Source: Solitalea lacus (GTDB taxonomy: Bacteria > Bacteroidota > Bacteroidia > Sphingobacteriales > Sphingobacteriaceae). Taken from it: a DNA stretch of 64,000 nucleotides. The first letter of the stretch is position 1; each line of letters starts with the position of its first letter. Of the stretch, positions 1-64,000 are shown in pieces. The translations under genes and the position numbers were made by a program. The notes below the pieces were generated by a model. The model did no database searches. It worked only from the letters and a program-made list of their open reading frames with translations, and had not been told where the DNA came from. The DNA lies in the NCBI RefSeq assembly GCF_022014595.1, contig NZ_CP091740.1, positions 1 through 64,000 on the forward strand. Direction: 5' to 3'.

Positions 1-3000
1 TCATAGGTGCCCGCTGCACCTGGAGTGGCGGTAATCGTTGCTGGGCTGCCTGCACAGACGGCCGGTGAGTTCACCGTTACCGTTGGCAATGGATCAACCG
101 TAATCACAACTGTTGATGTTACAGCTGAACATGGGCCTGCACCATCTGGATCATTAGTTGTAAGAGTGAGTATAACCGTTCCACTTGCTATGCTTGGAGT
201 GTAAGTTGACGTAAGTGAACTTGCATTGGAGAATGCTCCACTCGGTGCATTCCACGTAGCATTACTTGCCGATCCTCCGATGGTTCCCGCTAAAGTCACT
301 GCACCTCCGGCGCAGATAGATTGTGCTGTGCCTGCATTTACAAATGCGGCAGGGTTAATAGTAAAATTAGTAGCAGTACGACACCCAGGGGCATTTGAAC
401 ATTCAGCATAGAAGGTATATATTCCAGGGCTATTAGTGTTTCCACCAGGTAAAAATGCAGCAGGATTAAACGATGACCCCGTAAACAACAAAGCTCCCCC
501 TGTGGCTTGACTGTACCACTGGAAAGCACCGGGAGAACTATAAGTAACAATAACACGCCCATTTGCACCGGTTCCTGAACTCGAACCATTATCACCTTTT
601 CCTCCACCGCCACCACCAGGTGCAAATCCATTTTGACCATTTCCGCCATCAGCACCCCCATTTCCGCCATTACCTGTTCCTGTCCCTCCTATTCCTCCGG
701 CAGTTCCGGGAGGGTTTGATTGTCCACTATTTCCAATTACAGTGGTAAATGCAGATCCTCCTCCGCCGCCGCCACCATTACCATCATTTCTTGTTCCTCC
801 ACTCCCACCAGCAAATCTTATCGTTCCGGTACTTGCACCAACTGTTCCGCCAACACCAGAACCACCAGAGGAGGATGGAGTCGCACCACCGGCCGCAACC
901 ACCAAAGTCGATCCAAAAGTTGAACTTGTTCCATTTACACCCGGCGTTCCTCCAATACCGACAACGACGTTAATGTTAGAACCTGGTGTAACTGTTAGTG
1001 TACTGCTCGAATAAGCCCCTCCACCTCCACCACCTCTGGAATTGTCACCACTATTGCCATTTCCACCGCCGCCACCTGCCCCCCAAGCTTGAACAGTTAT
1101 ACTTGTAACGCCAGCAGGTACTGTAAATACTTGACTAGAATTAAATTCAACTACTGTTTGAGGGGACCCGCATGGAGATGTTGCTGTCAAACTACCACTA
1201 CCTCCCTGACAAATGGTAGCTCCGGCTGTTACTGGAAGGGGATTAACGGTGATCACAACGGTAGAACTTACTGCTGGACACGGCCCTGCACCGTCTGGAT
1301 CATTTGTAGTTAAGGTCAGAGTTACTGTTCCACTTGTTATTGTTGGAGTATAAGTTGAAGTTAATGAGTTGGGATTGGAGAAGGTACCACTTGACGCACT
1401 CCAGGTTGCACCTGTTGCACCACCACCAATGACACCGGCTAAAGTAATTGTGCCTCCTGTACATACGGACTGTGGAGTTCCGGCATTTACAATTGCTGCC
1501 GGATTAACAATAATTGTTCTTGTTGCACTTACTGCCGGGCAAGGTCCTGAAGGATCAATGGTAGTTAAGGTTAAAGTAACTGTTCCTGTGTAATTAACAG
1601 CAGGTGTATAAGTTACGTTCTGGGGATTCGAAGTTTGCGATGTACTGCTAAGTGAGCCTCCGCCACTTGTAATCGACCATGCACCAGTTGATGCGCTGCC
1701 TCCAACACTCGCTCCTGATAATGTAATTGCAGTAGGAGAGCCAGATTGACAAACAGTAATAGGGCTTCCCGCACTTACAGTTGCAGCCTGGTTTATAGTA
1801 ATTACCACTGTGGAAATTGCTGGCGGACATAATCCCGCGGGATCATTTGTCGTTAAAGTAAGAGTTACGTTTCCACTGGCAATTGATGGAGTATAGGTTG
1901 ATGTTAGAGAGTTTGGATTGGAGAAAGTACCACTAGGTGCACTCCAGGTAGCACCCGTTGCAGCTCCACCAATAGTACCATTCAGGTTTATAGAACCGCC
2001 TGCACACAGGGTTTGTGATGTTCCAGCATTTACTGTTGCAATCGGATCCACTGTAACAACAACTGTAAATGGATTTCCTTGACATCCCGCTGCTACAGGT
2101 GTTACTGTGTAAGTTGCTGTTACCGGACTAGATGTGGTGTTGGTCAATGTCTGACTAATAGAAGATTGGCCTGTTGATTGGGCAGATCCTCCTGTAAATC
2201 CAGTACCTGTTGGAGCGGTCCATGTATATGTTGTTCCGGCAGGAACACCTGGTGGTGTTAATGTAAATGTTGAGCCGCTACAAATAGTGGTAATTTGACT
2301 AGCAATATTCGGCACTGGATTTACAGCAACAGAAGTACTTGCTGATATTGGGCATCCATAACCGTCTGTTACTGATAAAGTATAAGTACCATTGTGTAAT
2401 GCTGCAGTGGCATTTGGGATAACTGGATTTTGTAAATTAGAAGAAAATCCATTAGGTCCAGTCCAAGAATATGTAAACGGGCTAGATCCTCCTGTTATAT
2501 TTGCAAGCAAATTAAGAGGGCCTCCTTCACAGGCGACTCCAGAGGGAGCAGCCGCAAAAGTAACGGGTGAAAGTGTTCCAAAGGAAATATCATCCAAACC
2601 GAAGTCGTTTCCGCCGGCAGCATTCTGTAAATCTATTATTGAAATTACTACAGACGTGGCAGCTCCCGAGTTCCAGGTTCCATAAAATCTTCCCCATCCA
2701 TTATTACTGCTATTGTTAACACCTGGCGGTAGTGGTAAAGTAGTTCCTATAGGAACGCCGTTAACAGCAAATTGTAGATTAGCATAATTTCCTGCGCTGT
2801 TTAGGCTCATTGCCCAAGCTGAAAAATAATATGTGGTATTGGGGGCAACTGTTATAGTCTGTTGCCAAATAATTGGCTGAGGTGTTCCTGGGAAACCATT
2901 CACGATCATGAAATTGCCATTGCCCGTGGTATGATCAAAACCCCAGAAATTGGAATGATAATTATTAGCATTTGAACCTACTCCATATAGGCCTTCAGGA

Positions 3001-6000
3001 TTTAATTCAGTATTGCCAGCAACATCTGCCCGGTAAGAATATCCGGCCCCTACAGTAAACCCAGTATTACCTGCAGAAAAATTTCCATTGGTAACAAGCT
3101 CCTGCGCCACATTACTAAAAGCTGTCGCGGAGCAACCAGTTGAAGGAATGGTAGCTGTTACTGTATAATTCCCTGCCTGATCAACCAAGATAGATTGAGT
3201 AGTTGCACCTGTACTCCACAAATAGTTTACTGTTGATGGTGATGCATTGGCAGTTAATTGCACTTTTCCTCCACCAAAACAATAATTCGAACTAATAGAT
3301 ACAGTGGGTACGGGATTAACAGTAAGTGTTCTGGAACACGACGAACTCTGACAACCACTGGAATTCGTAATAATTAAACTGTATGTACCTGCTGTGCCGA
3401 TGGTAATAGCTTGTGTTGAAGCAGTAAAACCACTTGGGCCAGTCCATAAATAAGATGTCATTCCTGCTGGAGCAGTCCATGTTGTTGGGCTACCCGAACA
3501 AATTGTAGTTGACCCTCCTGTTATAGAACATACAGGATTTGCGTTAACTGTAACAGCAAAACTTGAAGGAGTTGCGGCTGCACATCCATTTGAATTTGTA
3601 TAATTAACCGTGACAGTTTTAGCCCCACTAGTTGTCCAACTTACAATAATGCTATTTGTATTTGTTCCTGCAGTAATTGTACCGCCCGAACTTACTGTCC
3701 AAGTATAGCCTGACATACCGGCTTCTGTTGTATACACTATACCTGTACTGCCCGCACATACAGCTGCAGAACCACTGATAATTGGTATTGGCCGAGGATT
3801 AACCGTAACTGCTGTTGCCACTGATGTGGCTGAACAGCCATTACCATTTGTTACGGTTACCGAATAGGAACCTGATGCATTGACTGTGATCGCCTGGGAC
3901 GTTGCTCCGTTACTCCATATCCAGGATGAACCGGCTGAAGCCGTTAATGTCACAGAGCCTCCAGCACAGAATGTCGTCGGACCGCCTGCTGTTATTGTTG
4001 CCGTTGGCAATGGATTTACTGTAACTAGCCTTGCTGCTGATGTGGCTGAACAGCCATTACCACCTGTTACGGTTACCGAATAGGAACCTGAAGCATTGAC
4101 TGTGATCGCTTGGGACGTTGCTCCGTTACTCCATAACCAGGATGAACCGGCTGAAGCGGTTAATATCACAGAGCCTCCGGCACAGAATGCCGTCGGACCG
4201 CCTGCTGTAATTGTTGCCGTTGGTAATGGATTTACCGTAATTGATGTTGGCGCTGAGGTGGCTGAACAGCCATTACCTCCGGTTACGGTTACCGAATAGG
4301 AACCTGATGCATTTACTGTGATTGCTTGGGACGTTGCTCCGTTACTCCATAACCAGGATGAACCGGCTGAAGCGGTTAATGTCACAGAACCTCCGGCACA
4401 GAATGTCGTCGGACCGCCCGCTGTGATTGTTGCCGCTGGCAATGGGTTTACAGTAATTACTATTGGCGCTGATGAGGCTGAACAGCCATTTCCGTCACTG
4501 ACCGTTACTGTATAATTTCCTCCTATTGATACCGTGATGGACTGGGATGTTGCTCCGTTACTCCATATCCAGGATGAACCAGCCGAAGCTGTTAATGTTA
4601 CGGAGCCTCCGGCACAGAATGTCGTCGGGCCGCCTGCTGTAATTGTTGCCGTTGGCAATGGGTTTACAGTAATTACTGTTGGTGCTGATGTGGCTGAACA
4701 ACCATTCCCGTCGGTGACCGTTACTGTATAGTTGCCTCCCGTTGATGCCGTGATGGATTGGGAGGTCTGTCCGCTTGACCAAGCATAGGCAGAACCTGCA
4801 CTGGCCGTCAGGATAACGCTACCGCCCTGACAAAAGGTAGTAGGACCGCCTGCTGTAATTGTTGCCGCCGGCAATAGATTTACCGTAACTCCTGTTGGTG
4901 CTGAGGTGGCAGAACAGCCGTTACCATCGCTTACGGTTACCGAATAGGAACCTGATGCATTTACTGTGATTGCTTGGGACGTTGCTCCGTTACTCCATAA
5001 CCAGGATGAACCGGCTGAAGCGGTTAATATCACAGAACCTCCGGCACAGAATGTCGTCGGACCGCCCGCTGTAATTGTTGCCGTTGGCAATGGGTTTACA
5101 GTAATTGCTGTTGGCGCCGATGTGGCTGAACAACCGTTGCCGTCAGTGACCGTTACTGTATAATTGCCCCCCGTTGATACCGTGATGGATTGGGTGGTCT
5201 GTCCGCTTGACCAGGCATAGGCAGAACCAGCACTGGCCGTCAGGATAACGCTACCGCCCTGACAAAAGGTGGTAGGACCGCCTGCTGTAATTGTTGCCGA
5301 TGGTAATGGATTTACAGTAATTACTGTTGGTGCCGATGTGGCTGAACAACCGTTGCCGTCAGTGACCGTTACCGTATAATTTCCTCCTGCTGATACCGTG
5401 ATGGATTGGGTGGTCTGTCCGCTTGACCAGGCATAGACAGAACCGGCATTGGTCGTCAGGATAACGCTACCTCCCTGACAAAAGGTGGTAGGACCGCCCG
5501 CTGTAATTGTTGCCGTTGGTAATGGATTTACCGTAACTGCTGTCGGTACTGATGTAGCAGAACAGCCATTCCCGTCAGTGACCGTTACCGTATAATTTCC
5601 TCCTGTTGATACCGTGATGGACTGGGACGTTGCTCCGTTACTCCATAACCATGAGGAACCGGCTGAAGCGGTTAATGTCACGGAGCCTCCGTCACAGAAT
5701 GTCGTCGAGCCACTTGCAGTAATTGTTGCGGCAGGCAATGAATTTATTGTAACTACTGTGGGCGCTGATGTTGCTGAACAACCATTCCCATCAGTGACCG
5801 TTACTGTATAATTGCCACCCGTTGATACCGTGATGGATTGGGACGTTGCTCCGCTACTCCATAACCAGGATGAACCGGCCGAAGCGGTTAATGTCACAGA
5901 GCCTCCGTCACAGAATGTCGTCGGACCGCCAGTTGTAATTGTTGCCGTTGGCAATGGATTTACCGTAACTGTTGTTGGTGCTGATGTAGCTGAACAGCCG

Positions 6001-7451
6001 TTGCCGTCAGTGACCGTTACTGTATAATTGCCTCCTATTGATACCGTGATGGACTGGGACGTTGCTCCGTTACTCCATAACCAGAATGAACTGGCTGAAG
6101 CAGTTAATGTCACTGAGCCTCCGTCACAGAATGTCGTCGGACCGCCTGCTGTAATTGTTGCAGCAGGCAATGGATATATTGTAACTACTGTGGGCGGTGA
6201 TGTTGCTGAACAACCATTCCCATCGGTGACCGTTACTGTATAATTTCCTCCTGTTGATACCGAGATGGATTGGGTCGTTGCTCCGTTACTCCATAACCAT
6301 GAGGAACCGGCTGAAGCGGTTAATGCCACAGAGCTTCCTTCACAGAATGTCGTCGAGCCACTTGCAGTAATTGTTGCGGCAGGCAATGGATTTATTGTAA
6401 CTACTGTGGCCGCTGATGTTGCTGAACACCCATTCCCTTCAGTGACCGTTACTGTGTAATTTCCTCCTGTTGATACCGTGATGGACTGGGTCGTTGCTCC
6501 GTTACTCCATAACCAGGATGAACCAGCCGATGCTGTTAATGTCACAGAACCTCCATCACAGAATGTCGTCGGACCGCCTGGGGTTATTGTTGCTGCTGGT
6601 AATGGATTTACGGTAACTGCTGTTGGCACTGATGTGGCTGAACAGCCATTCCCGTCAGTGACAGTTACTGTATAATTTCCTCCTGTTAATACCGTGATGG
6701 ATTGGGTCGTGGCTCCGTTACTCCATATCCAGGATGAACCAGCCGAAGCCGTTAATGTTACGGAGCCTCCATCACAGAATGTCGTCGGACCGCCTGCTGT
6801 TATTGTTGCCGCTGGCAATGGATTTACTGTAACTACTGTGGGCACTGATGTGGCTGAACAGCCATTCCCGTCAGTGACCGTTACTGCATAATTGCCTCCA
6901 GTTGATACCGTAATGGATTGGGTCGTGGCTCCATTACTCCATAACCAGGATGAACCGGCCGTAGCGGTTAATATCACAGAGCCTCCTTCACAGAATGTCG
7001 TCGGACCGCCTGCTATTATTGTTGCCGTTGGTAATGGATTTACAACTTGATTGTATTCTAAAGAAGTACTGGGGTCGAATGTTCCTACCTCTCCAGAATA
7101 GGTTGCTTTAATTATATGAGTACCAACTGAAAGTGTATTAATCGTTAATGTCGCTGTGCCTCCTGAAACGGGGGCAGTTCCAAGTGAAGTTGCACCATCA
7201 AAAAATTCAACGGTCCCTGTTACAGAATTTGGAGTAACCGTTGCCCTAAATGTTACATTTGAGCCATTACATGACGGATTAACATCGGACAATAGATCTG
7301 TGGTAGTGATAGTTTGAGCATTGGCAGAAATGCCTAATAGAACAAACCCTAAGATCAAAAATCCAGTAAAAATCGAGAGTAATAATGTAAAGGAGTTACT
7401 CCTTCTTACAGGAAAAAAATCCGTGTTTTTTTTTATTACCAAGAAATACAT
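1..7451 (-). CDS. Giant repeat-containing surface adhesin, C-terminus beyond the window
   Basis: The frame is open from ATG at 7451 to the window edge (2483 codons, no stop), so the C-terminus and any sorting domain are not visible. In order I read: a long signal peptide ending near residue 46 (NAQ); an Ig-like domain, about 53-138; fifteen contiguous 72-residue Ig/PKD-like repeats (3801-7040); more Ig/PKD-like domains; a carbohydrate-binding-like module, about 1449-1622 (motifs LVTNGNFSAGNTGF and GFDHTTGNGNF); further PKD-like domains; a glycine-rich domain (540-1137) opening with FTVPAGVTSITVQAWGAGG; and more Ig-like domains up to the edge. Such architectures belong to very large exported Bacteroidota adhesins, usually T9SS substrates. 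It appears to be its own transcription unit, with a -7 motif at 7514-7521 and a terminator upstream at 8013-8050. A role in adhesion or gliding is inferred from architecture only. Confidence 0.85.
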   Translation of the reverse strand, partial: MYFLVIKKNTDFFPVRRSNSFTLLLSIFTGFLILGFVLLGISANAQTITTTDLLSDVNPSCNGSNVTFRATVTPNSVTGTVEFFDGATSLGTAPVSGGTATLTINTLSVGTHIIKATYSGEVGTFDPSTSLEYNQVVNPLPTATIIAGGPTTFCEGGSVILTATAGSSWLWSNGATTQSITVSTGGNYAVTVTDGNGCSATSVPTVVTVNPLPAATITAGGPTTFCDGGSVTLTASAGSSWIWSNGATTQSITVLTGGNYTVTVTDGNGCSATSVPTAVTVNPLPAATITPGGPTTFCDGGSVTLTASAGSSWLWSNGATTQSITVSTGGNYTVTVTEGNGCSATSAATVVTINPLPAATITASGSTTFCEGSSVALTASAGSSWLWSNGATTQSISVSTGGNYTVTVTDGNGCSATSPPTVVTIYPLPAATITAGGPTTFCDGGSVTLTASASSFWLWSNGATSQSITVSIGGNYTVTVTDGNGCSATSAPTTVTVNPLPTATITTGGPTTFCDGGSVTLTASAGSSWLWSSGATSQSITVSTGGNYTVTVTDGNGCSATSAPTVVTINSLPAATITASGSTTFCDGGSVTLTASAGSSWLWSNGATSQSITVSTGGNYTVTVTDGNGCSATSVPTAVTVNPLPTATITAGGPTTFCQGGSVILTTNAGSVYAWSSGQTTQSITVSAGGNYTVTVTDGNGCSATSAPTVITVNPLPSATITAGGPTTFCQGGSVILTASAGSAYAWSSGQTTQSITVSTGGNYTVTVTDGNGCSATSAPTAITVNPLPTATITAGGPTTFCAGGSVILTASAGSSWLWSNGATSQAITVNASGSYSVTVSDGNGCSATSAPTGVTVNLLPAATITAGGPTTFCQGGSVILTASAGSAYAWSSGQTSQSITASTGGNYTVTVTDGNGCSATSAPTVITVNPLPTATITAGGPTTFCAGGSVTLTASAGSSWIWSNGATSQSITVSIGGNYTVTVSDGNGCSASSAPIVITVNPLPAATITAGGPTTFCAGGSVTLTASAGSSWLWSNGATSQAITVNASGSYSVTVTGGNGCSATSAPTSITVNPLPTATITAGGPTAFCAGGSVILTASAGSSWLWSNGATSQAITVNASGSYSVTVTGGNGCSATSAARLVTVNPLPTATITAGGPTTFCAGGSVTLTASAGSSWIWSNGATSQAITVNASGSYSVTVTNGNGCSATSVATAVTVNPRPIPIISGSAAVCAGSTGIVYTTEAGMSGYTWTVSSGGTITAGTNTNSIIVSWTTSGAKTVTVNYTNSNGCAAATPSSFAVTVNANPVCSITGGSTTICSGSPTTWTAPAGMTSYLWTGPSGFTASTQAITIGTAGTYSLIITNSSGCQSSSCSRTLTVNPVPTVSISSNYCFGGGKVQLTANASPSTVNYLWSTGATTQSILVDQAGNYTVTATIPSTGCSATAFSNVAQELVTNGNFSAGNTGFTVGAGYSYRADVAGNTELNPEGLYGVGSNANNYHSNFWGFDHTTGNGNFMIVNGFPGTPQPIIWQQTITVAPNTTYYFSAWAMSLNSAGNYANLQFAVNGVPIGTTLPLPPGVNNSSNNGWGRFYGTWNSGAATSVVISIIDLQNAAGGNDFGLDDISFGTLSPVTFAAAPSGVACEGGPLNLLANITGGSSPFTYSWTGPNGFSSNLQNPVIPNATAALHNGTYTLSVTDGYGCPISASTSVAVNPVPNIASQITTICSGSTFTLTPPGVPAGTTYTWTAPTGTGFTGGSAQSTGQSSISQTLTNTTSSPVTATYTVTPVAAGCQGNPFTVVVTVDPIATVNAGTSQTLCAGGSINLNGTIGGAATGATWSAPSGTFSNPNSLTSTYTPSIASGNVTLTLTTNDPAGLCPPAISTVVITINQAATVSAGSPITVCQSGSPTAITLSGASVGGSASTGAWSITSGGGSLSSTSQTSNPQNVTYTPAVNYTGTVTLTLTTIDPSGPCPAVSATRTIIVNPAAIVNAGTPQSVCTGGTITLAGVIGGGATGATWSASSGTFSNPNSLTSTYTPTITSGTVTLTLTTNDPDGAGPCPAVSSTVVITVNPLPVTAGATICQGGSGSLTATSPCGSPQTVVEFNSSQVFTVPAGVTSITVQAWGAGGGGGNGNSGDNSRGGGGGGAYSSSTLTVTPGSNINVVVGIGGTPGVNGTSSTFGSTLVVAAGGATPSSSGGSGVGGTVGASTGTIRFAGGSGGTRNDGNGGGGGGGSAFTTVIGNSGQSNPPGTAGGIGGTGTGNGGNGGADGGNGQNGFAPGGGGGGKGDNGSSSGTGANGRVIVTYSSPGAFQWYSQATGGALLFTGSSFNPAAFLPGGNTNSPGIYTFYAECSNAPGCRTATNFTINPAAFVNAGTAQSICAGGAVTLAGTIGGSASNATWNAPSGAFSNASSLTSTYTPSIASGTVILTLTTNDPDGAGPCSAVTSTVVITVDPLPTVTVNSPAVCAGSPATITATPGAAGTY
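540..1137 (-). other. Glycine-rich domain segment of the giant adhesin
   Basis: On the minus strand this part of the adhesin frame starts with VFTVPAGVTSITVQAWGAGG and continues through repeated runs of five to seven glycines mixed with N, S, T and A, ending near GTGANGRVIVTYSSP. The opening motif and ending RVIVTY resemble the glycine-rich secreted domain family (PF21722-like; assignment from memory of the motif). It is flanked on both sides by Ig/PKD-like domains. Confidence 0.7.
3801..7040 (-). repeat. 15 tandem 216-bp units (72-residue Ig/PKD-like repeats)
   Basis: Exactly 15 units of 216 bp (3240 bp) with no length variation, measured from conserved anchors at 3895 and 6919 (3024 bp, 14 x 216). 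A unit translates roughly as NPLPTATI-AGGPTTFC-GGSV-LTASAGSSW-WSNGATTQSI-V--GG-Y-VTVTDGNGC-ATS, with two cysteines. Units at 4665-4880, 5097-5312 and 5313-5528 are a second subtype reading AYAWSSGQTSQSIT in the centre; the rest read WSNGATTQSIT or close variants. Units have diverged by several substitutions each, unlike the 234-bp array in the neighbouring operon. Confidence 0.93.
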
Positions 7452-8012
7452 TTTTTAAGAATAGAGAGCGTGAGAAGATGTGTGGAAGACCTGATTATGA
7501 AAATCATGCTGTTCAAAGCTAATCTGAACAGTTTCTGATGATAAAATAATTACAGCTATTTTGGGGGACCTTTTTCCTACCAGTTGATTGAAAAAAATAT
7601 CTATAGTATAGACATTTTATAAAAAAAGAGGAGAGCGTAAACTTAATATTCATAAATATTAATTTAGAATAGAGAGTGAATACAACGAATTAGGATAATC
7701 TGTTTTGAGGATAATTATTACTAAATTCTTTTAAATGTTTATCAAAAATAGTTCCGTCAAGGACTTTTAATATCTGACCATCAGTGCATTAACAAATACT
7801 TGATTAAAATTCTTAAAAAGAATTAAAACAAAATTTAAGTGATAATTAAATAGAAAATAGTTTTGTAATGAATTAAGGGAAAAGTAGGAAAAGAGGGCAA
7901 TTAAAACCTGAAGTTTACTAAAACATACATCTATTCAAGAAAAGTAAACATTCTAACTCAAAATTGATATTAAATAAAAAAATATAACCTATAATACGTT
8001 ATATATTGAATC
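7452..8012. other. AT-rich intergenic region between adhesin gene and operon terminator
   Basis: No coding frame is supportable here. It contains the -7 motif at 7514-7521 and an AT-rich inverted repeat, ATATAAC at 7982-7988 with GTTATAT at 7998-8004. Copies of a short AATAGAGAG-type string occur near 7459 and 7668. Nothing else is recognised. Confidence 0.6.
7514..7521 (-). promoter_or_regulatory. -7 promoter element for the giant adhesin
   Basis: Reads TAGCTTTG on the minus strand, matching TAnnTTTG. It lies 63 nt before the ATG at 7451. No clear TTG -33 element sits at the usual spacing, so this is a half-site assignment. Confidence 0.45.
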
Positions 8013-8050
8013 GTCAAAAAAAAAGCGGCTCCATTTCTAAAGCCGCTTTT
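8013..8050 (-). terminator. Rho-independent terminator of the surface-protein operon
   Basis: AAAAGCGGCT (8021-8030) pairs perfectly with AGCCGCTTTT (8041-8050) across a 10-nt loop. On the minus strand the stem is followed by a run of T. It begins 12 bp beyond the stop codon of the 796-residue gene. Confidence 0.93.
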
Positions 8051-8061
8051 ATAATTAATAT

Positions 8062-10452
8062 TTATCGCATTATCTCAACAAAACCTGAATAACTAGTCCA
8101 TTTACCTGAATTACCTTTTATTTTGAGCACATAGTAATAGGTTGCAGAAGGAAGGTCTAATCCATTCCAGGTACAATCATAATTCCTGCTCTTGTAAACT
8201 TCGTTACCCCAGCGATTGTAAATATAAATCTCGTTCTCTACCCCTGCTAGTCCATCAATTACAAATGTTTCATTAACACCGTCTCCATTTGGAGTGAATA
8301 CATTCGGAATGAAAACTCCTAATATTAAACGACTATCGGTTGAAGTATTATTGGACATATCTGGATCAAACTGGTTACCTCTAACGGTTGCAGTATTTAC
8401 AATCCTTCCTCCTTTTGTTGACTTAACCTTTAAAGTAAGTGTTTGATGAGAATTTACACTTAAGCCGCCAAGGTTCCAGGTTATTGTTCGGTTAGACAGA
8501 TTAAAGAAGTAAGTACCCGCACTTGCAGAAGCATCTACATATTTTAATTCGGAAGGCAAAACATCCGTTGCAACCACACCGGTAGCATTATTTGCTCCAT
8601 TATTCTCTACAACAATCTGATATTCGAATACTTCGTCTGGTTTAATATCTTTTCCTTGAGAAATTTTCGAAATGGAAAGATCAGCGGTTACACGATTAAC
8701 CATAATTGTAACCGTAGCAATATTACTATTATTTCCGCCATCGCTTACTCGATAAGTGAAGCTATCCGAACCAAAAAAGTTAGCATTAGGAATATACGTA
8801 AACGAACCGTCAGCATTCAATGTTAAAGAGCCATTTGAAGTACTTGTGACCAAATGTGCAGTCAATGGATTTTTCTCAGGATCAGAATCATTCTTTATTA
8901 TGCCAGATGCGGGTTCAATAATTGAAACATTTTCTGTTGTAGAATAACTGTCATTAACTGCAACAGGCACACTATTTACTTGAATTGGATTTACTGTAAA
9001 GCTCACATTTGCAGTAGCACTTGCACCGCAAGGATCGGTAACTTTATAGGTGAATACATCAACTCCAGCAAATCCAGCAGCAGGTGTATAAATAAACGTA
9101 CCATTGGCTTGCAATACAAGTGTTCCTCTATTAGCGTTTGGCTGAACAGAATAGGTTAACAATTCCCCATCAGGATCTGAGTCATTCGTTGCCACTGTAT
9201 TATTAATTGCAGTCCCTGCAGTTGTACTAAAGATCTCTCCAGCTGCTACCGGAGCACGGTTGCTCCTACTAATGGTAATACTACGTGATACCGAGCCACA
9301 AGCATCCGTTACTGTAACTTGATAAACACCTGCATTCATGGCATTTAAATTAGGGGCTGCAATTGAAGAGCCATCTTTTGTCCAAGTTATTACCGGATTA
9401 ACTCCTCCTGAAGTTGTGAAAGTAGCCGCTCCATTAGTACCTGATGAACAAGAAGCATCACGAGATTTGGTGAGAGTAGCGATTAACGCTGCTGGTTGAC
9501 CAACCAACACACTTCCAGTTACTGCCGTACAATTGTTTTTATCAGTTACTCTATAGTTATAAGTACCAGCCACAAGACCACTAAGATTGGCCGTGTTGGC
9601 CGTAAAGCCCGATGGGCCAGTCCAACTATAAACATACGGAGCTGTTCCGCCGCTTACCGAGCCCAGGGTGATCGTTCCATTATTTCCACCATTACAGCTT
9701 ACATCGATGTGGCTGCTGTTGGCTACTGCTATAGCAGAAGGCTCTGTAATAGTTTGCGAGCAAAAAAGCGTAGTGCAATTATCAGCGACCATTAATGAAT
9801 ACGTTCCGGCAGGTAAGTTATTCACCGACGAAGTGGTTCCAACAATTACATTACTACTGTTCTTCCATGTATAATTTACAGTTCCAACTGAATTGGATAC
9901 TGCCCCCGCTGATACCGATCCGGTTAGTGAACCAAAACAAGTTGTATTGGCATGAGAACAAGCAGCCATAGTCATAATAGAATTAACCGTATAGCTTGCT
10001 GTACCACTATAATTACAAGGATCTACTGCAGCACTGGCTGGATACCAATTATCACTTAACGAAGAGATACCATAAGTATAGATACCTGGTATTGAAATGT
10101 TTAAAGGAATGATAATCATAGCATTCTTTCCTGTACGGTTCATTGTAACCCCGTAAGGCAGAGAACTGGCCGTGTTAATAGTTGTACCAACACCGTTTTG
10201 TGTATATGTAAATCTCCATTCAGGAGAACTAACCGTAGAAAGGTCATCGCTGGTAAGGCTAACCGTTAAATTAACCGTTTGAGCCGAACAAGCAGTTGCT
10301 TGAGAGAGTGTAACTTTAGCAGTAGGGGGCATTTTAATATCTACCGTACATTGGCCGAAAGAATAATTAGCACAAAACAATAGTAGTACAGCAACAAAAA
10401 TATTGCTGTACCAAATTGTTCTGTTATTAGCTGTATATATATTACTCTTCAT
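8062..10452 (-). CDS. Secreted multidomain protein with gliding-motility/T9SS type B C-terminal domain
   Basis: A 796-residue protein exported through the type IX system and probably attached to or released from the cell surface. Domain order: signal peptide to about residue 34 (ANYSFGQ); an N-terminal module, about 35-155, shared with the upstream 2593-residue protein; two SprB-like repeats, about 158-318 (NGGNNGTITLGSVSGG type); an Ig-like domain; two cadherin-like/Big_9 domains, about 396-588 (NDSDPDGELLTYSV, FTYKVTDPCG); DUF11, about 590-705 (DLSISKISQG, VVENNGANNATG); and the CHU_C-type sorting domain, 710-796 (FIPNVFTPNGDGVNETF, IYNRWGNEVYKS). It is third in an apparent operon, 45 bp after its neighbour, and the only one of the three with a recognisable sorting domain. 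Ligand and exact role are unknown. Confidence 0.9.
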   Translation of the reverse strand: MKSNIYTANNRTIWYSNIFVAVLLLFCANYSFGQCTVDIKMPPTAKVTLSQATACSAQTVNLTVSLTSDDLSTVSSPEWRFTYTQNGVGTTINTASSLPYGVTMNRTGKNAMIIIPLNISIPGIYTYGISSLSDNWYPASAAVDPCNYSGTASYTVNSIMTMAACSHANTTCFGSLTGSVSAGAVSNSVGTVNYTWKNSSNVIVGTTSSVNNLPAGTYSLMVADNCTTLFCSQTITEPSAIAVANSSHIDVSCNGGNNGTITLGSVSGGTAPYVYSWTGPSGFTANTANLSGLVAGTYNYRVTDKNNCTAVTGSVLVGQPAALIATLTKSRDASCSSGTNGAATFTTSGGVNPVITWTKDGSSIAAPNLNAMNAGVYQVTVTDACGSVSRSITISRSNRAPVAAGEIFSTTAGTAINNTVATNDSDPDGELLTYSVQPNANRGTLVLQANGTFIYTPAAGFAGVDVFTYKVTDPCGASATANVSFTVNPIQVNSVPVAVNDSYSTTENVSIIEPASGIIKNDSDPEKNPLTAHLVTSTSNGSLTLNADGSFTYIPNANFFGSDSFTYRVSDGGNNSNIATVTIMVNRVTADLSISKISQGKDIKPDEVFEYQIVVENNGANNATGVVATDVLPSELKYVDASASAGTYFFNLSNRTITWNLGGLSVNSHQTLTLKVKSTKGGRIVNTATVRGNQFDPDMSNNTSTDSRLILGVFIPNVFTPNGDGVNETFVIDGLAGVENEIYIYNRWGNEVYKSRNYDCTWNGLDLPSATYYYVLKIKGNSGKWTSYSGFVEIMR

Positions 10453-10497
10453 ACTATGCTTGATAAATCATTATACATGCACCAAAAGCAACATTAG

Positions 10498-13400
10498 TTA
10501 GGGAGTTAACCCATTACAAGTACCAGGACAAGCGTAAGTAGCATCTACTACTTCTACTGTGTATGATCCCCTAATCAACTTATCAAATGTATAGGAGCCA
10601 TTTCCTGTATCAGTCTTGATAATTGTACCTCTTAATTTCAAAATAAATTTAAAACTACCAGATCCTCCACTTGCTGCTACCGTAATTGAACCCGTTGGTG
10701 TTGTTTCATCCTTACAAACCACATTAGTGAATTTGTAAGTGTAAGTGATTGGAGGAAGAACCGTTACATCCAGTTTCGCTCTTGGACCTTCACAGGTACC
10801 AGTGGTCGCGCTCACCCAATATGATGTGGTTCCTGCTGTTGCCGTACTTGGGGTTGGTGCCGTTGCAGTTCCCGTTCCGCCTGTCGCACTGGTGTACCAT
10901 AACAAGTTGCTGCCGGTTGCCGTCAATGCTGTGGCCGCATCGCCTTGACAATACGTTATCGCTGCCACGGTCGGTGCCACTGGAGTTGGATTTACCGTTA
11001 CATCCAGTTTCGCTCTTGGACCTTCACAGGTACCAGTGGTCGCGCTCACCCAATATGATGTGGTTCCTGCTGTTGCCGTACTTGGGGTTGGTGCCGTTGC
11101 AGTTCCCGTTCCGCCTGTCGCACTGGTGTACCATAACAAGTTGCTGCCGGTTGCCGTCAATGCTGTGGCCGCATCGCCTTGACAATACGTTATCGCTGCC
11201 ACGGTCGGTGCCACTGGAGTTGGATTTACCGTTACATCCAGTTTCGCTCTTGGACCTTCACAGGTACCAGTGGTCGCGCTCACCCAATATGATGTGGTTC
11301 CTGCTGTTGCCGTACTTGGGGTTGGTGCCGTTGCAGTTCCCGTTCCGCCTGTCGCACTGGTGTACCATAACAAGTTGCTGCCGGTTGCCGTCAATGCTGT
11401 GGCCGCATCGCCTTGACAATACGTTATCGCTGCCACGGTCGGTGCCACTGGAGTTGGATTTACCGTTACATCCAGTTTCGCTCTTGGACCTTCACAGGTA
11501 CCAGTGGTCGCGCTCACCCAATATGATGTGGTTCCTGCTGTTGCCGTACTTGGGGTTGGTGCCGTTGCAGTTCCCGTTCCGCCTGTCGCACTGGTGTACC
11601 ATAACAAGTTGCTGCCGGTTGCCGTCAATGCTGTGGCCGCATCGCCTTGACAATACGTTATCGCTGCCACGGTCGGTGCCACTGGAGTTGGATTTACCGT
11701 TACATCCAGTTTCGCTCTTGGACCTTCACAGGTACCAGTGGTCGCGCTCACCCAATATGATGTGGTTCCTGCTGTTGCCGTACTTGGGGTTGGTGCCGTT
11801 GCAGTTCCCGTTCCGCCTGTCGCACTGGTGTACCATAACAAGTTGCTGCCGGTTGCCGTCAATGCTGTGGCCGCATCGCCTTGACAATACGTTATCGCCG
11901 CCACGGTCGGTGCCACTGGAGTTGGATTTACCGTTACATCCAGTTTCGCTCTTGGACCTTCACAGGTACCAGTGGTCGCGCTCACCCAATATGATGTGGT
12001 TCCTGCTGTTGCCGTACTTGGGGTTGGTGCCGTTGCAGTTCCCGTTCCGCCTGTTGCACTGGTGTACCATAACAAGTTGCTGCCGGTTGCCGTCAATGCT
12101 GTGGCCGCATCGCCTTGACAATACGTTATCGCTGCCACGGTCGGTGCCACTGGAGTTGGATTTACCGTTACATCCAGTTTCGCTCTTGGACCTTCACAGG
12201 TACCAGTGGTCGCGCTCACCCAATATGATGTGGTTCCTGCTGTTGCCGTACTTGGGGTTGGTGCCGTTGCAGTTCCCGTTCCGCCCGTTGCACTGGTGTA
12301 CCATAACAAGTTGCTGCCGGTTGCCGTCAATGCTGTGGCCGCATCGCCTTGACAATACGTTATCGCTGCCACGGTCGGTGCCACTGGAGTTGGATTTACC
12401 GTTACATCCAGTTTCGCTCTTGGACCTTCACAGGTACCAGTGGTCGCGCTCACCCAATATGATGTGGTTCCTGCTGTTGCCGTACTTGGGGTTGGTGCCG
12501 TTGCAGTTCCCGTTCCGCCTGTCGCACTGGTGTACCATAACAAGTTGCTGCCGGTTGCCGTCAATGCTGTGGCCGCATCGCCTTGACAATACGTTATCGC
12601 TGCCACGGTCGGTGCCACTGGAGTTGGATTTACCGTTACATCCAGTTTCGCTCTTGGACCTTCACAGGTACCAGTGGTCGCGCTCACCCAATATGATGTG
12701 GTTCCTGCTGTTGCCGTACTTGGGGTTGGTGCCGTTGCAGTTCCCGTTCCGCCTGTCGCACTGGTGTACCATAACAAGTTGCTGCCGGTTGCCGTCAATG
12801 CTGTGGCCGCATCGCCTTGACAATACGTTATCGCTGCCACGGTCGGTGCCACTGGAGTTGGATTTACCGTTACATCCAGTTTCGCTCTTGGACCTTCACA
12901 GGTACCAGTGGTCGCGCTCACCCAATATGATGTGGTTCCTGCTGTTGCCGTACTTGGGGTTGGTGCCGTTGCAGTTCCCGTTCCGCCCGTTGCACTGGTG
13001 TACCATAACAAGTTGCTGCCGGTTGCCGTCAATGCTGTGGCCGCATCGCCTTGACAATACGTTATCGCTGCCACGGTCGGTGCCACTGGAGTTGGATTTA
13101 CCGTTACATCCAGTTTCGCTCTTGGACCTTCACAGGTACCAGTGGTCGCGCTCACCCAATATGATGTGGTTCCTGCTGTTGCCGTACTTGGGGTTGGTGC
13201 CGTTGCAGTTCCCGTTCCGCCTGTTGCACTGGTGTACCATAACAAGTTGCTGCCGGTTGCCGTCAATGCTGTGGCCGCATCGCCTTGACAATACGTTATC
13301 GCTGCCACGGTCGGTGCCACTGGAGTTGGATTTACCGTTACATCCAGTTTCGCTCTTGGACCTTCACAGGTACCAGTGGTCGCGCTCACCCAATATGATG

Positions 13401-16400
13401 TGGTTCCTGCTGTTGCCGTACTTGGGGTTGGTGCCGTTGCAGTTCCCGTTCCGCCTGTCGCACTGGTGTACCATAACAAGTTGCTGCCGGTTGCCGTCAA
13501 TGCTGTGGCCGCATCGCCTTGACAATACGTTATCGCTGCCACGGTCGGTGCCACTGGAGTTGGATTTACCGTTACATCCAGTTTCGCTCTTGGACCTTCA
13601 CAGGTACCAGTGGTCGCGCTCACCCAATATGATGTGGTTCCTGCTGTTGCCGTACTTGGGGTTGGTGCCGTTGCAGTTCCCGTTCCGCCTGTCGCACTGG
13701 TGTACCATAACAAGTTGCTGCCGGTTGCCGTCAATGCTGTGGCCGCATCGCCTTGACAATACGTTATCGCTGCCACGGTCGGTGCCACTGGAGTTGGATT
13801 TACCGTTACATCCAGTTTCGCTCTTGGACCTTCACAGGTACCAGTGGTCGCGCTCACCCAATATGATGTGGTTCCTGCTGTTGCCGTACTTGGGGTTGGT
13901 GCCGTTGCAGTTCCCGTTCCGCCTGTCGCACTGGTGTACCATAACAAGTTGCTGCCGGTTGCCGTCAATGCTGTGGCCGCATCGCCTTGACAATACGTTA
14001 TCGCTGCCACGGTCGGTGCCACTGGAGTTGGATTTACCGTTACATCCAGTTTCGCTCTTGGACCTTCACAGGTACCAGTGGTCGCGCTCACCCAATATGA
14101 TGTGGTTCCTGCTGTTGCCGTACTTGGGGTTGGTGCCGTTGCAGTTCCCGTTCCGCCTGTCGCACTGGTGTACCATAACAAGTTGCTGCCGGTTGCCGTC
14201 AATGCTGTGGCCGCATCGCCTTGACAATACGTTATCGCTGCCACGGTCGGTGCCACTGGAGTTGGATTTACCGTTACATCCAGTTTCGCTCTTGGACCTT
14301 CACAGGTACCAGTGGTCGCGCTCACCCAATATGATGTGGTTCCTGCTGTTGCCGTACTTGGGGTTGGTGCCGTTGCAGTTCCCGTTCCGCCTGTCGCACT
14401 GGTGTACCATAACAAGTTGCTGCCGGTTGCCGTCAATGCTGTGGCCGCATCGCCTTGACAATACGTTATCGCTGCCACGGTCGGTGCCACTGGAGTTGGA
14501 TTTACCGTTACATCCAGTTTCGCTCTTGGACCTTCACAGGTACCAGTGGTCGCGCTCACCCAATATGATGTGGTTCCTGCTGTTGCCGTACTTGGGGTTG
14601 GTGCCGTTGCAGTTCCCGTTCCGCCTGTCGCACTGGTGTACCATAACAAGTTGCTGCCGGTTGCCGTCAATGCTGTGGCCGCATCGCCTTGACAATACGT
14701 TATCGCTGCCACGGTCGGTGCCACTGGAGTTGGATTTACCGTTACATCCAGTTTCGCTCTTGGACCTTCACAGGTACCAGTGGTCGCGCTCACCCAATAT
14801 GATGTGGTTCCTGCTGTTGCCGTACTTGGGGTTGGTGCCGTTGCAGTTCCCGTTCCGCCTGTCGCACTGGTGTACCATAACAAGTTGCTGCCGGTTGCCG
14901 TCAATGCTGTGGCCGCATCGCCTTGACAATACGTTATCGCCGCCACGGTCGGTGCCACTGGAGTTGGATTTACCGTTACATCCAGTTTCGCTCTTGGACC
15001 TTCACAGGTACCAGTGGTCGCGCTCACCCAATATGATGTGGTTCCTGCTGTTGCCGTACTTGGGGTTGGTGCCGTTGCAGTTCCCGTTCCGCCCGTTGCA
15101 CTGGTGTACCATAACAAGTTGCTGCCGGTTGCCGTCAATGCTGTGGCCGCATCGCCTTGACAATACGTTATCGCCGCCACGGTCGGTGCCACTGGAGTTG
15201 GATTTACCGTTACATCCAGTTTCGCTCTTGGACCTTCACAGGTACCAGTGGTCGCGCTCACCCAATATGATGTGGTTCCTGCTGTTGCCGTACTTGGGGT
15301 TGGTGCCGTTGCAGTTCCCGTTCCGCCCGTTGCACTGGTGTACCATAACAAGTTGCTGCCGGTTGCCGTCAATGCTGTGGCCGCATCGCCTTGACAATAC
15401 GTTATCGCTGCCACGGTCGGTGCCACTGGAGTTGGATTTACCGTTACATCCAGTTTCGCTCTTGGACCTTCACAGGTACCAGTGGTCGCGCTCACCCAAT
15501 ATGATGTGGTTCCTGCTGTTGCCGTACTTGGGGTTGGTGCCGTTGCAGTTCCCGTTCCGCCTGTCGCACTGGTGTACCATAACAAGTTGCTGCCGGTTGC
15601 CGTCAATGCTGTGGCCGCATCGCCTTGACAATACGTTATCGCTGCCACGGTCGGTGCCACTGGAGTTGGATTTACCGTTACATCCAGTTTCGCTCTTGGA
15701 CCTTCACAGGTACCAGTGGTCGCGCTCACCCAATATGATGTGGTTCCTGCTGTTGCCGTACTTGGGGTTGGTGCCGTTGCAGTTCCCGTTCCGCCTGTTG
15801 CACTGGTGTACCATAACAAGTTGCTGCCGGTTGCCGTCAATGCTGTGGCCGCATCGCCTTGACAATACGTTATCGCTGCCACGGTCGGTGCCACTGGAGT
15901 TGGATTTACCGTTACATCCAGTTTCGCTCTTGGACCTTCACAGGTACCAGTGGTCGCGCTCACCCAATATGATGTGGTTCCTGCTGTTGCCGTACTTGGG
16001 GTTGGTGCCGTTGCAGTTCCCGTTCCGCCCGTTGCACTGGTGTACCATAACAAGTTGCTGCCGGTTGCCGTCAATGCTGTGGCCGCATCGCCTTGACAAT
16101 ACGTTATCGCTGCCACGGTCGGTGCCACTGGAGTTGGATTTACCGTTACATCCAGTTTCGCTCTTGGACCTTCACAGGTACCAGTGGTCGCGCTCACCCA
16201 ATATGATGTGGTTCCTGCTGTTGCCGTACTTGGGGTTGGTGCCGTTGCAGTTCCCGTTCCGCCTGTCGCACTGGTGTACCATAACAAGTTGCTGCCGGTT
16301 GCCGTCAATGCTGTGGCCGCATCGCCTTGACAATACGTTATCGCTGCCACGGTCGGTGCCACTGGAGTTGGATTTACCGTTACATCCAGTTTCGCTCTTG

Positions 16401-18279
16401 GACCTTCACAGGTACCAGTGGTCGCGCTCACCCAATATGATGTGGTTCCTGCTGTTGCCGTACTTGGGGTTGGTGCCGTTGCAGTTCCCGTTCCGCCTGT
16501 CGCACTGGTGTACCATAACAAGTTGCTGCCGGTTGCCGTCAATGCTGTGGCCGCATCGCCTTGACAATACGTTATCGCTGCCACGGTCGGTGCCACTGGA
16601 GTTGGATTTACCGTTACATCCAGTTTCGCTCTTGGACCTTCACAGGTACCAGTGGTCGCGCTCACCCAATATGATGTGGTTCCTGCTGTTGCCGTACTTG
16701 GGGTTGGTGCCGTTGCAGTTCCCGTTCCGCCCGTTGCACTGGTGTACCATAACAAGTTGCTGCCGGTTGCCGTCAATGCTGTGGCCGCATCGCCTTGACA
16801 ATACGTTATCGCTGCCACGGTCGGTGCCACTGGAGTTGGATTTACCGTTACATCCAGTTTCGCTCTTGGACCTTCACAGGTACCAGTGGTCGCGCTCACC
16901 CAATATGATGTGGTTCCTGCTGTTGCCGTACTTGGGGTTGGTGCCGTTGCAGTTCCCGTTCCGCCTGTTGCACTGGTGTACCATAACAAGTTGCTGCCGG
17001 TTGCCGTCAATGCTGTGGCCGCATCGCCTTGACAATACGTTATCGCTGCCACGGTCGGTGCCACTGGAGTTGGATTTACCGTTACATCCAGTTTCGCTCT
17101 TGGACCTTCACAGGTACCAGTGGTCGCGCTCACCCAATATGATGTGGTTCCTGCTGTTGCCGTACTTGGGGTTGGTGCCGTTGCAGTTCCCGTTCCGCCT
17201 GTCGCACTGGTGTACCATAACAAGTTGCTGCCGGTTGCCGTCAATGCTGTGGCCGCATCGCCTTGACAATACGTTATCGCTGCCACGGTCGGTGCCACTG
17301 GAGTTGGATTTACCGTTACATCCAGTTTCGCTCTTGGACCTTCACAGGTACCAGTGGTCGCGCTCACCCAATATGATGTGGTTCCTGCTGTTGCCGTACT
17401 TGGGGTTGGTGCCGTTGCAGTTCCCGTTCCGCCTGTCGCACTGGTGTACCATAACAAGTTGCTGCCGGTTGCCGTCAATGCTGTGGCCGCATCGCCTTGA
17501 CAATACGTTATCGCTGCCACGGTCGGTGCCACTGGAGTTGGATTTACCGTTACATCCAGTTTCGCTCTTGGACCTTCACAGGTACCAGTGGTCGCGCTCA
17601 CCCAATATGATGTGGTTCCTGCTGTTGCCGTACTTGGGGTTGGTGCCGTTGCAGTTCCCGTTCCGCCTGTCGCACTGGTGTACCATAACAAGTTGCTGCC
17701 GGTTGCCGTCAATGCTGTGGCCGCATCGCCTTGACAATACGTTATCGCTGCCACGGTCGGTGCCACTGGAGTTGGATTTACCGTTATTGAAGCCGTTCCA
17801 GCATAATTACACCCATCAACAGGTGTATCATACCAAGTATCACTTAAAAAAGTAAAAGTATAGTTATAAGTATTTGCTATTGTTAGTGTTATAGGAATCG
17901 TTACCGTTGCATTCTTTCCTGACCGGTTGATTGTGGTACCTGCACCGCTTGAAGGTAGGCCCACGGTTTTGACTGTTACTGGTGTTGTACCATCTGAATA
18001 GATAAAAGTCCATTCAGGTGTCAATGTCGACTCATCATCACTCGTCAGGTTAACCACTAAGTTAAATGGTTGACCAGAACAAATTGACGCCGGTAAAGGA
18101 ATGAACTTTGCCGTTGGTGGCTCCTTGATGGTGATTGGACAAACCTGCCCGAAGGAATAATTTGCTAAAAACAACAAAAGTGCCGTAATTATTAAACTAC
18201 TGCTCCGTTTTGCTTTTTTGATGATTTGGTAAATAATTCCCATATTATAGCTATAATACTTTTTACTTTTTAAACTCAT
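10498..18279 (-). CDS. Giant secreted protein with 30 identical Ig_7-like repeats
   Basis: A 2593-residue protein. ATG at 18279 gives MSLKSKKYYSYNMG; the in-frame ATG at 18243 (MGIIYQIIKK) is an alternative start and leaves the hydrophobic signal segment ending ANYSFGQ intact. Residues about 46-165 form a module homologous to the N-terminus of the 796-residue protein (shared pattern PPTAK, LTSDD, PEW-F-Y, R-GKNA, LSD-WY, CNY-GTAS). Then come 30 units of 78 residues with identical amino-acid sequence (motifs YCQGDAATALTATGSNLLWY, TTSYWVSATTGTCEGPRAKL), resembling the Ig_7 CHU_C-associated fold. The last 86 residues form an SprB-like module ending CPGTCNGLTP. No T9SS sorting domain is visible. 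The start lies 4 bp after the preceding stop, so translation is probably coupled. Likely an extended stalk or fibre; this is inference. Confidence 0.88.
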   Translation of the reverse strand: MSLKSKKYYSYNMGIIYQIIKKAKRSSSLIITALLLFLANYSFGQVCPITIKEPPTAKFIPLPASICSGQPFNLVVNLTSDDESTLTPEWTFIYSDGTTPVTVKTVGLPSSGAGTTINRSGKNATVTIPITLTIANTYNYTFTFLSDTWYDTPVDGCNYAGTASITVNPTPVAPTVAAITYCQGDAATALTATGSNLLWYTSATGGTGTATAPTPSTATAGTTSYWVSATTGTCEGPRAKLDVTVNPTPVAPTVAAITYCQGDAATALTATGSNLLWYTSATGGTGTATAPTPSTATAGTTSYWVSATTGTCEGPRAKLDVTVNPTPVAPTVAAITYCQGDAATALTATGSNLLWYTSATGGTGTATAPTPSTATAGTTSYWVSATTGTCEGPRAKLDVTVNPTPVAPTVAAITYCQGDAATALTATGSNLLWYTSATGGTGTATAPTPSTATAGTTSYWVSATTGTCEGPRAKLDVTVNPTPVAPTVAAITYCQGDAATALTATGSNLLWYTSATGGTGTATAPTPSTATAGTTSYWVSATTGTCEGPRAKLDVTVNPTPVAPTVAAITYCQGDAATALTATGSNLLWYTSATGGTGTATAPTPSTATAGTTSYWVSATTGTCEGPRAKLDVTVNPTPVAPTVAAITYCQGDAATALTATGSNLLWYTSATGGTGTATAPTPSTATAGTTSYWVSATTGTCEGPRAKLDVTVNPTPVAPTVAAITYCQGDAATALTATGSNLLWYTSATGGTGTATAPTPSTATAGTTSYWVSATTGTCEGPRAKLDVTVNPTPVAPTVAAITYCQGDAATALTATGSNLLWYTSATGGTGTATAPTPSTATAGTTSYWVSATTGTCEGPRAKLDVTVNPTPVAPTVAAITYCQGDAATALTATGSNLLWYTSATGGTGTATAPTPSTATAGTTSYWVSATTGTCEGPRAKLDVTVNPTPVAPTVAAITYCQGDAATALTATGSNLLWYTSATGGTGTATAPTPSTATAGTTSYWVSATTGTCEGPRAKLDVTVNPTPVAPTVAAITYCQGDAATALTATGSNLLWYTSATGGTGTATAPTPSTATAGTTSYWVSATTGTCEGPRAKLDVTVNPTPVAPTVAAITYCQGDAATALTATGSNLLWYTSATGGTGTATAPTPSTATAGTTSYWVSATTGTCEGPRAKLDVTVNPTPVAPTVAAITYCQGDAATALTATGSNLLWYTSATGGTGTATAPTPSTATAGTTSYWVSATTGTCEGPRAKLDVTVNPTPVAPTVAAITYCQGDAATALTATGSNLLWYTSATGGTGTATAPTPSTATAGTTSYWVSATTGTCEGPRAKLDVTVNPTPVAPTVAAITYCQGDAATALTATGSNLLWYTSATGGTGTATAPTPSTATAGTTSYWVSATTGTCEGPRAKLDVTVNPTPVAPTVAAITYCQGDAATALTATGSNLLWYTSATGGTGTATAPTPSTATAGTTSYWVSATTGTCEGPRAKLDVTVNPTPVAPTVAAITYCQGDAATALTATGSNLLWYTSATGGTGTATAPTPSTATAGTTSYWVSATTGTCEGPRAKLDVTVNPTPVAPTVAAITYCQGDAATALTATGSNLLWYTSATGGTGTATAPTPSTATAGTTSYWVSATTGTCEGPRAKLDVTVNPTPVAPTVAAITYCQGDAATALTATGSNLLWYTSATGGTGTATAPTPSTATAGTTSYWVSATTGTCEGPRAKLDVTVNPTPVAPTVAAITYCQGDAATALTATGSNLLWYTSATGGTGTATAPTPSTATAGTTSYWVSATTGTCEGPRAKLDVTVNPTPVAPTVAAITYCQGDAATALTATGSNLLWYTSATGGTGTATAPTPSTATAGTTSYWVSATTGTCEGPRAKLDVTVNPTPVAPTVAAITYCQGDAATALTATGSNLLWYTSATGGTGTATAPTPSTATAGTTSYWVSATTGTCEGPRAKLDVTVNPTPVAPTVAAITYCQGDAATALTATGSNLLWYTSATGGTGTATAPTPSTATAGTTSYWVSATTGTCEGPRAKLDVTVNPTPVAPTVAAITYCQGDAATALTATGSNLLWYTSATGGTGTATAPTPSTATAGTTSYWVSATTGTCEGPRAKLDVTVNPTPVAPTVAAITYCQGDAATALTATGSNLLWYTSATGGTGTATAPTPSTATAGTTSYWVSATTGTCEGPRAKLDVTVNPTPVAPTVAAITYCQGDAATALTATGSNLLWYTSATGGTGTATAPTPSTATAGTTSYWVSATTGTCEGPRAKLDVTVNPTPVAPTVAAITYCQGDAATALTATGSNLLWYTSATGGTGTATAPTPSTATAGTTSYWVSATTGTCEGPRAKLDVTVNPTPVAPTVAAITYCQGDAATALTATGSNLLWYTSATGGTGTATAPTPSTATAGTTSYWVSATTGTCEGPRAKLDVTVNPTPVAPTVAAITYCQGDAATALTATGSNLLWYTSATGGTGTATAPTPSTATAGTTSYWVSATTGTCEGPRAKLDVTVLPPITYTYKFTNVVCKDETTPTGSITVAASGGSGSFKFILKLRGTIIKTDTGNGSYTFDKLIRGSYTVEVVDATYACPGTCNGLTP
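10759..17778 (-). repeat. 30 tandem 234-bp units, contiguous and nearly identical
   Basis: Exactly 30 x 234 bp = 7020 bp, anchored on CGCCTTGACA at 10941 and 17727 (6786 bp, 29 periods). Every unit encodes the same 78 residues. I see variation at three positions only, all third codon positions and synonymous: an Ala codon GCA/GCG near the start of the unit, and a neighbouring Thr ACA/ACG and Ala GCG/GCA pair in the middle. Counted by hand, one unit has 131 G+C of 234 (56%), well above the AT-rich genes around it. There are no spacers, so this is not a CRISPR array. Confidence 0.97.
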
Positions 18280-18283
18280 TATA

Positions 18284-20764
18284 TTACTGACAAACTGTTG
18301 AACAGCCTGTGTTTATATCCCTAATTGTTATTGTATAAACTCCCTTACCAACTCCTGTAAATTGATAATTACTGACGCTAGCTCCTGGACTAACATTTTG
18401 CACTATTGTGGCACCTGATTTTAGTATAAACTCATACTCCCCAGAACCGCCACTTGTTACTGTTGCCGTAATAGTACCTGCAGAACCACCTTTGCACTTC
18501 ACATTGGTAAACGCCGTAGTAAAAACTATAGGAGCATAAATCGAAACAGCAATCGGATAGGATATACTAACACATCCTGTAACACTATTGCGTACTGTTA
18601 ATTGCCCATTATATGTACCTGCAGCAGCCGTAGCAGCAACAGCAATACTGATAGAGCTTACTGGCAACGTTTGATTATTTATGTCTGCAAAGCCTGCGGC
18701 ATTAGCAGCTGCATCGAAATCAATGCTGTATTGATCCGACAAACCTGTTGTTGCCGAATAAGTGAGATTTGCACTTGTTACTCCCAGACAAATTGAGGGG
18801 TTTGTTCCTAAAGTAACTGTCGGAGTAGGGTTCACTGTAATCGTTCCAGTGGCATTAACCGAACCGCAGCCGCCCGTTAGCGGGATGGTATAACTGAACG
18901 GTCCCGAGGCTGACGGCGTTCCGCTGATCGTAATGGTGTTGGCTGCCCAGCTGGCCGTTACACCAGATGGCAAGCCCGTGGCCGCACCGATTCCCGTAGC
19001 TCCGGTGGTGGTGTGGGTGATATTGGTCATGGCCGTACTGATGCACACTGTTGGGCTCGAAGAGGCTGCACTCACTGTATTGGCCGGGGTCACCGTGATG
19101 GTGCCCGTCGCACTGGCCGAACCACAACCACCCGTTAGCGGGATGGTATAACTGAACGGTCCCGAGACTGTCGGCGTTCCGCTGATCGTAATGGTGTTGG
19201 CTGCCCAGCTGGCCGTTACGCCAGATGGCAAGCCCGTGGCCGCACCGATTCCCGTAGCTCCGGTGGTGGTGTGGGTGATATTGGTCATGGCCGTACTGAT
19301 GCACACTGTTGGGCTCGAAGAGGCTGCGCTAACTGTATTGGCCGGGGTTACCGTGATGGTGCCCGTCGCACTGGCCGAACCGCAGCCGCCCGTTAGCGGG
19401 ATGGTATAACTGAACGGTCCCGAGGCTGTCGGCGTTCCGCTGATCGTAATGGTGTTGGCTGCCCAGCTGGCCGTTACACCAGATGGCAAGCCCGTGGCCG
19501 CACCGATTCCCGTAGCTCCGGTGGTGGTGTGCGTGATATTGGTCATGGCCGTACTGATGCACACTGTTGGGCTCGATGACGCAGGGCCAGCAGTGTTGAT
19601 TGGAGTCACAATGATCGTCCTTGTTGCACTTACTGCAGAACATGCTCCGGGCGCGTTTGTAGTTAAAGTTAAGGTAACCGTGCCGCTAAAATTTGCAGCC
19701 GGTGTATAGGTTTCCGTAGCCGGAGTACCTGTTTGAGCAGAACTACTCAGGGTTCCTCCTCCTGAAGTGATAGACCAAGCCCCTGTAGTTGCCCCACCTC
19801 CGATACTTGCACCGCTTAGCGTGATGGCAGAAGGAGTAGCTGATTGACAGACTGTGTTTGGTCCTCCTGCGTTCACTGTTGGTTTAGCAGTGACTGTAAA
19901 AGTCAAAGTCTGCGTATTCTCATATGCGTTAGAACCAGTCCCTACGCTAGCTTTCAATATCGCAGAATAGGTACCTGCAATTGCTGGTGATATTGAAGGA
20001 GGATTTTGCTGATTTGAAGTAGTAACAACATTATTGGGATTTGTAATTGTCCAACTATATGTAGGAGTAGCTTCTACATAGCCTGAATAATTACCTAATA
20101 ATTCTATTATTCCACCTTCACAAACTGGATTTTTTAAGGTAGGTTCGGCTTTTATCGTACCTCCTTGAGTCATTAATTCTGCAAAAGTATAATCTGAATT
20201 ACCTCCTGCACAAACTGCATAACTCGTTCCTCCGATATAAATATCCTCGTTATTGTTACAGTCACCAGTCAAGCCACCAGTTGAAACTCTAATCACTGCG
20301 TTATTTGGAAGACTTAATTTAACTTTATCCGTAAACTTTATGGTAGCATAAGGAGAGAGAGAAGGCGTTACAATTAAATTTTGTGTATTTATACCAATAT
20401 TAACCTGAGAACTTGAGGTTCCTATTAATTCCAAAGTACCCTTAACCGTGACCGTACCCATTGGCTGAGTAGAAATTGTTGTTGAAATTGTCACCGTGGA
20501 TCCTGCAACTATTTCAACAGCATAACTTCCTGATGATGCACCCGGGTAGGTACTAGCAGCTACCCATGAAGTTCCATTGTAAGTTTCCCATGAGGATGAA
20601 ACATTCCACGCTCCCCCCGAAGCCGTTGATCTAAAATCGCCAGCATTTTGCGCGTAAGAATTGATGCTTAAACTAAAGAAAATAAGTATTAATAACACCC
20701 GGAGTAGGTGCCTTATTGTGATTATATGTATGAAGTTAAATGTTAGAGTAAAAGTCCTAATCAT
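18284..20764 (-). CDS. Secreted repeat protein, first gene of the surface operon
   Basis: An 826-residue protein. A long hydrophobic leader ends near residue 39 (SINSYAQ), followed by [12 protein letters not shown] and a strand-rich region of a type common at the start of Bacteroidota secreted proteins. A PKD-like domain near 19600-19895 ([22 protein letters not shown]) closely resembles one in the giant adhesin at about 1500-1795. Three 86-residue repeats follow (18806-19579), then another Ig-like domain, then an SprB-like module of about 80 residues ending CSTVCQ. That terminal module matches the C-terminus of the next gene (shared FTNV-CK, GGSG, FILK, G-YT). No T9SS sorting domain is recognisable. 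The stop is 4 bp from the next ATG. Function unknown; surface structure inferred from context. Confidence 0.87.
18806..19579 (-). repeat. Three tandem 258-bp units (86 residues each)
   Basis: Three consecutive units with exact 258-bp spacing (matching positions at 18933, 19191 and 19449). Each encodes [20 protein letters not shown] followed by [20 protein letters not shown] and an Ig-like [18 protein letters not shown] tail. Amino-acid changes are few (TAS/TVS/SAS), and the last unit diverges at its end into NPTPTVTLG. Confidence 0.93.
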
Positions 20765-21180
20765 TGATGATCATAAAATGTTCACCATGTAATACAATAC
20801 ATGCATGTGTTGATTCATTCGGAGAGCAGAACCTTTAGGCTGTTGAAAAATTTTTGTTACGATTTAAATATAAAACAATTCAAATCAAAAAAAATGATGC
20901 ATAAGTTTCTGAAAAGCATCATTTCTGGTCAATAATTAACTAAACTTACACTATATGGGTATAAAATTCCACGAATATTTTATAACTCCGCCGACAGCAA
21001 TTTTACGACCACAAAAATAGAATAAGTTTTCAGAATATAAATACTTCTATAAATCAATGAGATTATTTTTATGTAATGAGAATATTACACTAAATGTAGG
21101 TAGAATGCAATAAACAGACAGGGATATCTTTAAGTATATCCAAAATAGAAAACCTAGGAGAAATTTTGAGTACTACTATT
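20765..21180. other. Intergenic region between surface operon and panC
   Basis: No gene is supportable. It holds the hairpin terminator at 20884-20924. A promoter for the surface operon should lie between that terminator and 20764, but I find no exact TAnnTTTG there. A short inverted repeat, GGATAT and ATATCC, occurs near 21122-21141. Confidence 0.55.
20884..20924 (-). terminator. Terminator downstream of panC
   Basis: AAATGATGC (20892-20900) pairs with GCATCATTT (20916-20924) across a 15-nt loop. On the minus strand the stem is followed by eight T. It lies about 257 nt past the panC stop and insulates the surface operon from panC transcription. Confidence 0.8.
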
Positions 21181-22089
21181 TTAACTCAGCACCACATTAT
21201 CAATCAGCCTGGTTTTACCAACCTTGGCAGCTACTAATGCTACCAGCTCTTTTGATTGATTCCAGTCTGAAATATCTTTAAGTGTTGCTCCGTCTACAAC
21301 AACCAAGTATTCAAGGGATATATCTTTTGAAAGAATTAAGGCTTTGGCATGTTCAATTGCAATTGCAACCGACTCCACTCCTACACTTTCTTTTATTGCA
21401 TTTAATGCTGAAGAAAGAGTTAAGGCTAGTTGATGCTCTTCGTTACTTAAATGAACATTGCGAGAACTCATGGCAAGCCCGTCTTGTTCTCGCACAGTAG
21501 AACATCTAACAATACTCACTGGCAGATTAAGAGTTTCTACCATCTTTTTAATCACCATTACTTGCTGGTAATCCTTTTGTCCAAAATAAGCTCTTGTTGG
21601 CTGCACAATATCAAACAGCTTTTTCACAACCTGAGTAACACCCTGGTAATGCCCCGGGCGAAAAGCTCCTTCCAACACATGCTCTAAATCACCCAAATCC
21701 ATATGCCAGGTTTCGCCTTTGGCATACATCTCGTCAACGGCAGGCATAAAAAGTAAATCACAATTGGCATCCTGTAATTTTTTCAAATCTGCATCCACAG
21801 GGCGTGGGTATCTTTCTAAATCAGCAGGGTCATTAAATTGAGTAGGATTTACAAAAATACTGCACACAGTAAAATCATTCTCCTGCTTCGATTGCTCAAT
21901 TAAGGATAAATGCCCGTTATGCAGGGCGCCCATGGTCGGAACAAAGCCAATTGATTTTCCTTGCTGCATTGCAAGCTCCTGCTGCATTTGAGCCTTAGTT
22001 GTAATAATTTTTAACAAGCTGAAAGAGTTTAAAACTCGCAAATTTTGCAAAAAACGAACTGATTTACCAAACCATAATATGTAATTCAT
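21181..22089 (-). CDS. panC: Pantothenate synthetase
   Basis: Condenses pantoate and beta-alanine with ATP to give pantothenate, the last step toward vitamin B5 and a precursor of coenzyme A; cytosolic. Family landmarks are present: GFVPTMGALHNGHLSLIEQS (ATP-binding HxGH), FVNPTQFNDPADLERYPRP, the YFGQKDYQQV lysine region and REQDGLAMSSRNVHLS (KMSKS-like). The ATG at 22089 gives 302 residues with about 25 extra N-terminal residues; most homologues start near KIITTKAQMQ, so TTG at 22017 may be the true start (about 278 residues). It diverges from the GT5-like gene across a short spacer. In relatives panC often sits beside that gene and a DUF4270 gene, as here, but panD is not adjacent. Confidence 0.95.
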   Translation of the reverse strand: MNYILWFGKSVRFLQNLRVLNSFSLLKIITTKAQMQQELAMQQGKSIGFVPTMGALHNGHLSLIEQSKQENDFTVCSIFVNPTQFNDPADLERYPRPVDADLKKLQDANCDLLFMPAVDEMYAKGETWHMDLGDLEHVLEGAFRPGHYQGVTQVVKKLFDIVQPTRAYFGQKDYQQVMVIKKMVETLNLPVSIVRCSTVREQDGLAMSSRNVHLSNEEHQLALTLSSALNAIKESVGVESVAIAIEHAKALILSKDISLEYLVVVDGATLKDISDWNQSKELVALVAAKVGKTRLIDNVVLS

Positions 22090-22110
22090 TTATAATTAAT
22101 AAAATATTCG

Positions 22111-22118
22111 TACATTTG
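22111..22118 (+). promoter_or_regulatory. -7 promoter element of the GT5-like/DUF4270 unit
   Basis: TACATTTG matches TAnnTTTG and lies 52 nt before ATG 22170. It rules out a TTG start at 22116 inside the element. No clear -33 TTG. Confidence 0.55.
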
Positions 22119-22169
22119 CAACATTATTGGCTTAGTACACAATTAGTTTTAAGTATCAGAAAGAAGAGC

Positions 22170-22991
22170 ATGGCAAAGAAGAAGGTTCTGTACATCACCC
22201 ACGAGATGTCGCCGTTTTTAGAGTTGACTGAAATTTCAAAAATCACCCGCCAACTTCCACAAGCAATTCAAGAACAAGGTTACGAGATTAGAGTTTTAAT
22301 GCCGCGTTTTGGCTGTATTAACGAACGCCGTAACCGTTTGCACGAAGTAATTCGCTTGTCAGGGATGAATATTTCAATTGACGACAATGACAACCCTTTG
22401 ATTATCAAAGTGGCATCAATTCAGGGGGCGAAGATGCAAGTTTATTTTCTTGACAACGAAGAATATTTCCAAAGAAAATACGTTTTCAGAGATGACAAAG
22501 AAAAGTTCTTTGATGATAACGATGAACGTACCATTTTCTTCAGCAAAGGAGCTATTGAAACTGTTAAAAAACTAGGTTGGACTCCAGATATTGTTCACTG
22601 CCATGGATGGATGAGCAGTTTGGTGCCAGCTTACTTAAAAACAACTTATAAAAACGACCCAATGTTTAAAAACACTAAGGTCGCTTATTCAATTTATGAG
22701 AACAGTTTCAGTGAAACTTTAAACCCTGCGTTTAGCAAAAAAGCTGTAATGAACCAAATGACACATGATGATTTGGTAAATTACGCTGATGCAACAAACA
22801 ATGCTTTACACATGGGAGCTATTGGGTTTGCAGATGCAATTATTAAGGGAGATGAGAAAATTGATCCGAAAGTAGAAGAATTTATTACTCAAAGTGGTAA
22901 ACCTCTTATGAATTATACTACCTTTGAAAACACTGAAGCTTTTGCACAGTTTTACGAAGAAATGGCTAACGCAGAATTGGTTTCAGCTTAA
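22170..22991 (+). CDS. GT5-type glycogen/starch synthase-like protein, catalytic-domain N half only
   Basis: A 273-residue protein from ATG 22170 (MAKKKVLYITHEMSPFLELT), matching the N-terminal starch synthase catalytic domain (PF08323): opening VLYITHEMSPF, PDIVHCHGWMSSLVPAYL and a following KVAYSIYEN segment. Full GT5 glycogen synthases are about 470-480 residues, so the whole C-terminal Rossmann domain is missing. The ADP-glucose-binding KxGGL motif normally right after the first strand is replaced by ELTEISKI. This short form recurs in Bacteroidota and is usually annotated glycogen synthase, but the missing domain and motif argue against normal catalysis. It probably shares a transcript with the DUF4270 gene 32 bp downstream. 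Confidence 0.8.
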   Translation: MAKKKVLYITHEMSPFLELTEISKITRQLPQAIQEQGYEIRVLMPRFGCINERRNRLHEVIRLSGMNISIDDNDNPLIIKVASIQGAKMQVYFLDNEEYFQRKYVFRDDKEKFFDDNDERTIFFSKGAIETVKKLGWTPDIVHCHGWMSSLVPAYLKTTYKNDPMFKNTKVAYSIYENSFSETLNPAFSKKAVMNQMTHDDLVNYADATNNALHMGAIGFADAIIKGDEKIDPKVEEFITQSGKPLMNYTTFENTEAFAQFYEEMANAELVSA

Positions 22992-23023
22992 TAATAAGTA
23001 ATTTAGAGATCACACAGTCATAT

Positions 23024-24421
23024 ATGAAGTTGATTAAACTAGACTTATTAATTTTATTAATAAGTCTTTTTATTTTCTCGGGTTGCGAAAACCCTGATGG
23101 AATCGGACTAGATAATACCGATTATCAAAATGGAAAACAAATTGATACGTTTACCGTACAAACTCAGTTAGTAGCTGATCCTAAGGTTAGAACCGACAAC
23201 AAATTTACCTATAACGGTCTTTCTACCCCTAACTTATTTAATAAACTGTTAGGTTATATGAACGACGATGTTTTTGGTAAGAGCTACGCTGAAATTAACT
23301 CACAATTGGTTAGACCAGACACTTCAGTTTTTAAATTTCCTGCTGAAAGCACATTGGACTCCGCTGTATTAACATTGGCTTATAAAGATACGTCTGCATT
23401 AGCCAATACATTTTATGGCAGCGCCACCTCTAAGCTAAAGGTTGTTGTTGAAGAACTTAGTGATCCATTGCGTGTAGATACATCTTACTACTCTGACCAT
23501 TTCTTCAATGTAAAGAACATTTTCGTTGGTGGAGGTTTTTTTACTCCAAATCCCAAAACCAAAGTGAAAATCATGGACTTTATCAAGGGGAAGCCTGATA
23601 CATTGAAAGCAGTTGCCGGCCACATTCGTATTCCAATTGATAAAAATTATGCCATTACAAAATTCATTGAGGCTCCAAACGGCGTTTATGACAATGCTGC
23701 TAAATTCAATGAATATATGAAAGGTTTGAAAATACGTATTGATGCAGGCCAAACCACCGGAAGTGGAGGAGCTGTTTACTTGAATGTTAGCAATTCTGAA
23801 CTTTCTGCTTTGTCTCTATATTATCACAAAGTTGGAGGTGATACTACAGTACGATCGCTTAAATTATCTGGTTCGGTAGCACAAACAAACTACTTCAAAC
23901 ACGATTACGCAGGCTCAATTATTGAAACTTTGTTAAGCGGCGGAACTAACAATCAACAGTTTGCTTATGTTCAGGCAATGGCAGGAGTGAAAACCAAAGT
24001 TAAATTCCCTTATATTAAGCAATTAGTAAAAGACAATAAGAAAGCTATTAACAAAGCAGAACTGGTTATAACAATTGACCCGGGAACAACAGGAACCTTT
24101 ACGACTCCTGCGCGTATAATATTAAACAAAGGATTAGATAACGCCGGCTCTTATATTCAAATTGCTGATTTGAGTGTAGCAGACCATAGAATGTCTCCAC
24201 CTGCTGCCGGACTAAGTGGTTTATATAATACCAGCAAAAAAACATATGCAGTATTAGTTACCAAATACATCCAGGATATTTTAGATGGGAAAGAAACTGA
24301 CGACAACTTGTTCTTAACGTTTGACAACCCTGCGGCAAGTGCAGAAAGAGCCGTACTTGGAGGCCCTAAAGGTCCTAGCTACAGCATGAAACTTAGAATT
24401 ATATACTCTGATAATAAATAG
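23024..24421 (+). CDS. DUF4270 family lipoprotein
   Basis: A 465-residue protein whose signal peptide ends in a lipobox, FIFSGC, with acylated Cys21 followed by ENPDGIGLD; so it is a lipoprotein of the periplasm or outer membrane. The rest is a strand-rich DUF4270 sequence (LLGYMNDDVFGKSYAEINSQ, FPAESTLDSAVLTLAYKD). Function is unknown for the family. It follows the GT5-like gene on the same strand and is closed by the terminator at 24448-24492. The association of panC, GT5-like and DUF4270 genes is recurrent in Sphingobacteriales as I recall, but no shared pathway is established. Confidence 0.82.
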   Translation: MKLIKLDLLILLISLFIFSGCENPDGIGLDNTDYQNGKQIDTFTVQTQLVADPKVRTDNKFTYNGLSTPNLFNKLLGYMNDDVFGKSYAEINSQLVRPDTSVFKFPAESTLDSAVLTLAYKDTSALANTFYGSATSKLKVVVEELSDPLRVDTSYYSDHFFNVKNIFVGGGFFTPNPKTKVKIMDFIKGKPDTLKAVAGHIRIPIDKNYAITKFIEAPNGVYDNAAKFNEYMKGLKIRIDAGQTTGSGGAVYLNVSNSELSALSLYYHKVGGDTTVRSLKLSGSVAQTNYFKHDYAGSIIETLLSGGTNNQQFAYVQAMAGVKTKVKFPYIKQLVKDNKKAINKAELVITIDPGTTGTFTTPARIILNKGLDNAGSYIQIADLSVADHRMSPPAAGLSGLYNTSKKTYAVLVTKYIQDILDGKETDDNLFLTFDNPAASAERAVLGGPKGPSYSMKLRIIYSDNK

Positions 24422-24447
24422 TACAATTCTACAGTAATACTATAACT

Positions 24448-24492
24448 ATAAAAGGAAGCCCCCGTATGAAACTCATGCAGGGGCTTCCTTTT
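24448..24492 (+). terminator. Terminator after the DUF4270 gene
   Basis: AAAGGAAGCCCC (24451-24462) pairs with GGGGCTTCCTTT (24480-24491), a 12-bp stem with a 17-nt loop and a following T run. Confidence 0.9.
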
Positions 24493-24509
24493 ATAAAATC
24501 CCTTGAAAT

Positions 24510-24548
24510 AAAAACAGGATCTTCTTTTTGCTGAAAGATCCTGTTTAA
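24510..24548 (-). terminator. Terminator of the superoxide dismutase gene
   Basis: AAACAGGATCTT (24512-24523) pairs with AAGATCCTGTTT (24535-24546). The T run is on the minus-strand 3' side, about 40 bp after the sodA stop. It is separate from the plus-strand terminator beside it. Confidence 0.88.
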
Positions 24549-24585
24549 ACTTACAAGTGAATACTTGTTTCTATCTCTTAACTTA

Positions 24586-25191
24586 TTACTTCGCTTTAGC
24601 GTAAAGCTCTGCAACAGCTTTCCAGTTAATCACATTAAAGAATGCAGCGATATAATCAGGACGACGGTTCTGGTATTTTAAATAATAAGCATGCTCCCAC
24701 ACGTCCATACCTAAAATTGGAGTTCCTTTAACTTCAGCAACATCCATCAAAGGATTGTCTTGATTAGGAGTTGAACTAACTTCCAACTTACCGTCTTTAA
24801 CTAATAACCAAGCCCATCCCGAACCAAAACGGGTAGCACCAGCGTTAGCAAATTTTTCTTTGAATGCTTCAAAAGAACCAAATGTGCTATTAATAGCATC
24901 AGCTAATTCACCAGTAGGCATACCACCTGCATTTGGCCCAATAACCGACCAGAACAATGAGTGATTATAATGACCTCCTCCGTTGTTACGCACAGCCATA
25001 GGGTATTTAGATACATTATTGCAGATCGCTTCAATGCTCAAGCTCTCTGCATCGGTACCTTTAATTGCATTATTAAGATTGGTTACATAAGCCTGGTGAT
25101 GTTTACCATGATGAATTTCCATGGTTAATTTGTCGATGTTAGGCTCTAAGGCGTCGAATGCGTATGGTAACGCAGGTAATTCAAATGCCAT
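24586..25191 (-). CDS. sodA: Superoxide dismutase, Mn/Fe family (Mn-type signature)
   Basis: Converts superoxide to hydrogen peroxide and oxygen; a 201-residue cytosolic enzyme of normal length with no signal peptide. The four metal ligands are visible: His27 (MEIHHGKHH), His77 (NHSLFW), Asp163 and His167 ([10 protein letters not shown]). GGG at 71-73 plus Gln144 in PNQDNPL fit the Mn or cambialistic subgroup; Fe enzymes usually carry the key Gln in the first half. Monocistronic by context, with its own terminator and a 142-bp gap to tadA. Confidence 0.96.
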
Positions 25192-25333
25192 CTTTTATAG
25201 ATTTTTAAAGTAAAACAATAGATGAATAAATAACCATTAAGCACCTCAATGGTTTGCTCGTAAAAATACTTGTTTATGATTAATTAATTATTGCCCTGGT
25301 GCAAGATTTTAGTTATGTGCCTCTTAAAGAGAT

Positions 25334-25798
25334 TTATCTTTTGCCCTTAAAGAAATCCTTAATCAACTGACCGCATTCATTTTCCAGTATACCACCAACA
25401 AATTCCGTTTTAGGATGAAGTGGATTAGGGAGCAATCGCATGAAGCCTCTCTTAGGATCAAATGCTCCAAATACAATACGACCAATTTGTGCCCAATGCA
25501 ATGCTCCTGAACACATTACGCAAGGTTCAAGCGTAACGTATAAAGTGCATTCATCAAGGTATTTACCATTAAGAAAATTAGCTGCTGCGGTAATGGCCTG
25601 CATCTCGGCATGGGCAGTTACGTCATTTAAGCGCTCAGTTAAGTTGTGAGCCCTGGCAATAATTCTATTTCTACAAACTACAACTGCGCCCACCGGAACC
25701 TCATCCGCTTGCAAGGCAAGCAGAGCTTCCTTTAACGCCTGTTTCATATAAAACTCATCGGTTGAAACGCTTGCTTCGTCTTCAAACTTAAATATCAT
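25334..25798 (-). CDS. tadA: tRNA-specific adenosine deaminase
   Basis: Deaminates adenosine 34 of tRNA-Arg(ACG) to inosine, allowing decoding of CGN codons. 154 residues. The cytidine/deoxycytidylate deaminase zinc site is complete: His63-Ala-Glu65 (TAHAEMQAI), then Cys93 and Cys96 (LEPCVMCSGALHW). The EVPVGAVVV strand precedes it. ATG at 25798 gives the expected N-terminal helix leader before MKQALKEAL. A -7 element ends only 5 nt before this ATG. It diverges from rlmI; the pair share a 55-bp promoter region. Confidence 0.96.
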   Translation of the reverse strand: MIFKFEDEASVSTDEFYMKQALKEALLALQADEVPVGAVVVCRNRIIARAHNLTERLNDVTAHAEMQAITAAANFLNGKYLDECTLYVTLEPCVMCSGALHWAQIGRIVFGAFDPKRGFMRLLPNPLHPKTEFVGGILENECGQLIKDFFKGKR

Positions 25799-25802
25799 AG
25801 CA

Positions 25803-25810
25803 CAAAACTA
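25803..25810 (-). promoter_or_regulatory. -7 promoter element of tadA, probably leaderless
   Basis: TAGTTTTG on the minus strand (TAnnTTTG), with its last base at 25803 and the A of the tadA ATG at 25798, 5 nt away. A TTTTG that could act as -33 lies 23 nt upstream at 25834-25838. Confidence 0.65.
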
Positions 25811-25841
25811 GCATTATTAATAATCTGTGTAATCAAAAGTC

Positions 25842-25849
25842 TACTTTTG
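25842..25849 (+). promoter_or_regulatory. -7 promoter element of rlmI, probably leaderless
   Basis: TACTTTTG (TAnnTTTG), with its last base at 25849 and the A of the rlmI ATG at 25854, the same 5-nt spacing as the divergent tadA element. No -33 TTG found. Confidence 0.6.
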
Positions 25850-25853
25850 CTGC

Positions 25854-27041
25854 ATGAAAACGCTGCAATTAAAAGCCAAAAAAGACAAAGCATTATGTCA
25901 GCATCATCCATGGGTATTTTCGGGCGCATTAGAGCCCATAAAGCATCAACCCGAATCAGGGGAAATAGTAAAACTCATCTCCGCTAAAGGAGACTTTCTT
26001 GCTTATGGATATTACAATCAAAATTCAAAAATTTCTGTACGAGCCATTGAATGGAATGAAGAAATTAAAGTGAATGATGGGTGGTGGAAAGAAAAGATAG
26101 AAAGTGCTCTGAAGCGCAGGAAACACTTATCCGCTGCAAAAAATCACGACTCATATCGATTAATATATAGTGAGGCCGATGGACTACCGGGCTTAATTGT
26201 TGACAAATACGCCGATTATCTTGTTATTCAGGTTTTAACTGTTGGCATTGAAGTGCGAAAACAACTAATTGCAGAAACTCTTTTCGACTTATTAAAGCCA
26301 ATTGGTATTTATGAGCGCAGTGATGCTACCGCTCGAAGTCTGGAAGGAATAAAAACATCAAACGGTTTACTATTAGGAACCGAACCGCCAGAATTTACCA
26401 CTATCATCGAAAATGATCTTAAGTTTGTTGTAAATATTGCCGATGGACAAAAGTCAGGCTATTTCTTAGACCAGCGTACAACTCGTAAACGCGTGGCTGC
26501 TTATGCCCAAAATCTAAATGTCCTCGATTGTTTTTGTTATGCGGGTGGCTTTACCCTAAACGCCAAAAATGCAGGTGCAAAATCAGTAATTAGTGTTGAC
26601 TCCTCTGCATTGGCAATTGAAATGGTTAGAAGAAATCATCAAGCTAATGACATTCCTTTCTCAGAGGAAGAGTTGATTAAAGGCGACGCCAACACTACGT
26701 TAAGAAGATTTCAGCAAGAGAACAGAGCTTTTGATTTAATTATTCTCGACCCGCCAAAGTTAGCTCCAAGTCGCTCAATGGTTGACCGTGCGCTAAGGGC
26801 GTACAAAGACTTAAATCTGCAGGCATTAAAACTATTGAAAAAAGGAGGCTTACTAGCAACGTTTTCATGCTCAGGAGGCGTTGAACTTTCAATGCTTAAA
26901 CAGGCTGTAGCTTGGGCGGCATTAGATGCAGGCAAAGAAGTGCAATTTATTGAAGTGTTCGGACAACCTGAAGATCATCCTATTCTAGCCTCATTCCCTG
27001 AATCAGAATATTTGAAAGGGCTGATGTGCAGAATTGTATAA
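25854..27041 (+). CDS. rlmI: Class I SAM-dependent 23S rRNA (cytosine-C5) methyltransferase, RlmI family
   Basis: A 395-residue protein with an N-terminal PUA domain (about 1-75, HHPWVFSGALEPI), a central RlmI-type region (YSEADGLPGLIVDKYADYLV, GYFLDQRTTR) and a Rossmann methyltransferase domain (NVLDCFCYAGGFTLNAKNAG). Catalytic features are D299-P-P-K302 (LIILDPPKLAPS) and Cys339 in ATFSCSGG, as expected for an m5C enzyme. RlmI modifies C1962 of 23S rRNA in E. coli; the exact base here is inferred from family. The start is fixed by the -7 element just upstream. Ends in a strong bidirectional terminator facing terC. Confidence 0.9.
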   Translation: MKTLQLKAKKDKALCQHHPWVFSGALEPIKHQPESGEIVKLISAKGDFLAYGYYNQNSKISVRAIEWNEEIKVNDGWWKEKIESALKRRKHLSAAKNHDSYRLIYSEADGLPGLIVDKYADYLVIQVLTVGIEVRKQLIAETLFDLLKPIGIYERSDATARSLEGIKTSNGLLLGTEPPEFTTIIENDLKFVVNIADGQKSGYFLDQRTTRKRVAAYAQNLNVLDCFCYAGGFTLNAKNAGAKSVISVDSSALAIEMVRRNHQANDIPFSEEELIKGDANTTLRRFQQENRAFDLIILDPPKLAPSRSMVDRALRAYKDLNLQALKLLKKGGLLATFSCSGGVELSMLKQAVAWAALDAGKEVQFIEVFGQPEDHPILASFPESEYLKGLMCRIV

Positions 27042-27062
27042 GAATATAAAAAAGATAAATAT

Positions 27063-27100
27063 CAAAACGGGCTTGTTTCAGTTGAAACAAGCCCGTTTTG
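27063..27100. terminator. Bidirectional terminator between rlmI and terC
   Basis: CAAAACGGGCTTGTTTCA (27063-27080) is complementary to 27083-27100, an 18-bp near-perfect inverted repeat with A/T runs at the outer ends serving both convergent genes. Confidence 0.93.
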
Positions 27101-27119
27101 ATTGTCCTGTACAAGAAAA

Positions 27120-27923
27120 TTATTGATCTAAATGTGAATGCAAATGAACAGGCTCTCCTTTTTTTCTTAATCGCATGTTTAAAAACTCCACTGCCAATGA
27201 GAAGGAAATTGCAAAATACAAGTATCCTTTAGGAATAGCTCCCACTTCATTACCCATTATTACCAAATGACCCAAATGCGCAGATTCCGTAATCAACATA
27301 AAGCCTATAAGAATTAAGAACGACAAGCCTAACATTTGAATAGTAGGGTGCTCATTTACAAATTTGCCTACCGGTGCTGCAAACAACATCATAATCAACA
27401 TTGACAAAACCACTGCTATGATCATCAATGTTAATGCATTAGGCAATCCATTGGTCATACCAACAGCAGTTAAAATTGAGTCGAAAGAGAAAACAATGTT
27501 GATAACTGTAATTTGAAGAATTGCTCCTCCTAAACTATGCACAACTTTCTTTCCTGTTGAACTTTCATGATGTTCGATCCCCTCCAGCTTATGGTGGATT
27601 TCAGAAGTACTTTTATATAACAAGAAAATCCCTCCTGCAAGTAATATCAAGCTTTGACCTGAAAATGCCCCATGAAACCAAGATGCGTGAAACTCAATCC
27701 ACGGCTCTTTCATTGAGATAAGAATGTTTATACCAAAAAGCAAGGCAATACGCATGATCATCGCTAAAAACAACCCAATATTAGTCGCTTTGCTTCTTTG
27801 CTCTCCTGGCAACTTACCGGCAGCAATTGAAATAAAGATAATGTTATCAACCCCTAATACAATTTCAAGAAATGTTAATGTAAATAGTCCCAACCAAGCG
27901 TCGGGATTAGAAATCCACTCCAT
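27120..27923 (-). CDS. TerC family integral membrane protein
   Basis: A 267-residue polytopic inner-membrane protein with about seven hydrophobic segments. Signature acidic membrane motifs are present: FLEIVLGVDNIIFISI near residues 19-34 and NIVFSFDSILTAVG near the middle. TerC/Alx/MeeF proteins are linked to tellurite resistance and to manganese export; the Asp and Glu residues in these helices fit a metal pathway, but the substrate is not determined here. The C-terminus is His-rich (HLHSHLDQ), possibly metal-binding. It stands alone, convergent with rlmI. Confidence 0.92.
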   Translation of the reverse strand: MEWISNPDAWLGLFTLTFLEIVLGVDNIIFISIAAGKLPGEQRSKATNIGLFLAMIMRIALLFGINILISMKEPWIEFHASWFHGAFSGQSLILLAGGIFLLYKSTSEIHHKLEGIEHHESSTGKKVVHSLGGAILQITVINIVFSFDSILTAVGMTNGLPNALTLMIIAVVLSMLIMMLFAAPVGKFVNEHPTIQMLGLSFLILIGFMLITESAHLGHLVIMGNEVGAIPKGYLYFAISFSLAVEFLNMRLRKKGEPVHLHSHLDQ

Positions 27924-28101
27924 AGATATAATTTAATTATTTTAATGAGGCGCCAAGATAAATATTATTGCGAAATTTATGAGAGCAGAGAATAAGGGTG
28001 AATTCCGGAAGCGTTAAGGCTCACTATATAATATTAAGCTGCTAACACTTCTAGTCCTTAAGTTTCTATTGGTGTAATGAAGTTTAAATTTATTATGCTT
28101 T

Positions 28102-28743
28102 ATGAAAATTGTTTTAATTGGAGCCACTGGATTTGTGGGCTCACATATTTTAACAGAATTATTAAGCAGAGGTCATAATGTAACTGCTGTAGCAAGAAAT
28201 GCATCGGTTTTAACGGCCCAACCTAACTTAAAGATAGTAGAGGCTGACATTTTCGAAACTGAAAATCTTACTCAAATCCTAAAAGGTCACAACGTCGTAA
28301 TCAGCGCTTATAATGCCGGATGGACCAATCCTTATATTTATGCCGACTTCCTTAAAGGTTCAGCCTCAATAAATGCAGCCATTAAACAGGTTGGTATTAA
28401 GCGCTTATTGGTAGTTGGAGGTGCGGGAAGTTTGGAAATATCCCCAGGTCTACAGTTGGTTGATACCGACGAGTTCCCCGAAGAATATAAACAAGGATCA
28501 TTGGCTGCACGAGATGCATTAAATCGACTAAGGGAAGAAACTAAACTCGATTGGACGTTTGTAAGCCCTGCCCAACACCTTGTTCCTGGAAAACGAACCG
28601 GAAATTTCCGTTACGGAACGGATCAGCCTGTATTTAATTCAGAAGGTCAGAATATTATTTCAATACAGGATTTAGCAGTTGCTATTGTTGATGAAATTGA
28701 AAAACCTAAGTTTATCAAGAAGCGATTTACAGTGGGCTATTAA
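28102..28743 (+). CDS. NAD(P)-dependent epimerase/oxidoreductase, atypical SDR
   Basis: 213 residues with a complete N-terminal Rossmann dinucleotide motif, GATGFVGSHIL at 8-18, then RGHNVTAVAR, a VISAYNAGW strand and KRLLVVGGAG. It matches the NAD(P)H-binding (PF13460) atypical SDR group of about 210 residues, in which the classical YxxxK pair is absent; I see none in the expected place. Substrate unknown. Monocistronic, with a terminator immediately after the stop. Confidence 0.85.
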   Translation: MKIVLIGATGFVGSHILTELLSRGHNVTAVARNASVLTAQPNLKIVEADIFETENLTQILKGHNVVISAYNAGWTNPYIYADFLKGSASINAAIKQVGIKRLLVVGGAGSLEISPGLQLVDTDEFPEEYKQGSLAARDALNRLREETKLDWTFVSPAQHLVPGKRTGNFRYGTDQPVFNSEGQNIISIQDLAVAIVDEIEKPKFIKKRFTVGY

Positions 28744-28747
28744 TATT

Positions 28748-28785
28748 AAAAAAACGCCAGAGTTAATTTTTACACCGGCGTTTTT
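28748..28785. terminator. Bidirectional terminator between the SDR gene and the DUF4097-like gene
   Basis: AAAAACGCC (28750-28758) pairs with GGCGTTTTT (28777-28785) over an 18-nt loop, 5 bp after the SDR stop and 22 bp past the end of the minus-strand operon. Confidence 0.88.
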
Positions 28786-28807
28786 CGTGTTTATCATCTA
28801 ACCTTAA

Positions 28808-29866
28808 TTAGTTAAACCTTACGCTTCCGTACTTTACACTAATGGCAATTTTACCATTTGATGCCCCTGTTCCATATCGACCGGAATAGCTTTTTGAGGG
28901 TTTCCAATCTTTATCATCACTTCCAACCTTTGAGATGCCTGCTCCTTTGTCTTTGTCATATCCGAAATCCCCATAAGACACATCTATTGCCACATCAAAA
29001 GTTGCATTGTCATCAAAATTTAAATTAACCCCAGAATATGCTGAATTAATAGCTAGTGACTTTAGAGTTTTAGGAACATTCAAGAGCTTAATTCCACTTG
29101 AATACTTGGTATTAATATTTCCACTTTGGTTGATTGCGTTAATACGGATACTAGAATAGTCAATATTTGCTGTAAAATTATTTACCTCTCCCAATTCCAA
29201 AGAACCGTATCTATGTGCTAATGTAAGATCATCAGCTTTTTGAAGAATCAATTTTGAGTAAGAAATATCCAAATTACCCTTTTTAATGCTTTCAATGGTT
29301 GCGCTGCCGTATTTAACAATAATAGCATTTTCGGAACTGTTAAGTTTTCCTCCTGAAAATGATCCATAAGACTCATTAATGCTTAATGCCCCGTTAAAGT
29401 CAGGAATTATGGTTGCTCCATACTTATTACTGATACTTAATGGATTGCTTTTAGGCATGTTAACAACATAATTAATTTCTAACCCTTGCTTCCCTCCTGA
29501 TGAACGTTGCCGGCCCCAGTTTCCCTTACTTTCAATGTTAGTTACAAACTTAACCTCGTTCCCAACTTTGCTATCAGAAATACTCACCCTGTCAAGTTGT
29601 TGCTGAGCACTTTCTTCATTGTCTTCATACGCTGTAATGGTAACTTCAACCCTAAACTCGCTCTTATCCCACGTGTTTACTGTTACCGAACCATATTTAT
29701 TATCTATAGAAAGTGCATCTCTTGAGCTTACCTGATAGGTCCTGATTACCTTTTTTGTCTTCTGTGCTTCCCATCCTACCATGGCACCATCATCGGCCAT
29801 AGCGTTGGATGCAACAAGTAAAAAAGCGATAAACAATGTTTTATAATATATTAGTCTTGTTATCAT
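28808..29866 (-). CDS. Secreted DUF4097-like putative adhesin, third gene of a sigma-factor operon
   Basis: 352 residues with a signal peptide ending near ASNAMA and a strand-rich body with regularly recurring tyrosine-glycine turns (NKYGSVTV, NKYGATI, ESYGSF, VKYGSATIES, HRYGSLEL, VKYGSVRF), suggesting a right-handed beta-helix of the DUF4097/DUF2807 kind. The start overlaps the end of the anti-sigma gene by 26 bp, so the two are translationally linked. The operon order (ECF sigma, anti-sigma, this protein) suggests it is the cell-envelope output or sensor partner of that regulator; the role itself is unknown. Confidence 0.75.
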   Translation of the reverse strand: MITRLIYYKTLFIAFLLVASNAMADDGAMVGWEAQKTKKVIRTYQVSSRDALSIDNKYGSVTVNTWDKSEFRVEVTITAYEDNEESAQQQLDRVSISDSKVGNEVKFVTNIESKGNWGRQRSSGGKQGLEINYVVNMPKSNPLSISNKYGATIIPDFNGALSINESYGSFSGGKLNSSENAIIVKYGSATIESIKKGNLDISYSKLILQKADDLTLAHRYGSLELGEVNNFTANIDYSSIRINAINQSGNINTKYSSGIKLLNVPKTLKSLAINSAYSGVNLNFDDNATFDVAIDVSYGDFGYDKDKGAGISKVGSDDKDWKPSKSYSGRYGTGASNGKIAISVKYGSVRFN

Positions 29867-30386
29867 ACTGTTTGTTCTTGTTATTAATGCGTTGAATTAT
29901 AACTAACTGTTGATTTAACAGATCGATCTGCAATTGTAAATTTTGTATCATGGCTTCTACCAATTTTTCCTGATTAGCCGCTCCTCCCAATTGGATTTTC
30001 ATATTTTGATAATTCTTATCCAATCGTTGTAAATCCTCGGAGAACTCTTTGTAAAGCTCAGGCTGTTCCTTTTCAATACGTTTAAGCTCTTCCCGTTTAA
30101 TCTCAATTAATGCCGCCATATGAAAGGCTGTTTGAGCATATTCCGGGTTTACACGAGCTAACGTATCTTCAGGTTGTGGGGCACGATTTGAAATTCGGAA
30201 TAAAGTAAAACCGAAACCTATAACGATGGCAACTGCAGCAGCTATACGCCAGTTAAATTTGAGCTTAATAATTTTAGGCTCATTGCGCATGCTTTTATCA
30301 ATTGAACGCCACACATTGGCACTTGGCTCATAAACGTCAAACTCTTCCCGATGTTCATCAACAAAGCGCTCCAAACGATATTTCAT
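29841..30386 (-). CDS. Anti-sigma factor-like single-pass membrane protein
   Basis: 181 residues. A cytoplasmic N-terminal segment (about 1-45: RLERFVDEHREEFDVYEPS, NVWRSIDKSM) precedes one membrane helix at about 47-65 (WRIAAAVAIVIGFGFTLF), then a charged, coiled-coil-rich periplasmic part (IEIKREELKRIEKEQPELYK, QLQIDLLNQQLVIIQR). It sits 73 bp after the ECF sigma gene and overlaps the next gene by 26 bp. No classical zinc-binding HxxxCxxC is visible, so assignment rests on topology and context. Confidence 0.75.
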   Translation of the reverse strand: MKYRLERFVDEHREEFDVYEPSANVWRSIDKSMRNEPKIIKLKFNWRIAAAVAIVIGFGFTLFRISNRAPQPEDTLARVNPEYAQTAFHMAALIEIKREELKRIEKEQPELYKEFSEDLQRLDKNYQNMKIQLGGAANQEKLVEAMIQNLQLQIDLLNQQLVIIQRINNKNKQYDNKTNIL

Positions 30387-30459
30387 ATTTCTTTAGATTT
30401 TAGACTTGAGATTTGAGAAAGCATTCGCTTCTTAAATCTTCATCATGTTTGTAATTTTT

Positions 30460-31032
30460 TTATTTCGCCTTTAACAACTCTAACAGTCGCTTCTTAGCTC
30501 TTATATACTGAGTTCTTGAAGTTGACTCACTAATTCTTAATATCTCTGCAATTTCCTCATGATCATATCCTTCAAGTAAATACAACGTCAACACCGTTCG
30601 ATAACCATCAGCTAATTGTTGAATTGCAGCTCTAACTTCATTCACCCTCAATACTATTTCTTCTTCATCAAACACCTCATCTTCAACATCTACCTCAGGG
30701 TGACTGTCAATATCTTCAAACTTTACCCGTCTGGCTCTTAGATAATTAATAGAGTTGTTGATCACAATTCTTTTCAGCCAACCGCCAAATGTTGATTCAT
30801 TTCTAAAACCATCCAACTTGTCAAAAGCATCTATAAACGATTCCTGCAACACATCTTCTGCATCTCCTGTATCATTTAATATGCGCACTGCAACGTTAAA
30901 CATGCTACGCGAATACAATCGATAAAGCTCATACTGAGCTTTACTGCTACCCGTCCGGCATTTTTCTACCAGGTCGAAATGCTTATCAAGTGTTAGTGCT
31001 TCCAATTGGATCTTTTTTCGTTGTAATGACAT
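30460..31032 (-). CDS. ECF-type RNA polymerase sigma factor
   Basis: 190 residues with the two ECF parts: region 2 (AQYELYRLYSRSMFNVAVRI, DTGDAEDVLQESFIDAFDKL, WLKRIVINNSINYLRARR) and region 4 (LADGYRTVLTLYLLEGYDHE, then EIAEILRISESTSRTQYIRA), joined by an acidic linker (EVDVEDEVFDEEE). It directs transcription in response to a signal relayed by the membrane anti-sigma encoded next. It heads the minus-strand operon; no exact TAnnTTTG was found upstream, which would fit autoregulation by this sigma itself. Confidence 0.93.
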   Translation of the reverse strand: MSLQRKKIQLEALTLDKHFDLVEKCRTGSSKAQYELYRLYSRSMFNVAVRILNDTGDAEDVLQESFIDAFDKLDGFRNESTFGGWLKRIVINNSINYLRARRVKFEDIDSHPEVDVEDEVFDEEEIVLRVNEVRAAIQQLADGYRTVLTLYLLEGYDHEEIAEILRISESTSRTQYIRAKKRLLELLKAK

Positions 31033-31202
31033 AGGGGTTTCAACAAATGTTGCACGATGTTTACTATTTTTTGAAAAAACTTAAAAAGAGTAATTATAAA
31101 GGCGGTGATAAATCATAATGAAAATAGTTAAATTCATAGTAATTAACCGATTTTACCATTATAAATGCAACAAACTGGCTGCTTAATTTCGGCTTAATTA
31201 AT

Positions 31203-31210
31203 TACTTTTG
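31203..31210 (+). promoter_or_regulatory. -7 promoter element of aspS
   Basis: TACTTTTG, 29 nt before the aspS ATG at 31240. No good -33 TTG at the usual distance. Confidence 0.55.
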
Positions 31211-31239
31211 CGCCTCAACATACTGCAAAACACAAACAT

Positions 31240-32985
31240 ATGCATAGATCACACACTTGTGGAGAGTTAACTATAAAAGATTTAGGTACTGATGTTACCT
31301 TGAGCGGTTGGGTTGCCAAATCGCGTGATTTGGGAGGAATGACATTTATTGATTTGCGTGACCGATACGGTATTACTCAGCTGGTTTTCAACATGGAAGA
31401 CAATGAGCAACTTTGTACCGAAGCACGTAAGCTTGGCCGCGAGTTTGTAATCAAAGTTAGCGGAAAAGTAATTGAGCGTTCTAGCAAAAACCTTAAAATC
31501 CCTACCGGAGAAATTGAAATTAAGGTTTCAATGCTGGAGATCTTAAATGCGGCTAAAACAGTTCCATTCTTAATTGAAGATGAGACTGATGGCGGTGATG
31601 ATCTTCGCATGAAATACCGCTATCTCGACCTTCGCCGCAGTGTGGTGCGTAAAAACATGGAGCTTCGTCATAAAATGGCTCATGAAACGCGTAATTATTT
31701 AAGTCATAATAATTTTATCGAGGTTGAAACACCGGTATTAATTAAATCAACGCCTGAAGGAGCTCGTGATTTCGTAGTGCCAAGTAGGATGAATCCTGGT
31801 GAGTTCTACGCTTTGCCACAATCACCACAAACATTTAAGCAATTGTTAATGGTTTCAGGATTTGACCGTTATTTTCAAATTGTTAAGTGTTTCCGCGACG
31901 AAGACTTGCGTGCTGACCGTCAGCCTGAATTTACGCAGATTGACTGCGAGATGAGCTTTGTAGAGCAAGAAGACATATTAAATATGTTTGAAGGCTTGTT
32001 TAAGCATTTATTTAAGTCGATAAAAGGAATTGCAATCAACGATGTACCGCGCATGACTTATGCCGATGCCATGAAATATTATGGCTCTGACAAACCAGAC
32101 ATTCGTTTCGACATGAAGTTTATTGAGCTTAATGATATTGTAAAAGGTAAAGACTTCAAAGTGTTTGATGACGCAGAATTAGTTGTTGGTATATGTGCCA
32201 AAGGCTGTGCATCGTATACGCGTAAACAAGTTGATGAGTTAACCGAGTTTGTAAAAAAACCTCAAATTGGCGCAACTGGATTAGTTTATTGTAGATATAA
32301 CGAGGATGGCACGATTAAATCATCCGTAGACAAATTCTATTCGGAAGAAGAACTTCAAAAATGGGTTAGTGCATTTGGAGCCGAAAAAGGAGACCTGATC
32401 TTAATTTTGGCCGGAAAAGCAGATAAAACCCGCAAAGCTTTAAACGAACTTCGCCTGGAGATGGGTAACCGTCTAGGACTTCGTGACAAAAACACCTTTG
32501 CCCCTCTTTGGGTTCTTGACTTCCCACTATTAGAATTTGACGAAGATAGCGGCAGATGGCATGCCATGCACCATCCATTTACTTCTCCAAAGCCAGAAGA
32601 CATTGCCCTTCTTGAAACAAATCCGGGAGCCGTACGTGCAAATGCCTATGATATGGTATTAAACGGAACCGAAATTGGGGGAGGTTCTATCCGTATTCAC
32701 GATAAGGAATTACAAAGCTTAATGTTTAAGCATTTAGGATTCACCAAAGAAGAAGCCCACAAACAGTTCGGATTCTTAATGGATGCATTTGAATTTGGGG
32801 CCCCTCCTCATGGTGGTATTGCCTTCGGATTTGATCGTTTGTGTTCATTATTTGCGGGATTAGATACTATTCGCGACGTAATTGCTTTCCCTAAGAACAA
32901 TTCCGGGCGTGATGTAATGATTGATTCTCCTTCGACAATTGCCCATGAGCAACTGGATGAGTTGAAAATTAAAACAACCGTTTGA
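31240..32985 (+). CDS. aspS: Aspartyl-tRNA synthetase
   Basis: Charges tRNA-Asp (581 residues, full bacterial length, cytosolic). An OB-fold anticodon-binding domain (about 1-100: [20 protein letters not shown]), class II motif 1 region ([20 protein letters not shown]), motif 2 ([20 protein letters not shown]), the bacterial GAD insertion (about 280-410) and motif 3 ([16 protein letters not shown]) are all visible, so it should be active. Whether it also charges tRNA-Asn cannot be judged without gatCAB context. Own promoter element and terminator. Confidence 0.97.
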
Positions 32986-33003
32986 TTAACTGTTTAAACG
33001 CCT

Positions 33004-33036
33004 AAAATGCCATGACCTCCATCATGGCATTTTTTA
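33004..33036 (+). terminator. Terminator of aspS
   Basis: AAATGCCATGA (33005-33015) pairs with TCATGGCATTT (33022-33032) over a 6-nt loop, followed by T5. Confidence 0.92.
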
Positions 33037-33091
33037 TTTCCATCGAAATTGCAATACTTTTAAGGCTAACCATTTCTTTCGTTTTTAAGCT

Positions 33092-34312
33092 ATGAGCAAA
33101 GATTCTCTATCTCGCAGAGGTTTTGTAAGCCTACTATCAAAGGCCGGTGCGCTTGGAGCCGTTTTGTCCACTCCATTAATTTCGAAGGCGGACAAGTTGT
33201 TAAAAGATGAAGAACAATTTAATTTTTTGACTGCCCCCTATTTGCAAAGCCCTACTTCTACATCAATAACATTAATGTGGCTCACCAATAAAAAGGCCTT
33301 CAGCTGGGTAGAGTATGGTGAGAATAATACCTTGGATAAAAAGGCCTATTCATCTCATGATGGATTAGTTGATGCCAATTGTCGCTTATATAAAATTAAA
33401 CTCGAACATCTGGAACCAGGCAAAGAGTATCATTATAGAATTGTTTCTAAAGAGATTCTTGATTTCCATCCTTATCGTGTTACTTACGGTAAGACCATAA
33501 TCAGTGAGCAGGCTAGTTTTAAAACTTTTAAAGAGAAATCTGAAACTGTTTCTATGCTTATCATGAATGATTTACATGATCGACCCGAAAGCATTAAACA
33601 CATGATGAGCATAAACGGTGAAGATCCGTATGATATGGTTTTCTTCAATGGTGATATGTTTGACTATCAAACTGATGAAAAACAAATAATCGATCATATG
33701 CTTAAGCCCTGTTCGGAATCTTTTGCCACGAAAACTCCGTTCATGTATGTTCGTGGCAACCATGAGACCCGGGGCAAATTCGCTCGTGAGTTTGTAGATT
33801 ACTTTGATAATATTTCCGGAAAGTTCTTTTTCTCATTTAACCTTGGCCCGGTTAGATTCGTTTGTCTGGATACAGGCGAAGACAAAGAAGACACGCATCC
33901 AGTTTATGCTGGCATAGTGGATTTTGACCACTACCGAGAAATGCAAGCGCAATGGCTTCTCCGTGAAATTGAAAAGCCTGAGTTTAAAAAAGCTCCATTC
34001 AGAGTAGTTTTAATGCATATACCACACTTCTACTCGGAAGAAGAGCACGGCAGTACGCATTCACGCAAAATGTTCGCAGACTTATTTAACAAAGGGAAAG
34101 TAGATATGGTAATTTGTGGACACACCCATACTTATAAAGTTCACGAACGTAAACCAGGCACGCATAATTATCCGATTATTATTGGCGGAGGCCCGATAGA
34201 CGGAAAACGCACACTTATTAAACTAAAAGCTGATACAAAAAAACTAAGCATGCAAATGCTTGATGATAATGGTTCTGAGGTAGGCAACTATTTGGTAAGC
34301 AAAAATGCTTAA
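33092..34312 (+). CDS. Exported calcineurin-like metallophosphatase
   Basis: 406 residues. The N-terminus SRRGFVSLLSKAGALGAVLS is a Tat-like signal (twin Arg plus hydrophobic stretch). A fibronectin type III-like N domain (about 45-150: TAPYLQSPTSTSITLMWLTN) precedes the metallophosphatase core, whose five metal-binding blocks are present: LIMNDLHDR, FFNGDMFDY, YVRGNHETRG, VLMHIPHF and ICGHTHTYKV. The architecture is like purple acid phosphatases. Substrate unknown, probably a phosphoester hydrolysed outside the cytoplasm. It lies between two hairpin terminators, so it is monocistronic. Confidence 0.9.
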   Translation: MSKDSLSRRGFVSLLSKAGALGAVLSTPLISKADKLLKDEEQFNFLTAPYLQSPTSTSITLMWLTNKKAFSWVEYGENNTLDKKAYSSHDGLVDANCRLYKIKLEHLEPGKEYHYRIVSKEILDFHPYRVTYGKTIISEQASFKTFKEKSETVSMLIMNDLHDRPESIKHMMSINGEDPYDMVFFNGDMFDYQTDEKQIIDHMLKPCSESFATKTPFMYVRGNHETRGKFAREFVDYFDNISGKFFFSFNLGPVRFVCLDTGEDKEDTHPVYAGIVDFDHYREMQAQWLLREIEKPEFKKAPFRVVLMHIPHFYSEEEHGSTHSRKMFADLFNKGKVDMVICGHTHTYKVHERKPGTHNYPIIIGGGPIDGKRTLIKLKADTKKLSMQMLDDNGSEVGNYLVSKNA

Positions 34313-34336
34313 TTCATAATCATTGTAAAATAATTT

Positions 34337-34375
34337 AATGCAAAAAGCAGAGTCAAATACTCTGCTTTTTGCATT
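34337..34375. terminator. Bidirectional terminator between the phosphatase and OmpA-family genes
   Basis: AATGCAAAAAGCAGA (34337-34351) pairs with TCTGCTTTTTGCATT (34361-34375), a 15-bp perfect stem with a 9-nt loop. Confidence 0.92.
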
Positions 34376-34399
34376 TAGGGCAATATCTTAACCTAGGGG

Positions 34400-35698
34400 T
34401 TATTTTTTTGTCACCCTAATATCAATCCGGCGGTTTTGAGCCTTACCCTCTTCTGTATCATTACTAGCTACCGGGTGTTCATGTCCATAGCCTTCTGCTG
34501 AAATACGTTTTCCGTCAATACCTAATTTTTCCAACTCGGCCTTAACATTGTTAGCTCTATCTGTCGAAAGTTTAAGATTGGCTTTAGCATCACCAACATT
34601 GTCTGTATAGCCTCCAATTTTCACTTCTACATTAGGATAGGCTTTCAAAATCTCGGCAATGTTCTGCAATTGTTCTTGTGATTCTGGCTTTAAAACAGCC
34701 GAACCGGTTTCAAAAGTTAACCGGTCAAACGAAAACCATGTAGTCTTATCAACCGGTTTGTTTGCATCTTCAATAAAGGCAATCAGTTTATTTTCGATAC
34801 CAAACTCAGGAATATTTAACTCAATACCATTGGGTAATTTTCTTTTGAAGAAAGCTCCCAATTTTTCTGCTGCTTTTGTTGCTGCATCAGAAGCCATCTG
34901 TGCTGCTGTGTCTACCATTTCCGTAGCCTTATCAACCATTGAGTCAACAGTTGGGGTTACAGCAGTCATATCAGGTTTTTTATTACAACTTCTCCACAAG
35001 AAAAATACTGCTAACAGCGCAACAGCAGCAAGTAATAAATTACGCAGCCATGATGATCCGCTCGGAGAAGGTGCTGCATGCTCCGCATGTCGGGCCGCCC
35101 CCGTAACTGTATCCTTTATACTTCCTAAATTGGATCCCAAATTGGCCAAACTACCCAAGCCGAGTAAACTACTTAAACCGGCTGGAGCAGCATTAATGAT
35201 ATTATCTTTCTGACTACCTAAAAAGCTAAGAAGACCACTCAACCCAAGACCTTCATTAACAACTTTTTTCCCTAAGAAACTCATCACTATCGTAGCTGCC
35301 AGGCTCAGAATAGAACCGGCGCTTGAACTTTTAAGCCCAGAAACACTCCCCAACATAGTGGACAATTCAGCTGTTTTATCCCCAAAAAGCGATGAAAGAA
35401 GCTTTTTCCCTTGTTCAATCACACCCCCTGATTCCCCACTACCCAACCCTGTCAATAAATCATTAGGATGAGACAGGACACTATTTGCACCTCCTCCTGC
35501 ACCTTTGATCAAATCAAAGATGCCACTCATTGCAGATGAATCCGATGATTTATTTAATAACCCTGCCAAAATACTTGGGAATGCAGTTCCCATTGCTGAG
35601 CTTACACTACTAGGTGATTCATCAAACATTGAGGATGCCTGAGAAACCAAATCGGGGGAGACAAACCCTTTGAGGGTGTCAATAATATTTGTTGCCAT
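34400..35698 (-). CDS. DUF937-OmpA fusion protein
   Basis: 432 residues. N-terminal DUF937 region (about 1-200; MATNIIDTLKGFVSPDLVSQ, then Ser/Gly/Leu-rich helices), one membrane helix at about 215-235 (LLLAAVALLAVFFLW), an Ala-rich linker, and a C-terminal OmpA peptidoglycan-binding domain (about 320-432: FETGSAVLKPESQEQL, VKIGGYTDNVGD, AEGYGHEHPVASN, NRRIDIRV). No cleavable signal peptide precedes DUF937, so the N domain is probably cytoplasmic and the OmpA domain periplasmic, contacting peptidoglycan. Function unknown beyond envelope linkage. Confidence 0.88.
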   Translation of the reverse strand: MATNIIDTLKGFVSPDLVSQASSMFDESPSSVSSAMGTAFPSILAGLLNKSSDSSAMSGIFDLIKGAGGGANSVLSHPNDLLTGLGSGESGGVIEQGKKLLSSLFGDKTAELSTMLGSVSGLKSSSAGSILSLAATIVMSFLGKKVVNEGLGLSGLLSFLGSQKDNIINAAPAGLSSLLGLGSLANLGSNLGSIKDTVTGAARHAEHAAPSPSGSSWLRNLLLAAVALLAVFFLWRSCNKKPDMTAVTPTVDSMVDKATEMVDTAAQMASDAATKAAEKLGAFFKRKLPNGIELNIPEFGIENKLIAFIEDANKPVDKTTWFSFDRLTFETGSAVLKPESQEQLQNIAEILKAYPNVEVKIGGYTDNVGDAKANLKLSTDRANNVKAELEKLGIDGKRISAEGYGHEHPVASNDTEEGKAQNRRIDIRVTKK

Positions 35699-35795
35699 AA
35701 ATTTTAGATTTTGGTTTATAAATAGAGTGTTTACAGGTTATCTTTTAAAGATAACGTTTTCAACTGACTATTAATCAATATTTTAATAACAAAGA

Positions 35796-35822
35796 AGGCA
35801 GACTCTTTAATAGAATCTGCCT
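35796..35822 (-). terminator. Weak hairpin after ssb
   Basis: AGGCAGA (35796-35802) pairs with TCTGCCT (35816-35822), about 33 bp past the ssb stop on the minus strand; the following T run is interrupted, so efficiency is uncertain. Confidence 0.5.
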
Positions 35823-35854
35823 CGTTATAAATAGATGCTCTAAATAACAATAAA

Positions 35855-36325
35855 TTAAAATGGAAGATCATCGTCTGGCGAATCTTGGCTTGCAGAAATT
35901 GCCGCAGGAATATGTTCATCAACCTTTCCTTGATTTTGCGAAGATTCATACGTTCCCGAAGAGCTGTAACTGCCTCCATTTACTGGTTCGTTATCACTCT
36001 TTCTTCCCAACATGGTAAAGTTATCGGCTACAATCTCCGTTTGGTAGCGCTTGTGTCCTTCCTTATCTTCCCAAGAACGGGTTCGGAGTTTACCTTCAAT
36101 GTAAACCAACTTACCTTTAACAAGGAATTTCTCAGCAATGTCGGCCAAACCTCGCCACATTACAATATTGTGCCATTCAGTTTGTTCAACCTTTTTACCA
36201 TCTTTTGTATATGTTTCGGAGGTTGCCAAAGGGAAACTTGCCACCTTTACACCGCCTTCCAGGTGTCTTAATTCGGGATCCTTGCCCAAATGTCCAACTA
36301 AGATAACTTTGTTAATTCCAGACAT
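35855..36325 (-). CDS. ssb: Single-stranded DNA-binding protein
   Basis: Coats single-stranded DNA during replication and repair (156 residues). OB-fold N half (INKVILVGHLGKDPELR, FPLATSETYTKDGK, TEWHNIVMWRGLADIAEKFL, KGKLVYIEGKLRTRSWEDKE), a Ser/Gly/Gln-rich disordered linker and the acidic tip DSPDDDLPF, which recruits partner proteins. It follows mutY on the same strand 42 bp away, possibly cotranscribed. Confidence 0.96.
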   Translation of the reverse strand: MSGINKVILVGHLGKDPELRHLEGGVKVASFPLATSETYTKDGKKVEQTEWHNIVMWRGLADIAEKFLVKGKLVYIEGKLRTRSWEDKEGHKRYQTEIVADNFTMLGRKSDNEPVNGGSYSSSGTYESSQNQGKVDEHIPAAISASQDSPDDDLPF

Positions 36326-36367
36326 AGATAAACTGTATTTAGCTCAATTTAGATTTTTCAGAATAAG

Positions 36368-37411
36368 TTAAAACTTTTTTAAATAATTATCAACTAATTT
36401 TGGTACAGCATAGTTCTCCATCATTTCTCCCGCAACCCAACAACCATTTTCAAAACTATCTATCCTATAACCAATTGCTTCCATTTCCCAGAAACGGGCA
36501 TATATAACTTGGTGAGATAAAACATGTTTTTTCTCATCTGAAACCGACATAATTCTGAACGATTTCCCGGGAAAAATTCTCTGAAAAAAATTGTCTTTCA
36601 GTATCTCTTCTTCAGATAATGACCTTGAGCTTTCTATCAACGGAAAATCATACATGTTTTGCCATATATCTTTTCCTAAACGCTTCTTTAACAGTACACC
36701 ATCGTCCTGTCTAAAGATCAAATAATTGAAATAACGCGACTTAGTCACAATCTTTTTAGCCTTAACAGGCAATTCACTTATCTTCTGTTCTTTATATGCA
36801 ACACAGGTAAGTTTTAGCGGACAATCTCCACAATTTGGAGCAACAGGTTTACATTGCCGGGCTCCAAACTCCATAATTGCCTGATTATAAACCGTAGGCT
36901 CTGCATATAATAGCAATTCATAGGCCAATTCTTTGAATTGCTTCTTTCCTGCACTGCTATCTATGGGTGTTTCAATCCCGAAATGCCTTGAAAGCAGCCG
37001 ATAGACATTGCCGTCAACCACCGCATGACGTTCATTAGCAGAAAATGACGAGATAGCCGCTGCTGTATATTCTCCAACCCCCTTGAGCTTTATTAATTGC
37101 TCGTACTGTGTCGGAAATACTCCATTGTATTGTTCAATTACAATCTTTGCAGTAGCGTGCATGTTACGGGCACGGGAATAGTACCCTAACCCCTGCCATA
37201 GCTTGAGTACTTCATCTTCTGATGCCTGGGCTAATTCGGTTACTGTATTGAACCGTTCATGAAATTTATGAAAATAAGGGAGCCCTTGTTCCACACGTGT
37301 TTGCTGCAAAATAACTTCAGAAAGCCATATTACATAGGCATCTTGTGTGTTGCGCCAAGGCAAATCTCTCTTATTAATTTTGTACCATTTTGTAACTTCT
37401 TCAACAAACAC
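36368..37411 (-). CDS. mutY: A/G-specific adenine DNA glycosylase
   Basis: Removes adenine mispaired with 8-oxoguanine (347 residues). Catalytic Glu32 (WLSEVILQQTRV), helix-hairpin-helix LKGVGEYTAAAI at 109-120, catalytic Asp133 (VVDGNVYRLL) and the 4Fe-4S cysteines 187, 194, 197 and 203 (C-x6-C-x2-C-x5-C). The C-terminal NUDIX-like domain (about 225-347) includes an HVLSHQVIYARFW segment. The start must be GTG at 37411: an in-frame TAA is the codon immediately before it, and no ATG occurs until far inside the domain. Divergent from the HU gene. Confidence 0.95.
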   Translation of the reverse strand: MFVEEVTKWYKINKRDLPWRNTQDAYVIWLSEVILQQTRVEQGLPYFHKFHERFNTVTELAQASEDEVLKLWQGLGYYSRARNMHATAKIVIEQYNGVFPTQYEQLIKLKGVGEYTAAAISSFSANERHAVVDGNVYRLLSRHFGIETPIDSSAGKKQFKELAYELLLYAEPTVYNQAIMEFGARQCKPVAPNCGDCPLKLTCVAYKEQKISELPVKAKKIVTKSRYFNYLIFRQDDGVLLKKRLGKDIWQNMYDFPLIESSRSLSEEEILKDNFFQRIFPGKSFRIMSVSDEKKHVLSHQVIYARFWEMEAIGYRIDSFENGCWVAGEMMENYAVPKLVDNYLKKF

Positions 37412-37454
37412 TTAAAAAAATATTTTTTTGATTTTTATAATCGGTTTAAACACA

Positions 37455-37462
37455 TAACTTTG
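37455..37462 (+). promoter_or_regulatory. -7 promoter element of the HU gene
   Basis: TAACTTTG (TAnnTTTG), 45 nt before ATG 37508. A TTG at 37428-37430 is 24 nt upstream, slightly long for a -33 element. Confidence 0.6.
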
Positions 37463-37507
37463 CAACCCCAAATTAATGAAGACGTTAGGACTTTAAAAAG
37501 AAAAAAG

Positions 37508-37837
37508 ATGACTAAAGCTGAGGTAATTGCAGAAATTGCACAAAAAACTGGAATTGAGAAAGTTGATGTAGCAGAGTGTGTTGAAGCATTTTTCAAAGTA
37601 ATCAAAAACTCAATGATTGAAGGCGAGAATGTTTATGTGAGAGGATTTGGAAGCTTTGTTATCAAAAAAAGAGCTGAAAAAACTGCCAGAAATATTTCTA
37701 AAAACACTGCAATCATTATTCCTGAGCACTTTATCCCAAGCTTTAAACCGGCAAAAGTGTTTGTAGAGAAAGTAAAAAACAGCAGTGCGAAAGCTAAAAT
37801 GGCTGCAGCTGCTGCAGAAAGAGTAGTAGAAGCGTAA
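37508..37837 (+). CDS. HU/IHF family DNA-binding protein
   Basis: A nucleoid-associated protein of 109 residues that bends DNA as a dimer. MTKAEVIAEIAQKTGIEKVD starts the helical body; the strand-arm region follows (VYVRGFGSFVIKKRAEKTAR, NTAIIIPEHFIPSFKPAKVF), and the protein ends in an Ala-rich tail (AKAKMAAAAAERVVEA) longer than the classic 90-residue HU. ATG 37508 is chosen because it follows the -7 element and matches the family's start; the frame is open upstream but not family-like. First of a probable HU, TPR protein, COX24 miniprotein unit. Confidence 0.95.
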   Translation: MTKAEVIAEIAQKTGIEKVDVAECVEAFFKVIKNSMIEGENVYVRGFGSFVIKKRAEKTARNISKNTAIIIPEHFIPSFKPAKVFVEKVKNSSAKAKMAAAAAERVVEA

Positions 37838-37854
37838 TTTAACACCCTATCAAA

Positions 37855-38685
37855 TTGTTGTCGAGAAAACAAATAATAGTCATTCTGTCGGTAGTTATAC
37901 TGGTTGGAGTTCTGTATTCACTCGACATCAAAGGGCTGGTAAACCCCAAAGAGGGCAAGAAAGCGGAGGAGGCTCAGGCCGAATCAACAGTTTCAACAGA
38001 ATCGATTGCTAAATCGGCAAAAAAACAGTTAAACCCTGGAACAGCCAAACGAATTGAAGATCTGGAAGCTCAATTAGCCAAAGACCCTCAAAATGCCGAA
38101 TTGAAAAAAGCACTCGCTCAAGAATGGGAAAAAGCAAGTTTAAGCTACAGCTATGTAAGTGGCTTGTACTACTATGAAATTGCCCAAACACAACCAGAGT
38201 TAAAAAATTGGTTAACAGCGGGAGATAAATTACAGGCAGGAATTTCCGCATTAAATGATAGCTTGGCAGTGAAGTTTGTTGTTGAAAAAGCAATAAATTC
38301 TTACCAAAAAGCGCTGGAAATGGATCCTGAAAATTTAGATGCTAAAACCGGTTTAGGGATCTGTTTTGTTGAAGCTACTCAAAACCCAATGCAGGGTATT
38401 ACTTTGCTTCGCGAGGTAGTTGAAAAAGACCCTGAAAACGTAAAAGCAAACCTAAATTTAGGATTGTTTTCTATGCGATCAGGCCAGTATGATAAAGCTG
38501 AAAAACGCTTTATCACCGTTCTGAAAAAAGCCCCAAGTGGCGATGCTTATTTTTACCTGGGTGAAACGTATCGAAACCTGGGCCAAAAGGCTAAAGCAAT
38601 TGAGGCTTATCAGAAATCAAAGGAATTCATAGTTGATCCGCAGTTTACTGCGCAAATTGACATGATTATAAAAGAGCTTAAATAA
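37855..38685 (+). CDS. Membrane-anchored tetratricopeptide repeat protein
   Basis: About 276 residues. A short N-terminal membrane anchor (IIVILSVVILVGVLYSL, about 6-23), an acidic linker, then at least three TPR units from about residue 130 (AINSYQKALEMDPENLDAKT, LREVVEKDPENVKANLNLGL, AEKRFITVLKKAPSGDAYFY, AIEAYQKSKEF). There is no ATG upstream of the membrane segment, so initiation must be at one of two adjacent TTG codons, 37855 or 37858. It lies 17 bp after the HU stop and probably shares its transcript. A scaffold role outside the cytoplasm is inferred only. Confidence 0.85.
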   Translation: MLSRKQIIVILSVVILVGVLYSLDIKGLVNPKEGKKAEEAQAESTVSTESIAKSAKKQLNPGTAKRIEDLEAQLAKDPQNAELKKALAQEWEKASLSYSYVSGLYYYEIAQTQPELKNWLTAGDKLQAGISALNDSLAVKFVVEKAINSYQKALEMDPENLDAKTGLGICFVEATQNPMQGITLLREVVEKDPENVKANLNLGLFSMRSGQYDKAEKRFITVLKKAPSGDAYFYLGETYRNLGQKAKAIEAYQKSKEFIVDPQFTAQIDMIIKELK

Positions 38686-38714
38686 ATTGTAACACCTTAA
38701 AACGACTTTAAGTT

Positions 38715-38804
38715 ATGCCAAGCGGTAAGAAAAGAAAAAGACATAAAATGGCTACCCACAAGCGCAAAAAACGCTTAAGAAAAAACAGACATAAGAAGAA
38801 ATAG
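38715..38804 (+). CDS. AURKAIP1/COX24-domain miniprotein
   Basis: A 29-residue highly basic protein, MPSGKKRKRHKMATHKRKKR then LRKNRHKKK, ending in TAG at 38802-38804. It matches the short COX24-like proteins conserved across Bacteroidota; the mitochondrial relative AURKAIP1 is ribosomal protein mS38, so a ribosome- or RNA-associated role is plausible but inferred. It sits 29 bp after the TPR gene and before a terminator, in the HU unit. Easily missed by length cut-offs. Confidence 0.85.
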   Translation: MPSGKKRKRHKMATHKRKKRLRKNRHKKK

Positions 38805-38831
38805 TTAATCTTCTTTTCGCTATTATTGCTT

Positions 38832-38877
38832 ACAAGGACATAAACTGCAAAACAATGCGCTTGTGTCCTTGTTTTTC
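38832..38877 (+). terminator. Terminator of the HU-TPR-COX24 unit
   Basis: ACAAGGACA (38832-38840) pairs with TGTCCTTGT (38864-38872) and is followed by T5; it lies 27 bp after the miniprotein stop. Confidence 0.85.
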
Positions 38878-39052
38878 GTCTATTTAATCAGTTTTTAAGG
38901 TTTACAGTAGCCATTAAAAACGATAATAGTTAGCTTATGAATAATTGTAATCATAAGCACTTTGTTGGAATTCAGTAGAGAATTAATCGTATTTCTAACC
39001 ATCTCACTTGTTGGCAGTATGCTAATCAAGTAGATTATCTGGGATTTATTTT

Positions 39053-40603
39053 TTGGTAAAGGAACTTCTAATCAATTCAACTCCAACCGGAGTTACCATC
39101 GCCTTATTAAAAGATAAACAACTTGTAGAGCTACATCAGGAACAGCGTAATAAGAATTATGCTGTTGGCGATATTTATCTTGGCCGTATTAAAAAAATAA
39201 TGCCGGGCTTAAACGCCGCATTTGTTGATGTAGGTTATGAGAAGGATGCCTTTTTGCACTACCTCGACCTCGGTCCGCAGGTACGTTCGCTATTAAAGGT
39301 AACCAAAGAAGTACGAAACGGAAGTCACAATTACCACGATCTTCAAAGCTTTAAAGGTGAAGAGGATATTAATAAAAGCGGTAAGATTTCTGAAGTTCTT
39401 AGCAAGAACCAACTAATACCTGTTCAAATTGCTAAAGAACCTATTTCAACCAAAGGCCCACGCTTAAGTTCAGATATTTCTTTAGCCGGTCGTTTTGTGG
39501 TGCTTGTACCTTTTTCTGACACCATTTCCATCTCAAAAAAAATCAAAACTTCAGCAGAGCGCATGCGTCTGAAGAAACTGATTGAAAGCATTAAACCAAA
39601 AAACTTTGGCGTAATCATCAGAACGGTTTCTGAAAACAAAGGTGTAGCTGAGCTGCATGCAGATTTAACTGAGTTGGTAAATAAATGGGAGGAGTTTGCA
39701 CGCAGATTAAAGACGGCCGAGCCTACACGAAAGGTTCTGGGTGAAATCGACCGTACATCAAGCATTCTACGAGATATATTAAGCCCTGATTTTCAAAACA
39801 TTATTGTTGATGATCAAGGAATTTACGAGGAAATACGTTCGTACATTCATAACATTGCCCCTGAGCAGGAGAAAATCGTTAAACTTCACAAAGGTCGTGA
39901 AGCTCTTTTTGAGCAATATGGCATTGAGAAGCAAATAAAATCATCATTCGGCCGCACTGTAAATTTCCATGGTGGAGCTTACCTGATCATCGAAAGCACT
40001 GAGGCTATGCATGTTATCGATGTAAACAGCGGTAACCGCAATGCCAGCGAAGACACTCAGGAAGAAAATGCACTGCTGGTAAACACTGAGGCTGCAAAAG
40101 AAATTGCCCGTCAATTGCGCTTACGCGATTTAGGCGGTATTATCGTGATTGATTTTATTGATATGCACAAACCGACTAACCGTAAAGCTTTATACGATGC
40201 TTTGCGTAAAGAAATGTCGGAAGACCGTGCAAAACACACAATTTTACCACCAAGTAAATTTGGCTTAGTACAAATTACCCGCCAACGTGTTCGTCCTGAA
40301 ATGAATATTGTTACTGTTGAAAAGTGCCCAACTTGTAACGGTACCGGCGAGGTGAAAGCCACCATTACTTTGATTGATGACATTCAAAATAACTTGCAAT
40401 ATATTCTGGAAGAACAAAATGAAGACAATATTACACTATGCGTTCATCCGTACATTGCGGCTTACTTAACCAAAGGCTTTCCTTCAATCCGAATGAAGTG
40501 GTTGTTCAATTACCGTAAATGGGTAAAAGTTAAAGCTGTTACTTCATATACGTTAACTGAATATCATTTCTTTAATCCTAGCGAAGAAGAAATCTCTTTC
40601 TAG
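39053..40603 (+). CDS. rng: Ribonuclease E/G family endoribonuclease
   Basis: 516 residues. Processes rRNA and degrades mRNA in the cytoplasm. S1-like domain (VGDIYLGRIKKIMPGLNAAF, YEKDAFLHYLDLGPQ), catalytic Mg site in the RNase H-like part (AMHVIDVNSGNR, GGIIVIDFIDM: the Asp residues), and Zn-link CPTCNGTG near residue 426. The length is that of RNase G, without the long RNase E C-tail. Initiation must be TTG at 39053 (VKELLINSTPTGV is the family's N-terminus and no ATG precedes it). A 248-bp gap separates it from the HU unit. Confidence 0.94.
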   Translation: MVKELLINSTPTGVTIALLKDKQLVELHQEQRNKNYAVGDIYLGRIKKIMPGLNAAFVDVGYEKDAFLHYLDLGPQVRSLLKVTKEVRNGSHNYHDLQSFKGEEDINKSGKISEVLSKNQLIPVQIAKEPISTKGPRLSSDISLAGRFVVLVPFSDTISISKKIKTSAERMRLKKLIESIKPKNFGVIIRTVSENKGVAELHADLTELVNKWEEFARRLKTAEPTRKVLGEIDRTSSILRDILSPDFQNIIVDDQGIYEEIRSYIHNIAPEQEKIVKLHKGREALFEQYGIEKQIKSSFGRTVNFHGGAYLIIESTEAMHVIDVNSGNRNASEDTQEENALLVNTEAAKEIARQLRLRDLGGIIVIDFIDMHKPTNRKALYDALRKEMSEDRAKHTILPPSKFGLVQITRQRVRPEMNIVTVEKCPTCNGTGEVKATITLIDDIQNNLQYILEEQNEDNITLCVHPYIAAYLTKGFPSIRMKWLFNYRKWVKVKAVTSYTLTEYHFFNPSEEEISF

Positions 40604-40645
40604 GGCTTGTCATACTTTAGAAAGCGCTATTCATTAGAATTATTA

Positions 40646-40670
40646 TAAAAAAGGAGCCGAAGCTCCTTTC
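40646..40670. terminator. Bidirectional terminator after rng
   Basis: AAAGGAGC (40650-40657) pairs with GCTCCTTT (40662-40669) across a CGAA loop; flanking A and T runs fit both strands. Confidence 0.82.
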
Positions 40671-40687
40671 ATATTCTTTTTTATCAA

Positions 40688-40930
40688 TTAAGCTTGAACA
40701 GGCTCTTTTAATTTATTCCTTATGATTAAGTAAATAATACTTCCAATCAGTGGGAATAACACAATCAAAAGTATCGACAATAAGGTATTAGTACCTGACA
40801 TATTAGAACGCACAATATCTACTAAACATACCACCCACAATATCAGAGATGGCAAAATTACAATTAGGCCAAAAAGCAGTAATACTATTTCACCTGTGCC
40901 AAGATTAAGAAAAGCTAATAAGGTATTCAT
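40688..40930 (-). CDS. Small PLDc_N-like membrane protein
   Basis: 80 residues with two hydrophobic segments (GEIVLLLFGLIVILPSLILW and LLSILLIVLFPLIGSIIYLI) separated by CLVDIVRSNMSGTN and ending in IIRNKLKEP. This matches the phospholipase D N-terminal membrane domain (PF13396) as a stand-alone small protein; no catalytic part is present. The start is ATG 40930: an upstream TTG at 40957 lies inside the -7 element, so it cannot be used. Function unknown. Confidence 0.8.
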   Translation of the reverse strand: MNTLLAFLNLGTGEIVLLLFGLIVILPSLILWVVCLVDIVRSNMSGTNTLLSILLIVLFPLIGSIIYLIIRNKLKEPVQA

Positions 40931-40954
40931 AAATAAAATTTTTAGGTTGTATTT

Positions 40955-40962
40955 CAAATATA
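40955..40962 (-). promoter_or_regulatory. -7 promoter element of the PLDc_N-like gene
   Basis: TATATTTG on the minus strand, 24 nt before ATG 40930; it fixes the start of that gene. Confidence 0.6.
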
Positions 40963-41098
40963 GTGACCTTTCCTAAAAAGTATACTCAAAGCAAAGCAAT
41001 CTTATTCCATTTTTTAAATAGGCAATGTGAAAATTTATTAGGCTTATTGCCCATAATTTTCACATTTTCATATTCTCAAATTTTTCAATTTAACTACG

Positions 41099-42487
41099 TT
41101 GTCAAAAATTAAAACCTCCTATTTCTGTCAAAGCTGCGGCTACCAGTCACCTAAATGGCTAGGCAAATGTCCTTCATGCTTATCATGGAATACCTTTGTT
41201 GAAGAGGTGATAGAAAAAACTAATAGTAATATTCCTGACTGGAAAGCCCCATCAACTTCAACAAGTTTTCAACGGGCTGCCAAACCACAAGAAATCACCT
41301 CTATTGCATATAATGAACAACAGCGCATTCTCACCCATGATGGTGAACTCGACCGTGTTTTGGGAGGAGGGATTGTCCAAGGATCATTAGTGCTGATTGG
41401 AGGAGAGCCTGGTATTGGGAAATCAACTTTAATGCTACAATTGGCGTTAACATTGAAGAATCAACGAGTACTTTATGTTTCTGGCGAAGAAAGTGATCAG
41501 CAGATAAAGATGCGAGCGGAGCGCATCGATAATGCCAGAGGAAGCGGAAACTGCTACATTCTTACAGAAACCTCTACCCAAAATATTTTCAAGCAGATAG
41601 AAGAGCTGGAGCCCAATATTGTCATTATCGATTCGATACAAACATTATATTCTGCTCATATTGACTCAACTCCGGGAAGCGTATCACAAGTTCGGGAATG
41701 CACAGCCGAGATGCTCCGCTTTGCGAAAGAAACTTCAACTCCGGTATTCCTGATAGGCCATATAACCAAAGACGGAATGATAGCCGGCCCAAAAATACTG
41801 GAGCATATGGTTGATACTGTTTTACAGTTTGAAGGCGACAGGCATTATTCGTACCGCATTTTGCGTGCAGTAAAAAACCGTTTCGGCTCTGCCGCTGAAT
41901 TGGGCATTTACGAGATGCAGGGAAGCGGCCTAAGAGAAGTGAGTAATCCATCGGAAATCTTATTATCGCAGCGTGATGAGCCTCTTAGTGGCGTTACCGT
42001 GTCAGCAACTGTTGAAGGTGCTCGTACCATGTTAGTTGAAACGCAGGCATTGGTTAGCCACTCTGCCTATGGCACTCCACAACGTTCTGCCACAGGTTTT
42101 GATATCCGGAGGATGAACATGCTGATTGCAGTTCTGGAAAAAAGAGGCGGCTTCAAGCTTGGAATGAAGGATGTTTTTGTAAATATTACTGGTGGAATCA
42201 GGATTGAGGATCCGGCAATCGATTTGGGACTTGTTGCAGCAATTATCTCCTCAAACGAGGACATTCCCGTTTCTTATAAAACTTGCTTTGCTGCCGAGGT
42301 TGGCTTATCCGGCGAAATCAGAGCCGTTAACCGTATTGAACAACGCATTGCTGAAGCAGAGAAACTAGGATTTGAACAAATATTTATTTCAAAGTACAAC
42401 CAAAAATCATTGGATTTAAAACGATTTAACATCGAAATTGTTAGTGTTGGTAAAATTGAAGAAGTGTTTAATTATTTATTTGGTTAA
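41099..42487 (+). CDS. radA: DNA repair protein RadA/Sms
   Basis: 462 residues; a branch-migration helicase acting with RecA in recombinational repair. Zinc finger Cys10, Cys13, Cys24, Cys27; Walker A GGEPGIGKST at 101-110; Walker B IVIIDSIQTL; RadA signature KNRFG at 259-263; C-terminal Lon-like domain (FVNITGGIRIEDPAIDLGLV). The start is TTG at 41099 (SKIKTSYFCQSCG), with no ATG available. It is followed after 2 bp by a DUF1572 gene, so the two are coupled. Confidence 0.96.
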   Translation: MSKIKTSYFCQSCGYQSPKWLGKCPSCLSWNTFVEEVIEKTNSNIPDWKAPSTSTSFQRAAKPQEITSIAYNEQQRILTHDGELDRVLGGGIVQGSLVLIGGEPGIGKSTLMLQLALTLKNQRVLYVSGEESDQQIKMRAERIDNARGSGNCYILTETSTQNIFKQIEELEPNIVIIDSIQTLYSAHIDSTPGSVSQVRECTAEMLRFAKETSTPVFLIGHITKDGMIAGPKILEHMVDTVLQFEGDRHYSYRILRAVKNRFGSAAELGIYEMQGSGLREVSNPSEILLSQRDEPLSGVTVSATVEGARTMLVETQALVSHSAYGTPQRSATGFDIRRMNMLIAVLEKRGGFKLGMKDVFVNITGGIRIEDPAIDLGLVAAIISSNEDIPVSYKTCFAAEVGLSGEIRAVNRIEQRIAEAEKLGFEQIFISKYNQKSLDLKRFNIEIVSVGKIEEVFNYLFG

Positions 42488-42489
42488 CT

Positions 42490-43020
42490 ATGAAAACAAT
42501 CGGACAGGTTTACATTGAAAATGTTAAGAAGCTTTTCAATTCACAAAAAGAACTTGCAGACAAAACATTTGCACAACTAACTGACAATGAATTGCATTTT
42601 ACCCCCGATGAAAATACCAACAGCATAGCCATTCAAATTCAGCATATAAGCGGCAATATGAAATCCCGATTTACTGATTTTTTTATTTCTGACGGAGAAA
42701 AACCTAATCGTAATCGTGATGAAGAGTTTCAAGAGCGACAATTAACGAGAAGTGAATTACTAGCAACCTGGGAAAGTAGCTGGACTACTCTGATGAATTT
42801 GCTAAATACTCTTAAAGACGAGGACTTGCTTAAAACCGTATATATACGTTCAGAGCCTCACTCCGCTTTGGATGCCATCAATCGGCAGGTTAATCATTAT
42901 GCGTATCATGTTGGCCAAATTGTTCAATTGGGCAAGCTCATTAAAAAAGACAAATGGAGTTCTTTAAGTATCCCACTGAATCAATCACAGGCTTTTAACG
43001 ATTCCTTTATGAAAAAATAA
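42490..43020 (+). CDS. DUF1572/DinB-like protein
   Basis: 176 residues, a four-helix DinB-like metalloprotein fold. His in IQIQHISGNMKSRF and the pair in QVNHYAYHVGQIVQLG are the expected metal ligands; KTIGQVYIENVKKLF is the family's start. Members are often thiol-dependent transferases or of unknown role. It begins 2 bp after the radA stop. No terminator is seen after it. Confidence 0.85.
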   Translation: MKTIGQVYIENVKKLFNSQKELADKTFAQLTDNELHFTPDENTNSIAIQIQHISGNMKSRFTDFFISDGEKPNRNRDEEFQERQLTRSELLATWESSWTTLMNLLNTLKDEDLLKTVYIRSEPHSALDAINRQVNHYAYHVGQIVQLGKLIKKDKWSSLSIPLNQSQAFNDSFMKK

Positions 43021-43165
43021 TGCAACTATAACTAAAATATTTCCAGCCAATTACGACCTTAATTCAACTTTATTTCGTATCTTATTTCAGATAAGATTAA
43101 ACCATTATTCTTAAAATTAGTCTACTTAACCGATACGTATAAATACGCAAATTGAAAATATTATA

Positions 43166-43195
43166 TTGAACTGAATTAAAGTAAAATTACTTTTG
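43166..43195 (+). promoter_or_regulatory. Complete Bacteroidota-type promoter
   Basis: TTG (43166-43168), 19-nt spacer, TACTTTTG (43188-43195), 25 nt before ATG 43221. The best -33/-7 match in the window. Confidence 0.8.
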
Positions 43196-43220
43196 GAATA
43201 GAAAATTAAACCCAAAGCCT

Positions 43221-43511
43221 ATGGATTTAAATTTAAACGCTCAAACATCTAAATTAGAAAGTATTCCAACCGTTTCTAAGCTCTCGAAAGTATCTTCTGT
43301 ATATGAAGCTACTGATGGCAAAAATATAGACAATCAAACTGTTAAATTATACCGCAAAGAAGTAATACTTCCGGTTCTTTTAATGTTGGCAACATTAATT
43401 ATTGGGAACAATACTGGTATTTCTGCTCCAGAGCTAACGATGATAGGAATAGGTTGTGTATGGTACATTGTTTCATGTTACAAAGTATTTCGTGAAGACG
43501 AAAAGAACTAA
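43221..43511 (+). CDS. Small hypothetical membrane protein
   Basis: 96 residues, not recognised. A polar N-terminal half (NAQTSKLESIPTVSKLSKVS) precedes two hydrophobic segments (VILPVLLMLATLIIG and LTMIGIGCVWYIVSCY) and a charged end, FREDEKN. It has its own canonical promoter and terminator, which supports it being a real monocistronic gene. Confidence 0.75.
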   Translation: MDLNLNAQTSKLESIPTVSKLSKVSSVYEATDGKNIDNQTVKLYRKEVILPVLLMLATLIIGNNTGISAPELTMIGIGCVWYIVSCYKVFREDEKN

Positions 43512-43533
43512 TCTTTAATTATTTTTTGAGTAT

Positions 43534-43574
43534 GTAAAAACGGTCGGCAATTACAATTACCGACCGTTTTTTTA
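43534..43574. terminator. Bidirectional terminator between the small membrane protein and acyl-CoA synthetase genes
   Basis: AAAAACGGTCGG (43536-43547) pairs with CCGACCGTTTTT (43560-43571), a 12-bp stem that overlaps the last codon position of the opposing gene. Confidence 0.93.
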
Positions 43575-45467
43575 GTTCAATGAACTTAAATTCTCATTGT
43601 GCAATACATTTTTCCCTTCCGGCGTATAAAGCATTTCAATGCGATCATGATAATGTTCGGCAATCTTACCCCGCACCATTTTCATAGTGCTATTCAAGAA
43701 ATGATTTTGCTCGGTAAAGCCTTCTGGTAAAACAGCAAAAGTTGCAGGTAACCAGCGCTCCGGGAACATTCCGGAGAATCTTCCGGCACCTTTATACTCA
43801 TTAAGTTCTGACTGTAAAATTTTAACTGCCTCTTTTTTACCCTCAATTGACTCCCATTCAATACCCTTTTGTTTTAAATATGACTTTATCGACTCTTTAT
43901 TAGGAACCAATAATGCAGTAGTATAAGCATCCTGGTTATTATGCAGCATCACCTGATCGATAAATTTAGAGTTCTGCACCAATGACTCCTCAATTCCTTC
44001 TGGACTGTATTTCTCACCGTCGCCACCAATAAGCAGACTTTTAAAGCGACCTAAAACATACAGAAAACCATCCTCATCCATATAGCCCAAATCACCGGTA
44101 TGAAGCCATCCATCTTTAATTGTATCTGCTGTGGCAACTTCATTCTTCCAGTAGCCAATCATCACGTTTTCGCCTTTAATCACTATTTCTCCTTTTTGCC
44201 CAACGGGAAGGGCGTTACCCTGCTCATCGCAGATTTTCAACTCCATTGGCTGTACCAAATAACCTGACGAGCCCAGTTTGTGCTTTTTAAGCGCGTTTGA
44301 CGAAATAATTGGAGTAGCTTCCGACAAACCATAGCCCTGAAACATTGGTACGCCTATGGCATAGAAAAAGCGCTGCAAATCAATATCAAGCAAAGCGCCA
44401 CCACCAATAAAGAAATTTAACTGGCCACCGAAAGCCTCTCTTACTTTTGAGAAAATGACTTTATCATAAAACGAAAGCAGAACTTTATAAAAAGGATTTA
44501 CCCCTTGTCCTTTATTAAATCCTTCACGATTGTACTTATATGCAGTTTCTAATGCATGGTTAAATAATTTTTCAGTTAATCCTCCTTTTTGCTTTATGGC
44601 GGTTTCAATATTCTTTTTAAAGTTTTTAGCCAATGCCGGCACACTCAATAACAGATTAGGCTTAACCTCTTTCATGTTAATAGGAATATTCTTCAAGGTA
44701 TCCATTGCATTCTTACCCGGATCAACGGTAGCAACACTAGCTCCAGAAGCCATAAAACTGTAAAAGCCGGCGACGTGGGCAAAGCAATGATCAAGTGGCA
44801 AAATGATTAATGTTTTCCAGTTTGATGGAATATCCATCAGACTTAGGGCTTGCTCAACATTTGCAGTGTAATTGCGGTGCGAAAGGATAATACCTTTAGG
44901 ATCTGCAGTTGTACCTGAAGTATAACTGATATTAGCAAAATCATCCCCCTCAATCGATTTGTAACGCAACTCAAAATCAGCCTTATTATTAGCCAAAAAA
45001 GTTCTTCCAGCTTCCGTTACAGTAGAAATGTGAACTTCTTTTGATTGATAATTGCTTACATCATCAAAAAGAATAACCTTTTCAATAGCAGTTAGCTTAT
45101 CAATAATTGCACGAATTTTAGGCAGATTTCGCGCTGAAACCATTATATATTTAGCATCAGAATGTTGAATACGGAAAATAAGATCATTGCTTTCTTCAAG
45201 CTTTACAGAAAGAGGAACATTTATAGCCCCTGCATGTAAAACACCAAGCTCACCAATTATCCAGGCATTGCGACCTTCTGATAGAAATGCAATTTTATCA
45301 TTTTTTTGCACTCCCATTGCCATCAATCCGGCACCAAGAAGATGCACCTGTTCACAGGCTTGCCCATAGGTTAAGGCTTGGTAATCTCCGCTTTGCTTTT
45401 CCCACAAAAACGGATTATTAGTATATTTATTTACACTCTCTTCAAACAGATCAACTATTGTTTTCAT
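43572..45467 (-). CDS. Long-chain acyl-CoA synthetase (AMP-forming) family
   Basis: 631 residues from ATG 45467 (MKTIVDLFEESVNKY). Activates a carboxylic acid, probably a fatty acid, to its CoA thioester by way of an adenylate. Motifs: P-loop ISYTSGTTADPKGIILSHRN, GYGLSEATPIIS (A5), DGWLHTGDLGYMDEDGFLYV and LGRFKSLLIGGDGEKYSPEG. An upstream TTG at 45485 overlaps the -7 element and is rejected as start. Acid preference cannot be read from sequence. Possible roles are fatty-acid uptake or lipid turnover. Confidence 0.9.
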   Translation of the reverse strand: MKTIVDLFEESVNKYTNNPFLWEKQSGDYQALTYGQACEQVHLLGAGLMAMGVQKNDKIAFLSEGRNAWIIGELGVLHAGAINVPLSVKLEESNDLIFRIQHSDAKYIMVSARNLPKIRAIIDKLTAIEKVILFDDVSNYQSKEVHISTVTEAGRTFLANNKADFELRYKSIEGDDFANISYTSGTTADPKGIILSHRNYTANVEQALSLMDIPSNWKTLIILPLDHCFAHVAGFYSFMASGASVATVDPGKNAMDTLKNIPINMKEVKPNLLLSVPALAKNFKKNIETAIKQKGGLTEKLFNHALETAYKYNREGFNKGQGVNPFYKVLLSFYDKVIFSKVREAFGGQLNFFIGGGALLDIDLQRFFYAIGVPMFQGYGLSEATPIISSNALKKHKLGSSGYLVQPMELKICDEQGNALPVGQKGEIVIKGENVMIGYWKNEVATADTIKDGWLHTGDLGYMDEDGFLYVLGRFKSLLIGGDGEKYSPEGIEESLVQNSKFIDQVMLHNNQDAYTTALLVPNKESIKSYLKQKGIEWESIEGKKEAVKILQSELNEYKGAGRFSGMFPERWLPATFAVLPEGFTEQNHFLNSTMKMVRGKIAEHYHDRIEMLYTPEGKNVLHNENLSSLN

Positions 45468-45482
45468 AACATAGTAAAAAGA

Positions 45483-45490
45483 CAAATATA
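45483..45490 (-). promoter_or_regulatory. -7 promoter element of the acyl-CoA synthetase gene
   Basis: TATATTTG on the minus strand, 15 nt before ATG 45467; CAA (TTG on minus) at 45513-45515 is 22 nt further. Confidence 0.65.
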
Positions 45491-45533
45491 ATCTTTCTCA
45501 AAGTCAGGAAATCAAGTTAATCAATACTTCTCA

Positions 45534-46073
45534 ATGGGCCTATATTTAACTGCCATATTACCGCCTGATATTATTGCTGAAGAAATCAATGAGTTCAAAA
45601 AGATATTTGCTACTCAGTACAACTCTGTTTATAGTTTAAAAGTATTGCCACATATTACACTTATTCCTCCAATGAAATTAAGCGATCAAATAGAAAGTTT
45701 AGCATCAGCCGCATTGGAACAATTTGCTGAAAGACAAAACACTTTCTCAATTGAGCTCAACGGATTTGGTTATTTCTCAGGAAGACATAGTGATGTTGTT
45801 TATGTAAAACCTGAACCAAATGTTCAGTTATTAGCTTTTCAAAAAGAATTGACAAACATGCTTAGATCTGCAGACTTCGAAATTAATTTACCTTCTTCCA
45901 ATTTCAATGCTCACCTTACAGTTGCCAATCGTGATTTAGATAAAAAAGAGAGAAAGAAAGCATGGCAAGAGTTTGAAAACAGATCTTATGCAAGGACTTT
46001 TGAGGTAAGGGAGTTTCACTTGCTGAAACATGATGGGCACAAATGGCAAAGATTTAAAGCCTTTAAGTTCTGA
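45534..46073 (+). CDS. 2'-5' RNA ligase/2H phosphoesterase family protein
   Basis: 179 residues with the two HxT motifs of the 2H superfamily, PHITLIPPMKL near 40 and NAHLTVANRDL near 125, and the YFSGRHSDVVYVKP strand pair. Family enzymes act on 2',5'- or cyclic phosphodiesters in RNA; the substrate here is unknown. ATG 45534 opens with MGLYLTAILPPD, typical of the family. Confidence 0.85.
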   Translation: MGLYLTAILPPDIIAEEINEFKKIFATQYNSVYSLKVLPHITLIPPMKLSDQIESLASAALEQFAERQNTFSIELNGFGYFSGRHSDVVYVKPEPNVQLLAFQKELTNMLRSADFEINLPSSNFNAHLTVANRDLDKKERKKAWQEFENRSYARTFEVREFHLLKHDGHKWQRFKAFKF

Positions 46074-46083
46074 TGAAAAATAA

Positions 46084-46112
46084 AAGCGGCACCTTCTTTA
46101 AAAGTGCCGCTT
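46084..46112 (-). terminator. Terminator of the beta-barrel gene
   Basis: AAGCGGCAC (46084-46092) pairs with GTGCCGCTT (46104-46112); the minus-strand side continues into a T-rich run. 15 bp past the stop. Confidence 0.88.
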
Positions 46113-46127
46113 CAAATTAAATTATTC

Positions 46128-46709
46128 CTACTGACCTTTTTTCTCTTCTTCAATGATTTTTTTTGCCTTTTCTTTATGTAGATAAATTTGGAACCCTACA
46201 TTAAGATTTACTGCATTAGTAGTTGTTGAACTACCAAATCCAATTGTAAGATTGTACTTTAACAAACCCTCCAGCCCTATATTTGGAGTAAGGAAATAGG
46301 CTAATCCAGGCCCAAAACCAAGTCCTAATCCATTAGTATTACTTCCAGCCAAATTCTCGCCCTGGAAGCCTGCATTGGCCTCTAAGAACCATGTACTTCT
46401 TTTAGAAAATTCAATACTTGGATCCTCAAAATACTTACGACCAAATGCTCCCACGCCATACCTAAAGTAGTTGTCGCCACTTGAATGTGTATAGCTAAAG
46501 TTAACATTTGGACCAACAGCCAAGTTATCTTGGATAAAGAATCCTACCATTGGTGTAATTCCAAAATTAAAGACATCATTATCGCTTTGAAAAATACCTC
46601 CTATATTGGCCAATTGTGCCCCTATGAGGAAGTTGCCTTTTTGGGTTTGAGCTTTAACAGTTACCGTAACTGCCAATAGCAAAATAAAGAGAGTAGAGAG
46701 CTTTTTCAT
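46128..46709 (-). CDS. Outer-membrane beta-barrel protein
   Basis: 193 residues with a signal peptide ending VTVKAQ and alternating aromatic/Gly strands (FLIGAQLANIGGIF, FGITPMVGFFIQDNLAVGPN, LGFGPGLAYFLTPNIGLEGL, VNLNVGFQIYL), the pattern of the OMP_b-brl families. An unusual charged tail, KEKAKKIIEEEKKGQ, follows the last strand. Function unknown; a small porin or structural barrel. Confidence 0.82.
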   Translation of the reverse strand: MKKLSTLFILLLAVTVTVKAQTQKGNFLIGAQLANIGGIFQSDNDVFNFGITPMVGFFIQDNLAVGPNVNFSYTHSSGDNYFRYGVGAFGRKYFEDPSIEFSKRSTWFLEANAGFQGENLAGSNTNGLGLGFGPGLAYFLTPNIGLEGLLKYNLTIGFGSSTTTNAVNLNVGFQIYLHKEKAKKIIEEEKKGQ

Positions 46710-46844
46710 AAAGATTAGCGTTTAATTTTAGATAAATAGTGTGTTTTTATTTCACAAATAATTAGATGGTAATCCTAATTTAATTAAGTTTCACCGCATT
46801 ACAAAACTTAAATGAGTTTTTCAAAGTCATAAGTAAATGCTTAA

Positions 46845-46886
46845 ATAAAAAACTCCCGAATAAATTTATATCCGGGAGTTTTTTTT
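46845..46886 (-). terminator. Terminator of carB
   Basis: AACTCCCG (46851-46858) pairs with CGGGAGTT (46873-46880), extended by A/T runs; T run on the minus strand. 26 bp past the carB stop. Confidence 0.9.
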
Positions 46887-46905
46887 ATACTTTATAGTTA
46901 CCTGC

Positions 46906-49719
46906 TTATTTCGACAAGTACATTGATTTTTCTTTGTACAAATGACGGAAATAAGGGTCTTCCAAATCTTTGATAAAACGAATTGCTTCACCAGTAGATT
47001 TCATTTCAGGCCCAAGTTCCTTATTCACTTCTGGGAATTTATCAAATGAAAACACCGGCTCCTTAATGGCATAACCATTCAACTTTTCCTTAATGGTAAA
47101 GTCTTTTAGCTTATTAGCCCCCAACATCACCTTTGCTGCTATGTTTATGTAAGGTACATCATACGCTTTAGCAATGAACGGAACCGTACGTGAAGCACGA
47201 GGGTTAGCCTCAATTACATAAACGTTCTCATCTTTTACTGCAAACTGGATGTTAAGCAATCCACGCACATTTAATGCTTTCGCTAACTTAACAGTGTACT
47301 CAACCATTTTACTCTTCACATTCTCAGACAAACTAAATGGAGGCAACACTGCACTTGAATCGCCTGAGTGGATCCCTGCCGGTTCAATATGTTCCATTAA
47401 ACCTACAATGTGAACGTCATCACCATCACAAATAGAATCAGATTCTGATTCTTCGGCACGATCAAGGAAATGGTCAATCAGGATTTTGTTATCAGGCATA
47501 TGGCGCAACAATTTCACAACTGCACGCTCCAGCTCTTCATCGTTTATAACGATTTCCATACCTTGGCCTCCTAAAACGTAGCTAGGACGAACCAATACAG
47601 GATAACCCACCTCATTTGCCACTTTAATAGCCTCATCTGCCGAGTGAGCCACACCATATTTAGGGTAAGGAATATCCAGATCTTTTAAAAGATCAGAGAA
47701 ACGACCTCTATCTTCAGCAACATCCATATCAGGGAATGAAGTACCGATGATTTTGATATTGTTTTTGTGCAACAGCTCTGCCATTTTCAAAGCCGTTTGT
47801 CCGCCCAATTGAACAATTACACCTTCAGGTTTTTCAAGGTCGATAATTTCACGGACGTGCTCCCAGAAAACAGGCTCAAAGTATAATTTATCTGCCATGT
47901 TAAAGTCGGTAGACACCGTTTCTGGGTTACAGTTCACCATAATTGATTCATAACCTGCTTCTTTAGCAGCCAATAAACCGTGAACACATGAGTAGTCGAA
48001 CTCAATACCTTGACCAATGCGGTTAGGACCTGAACCTAATACAATGATCTTTTTCTTATCAGAAGGAATCGACTCATTTTCGCCCTCATAAGTTGAATAA
48101 TAATAAGGTGTTTGAGCAGGGAATTCAGCCGCACAGGTATCTACCATTTTGTAAACCCTATTAATGCCTAATTCTTTACGCTTGTAATAAATATCGTCCT
48201 CTTCAACTCCTAACAAATACGCTAACTGTAAGTCAGAATAGCCTTTTTGCTTAGCGTTAATTAGTAAGTCTTTCGGAATATTAGCAAGTGAATAACGCTT
48301 AACTTCAAGCTCTAGATGCACCAATTCTTGAATTTGCATCAAGAACCAACGATCAATTTTAGTAGCCTTTTGAACAGAAGAAACCGGAACTCCTAATGCA
48401 AGTGCATCTTTTACATGGAATAAACGATCCCAACTTGGACGCTCAAGGCTTTGCATGATTTTATCAAGATCCTTCAATTGTTTTCCATCAGCACCTAAAC
48501 CATTGCGGCTAATTTCCAACGACTGACATGCTTTTTGTAAAGCTTCGTTAAAGCTACGGCCAATACCCATTACCTCTCCTACCGATTTCATCTGCAAGCC
48601 CAATTCTTTATTGGCTCCTTTAAATTTCTGGAAGTTCCAGCGAGGAATTTTTACAATAACGTAATCAAGAGTTGGCTCAAAGTAGGCCGATGTGGTTTTG
48701 GTAATCTGATTTTCGATTTCATCCAAGTTATAACCAATCGCCAACTTAGCTGCAATCTTAGCAATTGGATAACCGGTTGCTTTAGAAGCCAGCGCTGATG
48801 AGCGAGACACACGTGGGTTAATCTCAATAGCAATGATTGATTCATCATCAGGATTAACCGAAAACTGCACGTTACATCCTCCGGCAAAGTTTCCGATAGC
48901 GCGCATCATTTTGATCGCTTGATTACGCATTTCTTGGTAACAACGATCAGAAAGGGTCATCGCAGGAGCAACCGTAATTGAGTCGCCGGTATGGATACCC
49001 ATTGGGTCGAAGTTTTCGATAGAACAAATGATAATCACATTATCATTGTTATCACGAAGTAACTCTAACTCATATTCCTTCCAACCTAAAACCGCTTTCT
49101 CCACTAACACTTCGTGTGTAGGCGAAGCTTGCAAACCACGGTTTAAGGCCGCATCAAACTCTTCTTTTCTGTGAACAAAACCTCCACCTGATCCGCCAAG
49201 GGTATATGATGGGCGAATTACTAATGGGAACCCAATTTCTTGAGCCGCCTCTTTACCCTCAAGGAAGGAGTTAGCAATTTTTGAAGGGGCAACACCCACT
49301 CCAATATCAATCATTAATTGACGGAACTCTTCACGGTTTTCAGTCTTTTCAATCGCGGCAACATCCACCCCGATAACTTTAACACCATACTTTGCCCATA
49401 TTCCACGCTCTTCTGATTCTTTGGCAAGATTCAGAGCCGTTTGGCCTCCCATGGTTGGCAACACGGCATCAATTTTACGCTCTTGTAAAATTTGTTCAAT
49501 ACTTTCACAATTAAGCGGTAACAGGTACACATGATCAGCAATTACCTTATCAGTCATGATGGTAGCAGGATTCGAATTTATGATCGAAACTTCAATACCT
49601 TCTTCTTTTAATGATAATGCTGCTTGGGAGCCTGAATAATCGAATTCGCATGCCTGGCCGATAATGATTGGACCAGAACCGATGATGAGGACAGATTTAA
49701 TACTTTCGTTTCTTGGCAT
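46906..49719 (-). CDS. carB: Carbamoyl-phosphate synthase large chain, short form
   Basis: Makes carbamoyl phosphate from glutamine-derived ammonia, bicarbonate and 2 ATP for pyrimidines and arginine; partner CarA is not in the window. 937 residues. The two homologous ATP-grasp halves are present (VLIIGSGPIIIGQACEFDYS and VLGSGPNRIGQGIEFDYSCV; IEINPRVSRSSALASKATG and VIEANPRASRTVPFIAKAYD). The protein ends at KEKSMYLSK just after the second half. E. coli CarB has about 1073 residues with a C-terminal MGS-like allosteric domain, which is absent here; this short form occurs in other Bacteroidota, as I recall. Confidence 0.95.
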   Translation of the reverse strand: MPRNESIKSVLIIGSGPIIIGQACEFDYSGSQAALSLKEEGIEVSIINSNPATIMTDKVIADHVYLLPLNCESIEQILQERKIDAVLPTMGGQTALNLAKESEERGIWAKYGVKVIGVDVAAIEKTENREEFRQLMIDIGVGVAPSKIANSFLEGKEAAQEIGFPLVIRPSYTLGGSGGGFVHRKEEFDAALNRGLQASPTHEVLVEKAVLGWKEYELELLRDNNDNVIIICSIENFDPMGIHTGDSITVAPAMTLSDRCYQEMRNQAIKMMRAIGNFAGGCNVQFSVNPDDESIIAIEINPRVSRSSALASKATGYPIAKIAAKLAIGYNLDEIENQITKTTSAYFEPTLDYVIVKIPRWNFQKFKGANKELGLQMKSVGEVMGIGRSFNEALQKACQSLEISRNGLGADGKQLKDLDKIMQSLERPSWDRLFHVKDALALGVPVSSVQKATKIDRWFLMQIQELVHLELEVKRYSLANIPKDLLINAKQKGYSDLQLAYLLGVEEDDIYYKRKELGINRVYKMVDTCAAEFPAQTPYYYSTYEGENESIPSDKKKIIVLGSGPNRIGQGIEFDYSCVHGLLAAKEAGYESIMVNCNPETVSTDFNMADKLYFEPVFWEHVREIIDLEKPEGVIVQLGGQTALKMAELLHKNNIKIIGTSFPDMDVAEDRGRFSDLLKDLDIPYPKYGVAHSADEAIKVANEVGYPVLVRPSYVLGGQGMEIVINDEELERAVVKLLRHMPDNKILIDHFLDRAEESESDSICDGDDVHIVGLMEHIEPAGIHSGDSSAVLPPFSLSENVKSKMVEYTVKLAKALNVRGLLNIQFAVKDENVYVIEANPRASRTVPFIAKAYDVPYINIAAKVMLGANKLKDFTIKEKLNGYAIKEPVFSFDKFPEVNKELGPEMKSTGEAIRFIKDLEDPYFRHLYKEKSMYLSK

Positions 49720-49745
49720 CTCTTGAAGGGAGTCTAAAAATTGTG

Positions 49746-49753
49746 CAAAGGTA
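49746..49753 (-). promoter_or_regulatory. -7 promoter element of carB
   Basis: TACCTTTG on the minus strand, 26 nt before ATG 49719. No clear -33. Confidence 0.55.
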
Positions 49754-49973
49754 TCATTTTTCGGAAATAATATAATGATATTTTTTATTTCTTTTATTTT
49801 ACGCCTTAAAACCTAACAAAAAGCTAAAGTTCAATTGCTTATAAAACAGAGAGAGCTGCAACAGCATTCGACTGAAACAGCTCTTCTCGCCTGAAATTAA
49901 CCGGGTTCTGGGTTTGATATTTTTTATATATGACTAATCCTATCAGAAAACTAATCCTATTAGAATCTATCTA

Positions 49974-50288
49974 TTATTGAACAAGTTTAATTTCTCCAAG
50001 ATCTACCATTTTATTTTCAGGAACAGTTACTTCAACCTGAACATCTTTTAATGGCTCGATGGCATCCACAATTACTTTATAATTACCAGGTTTCACATTT
50101 TGAAACTCAAAGGCACCACCATTAACCGGCGCACGTAAAGAGTCGGCTCCCATTATTGCCCAAACTGTTGCTGCACCTTCTGAAGGAACAATTTTACCTT
50201 TAATACCTGCATGGTCTATAGCTTTAAATGCAAAAAGTCCTGCCGATATTCCTGTTAGCATTACAATTCCAAACAATACATTTCTCAT
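49974..50288 (-). CDS. Small secreted carboxypeptidase-regulatory-like protein
   Basis: 104 residues: N-terminal hydrophobic signal or anchor (VLFGIVMLTGISAGLFAF), then a single strand-rich domain with IKGKIVPSEGAATVWAIMGA and FEFQNVKPGNYKVIVDAIEP, the pattern of a carboxypeptidase regulatory-like (transthyretin-fold) domain. Function unknown. It lies alone between carB and the M13 peptidase. Confidence 0.75.
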   Translation of the reverse strand: MRNVLFGIVMLTGISAGLFAFKAIDHAGIKGKIVPSEGAATVWAIMGADSLRAPVNGGAFEFQNVKPGNYKVIVDAIEPLKDVQVEVTVPENKMVDLGEIKLVQ

Positions 50289-50678
50289 GATTTTTTTAGA
50301 TTTTAATGTTTAACATTTATTAATTGTCAGGTAAATATTATCCATCGCTTTCCATTGTTGGTATAATTAGTTAGTATCCAAATTGAATGCCTTTATTAAA
50401 AAAGAAGCCTGAAAATTTGCTCACAACCACCAAGAGCGTTATTGTCTCTATTTCAAGAACATAAAACAAATTGAAACTGGGGAAAATATGCATCTATTTG
50501 GATAATTAATTCCATAGTTCTTTTAAAAAAAGATCGTTTATAATGCACGCAGACAATTATTTTGCCTTGCTTGGCCAGTAAACTTTTAATCTAAAATTAT
50601 TTTTATGACTCATCCGTTACAGGTAATATTTTATTCTTATTTATTTTCTTTTCTATTTTTAAAGAAACAATACTAATC
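50289..50678. other. Intergenic region upstream of the M13 peptidase gene
   Basis: AT-rich; no TAnnTTTG, riboswitch or hairpin recognised. It contains a possible 23-codon leader frame, 50605-50676 (MTHPLQVIFYSYLFSF start), whose TAA ends 2 bp before the peptidase ATG. That frame is only a candidate. Confidence 0.4.
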
Positions 50679-52727
50679 ATGAACCTTTACAGAATCCCCA
50701 CCAATTTAATACTTGCAGGATGCTTATCGGCCATTGCGCTCAGTTGCAAGCATTCTAACGATTTAAAAGTAGACCTGGTAAAAACCAACATTGACACAAC
50801 AATAAATCCAGGTAAAGATTTTTTCCTGTATGCAAATGGCAATTGGATAAAAAATAACCCTATTCCGGCAGCATATAGCCGCTGGGGAATTGGTAATTTG
50901 GTAAATGATGAGATTTATGAAAAGCTGAAAAAGATTAATGAAGATGCAGCCAAGGAAAAGGCCGCCGTAAACAGCAACTCTCAAAAAATCGGAGATTTCT
51001 GGACTGCAGGTATGGACACCGTTGCCATAGAAAAGCAAGGAATCACCCCTATTAAAGCTGACCTGAACCGAATAAATGCCATTAGCGACATTAAGGGTAT
51101 TCTGAATGAAATTGCTTATCAACATACCATTGGCAACAGTCCGCTGTTCAGCATGTATGTATATCAGGATATGAAGAATAGTGAGGAGATGGCACTTTAC
51201 CTTAACCAAGGCGGCATTGGACTTCCCGACAGAGACTATTACTTTAATACCGATAGTCGTACCAAAGCAATAAGAGATGATTACAAAGGACAGCACTTAA
51301 TCAAAATGTTTAAACTGTCGGACCTTGATGAGACAAATTCAAAATCAGCGGCAGAAGGAACTTATAAATTGGAAGAAAACTTGGCAAAAGCCTCTCGTAA
51401 ACTGGAGGCCTTACGTGACCCGTATGCTAACTATAACAAAATGTCAGTTGTTGATCTGAATAAACTAACTCCAAGTATTAATTGGATTGACTTATTCAGC
51501 AAAATGAAAATCAAGAAGGTGGATTCTGTCATTGTGGGTCAGCCTGAATTTTTCAAACAAGTTGAACAAAGTTTAAAAACTGCTTCACTAAATGATTGGA
51601 AGAATTATTTACGCTGGAATTATTTCAGCTCATGTGCATCTTACCTCAATAAAGCTATTGATAATGAAAACTTCCGCTTTTATGGCACTGTATTAACCGG
51701 AAAAAAAGAACAGCGTCCACGCTGGAAGCGCGTTCTTACTTCGGAAGAATCGGTAATGGGCGAGGTTTTGGGACAGTTGTACGTAAAAGAATTTTATTCA
51801 CCAAAAACCAAAAAACGCTATGAAAATTTAGTTGAAGCAATTCGTGACGCTTATAAAGAGCGCATCAAAAAACTGGATTGGATGAGTGAAAATACCAAGA
51901 AGAAAGCATTGGAAAAGCTTGCAACAATGACCAAGAAAGTCGGGTATCCTGATAAATGGAAAGATTTTTCAGCCTTAAAAATAGACCGTAGCTCATATGT
52001 TGAAAACATGAAACGTGGAGCTGCTTTTTGGTATGACTATAATATTAACAAGCTGGGTAAACCGGTTGACCGGACCGAATGGGAAATGACTCCTCAAACT
52101 TACAATGCTTACTACAACCCCTCAAATAATGAAATCGTTCTTCCTGCTGGCATTTTCTTAATTCCAGGGTGGAATGATGAAGATATTGATGATGCAGTTG
52201 TTTACGGTTATGCTGCTGCATCTACCATTGGGCACGAAATCACCCATGGGTTTGATGACCAGGGCAGCCAGTTTGACGCTAAAGGAAACCTTAAAAAATG
52301 GTGGACTCCAGAAGATGAAACCAAGTTTAAAGGGCGTTGCAAAATGATTATAAAGCAATTTAATGAATATAAAGTGCTTGATAGCATGCATGTAAACGGA
52401 GACGCTACACAAGGAGAAAATATAGCCGATCTGGGTGGCATTTTATTAGGATGGGATGCATTTGTAAAAACAGAACAATACAAGAAAGGAGAGAAAATCA
52501 ATGGATTAACTCCGGCTCAACGCTATTTCCTCGGTTATGCACTTGGCTGGCTCGGACATCAACGTGATGAAAATCTGGCTAACCAAATTATGACCGATGT
52601 TCATTCTCCGGCTAACCTTCGGGTAAACGGTCCTTTTGCTAATATTCCTGCATTTTATGAAGCATTTGGAATAAAACAAGGCGACCCAATGTGGCGACCC
52701 GATAGTTTGCGTGTAAAGATTTGGTAG
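50679..52727 (+). CDS. M13 family (neprilysin-like) metallopeptidase lipoprotein
   Basis: 682 residues. The leader carries Cys15 (ILAGC) and Cys23 (IALSC); either could be the lipid-modified residue. M13 N domain (NPGKDFFLYANGNWIKNNPI), then the zinc catalytic motif His519-Glu520-Ile-Thr-His523 (TIGHEITHGFDDQG) and Glu580 in GENIADLGG, plus C-terminal NGPFANIPAFYEAFGIKQGD. It cleaves oligopeptides in the periplasm or at the outer membrane. Complete and monocistronic, closed by a terminator. Confidence 0.94.
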   Translation: MNLYRIPTNLILAGCLSAIALSCKHSNDLKVDLVKTNIDTTINPGKDFFLYANGNWIKNNPIPAAYSRWGIGNLVNDEIYEKLKKINEDAAKEKAAVNSNSQKIGDFWTAGMDTVAIEKQGITPIKADLNRINAISDIKGILNEIAYQHTIGNSPLFSMYVYQDMKNSEEMALYLNQGGIGLPDRDYYFNTDSRTKAIRDDYKGQHLIKMFKLSDLDETNSKSAAEGTYKLEENLAKASRKLEALRDPYANYNKMSVVDLNKLTPSINWIDLFSKMKIKKVDSVIVGQPEFFKQVEQSLKTASLNDWKNYLRWNYFSSCASYLNKAIDNENFRFYGTVLTGKKEQRPRWKRVLTSEESVMGEVLGQLYVKEFYSPKTKKRYENLVEAIRDAYKERIKKLDWMSENTKKKALEKLATMTKKVGYPDKWKDFSALKIDRSSYVENMKRGAAFWYDYNINKLGKPVDRTEWEMTPQTYNAYYNPSNNEIVLPAGIFLIPGWNDEDIDDAVVYGYAAASTIGHEITHGFDDQGSQFDAKGNLKKWWTPEDETKFKGRCKMIIKQFNEYKVLDSMHVNGDATQGENIADLGGILLGWDAFVKTEQYKKGEKINGLTPAQRYFLGYALGWLGHQRDENLANQIMTDVHSPANLRVNGPFANIPAFYEAFGIKQGDPMWRPDSLRVKIW

Positions 52728-52737
52728 TATTGAAGAA

Positions 52738-52780
52738 TGAAAGCCAGAAGGTACTAATTTCATACTTCTGGCTTTTCTTC
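52738..52780 (+). terminator. Terminator of the M13 peptidase gene
   Basis: AAAGCCAGAAG (52741-52751) pairs with CTTCTGGCTTT (52766-52776) over a 14-nt loop, followed by T. Confidence 0.88.
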
Positions 52781-52807
52781 AATTATTTCCTTATTCTCAT
52801 ACTCTCC

Positions 52808-52815
52808 TACTTTTG
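52808..52815 (+). promoter_or_regulatory. -7 promoter element of the nadR-like gene
   Basis: TACTTTTG, 26 nt before ATG 52842; it makes the TTG at 52836 unnecessary as a start. Confidence 0.5.
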
Positions 52816-52841
52816 ATCATTATGAACAATTACCTTTGGGC

Positions 52842-53396
52842 ATGATGCAGCTCAAAACTCACAATCCTCCATCAACTATTAAGAAATTTGCAATTATTGG
52901 CCCCGAATCAACAGGAAAGTCAACAATGGCTCAGTATTTAGCCACCTACTTTAATACCGTTTGGGTACCCGAATACGCAAGGGAATATTGTGAAGGATTA
53001 GATAGAGATTGTACAATGGAGGATGAAATCAATATGTTTTATGGCCAGCTGGCACTCGAAGAAAAATTAATCCCACAAGCAAACAATCTCCTAATTTGTG
53101 ATGTTACTGTCCTAACAGTTAAGATTTGGTGTGATGAAGTTTTTGGATTCACTCCTGATTTTGTTGTTGAGGAGATCAAAAACAGACACTATGACCACTA
53201 TCTACTAATGGACATCGACAACCCATGGGAAGAAGATCCTCTGCGTAATTTTCCGGAAAAACGGGAATTCTTCTTTGAGGTTTACAAAAAAGAACTCGAA
53301 GCAATCAAGGCCACCTATACAATAATTAAGGGGCAGGGGCAACAACGTTTTGACAATGGAGTCAATGCCATTCTTGCCTTCAGTCAGGTTTTTTAA
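52842..53396 (+). CDS. nadR: NadR-type nicotinamide ribonucleoside kinase-like ATPase
   Basis: 184 residues. Walker A IIGPESTGKSTMAQYLA near 20-36, then VWVPEYAREYCEGLDR and LLICDVTVLTVKIW, the pattern of the C-terminal kinase domain of NadR (AAA_28). The NMN adenylyltransferase and HTH domains of E. coli NadR are absent, so it probably only phosphorylates nicotinamide riboside. Start: ATG 52842 or 52845; both give the same core. A pnuC transporter gene is not nearby. Confidence 0.8.
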   Translation: MMQLKTHNPPSTIKKFAIIGPESTGKSTMAQYLATYFNTVWVPEYAREYCEGLDRDCTMEDEINMFYGQLALEEKLIPQANNLLICDVTVLTVKIWCDEVFGFTPDFVVEEIKNRHYDHYLLMDIDNPWEEDPLRNFPEKREFFFEVYKKELEAIKATYTIIKGQGQQRFDNGVNAILAFSQVF

Positions 53397-53426
53397 AAAT
53401 ACGTCACTATAAAACTACAATTCAGT

Positions 53427-53900
53427 ATGAAAGAACAATTTGAAATGCTTAGAAAAACAAGAAAAAGCTTACTTGACCTTATTGGAGACTTAACGATTGA
53501 ACAATTAAACGAAGTTCCTGCAGGCTTTAATAATAACATCGCTTGGAACCTTAGTCACCTTGTTGCGGCACAACAGGGTGTTTGTTATTTGCGTTCAAAC
53601 AATAAAATGATTATTGACGAAAGCTACTTTTCCAGCTATAAGCCGGGATCGAAACCTGAAGGAATTATCAGTGCGGATGAAATCGAAAAAACAAGAGATC
53701 TTCTTTTAGGCACAATTGATCAGTTTGAAGCAGATTATAACAATCAGCTGCTTTCTAATTATACCCCCTGGACAACGCGTTATGGCACCGAACTACGTAC
53801 TATTGAAGATGCCACCACTTTTTTACTTTATCACGAAGGGCTTCATTTAGGTTATATTATGGCACTGAAGAGACTCGTAGCCATAAAAGAAAATGTATAG
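53427..53900 (+). CDS. DinB family protein
   Basis: 157 residues of the four-helix DinB fold. His in WNLSHLVAAQQGV and the pair in YHEGLHLGYIMALKRL are the expected metal ligands. It begins 30 bp after the nadR-like gene on the same strand. Role unknown; related proteins include thiol transferases. Confidence 0.85.
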   Translation: MKEQFEMLRKTRKSLLDLIGDLTIEQLNEVPAGFNNNIAWNLSHLVAAQQGVCYLRSNNKMIIDESYFSSYKPGSKPEGIISADEIEKTRDLLLGTIDQFEADYNNQLLSNYTPWTTRYGTELRTIEDATTFLLYHEGLHLGYIMALKRLVAIKENV

Positions 53901-53975
53901 CAGCAACTTTGAAGGATAAAGACTGAAGGATAGAAATTCTTAAAAAGTTTATTCCTAACTCTACAAAACAAAACA

Positions 53976-54026
53976 GAAAAGGGCATCTCGGCTACAATAT
54001 ATTTCTAAGCCTGATGCCCTTTTCCA
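53976..54026. terminator. Bidirectional terminator between the DinB and S37 peptidase genes
   Basis: GAAAAGGGCATC (53976-53987) pairs with GATGCCCTTTTC (54013-54024), with an imperfect inner stem and A/T runs on both sides. Confidence 0.88.
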
Positions 54027-54042
54027 TTCGAATTAGAAGTTC

Positions 54043-55365
54043 TTACTTTCCTTGCAAAACTGTTTCAACAGGAATATCCACTCCAACCCATTTCTTAAGG
54101 GCCGCGTAAACCAATTCCTTTTGATCATTCGACAGATGCTTTATCCGAACAGCATGCGAACCATTTTCAACTACCATCTTCAAATTATCCTTTTTACCAT
54201 TCAGGTTAATTTGAGTTGCACCCCATGGATCTAGCTCCCCATAAACAAATAGCATTCTATCTTCTCCTCCTTTTGCAATAAATTTCTTCAGCTTGTTAAT
54301 ATATCCTAAATCAAACGACGGTTGAGTGTTTTTGGGAACAAAAACATTAAGAGGATATGAGCTTTGCTTTAATTTACCTTTAAACGAATCTGTTTTATAA
54401 TCATAATAACCAAACTCATGAAAAAACATATAATAAGCAGGTCCAGTCTTTTCGATTTCAGCATTGGTGAAATAGCTCCCACCAACAAGGCCCTCTAAAT
54501 AACCAGCCACCTTCTCCGGAGCATCTCCTGCATCAGGAATATCATCAACTTTATGCCCCCATTGCCAGAAAGAGAATGGATATTCTAAAACCTCATAATC
54601 GAATACCGTTTCTGCATCGAAAGGCTTTAGTTCTATCTTTTTCTCGGCCCAAAGTTTTTCAAAATAAGGCAAAAGCTCCTTTTTTCTGTCCAACAATACC
54701 TGCTGAAACGCCCTTAATTTATCCCTTGTTTCCTGAGTTCCAACAGTTGAAAAATGCTTTTCGATACGAGGATCAATCAGCTCCAAATTAATTGGTGCAA
54801 CGTAAGCAATGGTTGCATTAACATCATTAGGATAAAAGACACGGTATGCGGTACTCATTTGTCCACCTTTACTTATTCCGGTAGCTATCCATTTACCTGT
54901 AAAAACAGGTCTCAGCAATTCTCTTATTCGGTGATAGTCATTCACCGCTTGTTCCACGGTTAAAGTTGTCCAATCGGGATTTGCTGGGGTTGATTTACTA
55001 AAGTAACGATGCTCTACAAAAACCATATTACCGTTGAGCAACTTTGCCGGTTCATTTTGAAAGTTGGGATTCTCAGCCCGGTCACCAGCATAGCCTTCAG
55101 TTTCTATAACTGTAGGAGCATTAGCATCTCTAAACCCTAAAAATACACGTTGTTTGAATTTTGCCCCTTTGGGCTTTTTAAAATCAATAGGTTGCTCAAT
55201 ATTGAGGATGAAATATTCCTTGAAAAGCTTACTCCCATTTACAACTTGGACTTCAACCCCCGGAATCTGCTTCAACTTTTCATACACCCCTTGTTCCTGG
55301 GCATAACCTAATTGAGCCCAAACTGAGATAAACAGGATTACCCCCCCTATAACTCGTCTAATCAT
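54043..55365 (-). CDS. Secreted S37-type serine peptidase (tripeptidyl aminopeptidase-like)
   Basis: 440 residues; signal peptide ending LGYAQ. An alpha/beta-hydrolase fold with FVEHRYFSKSTPANPDWTTL, the nucleophile elbow TGISKGGQMSTAYRVFYPND (Ser in GISKGG), an acid region (FVYGELDPWGATQ) and His in NGSHAVRIKHL. The spacing and the strings around the nucleophile match Peptidase_S37 (PS-10) of Streptomyces better than S28. It removes N-terminal tripeptides in known members; the substrate here is unknown. Confidence 0.85.
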   Translation of the reverse strand: MIRRVIGGVILFISVWAQLGYAQEQGVYEKLKQIPGVEVQVVNGSKLFKEYFILNIEQPIDFKKPKGAKFKQRVFLGFRDANAPTVIETEGYAGDRAENPNFQNEPAKLLNGNMVFVEHRYFSKSTPANPDWTTLTVEQAVNDYHRIRELLRPVFTGKWIATGISKGGQMSTAYRVFYPNDVNATIAYVAPINLELIDPRIEKHFSTVGTQETRDKLRAFQQVLLDRKKELLPYFEKLWAEKKIELKPFDAETVFDYEVLEYPFSFWQWGHKVDDIPDAGDAPEKVAGYLEGLVGGSYFTNAEIEKTGPAYYMFFHEFGYYDYKTDSFKGKLKQSSYPLNVFVPKNTQPSFDLGYINKLKKFIAKGGEDRMLFVYGELDPWGATQINLNGKKDNLKMVVENGSHAVRIKHLSNDQKELVYAALKKWVGVDIPVETVLQGK

Positions 55366-55388
55366 ATGGCTAAAAATTTAATACTCAT

Positions 55389-55396
55389 CAAATCTA
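55389..55396 (-). promoter_or_regulatory. -7 promoter element of the S37 peptidase gene
   Basis: TAGATTTG on the minus strand, 23 nt before ATG 55365. Confidence 0.5.
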
Positions 55397-55558
55397 AAAT
55401 AATAAGGTTATCCCTGTAGATGTTTTTCTATTTCAAACCAATACGATTTTGACCTTAATGCCCGATTATTACACCATCAATACATCATTAAGCATCTGTT
55501 TACAATGATACTGATTGAATTTGCACCCTTGTTATTTCGTTCATTCTCAAATTAACTT

Positions 55559-55566
55559 TAATTTTG
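55559..55566 (+). promoter_or_regulatory. -7 promoter element of the riboswitch/TonB receptor transcript
   Basis: TAATTTTG, 11 nt before the first conserved base of the TPP riboswitch. This places the transcript start directly at the aptamer. Confidence 0.6.
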
Positions 55567-55577
55567 CCCTATTCTTA

Positions 55578-55700
55578 AGGGGTGCCTTAGTAGTTTGATC
55601 ATTTTAAGAACTAACAGGCTGAGATTATACCCATCGATGCAGAGATTACTCAAAAATCGGGCATTGAGCACCTGATACGGATAATGCCGGCGTAGGGAGG
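55578..55700 (+). promoter_or_regulatory. TPP (thiamine pyrophosphate) riboswitch
   Basis: All the conserved THI-box pieces occur in order: GGGGTGCC (from 55579), GGCTGAGA (about 55618-55625) followed by TACCC, then CACCTGATACGG, ATAATGCCGGCGTAGGGA (ending about 55698). A variable P3-type stretch of about 30 nt separates the two halves. It sits between a -7 element and the TonB receptor ATG at 55761, so it should repress the receptor when TPP is plentiful. A distinct terminator hairpin was not seen in the short expression platform, which suggests control of translation initiation; that is inference. Confidence 0.95.
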
Positions 55701-55760
55701 TAGAGTTACAGAAGTATACCCTTTACTTCTGCAGTGTTTAACAAAACAGATCAATTTAAA

Positions 55761-58229
55761 ATGAAGAAAGTTTTACTAATGGCCATTGTAGCCATGGTAA
55801 CGCCATTATTGGCAATTGCTCAATTTCAGTTGAGTGGGAAAGTAACTGACAAACAATCAAACCAGTTATTAGCAGGTGCAAGTGTTGCGCTTAAAGGAAC
55901 CCAAATTGGCACACAAACAACGGCTGCCGGAACTTTTCAATTCAAAAAGGTAAAAAACGGAAAATATTTACTTCAAATTTCATTCGTAGGTTACCAAACG
56001 ATTGACCAACCAATAGACTTAACTAATGACCAAACTATTGACATAAAACTTGAGAGAAGAAATATAGTTACAGAGGAGGTAGTAGTCCGTTCGACACGAG
56101 CTACAGCAAATACAGGCACAACGTTTAAAAACATTTCTAAGCAAGACCTTGAGAAGCAAAATTTAGGTCAAGATTTACCCTTCCTTTTAAATCAAACTCC
56201 TGCAGTAGTGGTAACATCTGATGCAGGTAATGGCATTGGCTACACCGGCATCCGGATTAGGGGAAGTGATGCTTCTCGTACCAACATCACCATTAATGGA
56301 ATCCCTTTAAATGACGCTGAGTCACAAGGGACATTCCTGGTTAATTTACCGGATTTCGCCTCATCGGTTGAAAATATTCAGATTCAACGAGGAATAGGAA
56401 CATCTACAAACGGAGTTGGGGCATTTGGAGCCAGCATCAACATACAAACCAATACCTTAAATGAAAAACCTTATGCCGAAGTGGCTAGTTCGGGCGGTTC
56501 ATTCGGCTCGGTGAAAAATACGTTAAAATTGGGCACTGGTTTAATTGGCAAATTTGCAGTTGATGGCCGCTTGTCTATGATAAACTCTAATGGTTTTATT
56601 GACCGCGGATCATCAAATCTTCGTTCATTTTTTCTTTCAGGTGGATACTACGGCAATAAAAGCTTGCTAAAACTTAACGTGATTTCTGGTAAAGAAAAAA
56701 CCTATCAGGCTTGGAATGGTATACCAGAAGCAAAGCTTTTTGGCGACCAAAACTTATTACAAGAACATTATGACCGAAATACCGGTTACGACGGAGCAAT
56801 GTATAACACTAAAGAAGATTCACTGAATTTGTTCCAATCAAACCCTAGAACCTATAATTATTTTACTTACGATAATCAAACAGATAATTACCGTCAGGAC
56901 CATTACCAGGCGTTCTATACACATGCAATAAGTGACAATTTGAATCTGAACTTAGGTCTACATTACACACATGGAGAAGGTTATTACGAAGAATATAAAT
57001 ACAATGCTACTCTTGCTGATTATGGGTTAAACAATGTTGTTATCGGAGGAGAAACCATTACCAATTCAAACCTAATCCGCCAGAAATGGCTAAACAACGA
57101 TTTCTATGGAACCGTTTTCTCGCTGGAGTATATTCCAGTGAATAAACTTGCTTTAACCTTCGGAGGTGCTTATAATCGATACAGAGGCAATCATTACGGC
57201 AAAGTAATTTGGGCAGAGTACGCGTCAAACAGCAATCCTGACAACCGATATTATGATAACGATGCAGCCAAAAACGACTTTAACATTTATAGCAAAGCAA
57301 ATTACAGAATCTACAATCAGTTAAATGCATTCTTAGATTTGCAATACCGCCGTATAAATTATTCATTTTTAGGTTATGACCAGGAATTAAACAATGTTCA
57401 GCAAAATGCAATATTAAATTTCTTTAATCCGAAAGTTGGCTTTAATTATCAGTTTGATGATTATAACAATGCTTATATCTCCTACGCCCATACAGGCAAG
57501 GAGCCTTCAAGAGATGAGTACATCAAATCTACTCCAACAAGTAGACCTAAAGCCGAAAAACTAAGCAACATTGAACTGGGTTACCGCAATCAAACTTCAG
57601 CACGCAACTTGGGTCTGATTTTCTATTACATGAAATACAGGGATCAGCTTATTCTAACCGGACAAATTAATGATGTAGGAGAGGCTATAAGAGTGAACAC
57701 CCCTGATAGTTACCGCGCTGGAGTGGAATTCGATGGCAGCTTTAAGCTTACCAACTTCTTAACCTGGAATTTGAATGCTGCTTTGAGCACCAATAAGGTT
57801 AAAAACTTTACAGAGTATGTTACTAATTATGACACTGAAGAAATAGATGAAATTTATTATAAAAGAACCGACATCGCCTATTCTCCTGACTTCATTGCAG
57901 GAACCCAATTTAACTTCATTCCGTTTAAAAATTTCAACGTTGGACTGTCCGGAAAATACGTGAGCAAACAATACCTTGATAATACCTCAAGTTCGAATCG
58001 TTCTCTTGGCTCTTTCTTTGTAACTGACTTATTATTAAGCTATAATTTACAATTCAAAGGAATCAAGAATCTCGCCTTTACTTTAATGGCAAATAATCTA
58101 TTTAATGCAAAGTATGAGGCCAATGGATATACCTGGGGCTATATTTCAGGAGGAAAGCAAATTATAGAAAACTTTTATTTCCCTCAATCAGGCACTAATG
58201 TACTAGTGGGAATCAACCTTAAGTTTTAA
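55761..58229 (+). CDS. TonB-dependent outer-membrane receptor, probably for thiamine
   Basis: 822 residues from ATG 55761 (MKKVLLMAIVAMVTPLLAIA signal; a GTG 27 nt upstream is not needed). A carboxypeptidase-regulatory-like domain (about 23-105, SGKVTDKQSNQLLAGASVAL), plug domain (TGIRIRGSDASRTNITINGI, RGIGTSTNGVGAFGASINIQ) and 22-strand barrel ending in ANNLFNAKYEANGYTW and a terminal IINLKF-type strand (VGINLKF). TPP riboswitch control indicates uptake of thiamine or a related pyrimidine/thiazole compound across the outer membrane, powered by TonB. thiE lies two genes downstream beyond a terminator. Confidence 0.93.
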   Translation: MKKVLLMAIVAMVTPLLAIAQFQLSGKVTDKQSNQLLAGASVALKGTQIGTQTTAAGTFQFKKVKNGKYLLQISFVGYQTIDQPIDLTNDQTIDIKLERRNIVTEEVVVRSTRATANTGTTFKNISKQDLEKQNLGQDLPFLLNQTPAVVVTSDAGNGIGYTGIRIRGSDASRTNITINGIPLNDAESQGTFLVNLPDFASSVENIQIQRGIGTSTNGVGAFGASINIQTNTLNEKPYAEVASSGGSFGSVKNTLKLGTGLIGKFAVDGRLSMINSNGFIDRGSSNLRSFFLSGGYYGNKSLLKLNVISGKEKTYQAWNGIPEAKLFGDQNLLQEHYDRNTGYDGAMYNTKEDSLNLFQSNPRTYNYFTYDNQTDNYRQDHYQAFYTHAISDNLNLNLGLHYTHGEGYYEEYKYNATLADYGLNNVVIGGETITNSNLIRQKWLNNDFYGTVFSLEYIPVNKLALTFGGAYNRYRGNHYGKVIWAEYASNSNPDNRYYDNDAAKNDFNIYSKANYRIYNQLNAFLDLQYRRINYSFLGYDQELNNVQQNAILNFFNPKVGFNYQFDDYNNAYISYAHTGKEPSRDEYIKSTPTSRPKAEKLSNIELGYRNQTSARNLGLIFYYMKYRDQLILTGQINDVGEAIRVNTPDSYRAGVEFDGSFKLTNFLTWNLNAALSTNKVKNFTEYVTNYDTEEIDEIYYKRTDIAYSPDFIAGTQFNFIPFKNFNVGLSGKYVSKQYLDNTSSSNRSLGSFFVTDLLLSYNLQFKGIKNLAFTLMANNLFNAKYEANGYTWGYISGGKQIIENFYFPQSGTNVLVGINLKF

Positions 58230-58232
58230 TAT

Positions 58233-58273
58233 TTTAAAAGGAGGCCTGCATTCCCTTGCAGCCTCCTTTTAAA
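58233..58273 (+). terminator. Terminator of the TonB receptor gene
   Basis: TTTAAAAGGAGGC (58233-58245) pairs with GCCTCCTTTTAAA (58261-58273); the inner CTGCA/TGCA extends the stem with one bulged base. Confidence 0.92.
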
Positions 58274-58375
58274 CATTAACTCCTTGTAAAAAAACCAACA
58301 AGTATTGGTTAAGCATTTGGCCACTAAAGGTTTTTTACTAAATTGGATGCTCATAACTCTAAAATTTGCTCGATT

Positions 58376-58876
58376 ATGTTCAGAACTATTGATGATTTTG
58401 TTACTGCCTGGAACCTGGAAGTTGAAATTACTGAAACCTTGTTTCGCCAAATTACAGACCAAGCCTTAAATCAGAAATCCTATGACGATGGCAGAGCCAT
58501 GAACCAATTGGTATGGCACATTGCAGCCAGTGTTCCCGAAATATTAAATCGGGCAGGCATGGAACTCAACGAGCTTGATGGTGACGCTGAAGCCCCTACA
58601 AGAGCCGATGAACTTAGAATTGCTTATTCGAAAACTGCAGAACAAGCCGTTAAACAAGTAAGCGGAAAATGGCTGGATTCTGATCTTGAATCTGTAGTGG
58701 GAATGTACGGAGAGCAGTGGACCAAAGGAAAGGTACTCACCGTTCTATTACTACATCAAACACATCATCGCGGACAGCTAACTGTACTTATGCGTCAGGC
58801 AGGACTAATTGTTACTGGAGTTTATGGCCCGGCAAAAGAAGAATGGTCATTAATGGGATTGACAGCCGCAAAATAA
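58376..58876 (+). CDS. DinB family protein
   Basis: 166 residues from ATG 58376 (MFRTIDDFVTAWNLEVEITE); a TTG at 58343 would only add non-family residues. Metal-ligand His in QLVWHIAASVPEIL and the pair in LLLHQTHHRGQLTVLMRQAG. thiE begins 7 bp after its stop, so they are probably cotranscribed. Not part of the riboswitch-controlled transcript unless readthrough occurs. Role unknown. Confidence 0.87.
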   Translation: MFRTIDDFVTAWNLEVEITETLFRQITDQALNQKSYDDGRAMNQLVWHIAASVPEILNRAGMELNELDGDAEAPTRADELRIAYSKTAEQAVKQVSGKWLDSDLESVVGMYGEQWTKGKVLTVLLLHQTHHRGQLTVLMRQAGLIVTGVYGPAKEEWSLMGLTAAK

Positions 58877-58883
58877 CCTATAG

Positions 58884-59522
58884 ATGAAAAAACACATAGA
58901 AAAGTTTCATTACCTAACTCTTGACATGGACCATTTCAGCCACATACAGCAAGTTGAGATGGCCTGCCAGGCAGGAGCTAAATGGATTCAATACAGAACT
59001 AAGAACAAACGCTCAACCGAAGAATGGATTGCAGAAGCTCGACAGATTGCCAATATCTGCGATGATTGGGGTACTTCCCTAATAGTTTGCTCAAATGTAG
59101 ACGTTGTAGAAATTGTTGAAGATACTCAAGGAATACATATTGAGATGGCAGATATTTCTGTTGCTGAAGCTAGAGAGATTCTGGGCGACACCAAAATTAT
59201 TGGAGGTTCGGCCCATAACTTTGAGCAAGTAAAAGCTATTTATCACTCTGGAGCTGACTATGTTGGCCTTGGCCCGTATAAGCCAACCTCAACCATAAAG
59301 TATAATACAGATTATTTATCATTAGATGACTATCGTTCAATCATTGAACAAATGAACGAGGAAGGGATTGACCTGCCTGTAATTGCAGCAGGAGGTATAA
59401 AACCTGAGCATGTTGAGGATTTGATGAAAACCGGCATACATGGTGTAGCGGTTTGTTCAGCGATTAATCAAGCAGAAGATCCAGCCGAAGTGTATAAAGA
59501 GATTTACAATAAACTTTATTAA
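58884..59522 (+). CDS. thiE: Thiamine phosphate synthase
   Basis: Joins HMP pyrophosphate and thiazole phosphate to give thiamine phosphate. 212 residues, TIM barrel: GAKWIQYRTKNKRSTEEWIA, SLIVCSNVDVVEIVEDTQGI, IHIEMADISVAEAREILGDT, IIGGSAHNFEQVKAIYHSGA, DYVGLGPYKPTSTIKYNTDY and VIAAGGIKPEHVEDLMKTGI. Some positions differ from typical ThiE: HIEMAD where HLGQED is common. No other thi biosynthetic gene is adjacent. It lies in a stretch with the TPP-controlled receptor. Confidence 0.88.
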   Translation: MKKHIEKFHYLTLDMDHFSHIQQVEMACQAGAKWIQYRTKNKRSTEEWIAEARQIANICDDWGTSLIVCSNVDVVEIVEDTQGIHIEMADISVAEAREILGDTKIIGGSAHNFEQVKAIYHSGADYVGLGPYKPTSTIKYNTDYLSLDDYRSIIEQMNEEGIDLPVIAAGGIKPEHVEDLMKTGIHGVAVCSAINQAEDPAEVYKEIYNKLY

Positions 59523-59529
59523 AAATAGC

Positions 59530-59579
59530 AAGTGGCCGGAGCGTTACATTAAGTAATTAGCATTAACGTCCGACCACTT
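59530..59579. terminator. Convergent intergenic hairpin after thiE
   Basis: A long imperfect hairpin: AAGTGG/CCACTT, CGGA/TCCG and CGTTA/TAACG pair in register between 59530 and 59579 with single mismatches. No clean T run, so termination is probable rather than certain. Confidence 0.6.
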
Positions 59580-59585
59580 ATCTAC

Positions 59586-60440
59586 TTAATCCATATTCTC
59601 ATTCATCCATTCCACTATCTTTTTTCGGGTATCATCCAAACTGGCTCCACCCCAAACATGTCCTTCATTTGGATAACTTACCAATTCATTCTTTATTCCA
59701 AAGCTGTTTAATCGCTGCTGCAAGCTAATACTCTGTATTGGAAGAACAATCACATCTTTTGCCCCCACGAACAACATTGTGGGCGCTGATTGAGATGTGG
59801 CCTTCCAATATGGGCTAGTATTCCTCCAAAGATCAGGGTCATTGGAATATGACACACCAAGAAAATATTGTATGGTCGCAATTGCCTGATTGTTACCTGA
59901 GCCAGCAGCCTGCACAAAATCAGTTGGGGCCGATAAAGCGGCTACAGCTTTAACATTTTTAAACTCATCATAAGCATAGGCGTATAATAAAGCTAAATGC
60001 CCCCCGGCACTGCTACCTACCAAGGCAATATTATCCGATACCACAAATTGATCACTATTTACAAGTACATGATCAATAGCCATCCGGATATCATCCATCT
60101 GTACCGGAAATTTATCATCGCTAGCCTTTGCCAAACGATAATTCATATTTACAACGGCAATCCCCTGATCAACAAAATACTTTAATATCTCGGTATACTG
60201 ACTCTTATCTTCATCTCGCCAACTGCCCCCATGTAAAAACACCATCACCTTAGTTTGCACATTGCGGCCCTTGGGCAAATGGATATCATACTTTTGCTCT
60301 GCAGCATTACCGTAAACCACATCAATAAACTGAGTCGCTTCTCGACCCGATGTCTCAGGAGGTTCAATTAGATCTTTTTTACAAGCGCTAAGACATGCAG
60401 AAAACATTAAAAGCAGCAAAAACCTATTTATTATTCTCAT
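59586..60440 (-). CDS. Alpha/beta-hydrolase lipoprotein, HSL/carboxylesterase type (copy 2)
   Basis: 284 residues. Lipobox CLSAC with Cys20 (FSACLSACKKDLI). Hormone-sensitive-lipase-like features: oxyanion HGGSW in VMVFLHGGSWRDEDKSQYTE, nucleophile GSSAGG in ALVGSSAGGHLALLYAYAYD, acid in MLFVGAKDVIVLP and His in YPNEGHVWGGASL. Probably an esterase on the periplasmic face. It is downstream of a close paralogue (23 bp gap), and both keep similar spacing of all motifs. Confidence 0.88.
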   Translation of the reverse strand: MRIINRFLLLLMFSACLSACKKDLIEPPETSGREATQFIDVVYGNAAEQKYDIHLPKGRNVQTKVMVFLHGGSWRDEDKSQYTEILKYFVDQGIAVVNMNYRLAKASDDKFPVQMDDIRMAIDHVLVNSDQFVVSDNIALVGSSAGGHLALLYAYAYDEFKNVKAVAALSAPTDFVQAAGSGNNQAIATIQYFLGVSYSNDPDLWRNTSPYWKATSQSAPTMLFVGAKDVIVLPIQSISLQQRLNSFGIKNELVSYPNEGHVWGGASLDDTRKKIVEWMNENMD

Positions 60441-60463
60441 TTACCCAAAATTAAAGCTTCTGA

Positions 60464-61315
60464 CTAATGCAAGTACATATCCATCCATTTAATAAAGTTT
60501 TCGCGTGTATTAGCCAAATCATTTCCCATCCAAACATGACCAGCATTGTATTTAATCAATTTAGCTGGAACTTTTAGACTTTCTAAGCGTTCATCCAACT
60601 TCTCACTTTGACTAAAAGGTACTATTTTATCAATCGTACCATGAAAGAGTATCGTTGGAACCGAAGTAGAAGTAGCCATCCAATAAGGACTGGCTGTTGC
60701 CCACAAAGTAGAATCTTGAGTAAACTTTTTACCCAAAAAGTTTACAATAGGACTTATATAGGTTTTATTGGCTGAGCGGCCTGCTGCTACCAAATCTGAT
60801 ACCGGCGCTAAAGCGGCTACAGCTTTTATTTTGCCGGTGGTATTAAAATTATAACTGTACAATAAAGCCAAATGCGCTCCTGCGCTATGCCCTGCCAAGC
60901 CAATACTATTCATAGGAATTCCCCATTCATTCGCCATCTTTTCCAACATATGAATAGCTGAAGTAATGTCATCCATCTGTGCCGGAAACTTATTCTTATC
61001 TTTGTCGGCCAATCGGTAATTCATATTCACAATAACAAAACCGCGTTGGGCAAACAATCGGAGAGCTGGGGTATAATCTGATTTATCCCCCTTTTTCCAG
61101 GAGCCTCCATGTAGAAAGATTATTACCTTCGTTTTTTCAGTGCGTTCAACTGGCATAAGCAAATCAAATGTTTGTGAAGGATCGGTTCCATACTTCAAAT
61201 TCTTAAGAATTTGCAAAGGCATTTCCGTATACGTCTCGTTACGACTTATACTGCTGCAAGCGCTCAGGACCGACAACAAAAAAGCAATAATAGGGAGAGG
61301 TAAGGATGTTTTCAT
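60464..61315 (-). CDS. Alpha/beta-hydrolase lipoprotein, HSL/carboxylesterase type (copy 1)
   Basis: 283 residues with lipobox VLSAC (Cys20). Same motif order as its neighbour: FLHGGSWKKGDKSDYTPALR, AGHSAGAHLALLYSYNFN (nucleophile GHSAG), ILFHGTIDKIVPFSQ (acid) and KYNAGHVWMGNDL (His). The nucleophile motif is GHSAG here and GSSAG in copy 2. A tandem duplication with diverged sequence, presumably one transcript from 61315. Substrate unknown. Confidence 0.88.
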   Translation of the reverse strand: MKTSLPLPIIAFLLSVLSACSSISRNETYTEMPLQILKNLKYGTDPSQTFDLLMPVERTEKTKVIIFLHGGSWKKGDKSDYTPALRLFAQRGFVIVNMNYRLADKDKNKFPAQMDDITSAIHMLEKMANEWGIPMNSIGLAGHSAGAHLALLYSYNFNTTGKIKAVAALAPVSDLVAAGRSANKTYISPIVNFLGKKFTQDSTLWATASPYWMATSTSVPTILFHGTIDKIVPFSQSEKLDERLESLKVPAKLIKYNAGHVWMGNDLANTRENFIKWMDMYLH

Positions 61316-61457
61316 ACAGAGCGGATTTAGATAAATAATTTACAAAAAATGCTCCATATTTGCCTGGTTTTGGAGAAGATTTTCTAATAAAAAAATCCAA
61401 ATAAAACACTTTAGAAGGGCCTTTTTATTCATTTAATCAAAATTGTATTTGGGATTT

Positions 61458-62039
61458 ATGTCATCACATCATATAGTCAGAGAGAAGCAGGAGCCAGCAT
61501 TAATTATTTACAGCAACGAAGGCTTTAATGAAGAGTATTTAGGACAACTATTGGAATGGAGTCCAACGGTTTTTGTGTATGAAGAAGAGCATGACTATCT
61601 GTTATCTACTGGCATTAAAATAGATGTTTTGTTTACCCGTAATGATAAAAATATACCTGAAATTCAAGAACTCACCCGAATAATTGAACTTAATCCTTAT
61701 TCCATAGAAACTGCTCTCGAACTTCTTATTGAAGAAGAGTATCCATCGGTAAATATTATTGGTCCGGCAACTTTACTACCTCAGCTTGCAAATTACATTG
61801 ATAAGATAGATTTGGTTTTGTTTGATCATCAACTCAAAATTTTTCCAGTGAAAACTCATCTTGATAAGTGGTATGCTTCGGGCGAAACAATTACAATCAT
61901 AAATTTTAACTCTGAAAATGACTTCTCCATTAGAGGAGCCAAAGCCCTTAACAATATAACATTTACAACTATAACCAACGGTATTGTGACAATCACAACA
62001 TCTAAATCCCCTATTTTTGTAGCTGAACAAATAGCATAA
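61458..62039 (+). CDS. Thiamine pyrophosphokinase-like protein lacking the usual acidic motif
   Basis: 193 residues from ATG 61458 (MSSHHIVREKQEPALIIYSN); an in-frame TTG at 61443 is less likely. The opening, GQLLEWSPTVFVYEEEHDYL, GIKIDVLFTRNDKN and a C-terminal strand-rich part ending IVTITTSKSPIFVAEQIA resemble the two-domain layout of thiamine pyrophosphokinases as I recall them in Sphingobacteriaceae. The expected GDxDS after the second strand reads TRNDKN, and the downstream TDxxK-like site is not evident, so activity is doubtful. Context near TPP-regulated genes supports, but does not prove, the link. It could be a degenerate paralogue with another role. Confidence 0.5.
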   Translation: MSSHHIVREKQEPALIIYSNEGFNEEYLGQLLEWSPTVFVYEEEHDYLLSTGIKIDVLFTRNDKNIPEIQELTRIIELNPYSIETALELLIEEEYPSVNIIGPATLLPQLANYIDKIDLVLFDHQLKIFPVKTHLDKWYASGETITIINFNSENDFSIRGAKALNNITFTTITNGIVTITTSKSPIFVAEQIA

Positions 62040-62047
62040 GACCACTA

Positions 62048-62539
62048 ATGAAACTTATTTTCAAAATTGCCTCAACAACTGATATTCCTGAAATAATTTC
62101 TATTGCAGACCGTACCTGGAAGCAAACGTACAGAGGCATTATATCTGATGCTCAAATCGAGTTCATGTATAGCAATAATTATACTGCCGAGGCTATTGCC
62201 AATCAAATAAATGACGGACATATATATGCTTTAGCCTTTGAAGGAGATATTGCATTAGGCTTTGCCTCATACTCGCAACCAGCGCAGGATATTGTTAGAA
62301 TTCATAAATTATATGTATTGCCCGATACTCAAGGAAAAGGTGTAGGTAGATTTCTGATTGACTCAGTTAGTGAACAAGCCAAAACATTAGGAGCATCAAT
62401 TTTAGAATTAAACGTAAACCGATATAATAAGGCTAAAGTATTTTATGAAAAAATCGGCTTTGAAATAAGCCAGGAAGTTGATATTCCGTATGGAGATTTT
62501 GTACTAAACGATTATGTAATGCGCAGACCAATCGTTTAA
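62048..62539 (+). CDS. GNAT family N-acetyltransferase
   Basis: 163 residues. Acetyl-CoA binding motif A is clear: IHKLYVLPDTQGKGVGRFLI with QGKGVG, followed by a NVNRYNKAKVFYEKIGFEIS motif B. FKIASTTDIPEIISIADRTW is the family's N-terminal strand-helix. It starts 8 bp after the preceding gene, so they are cotranscribed, and its stop overlaps the stop of the convergent gene by 4 bp. Substrate unknown. Confidence 0.9.
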   Translation: MKLIFKIASTTDIPEIISIADRTWKQTYRGIISDAQIEFMYSNNYTAEAIANQINDGHIYALAFEGDIALGFASYSQPAQDIVRIHKLYVLPDTQGKGVGRFLIDSVSEQAKTLGASILELNVNRYNKAKVFYEKIGFEISQEVDIPYGDFVLNDYVMRRPIV

Positions 62540-63729
62540 TTGCCTTTTGTGGTCTTCTTATTTTTGTTCAAATCAAAATTAAATTTTACAGCTACCCCTA
62601 CCGATTGCAGCTTAACTTGAGAATACCCTACACCATCTAATGGAACCTTTACAAAAGGTTGAATTCCAATTGAGGTAGTTGGACTAATTTTACGATCGTA
62701 TTGCAATTGAAAATTTGCCACACTAAACCAGTGTTTGTTTTGGTTATTTACCTCATAATACTTAGGATCTGAGGGTGATGAATAAGCGTAATTAAATTTA
62801 TATTCTTCTCTCAACATAATGTACGATGACAAACCTGCTCCCAGGGTTATCCTATTCTTGTTCTTATCCAACACTTTATAATGAAGGTTTAACGGAATAT
62901 CCAATACACGACAATCAGCATCGATAGATTGAGGTGAGTAATTAAATGATAATGGATTAGAGGGCTTGTAATTTTCGAACCCTGTTGAATACACCATTTT
63001 AGCATAAACAGCTCCTGTACTCACACTCCATCGCTTACTTAAACTCATGGAAACCCCAATTCCAAAATCTCCACCGAAACTTGCGTCTTTAAATGAATTG
63101 ACTCCATTTAATGCAGGGGCTGCTCCAACCGAGAATGTAAAACGTCCAAAATCACTGGTTTTCTTAGCATCTTTAAAACTGCTCTGAGCAATCGAAGAAA
63201 TACTATTACTTTGCATTTCGTTACCCAAACTCATTTCTGGCTTTTTACTTTTTCCAGTATCTACCAATGCGGTTTTATTGCTTATCGAAGTTATGTTTGT
63301 AAGCTCGTTTATTTTCGAGCTATCAGTTTTCAATAAGAAAAGTTCATTTGTGCCAAGCTTAACTTGTTGCGAATTGGATACATTAAGCTCCTTATCCTCT
63401 TTCGTTGTATTTGATGCAGTGCCTCTACTAATCTGTCCTTTTCCAGGTATATTCGAACTGGCACTTTTCCCATCACCTACCTTTTGTTGTTTTACAATAC
63501 GTGGTTCCTGAAAATTATCAGGGGTAAAAAGTTTAAACAAGCCAAGTATCAAAAGCAATGAAGCAGCAATCCCCCCTGCAACGCCAAGCCAAAGCATTGT
63601 TCTTTTATTACGATCATGCTTATCCAACCGTTTCTCAAGCAGGTACCATTGCTGTTCATTGAAAACAGCAGGAGTATCTGGCTCAAGCCCTTGCTTCAAT
63701 AATTCGTCTACAGACTTTTTTTCTTTCAT
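62536..63729 (-). CDS. Anti-sigma-like protein with beta-barrel-like C-terminal half
   Basis: 397 residues. N-terminal cytoplasmic part with LLKQGLEPDTPAVFNEQQWY and charged residues (about 1-43), one membrane helix at about 44-68 (MLWLGVAGGIAASLLLILGL), a long Ser/Thr/Lys-rich linker, then from about 190 strands typical of outer-membrane barrels (GRFTFSVGAAPALNGVNSFK, FGIGVSMSLSKRWSVSTGAV, LNLHYKVLDKNKNRITLGAG, VGVAVKFNFDL). It follows an ECF sigma gene by 34 bp, the usual place of an anti-sigma factor. The barrel half with an inner-membrane helix in one chain is topologically odd. Both stop codons overlap with the GNAT gene. Confidence 0.75.
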   Translation of the reverse strand: MKEKKSVDELLKQGLEPDTPAVFNEQQWYLLEKRLDKHDRNKRTMLWLGVAGGIAASLLLILGLFKLFTPDNFQEPRIVKQQKVGDGKSASSNIPGKGQISRGTASNTTKEDKELNVSNSQQVKLGTNELFLLKTDSSKINELTNITSISNKTALVDTGKSKKPEMSLGNEMQSNSISSIAQSSFKDAKKTSDFGRFTFSVGAAPALNGVNSFKDASFGGDFGIGVSMSLSKRWSVSTGAVYAKMVYSTGFENYKPSNPLSFNYSPQSIDADCRVLDIPLNLHYKVLDKNKNRITLGAGLSSYIMLREEYKFNYAYSSPSDPKYYEVNNQNKHWFSVANFQLQYDRKISPTTSIGIQPFVKVPLDGVGYSQVKLQSVGVAVKFNFDLNKNKKTTKGN

Positions 63730-63763
63730 CTGGTTATCTTATCTCATCTTATTTATGATCTAT

Positions 63764-64000
63764 TCAATGATCCATATTTTGTGAATAATCTGCATTTACT
63801 GTAGTTCCATTTACATCCTCATTATATTGCAATATCATTTTTTGCAATTTCATCCGAGCCTTAAACAAATTAGACTTTGAGGTCCCCGCCGAAATATGTA
63901 ATAATGCCGCAATTTCTTCATGAGAATACCCATCAATTACAAAGAGGTTAAATGCTGCACGATAAGCTGCTGGCAATTGCTGAATCAGCATCAACAATTC
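63764..64000 (-). CDS. ECF-type sigma factor, N-terminus outside the window
   Basis: The last 78 codons of an ECF sigma factor: region 4 with LPAAYRAAFNLFVIDGYSHE and EIAALLHISAGTSKSNLFKA, then RMKLQKMILQYNEDVNG. Region 2 and the start codon are beyond the right edge. It precedes the anti-sigma-like gene by 34 bp and forms the second sigma/anti-sigma pair of this window, distinct from the one at 29841-31032. Confidence 0.9.
   Translation of the reverse strand, partial: ELLMLIQQLPAAYRAAFNLFVIDGYSHEEIAALLHISAGTSKSNLFKARMKLQKMILQYNEDVNGTTVNADYSQNMDH

Follow-up and report, generated by a model that had tools for sequence, protein, structure and literature searches.

Genes and features of the locus

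The window, i.e. the whole 64,000-nucleotide stretch of Solitalea lacus DNA that was analysed, contains a locus in which, in coding direction, an 826-aa ORF is followed by a 2593-aa ORF carrying a long repeat array, then by a 796-aa ORF and finally by a giant ORF of 8659 aa. The features are as follows.

3..7451, − strand: 5′ part, in the window, of the giant ORF (8659 aa)
3796-7043, − strand: 216-bp array in the giant ORF, 15 copies, 82%
8062..10452, − strand: ORF, 796 aa, with SprB repeat, Big_9/cadherin-like, DUF11 and CHU_C (T9SS type B sorting) domains
8074..8313, − strand: CHU_C domain of the 796-aa ORF, residues 714-793
10498..18279, − strand: ORF, 2593 aa (array ORF), with signal-peptide-like start, N-terminal domain, array and SprB-like C-terminal cap
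10498..10764, − strand: SprB-like C-terminal cap and stop of the array ORF
10760..17779, − strand: array of 30 Ig_7 units in tandem (234 bp or 78 aa per unit), with 3 silent polymorphic positions
17785..18279, − strand: leader and N-terminal domain of the array ORF, 165 aa
10749..17855, + strand: antisense open frame, 2368 aa, not taken as a gene
18284..20764, − strand: ORF, 826 aa, upstream of the array ORF, with an SprB-like cap at its end
18859..19576, − strand: 258-bp repeat in the 826-aa ORF, 2.8 copies, 96% matches

The genome is assembled as one 4.40-Mb contig, and the contig ends join in frame inside the giant ORF, which spans the contig origin to contig position 4383702 (window 3-7451, contig 4383702-4402230), ends with CHU_C and also carries a 231-bp array (69 copies, 82%). 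With 50% identity between their N-terminal domains, the array ORF and the 796-aa ORF look like tandem paralogues. The signal-peptide-like start of the array ORF was judged by eye. The antisense frame across the array was rejected as a gene and is presumably a by-product of the repeat, whose unit has no stops in that frame.

SprA_N, a core family of the type IX secretion system (T9SS), was found in all four genomes of the genus searched. At the locus, two genes carry a T9SS type B sorting domain, namely the 796-aa ORF and the giant ORF, the latter by its CHU_C match; the array ORF gave no CHU_C, TIGR04131 or TIGR04183 match at E 0.001, and no T9SS sorting domain was found in the 826-aa ORF at the same threshold. 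An SprB-type gliding adhesin combines SprB repeats and CHU_C on one protein and has an SprF gene nearby. The array ORF departs from this on each count: its cap reaches a score of 22.1 where the SprB cut-off is 28, it has no CHU_C, and the eight PorP_SprF matches of the genome all lie elsewhere, with none at the locus. Compared with SprB of Flavobacterium johnsoniae, which is described as a T9SS type B cargo adhesin for gliding in PMC12635249, the locus shares SprB-type modules and has CHU_C in two genes, but the array ORF differs in lacking CHU_C and a neighbouring PorP_SprF gene.

Two family names returned for the array ORF were set aside. Phosphatidylserine decarboxylase came from three NCBIfam models, all scoring under their own cut-offs, and NF047986 (TomO C-terminal domain) scored 34.1 against a cut-off of 27 by adding up stretches of 19-34 residues, none of which passed alone. 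Both names are taken as artefacts of the Ala/Thr/Pro-rich repeat, and they illustrate the risk that such a protein is wrongly annotated through short repetitive stretches.

An SprB-like module lying near a cysteine and followed by the stop was observed in four ORFs at the locus, in three genomes (window 10498-10764, window 18284-18550, L015 1-336 and L109 7595-7867), with no known T9SS sorting domain seen in these ORFs. The idea that this cap is a special C-terminal export signal was rejected: among the 23 loci listed (L161-L183) the module stands at the stop in three, all of them at this locus in the genus, and no match in the other 20 listed loci, many of which are cut, ends within 15 residues of a stop, the one in L171 ending 24 residues before it.

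Uniformity of the 30 units and their silent variants

Tandem Repeats Finder (TRF) delimited the array at 10760-17786 with a period of 234, 30.0 copies and 99% matches. The protein has a strict periodicity of 78 residues from residue 166 to 2507 with no exception, all 30 units being the same in protein, and Pfam recognised 30 Ig_7 (PF19081) stretches with a protein score of 1005 bits versus the curated cut-off of 27.3. By reading every unit (30 of 30), only three of the 234 positions were found to vary, all of them A/G differences at third codon positions and all silent: unit index 30 has A in 27 and G in 3 units (Ala GCA/GCG), index 108 has G in 20 and A in 10 (Ala GCG/GCA), and index 111 has A in 24 and G in 6 (Thr ACA/ACG). 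The earlier note on this DNA, made from the letters alone, had described exactly this protein identity and these three codon positions, and reading all units added no further difference; its array coordinates (10759-17778) lie one base from ours, which is a choice of phase. It had also put the GC content of a unit at 56%, above the surroundings, and the measured values agree (56.0% versus 41.2% for the window). This high GC is mostly due to amino-acid composition (GC2 = 0.753), plus a modest excess in GC3 (0.455, where codon usage in 13 other ORFs of the window predicts 0.356), and a foreign origin of the unit on the grounds of GC was rejected accordingly.

The three positions define five haplotypes (positions 30, 108 and 111: a = AGA, b = AAA, c = AAG, d = GAG, e = GGA), which in coding order read aaabcaacbacdeaaaaaabcaacbeaaaa. 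In this order, units 17-29 repeat units 1-16 minus units 10-12, and unit 30 is an extra a (16 + 13 + 1). A one-gap block match equally long and informative occurred in none of 3000 shuffles, and an ungapped nine-unit match such as that of units 1-9 with units 17-25 at the three sites occurred in 11 of 20000. These figures overstate the case, since the shuffles assume interchangeable units and the gapped statistic was drawn up once the pattern had been seen. All four combinations are present at the site pairs 30/108 and 30/111, and three at 108/111, pointing either to exchange inside units or to repeated mutation.

No singleton occurs among the variants in the 7020 bp of the array, and its first and last units (1 and 30) have the consensus sequence. 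Singletons and non-silent changes were present in all four other arrays of the same genome with at least five units measured: 21 and 50, respectively, in the 216-bp array (12 of 15 units used), 20 and 7 in a 996-bp array (5 units), 14 and 8 in a 1077-bp array (5 units), and 47 and 29 in a 228-bp array (11 of 14 units used). Having neither, the 30-unit array looks fresher than any of the others measured in this genome. A fresh uniform array is not unique within the genus, as a 219-bp array of the congener G002 has zero differences among the six of its 11 units that stay in register.

The giant gene contains a related 234-bp array of 4.1 copies, 98% uniform inside, which shares 83-86% DNA identity with the 30-unit array. 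Between the two, dS was 0.436 and dN 0.102 (ratio 0.23), and with dN well under dS the unit protein is constrained; the two arrays separated long ago, with constraint kept at the protein level, each being nearly uniform. Inside the 30-unit array a sign of constraint is weak, as all three changes would be silent by chance with P about 0.020 if all changes are equally likely and 0.038 for transitions. The selection for a uniform stalk that the earlier note had suggested thus finds support between the arrays and weakly within the array.

Predicted fold and known repeat proteins

A two-unit model built with 43 related pairs had a mean pLDDT of 97.0 and a pTM of 0.80 and comprised beta strands only, so that an Ig-like fold of the unit is predicted confidently; along its full length it aligns with tandem Ig chains. 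A model of the C-terminal stretch from its single sequence was poor (pLDDT 38.5) and was discarded. By a PDB search with the unit profile, one distinct sequence was matched, GhpA of Aureispira sp. CCB-QB1 (9flp and seven further entries), with E 6.4e-150 over 31 stretches; a single-sequence search of the unit also gave 9eru_G (E 0.0032). Foldseek and VIA-align 2 both ranked eight GhpA fragments first (Z 8.4-9.9, the next at 7.8), with rmsd of 3.4-4.9 over 143-149 residues and 19-27% identity to the unit. GhpA consists in this part of homologous tandem Ig-like domains, and the match supports the domain fold and homology of the unit; it speaks for the fold and not for a grappling-hook function because no other solved protein clearly matched the domain. 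No PDB sequence match was found for the N-terminal domain of the array ORF at E 0.1, and no adhesive domain was recognised.

The Periscope proteins, with SasG, Rib, Sgo_0707, CdrA and Esp among those named, have been described as surface proteins in which a single chain forms a rod of folded domains that stand in tandem and are highly identical (PMC8201768, PMC9704523). In these papers the DNA identity of the repeats is proposed to permit both their gain and their loss, and the NCTC3000 set is given as holding 1,576 proteins with long, highly identical repeats. The 30 identical tandem units, which by the two-unit model are predicted to fold individually (pLDDT 97.0), resemble such proteins, but the Periscope examples given there are sortase-anchored or of autotransporter type, whereas the array ORF sits in a T9SS-type locus. 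Further marks of Periscope proteins are domain termini at opposite ends, a repeat number that differs among strains, and surface attachment with the functional domain at the distal end. The string 'Bacteroid' is absent from the main text of both papers, and among the papers listed for repeats in T9SS or Bacteroidetes surface proteins no title or abstract opening describes such an array, which is not proof of absence.

A further precedent is region II of MpAFP from Marinomonas primoryensis, reported in PMC4083281 as about 120 DNA-identical, Ig-like repeats of 104 residues proposed to act as an extender rod, four of which span about 190 Å. MpAFP differs in being an RTX adhesin with calcium between its domains, while the array unit has two cysteines and Pro-rich linkers. 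If a unit measured about 4 nm, a value estimated with MpAFP as a guide, the array would be roughly 120 nm long. Near-identical repeat stalks are therefore already known, and by analogy the array would work likewise; with it, the bacterial stalks made of identical repeats gain an Ig_7 case that lies in a T9SS-type adhesin locus.

Probable origin and role of the array

The flanking genes of the locus, a DUF4270 gene and, at the opposite side, an LPG_synthase-like gene, were found in all three congeners. In G002, whose genome is a single contig, the locus has a 2243-aa ORF, and the CHU_C gene region holds eleven 219-bp repeats at 99% (L109 3255-5672), three copies of which are one base longer and shift the frame, reflecting either a sequence error or a really broken gene. 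In G001, whose contig order at the locus (C23, C65, C4) was inferred, a cap 75% identical to that of the array ORF and having the same end is preceded by a different sequence. The 796-aa gene has a homologue in G001, 72% identical at the N-terminus, which carries 237-bp repeats at 95-97%, an array such as TRF does not find in the 796-aa ORF itself. The contigs of G003 end at the locus, one edge being a G001-like unit, and no array is readable. Among 60 genomes, the N-terminal domain of the array ORF was matched in four, namely its own, G001 and two weak ones; the G001 match (49-51%) is to the paralogue, and no G001 counterpart of the array ORF's own domain came up. The earlier note had held that diverged repeats at this locus in independent isolates would refute its reading of recent amplification. 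Other repeats do occur there at the level of species (G001 and G002), and they argue against a uniform Ig_7 stalk kept for long, not against recent amplification.

We consider it probable that the array expanded recently by unequal recombination and that it encodes the extensible stalk, similar to that of Periscope proteins, of a T9SS adhesin locus. The product of the 2593-aa ORF would be exported and is probably a surface protein, the middle of which would consist of 30 identical Ig-like domains, preceded by a small N-terminal domain and followed by an SprB-like cap. Very recent growth may have proceeded by unequal recombination, presumably dependent on RecA, between 234-bp units of the same sequence. 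Some 16 units would have been duplicated as a block, with three units lost from one copy, and exchanges inside units may have reshuffled three older silent variants. The earlier note's proposal of recent amplification by recombination is hence supported by the missing singletons, the consensus end units, the block-duplication pattern and the four-combination site pairs, and recent recombination is the likely builder of the array. Because 234 is a multiple of 3, gain or loss of whole units preserves the frame, and with DNA-identical units the length of the stalk would be easily changed. The number of units may vary between strains, as the earlier note had suggested; the genomes compared here are one per species. 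Its likely role would be that of a length-tunable, rod-shaped extender holding the N-terminal domain off the cell, as in Periscope proteins. With the silent variants as a ready-made barcode, one could trace directly how units are gained, lost and exchanged.

A long-term concerted evolution, in which an old array was kept uniform by steady gene conversion and selection for a uniform rod, would also yield all four combinations at two site pairs, and it agrees with the giant-gene array being 98% uniform inside and only 83-86% identical to the 30-unit array, as well as with the protein constraint between the two. End units of old arrays, however, tend to escape homogenisation, while here they are consensus with no singleton in 7020 bp, and G001 has a different sequence ahead of the same cap and no counterpart found of the array ORF's N-terminal domain; we regard this explanation as unlikely. 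Still a little less probable is that the assembly itself accounts for part of the unit count or of the 16-unit block repeat, through expansion or through polishing that erased differences. A duplicated assembly segment of 16 units could leave a similar pattern, with units 1-9 equal to units 17-25 at the three sites, and the contigs of the draft congeners G001 and G003 end inside or beside the locus, which is therefore hard to assemble. On the other hand, the second block lacks three units and so is not a plain copy, other arrays of the same assembly retain singletons, showing that polishing did not erase variation everywhere, and the genome came out as a single contig closing in frame within another repetitive gene.

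A capture filament resembling a grappling hook, as in Aureispira GhpA, has very little probability. The T9SS-secreted heptameric hooks of ixotrophy covered by the review PMC11205867 presumably are GhpA, being linked to it through PDB titles, and the unit profile matches no PDB sequence other than GhpA, which is also the source of the top eight structures in Foldseek and VIA-align 2. This match concerns the fold, however, and neither the N-terminal domain, the cap, the 796-aa ORF nor the 826-aa ORF has a sequence match in GhpA, which is 5898 residues long versus 2593 for the array ORF.

Returning to the recently expanded stalk, the comparison of congeners suggests that it is the uniform array that recurs at the locus and not its sequence. 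Tentatively, the frame of the locus may stay constant while the internally near-uniform arrays that fill it differ between species (30 x 234 bp here, 237-bp repeats in G001, 11 x 219 bp in G002); put differently and no less tentatively, the locus may time and again acquire a new near-uniform array, built from any repeat available. If so, selection would keep a recombinable array, i.e. an adjustable stalk length, and not any particular repeat sequence, and stalks would be replaced recurrently, with a turnover perhaps quick enough to watch in culture.

By defining a uniform array as at least three copies at no less than 95%, none was found in 40 named Ig_7 loci, in 20 long CHU_C ORFs (about 2000 aa and upwards) taken from 14 genomes of other genera, or in 10 further regions inside the genus, counts that are biased because many assemblies are drafts, which may break at such arrays; the last of them counts against a genus-wide habit. 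Near-uniform arrays do occur elsewhere in the window genome (G000), at L114 4586-9811 and 12949-19173 (996 bp x 5.2 and 1077 bp x 5.8, both 99%) and at L116 4235-7565 (228 bp x 14.6, 96%), and further ones in G002 (1050 bp, 98%) and G003 (975 bp, 96%).

Two minor observations were made in the searches. Among PDB entries, the cap profile weakly matched a neck whiskers protein as well as phage decoration proteins (E 0.0099-0.018), and the 796-aa ORF matched phage structural proteins in the PDB (best E 2.2e-5). Adhaeribacter aquaticus (L155, from the genome of L044, about 3878-3885 kb) has a row of Ig_7 units, with identities to the query of up to 71%, that extends over open frames of 1383, 556 and 972 aa.
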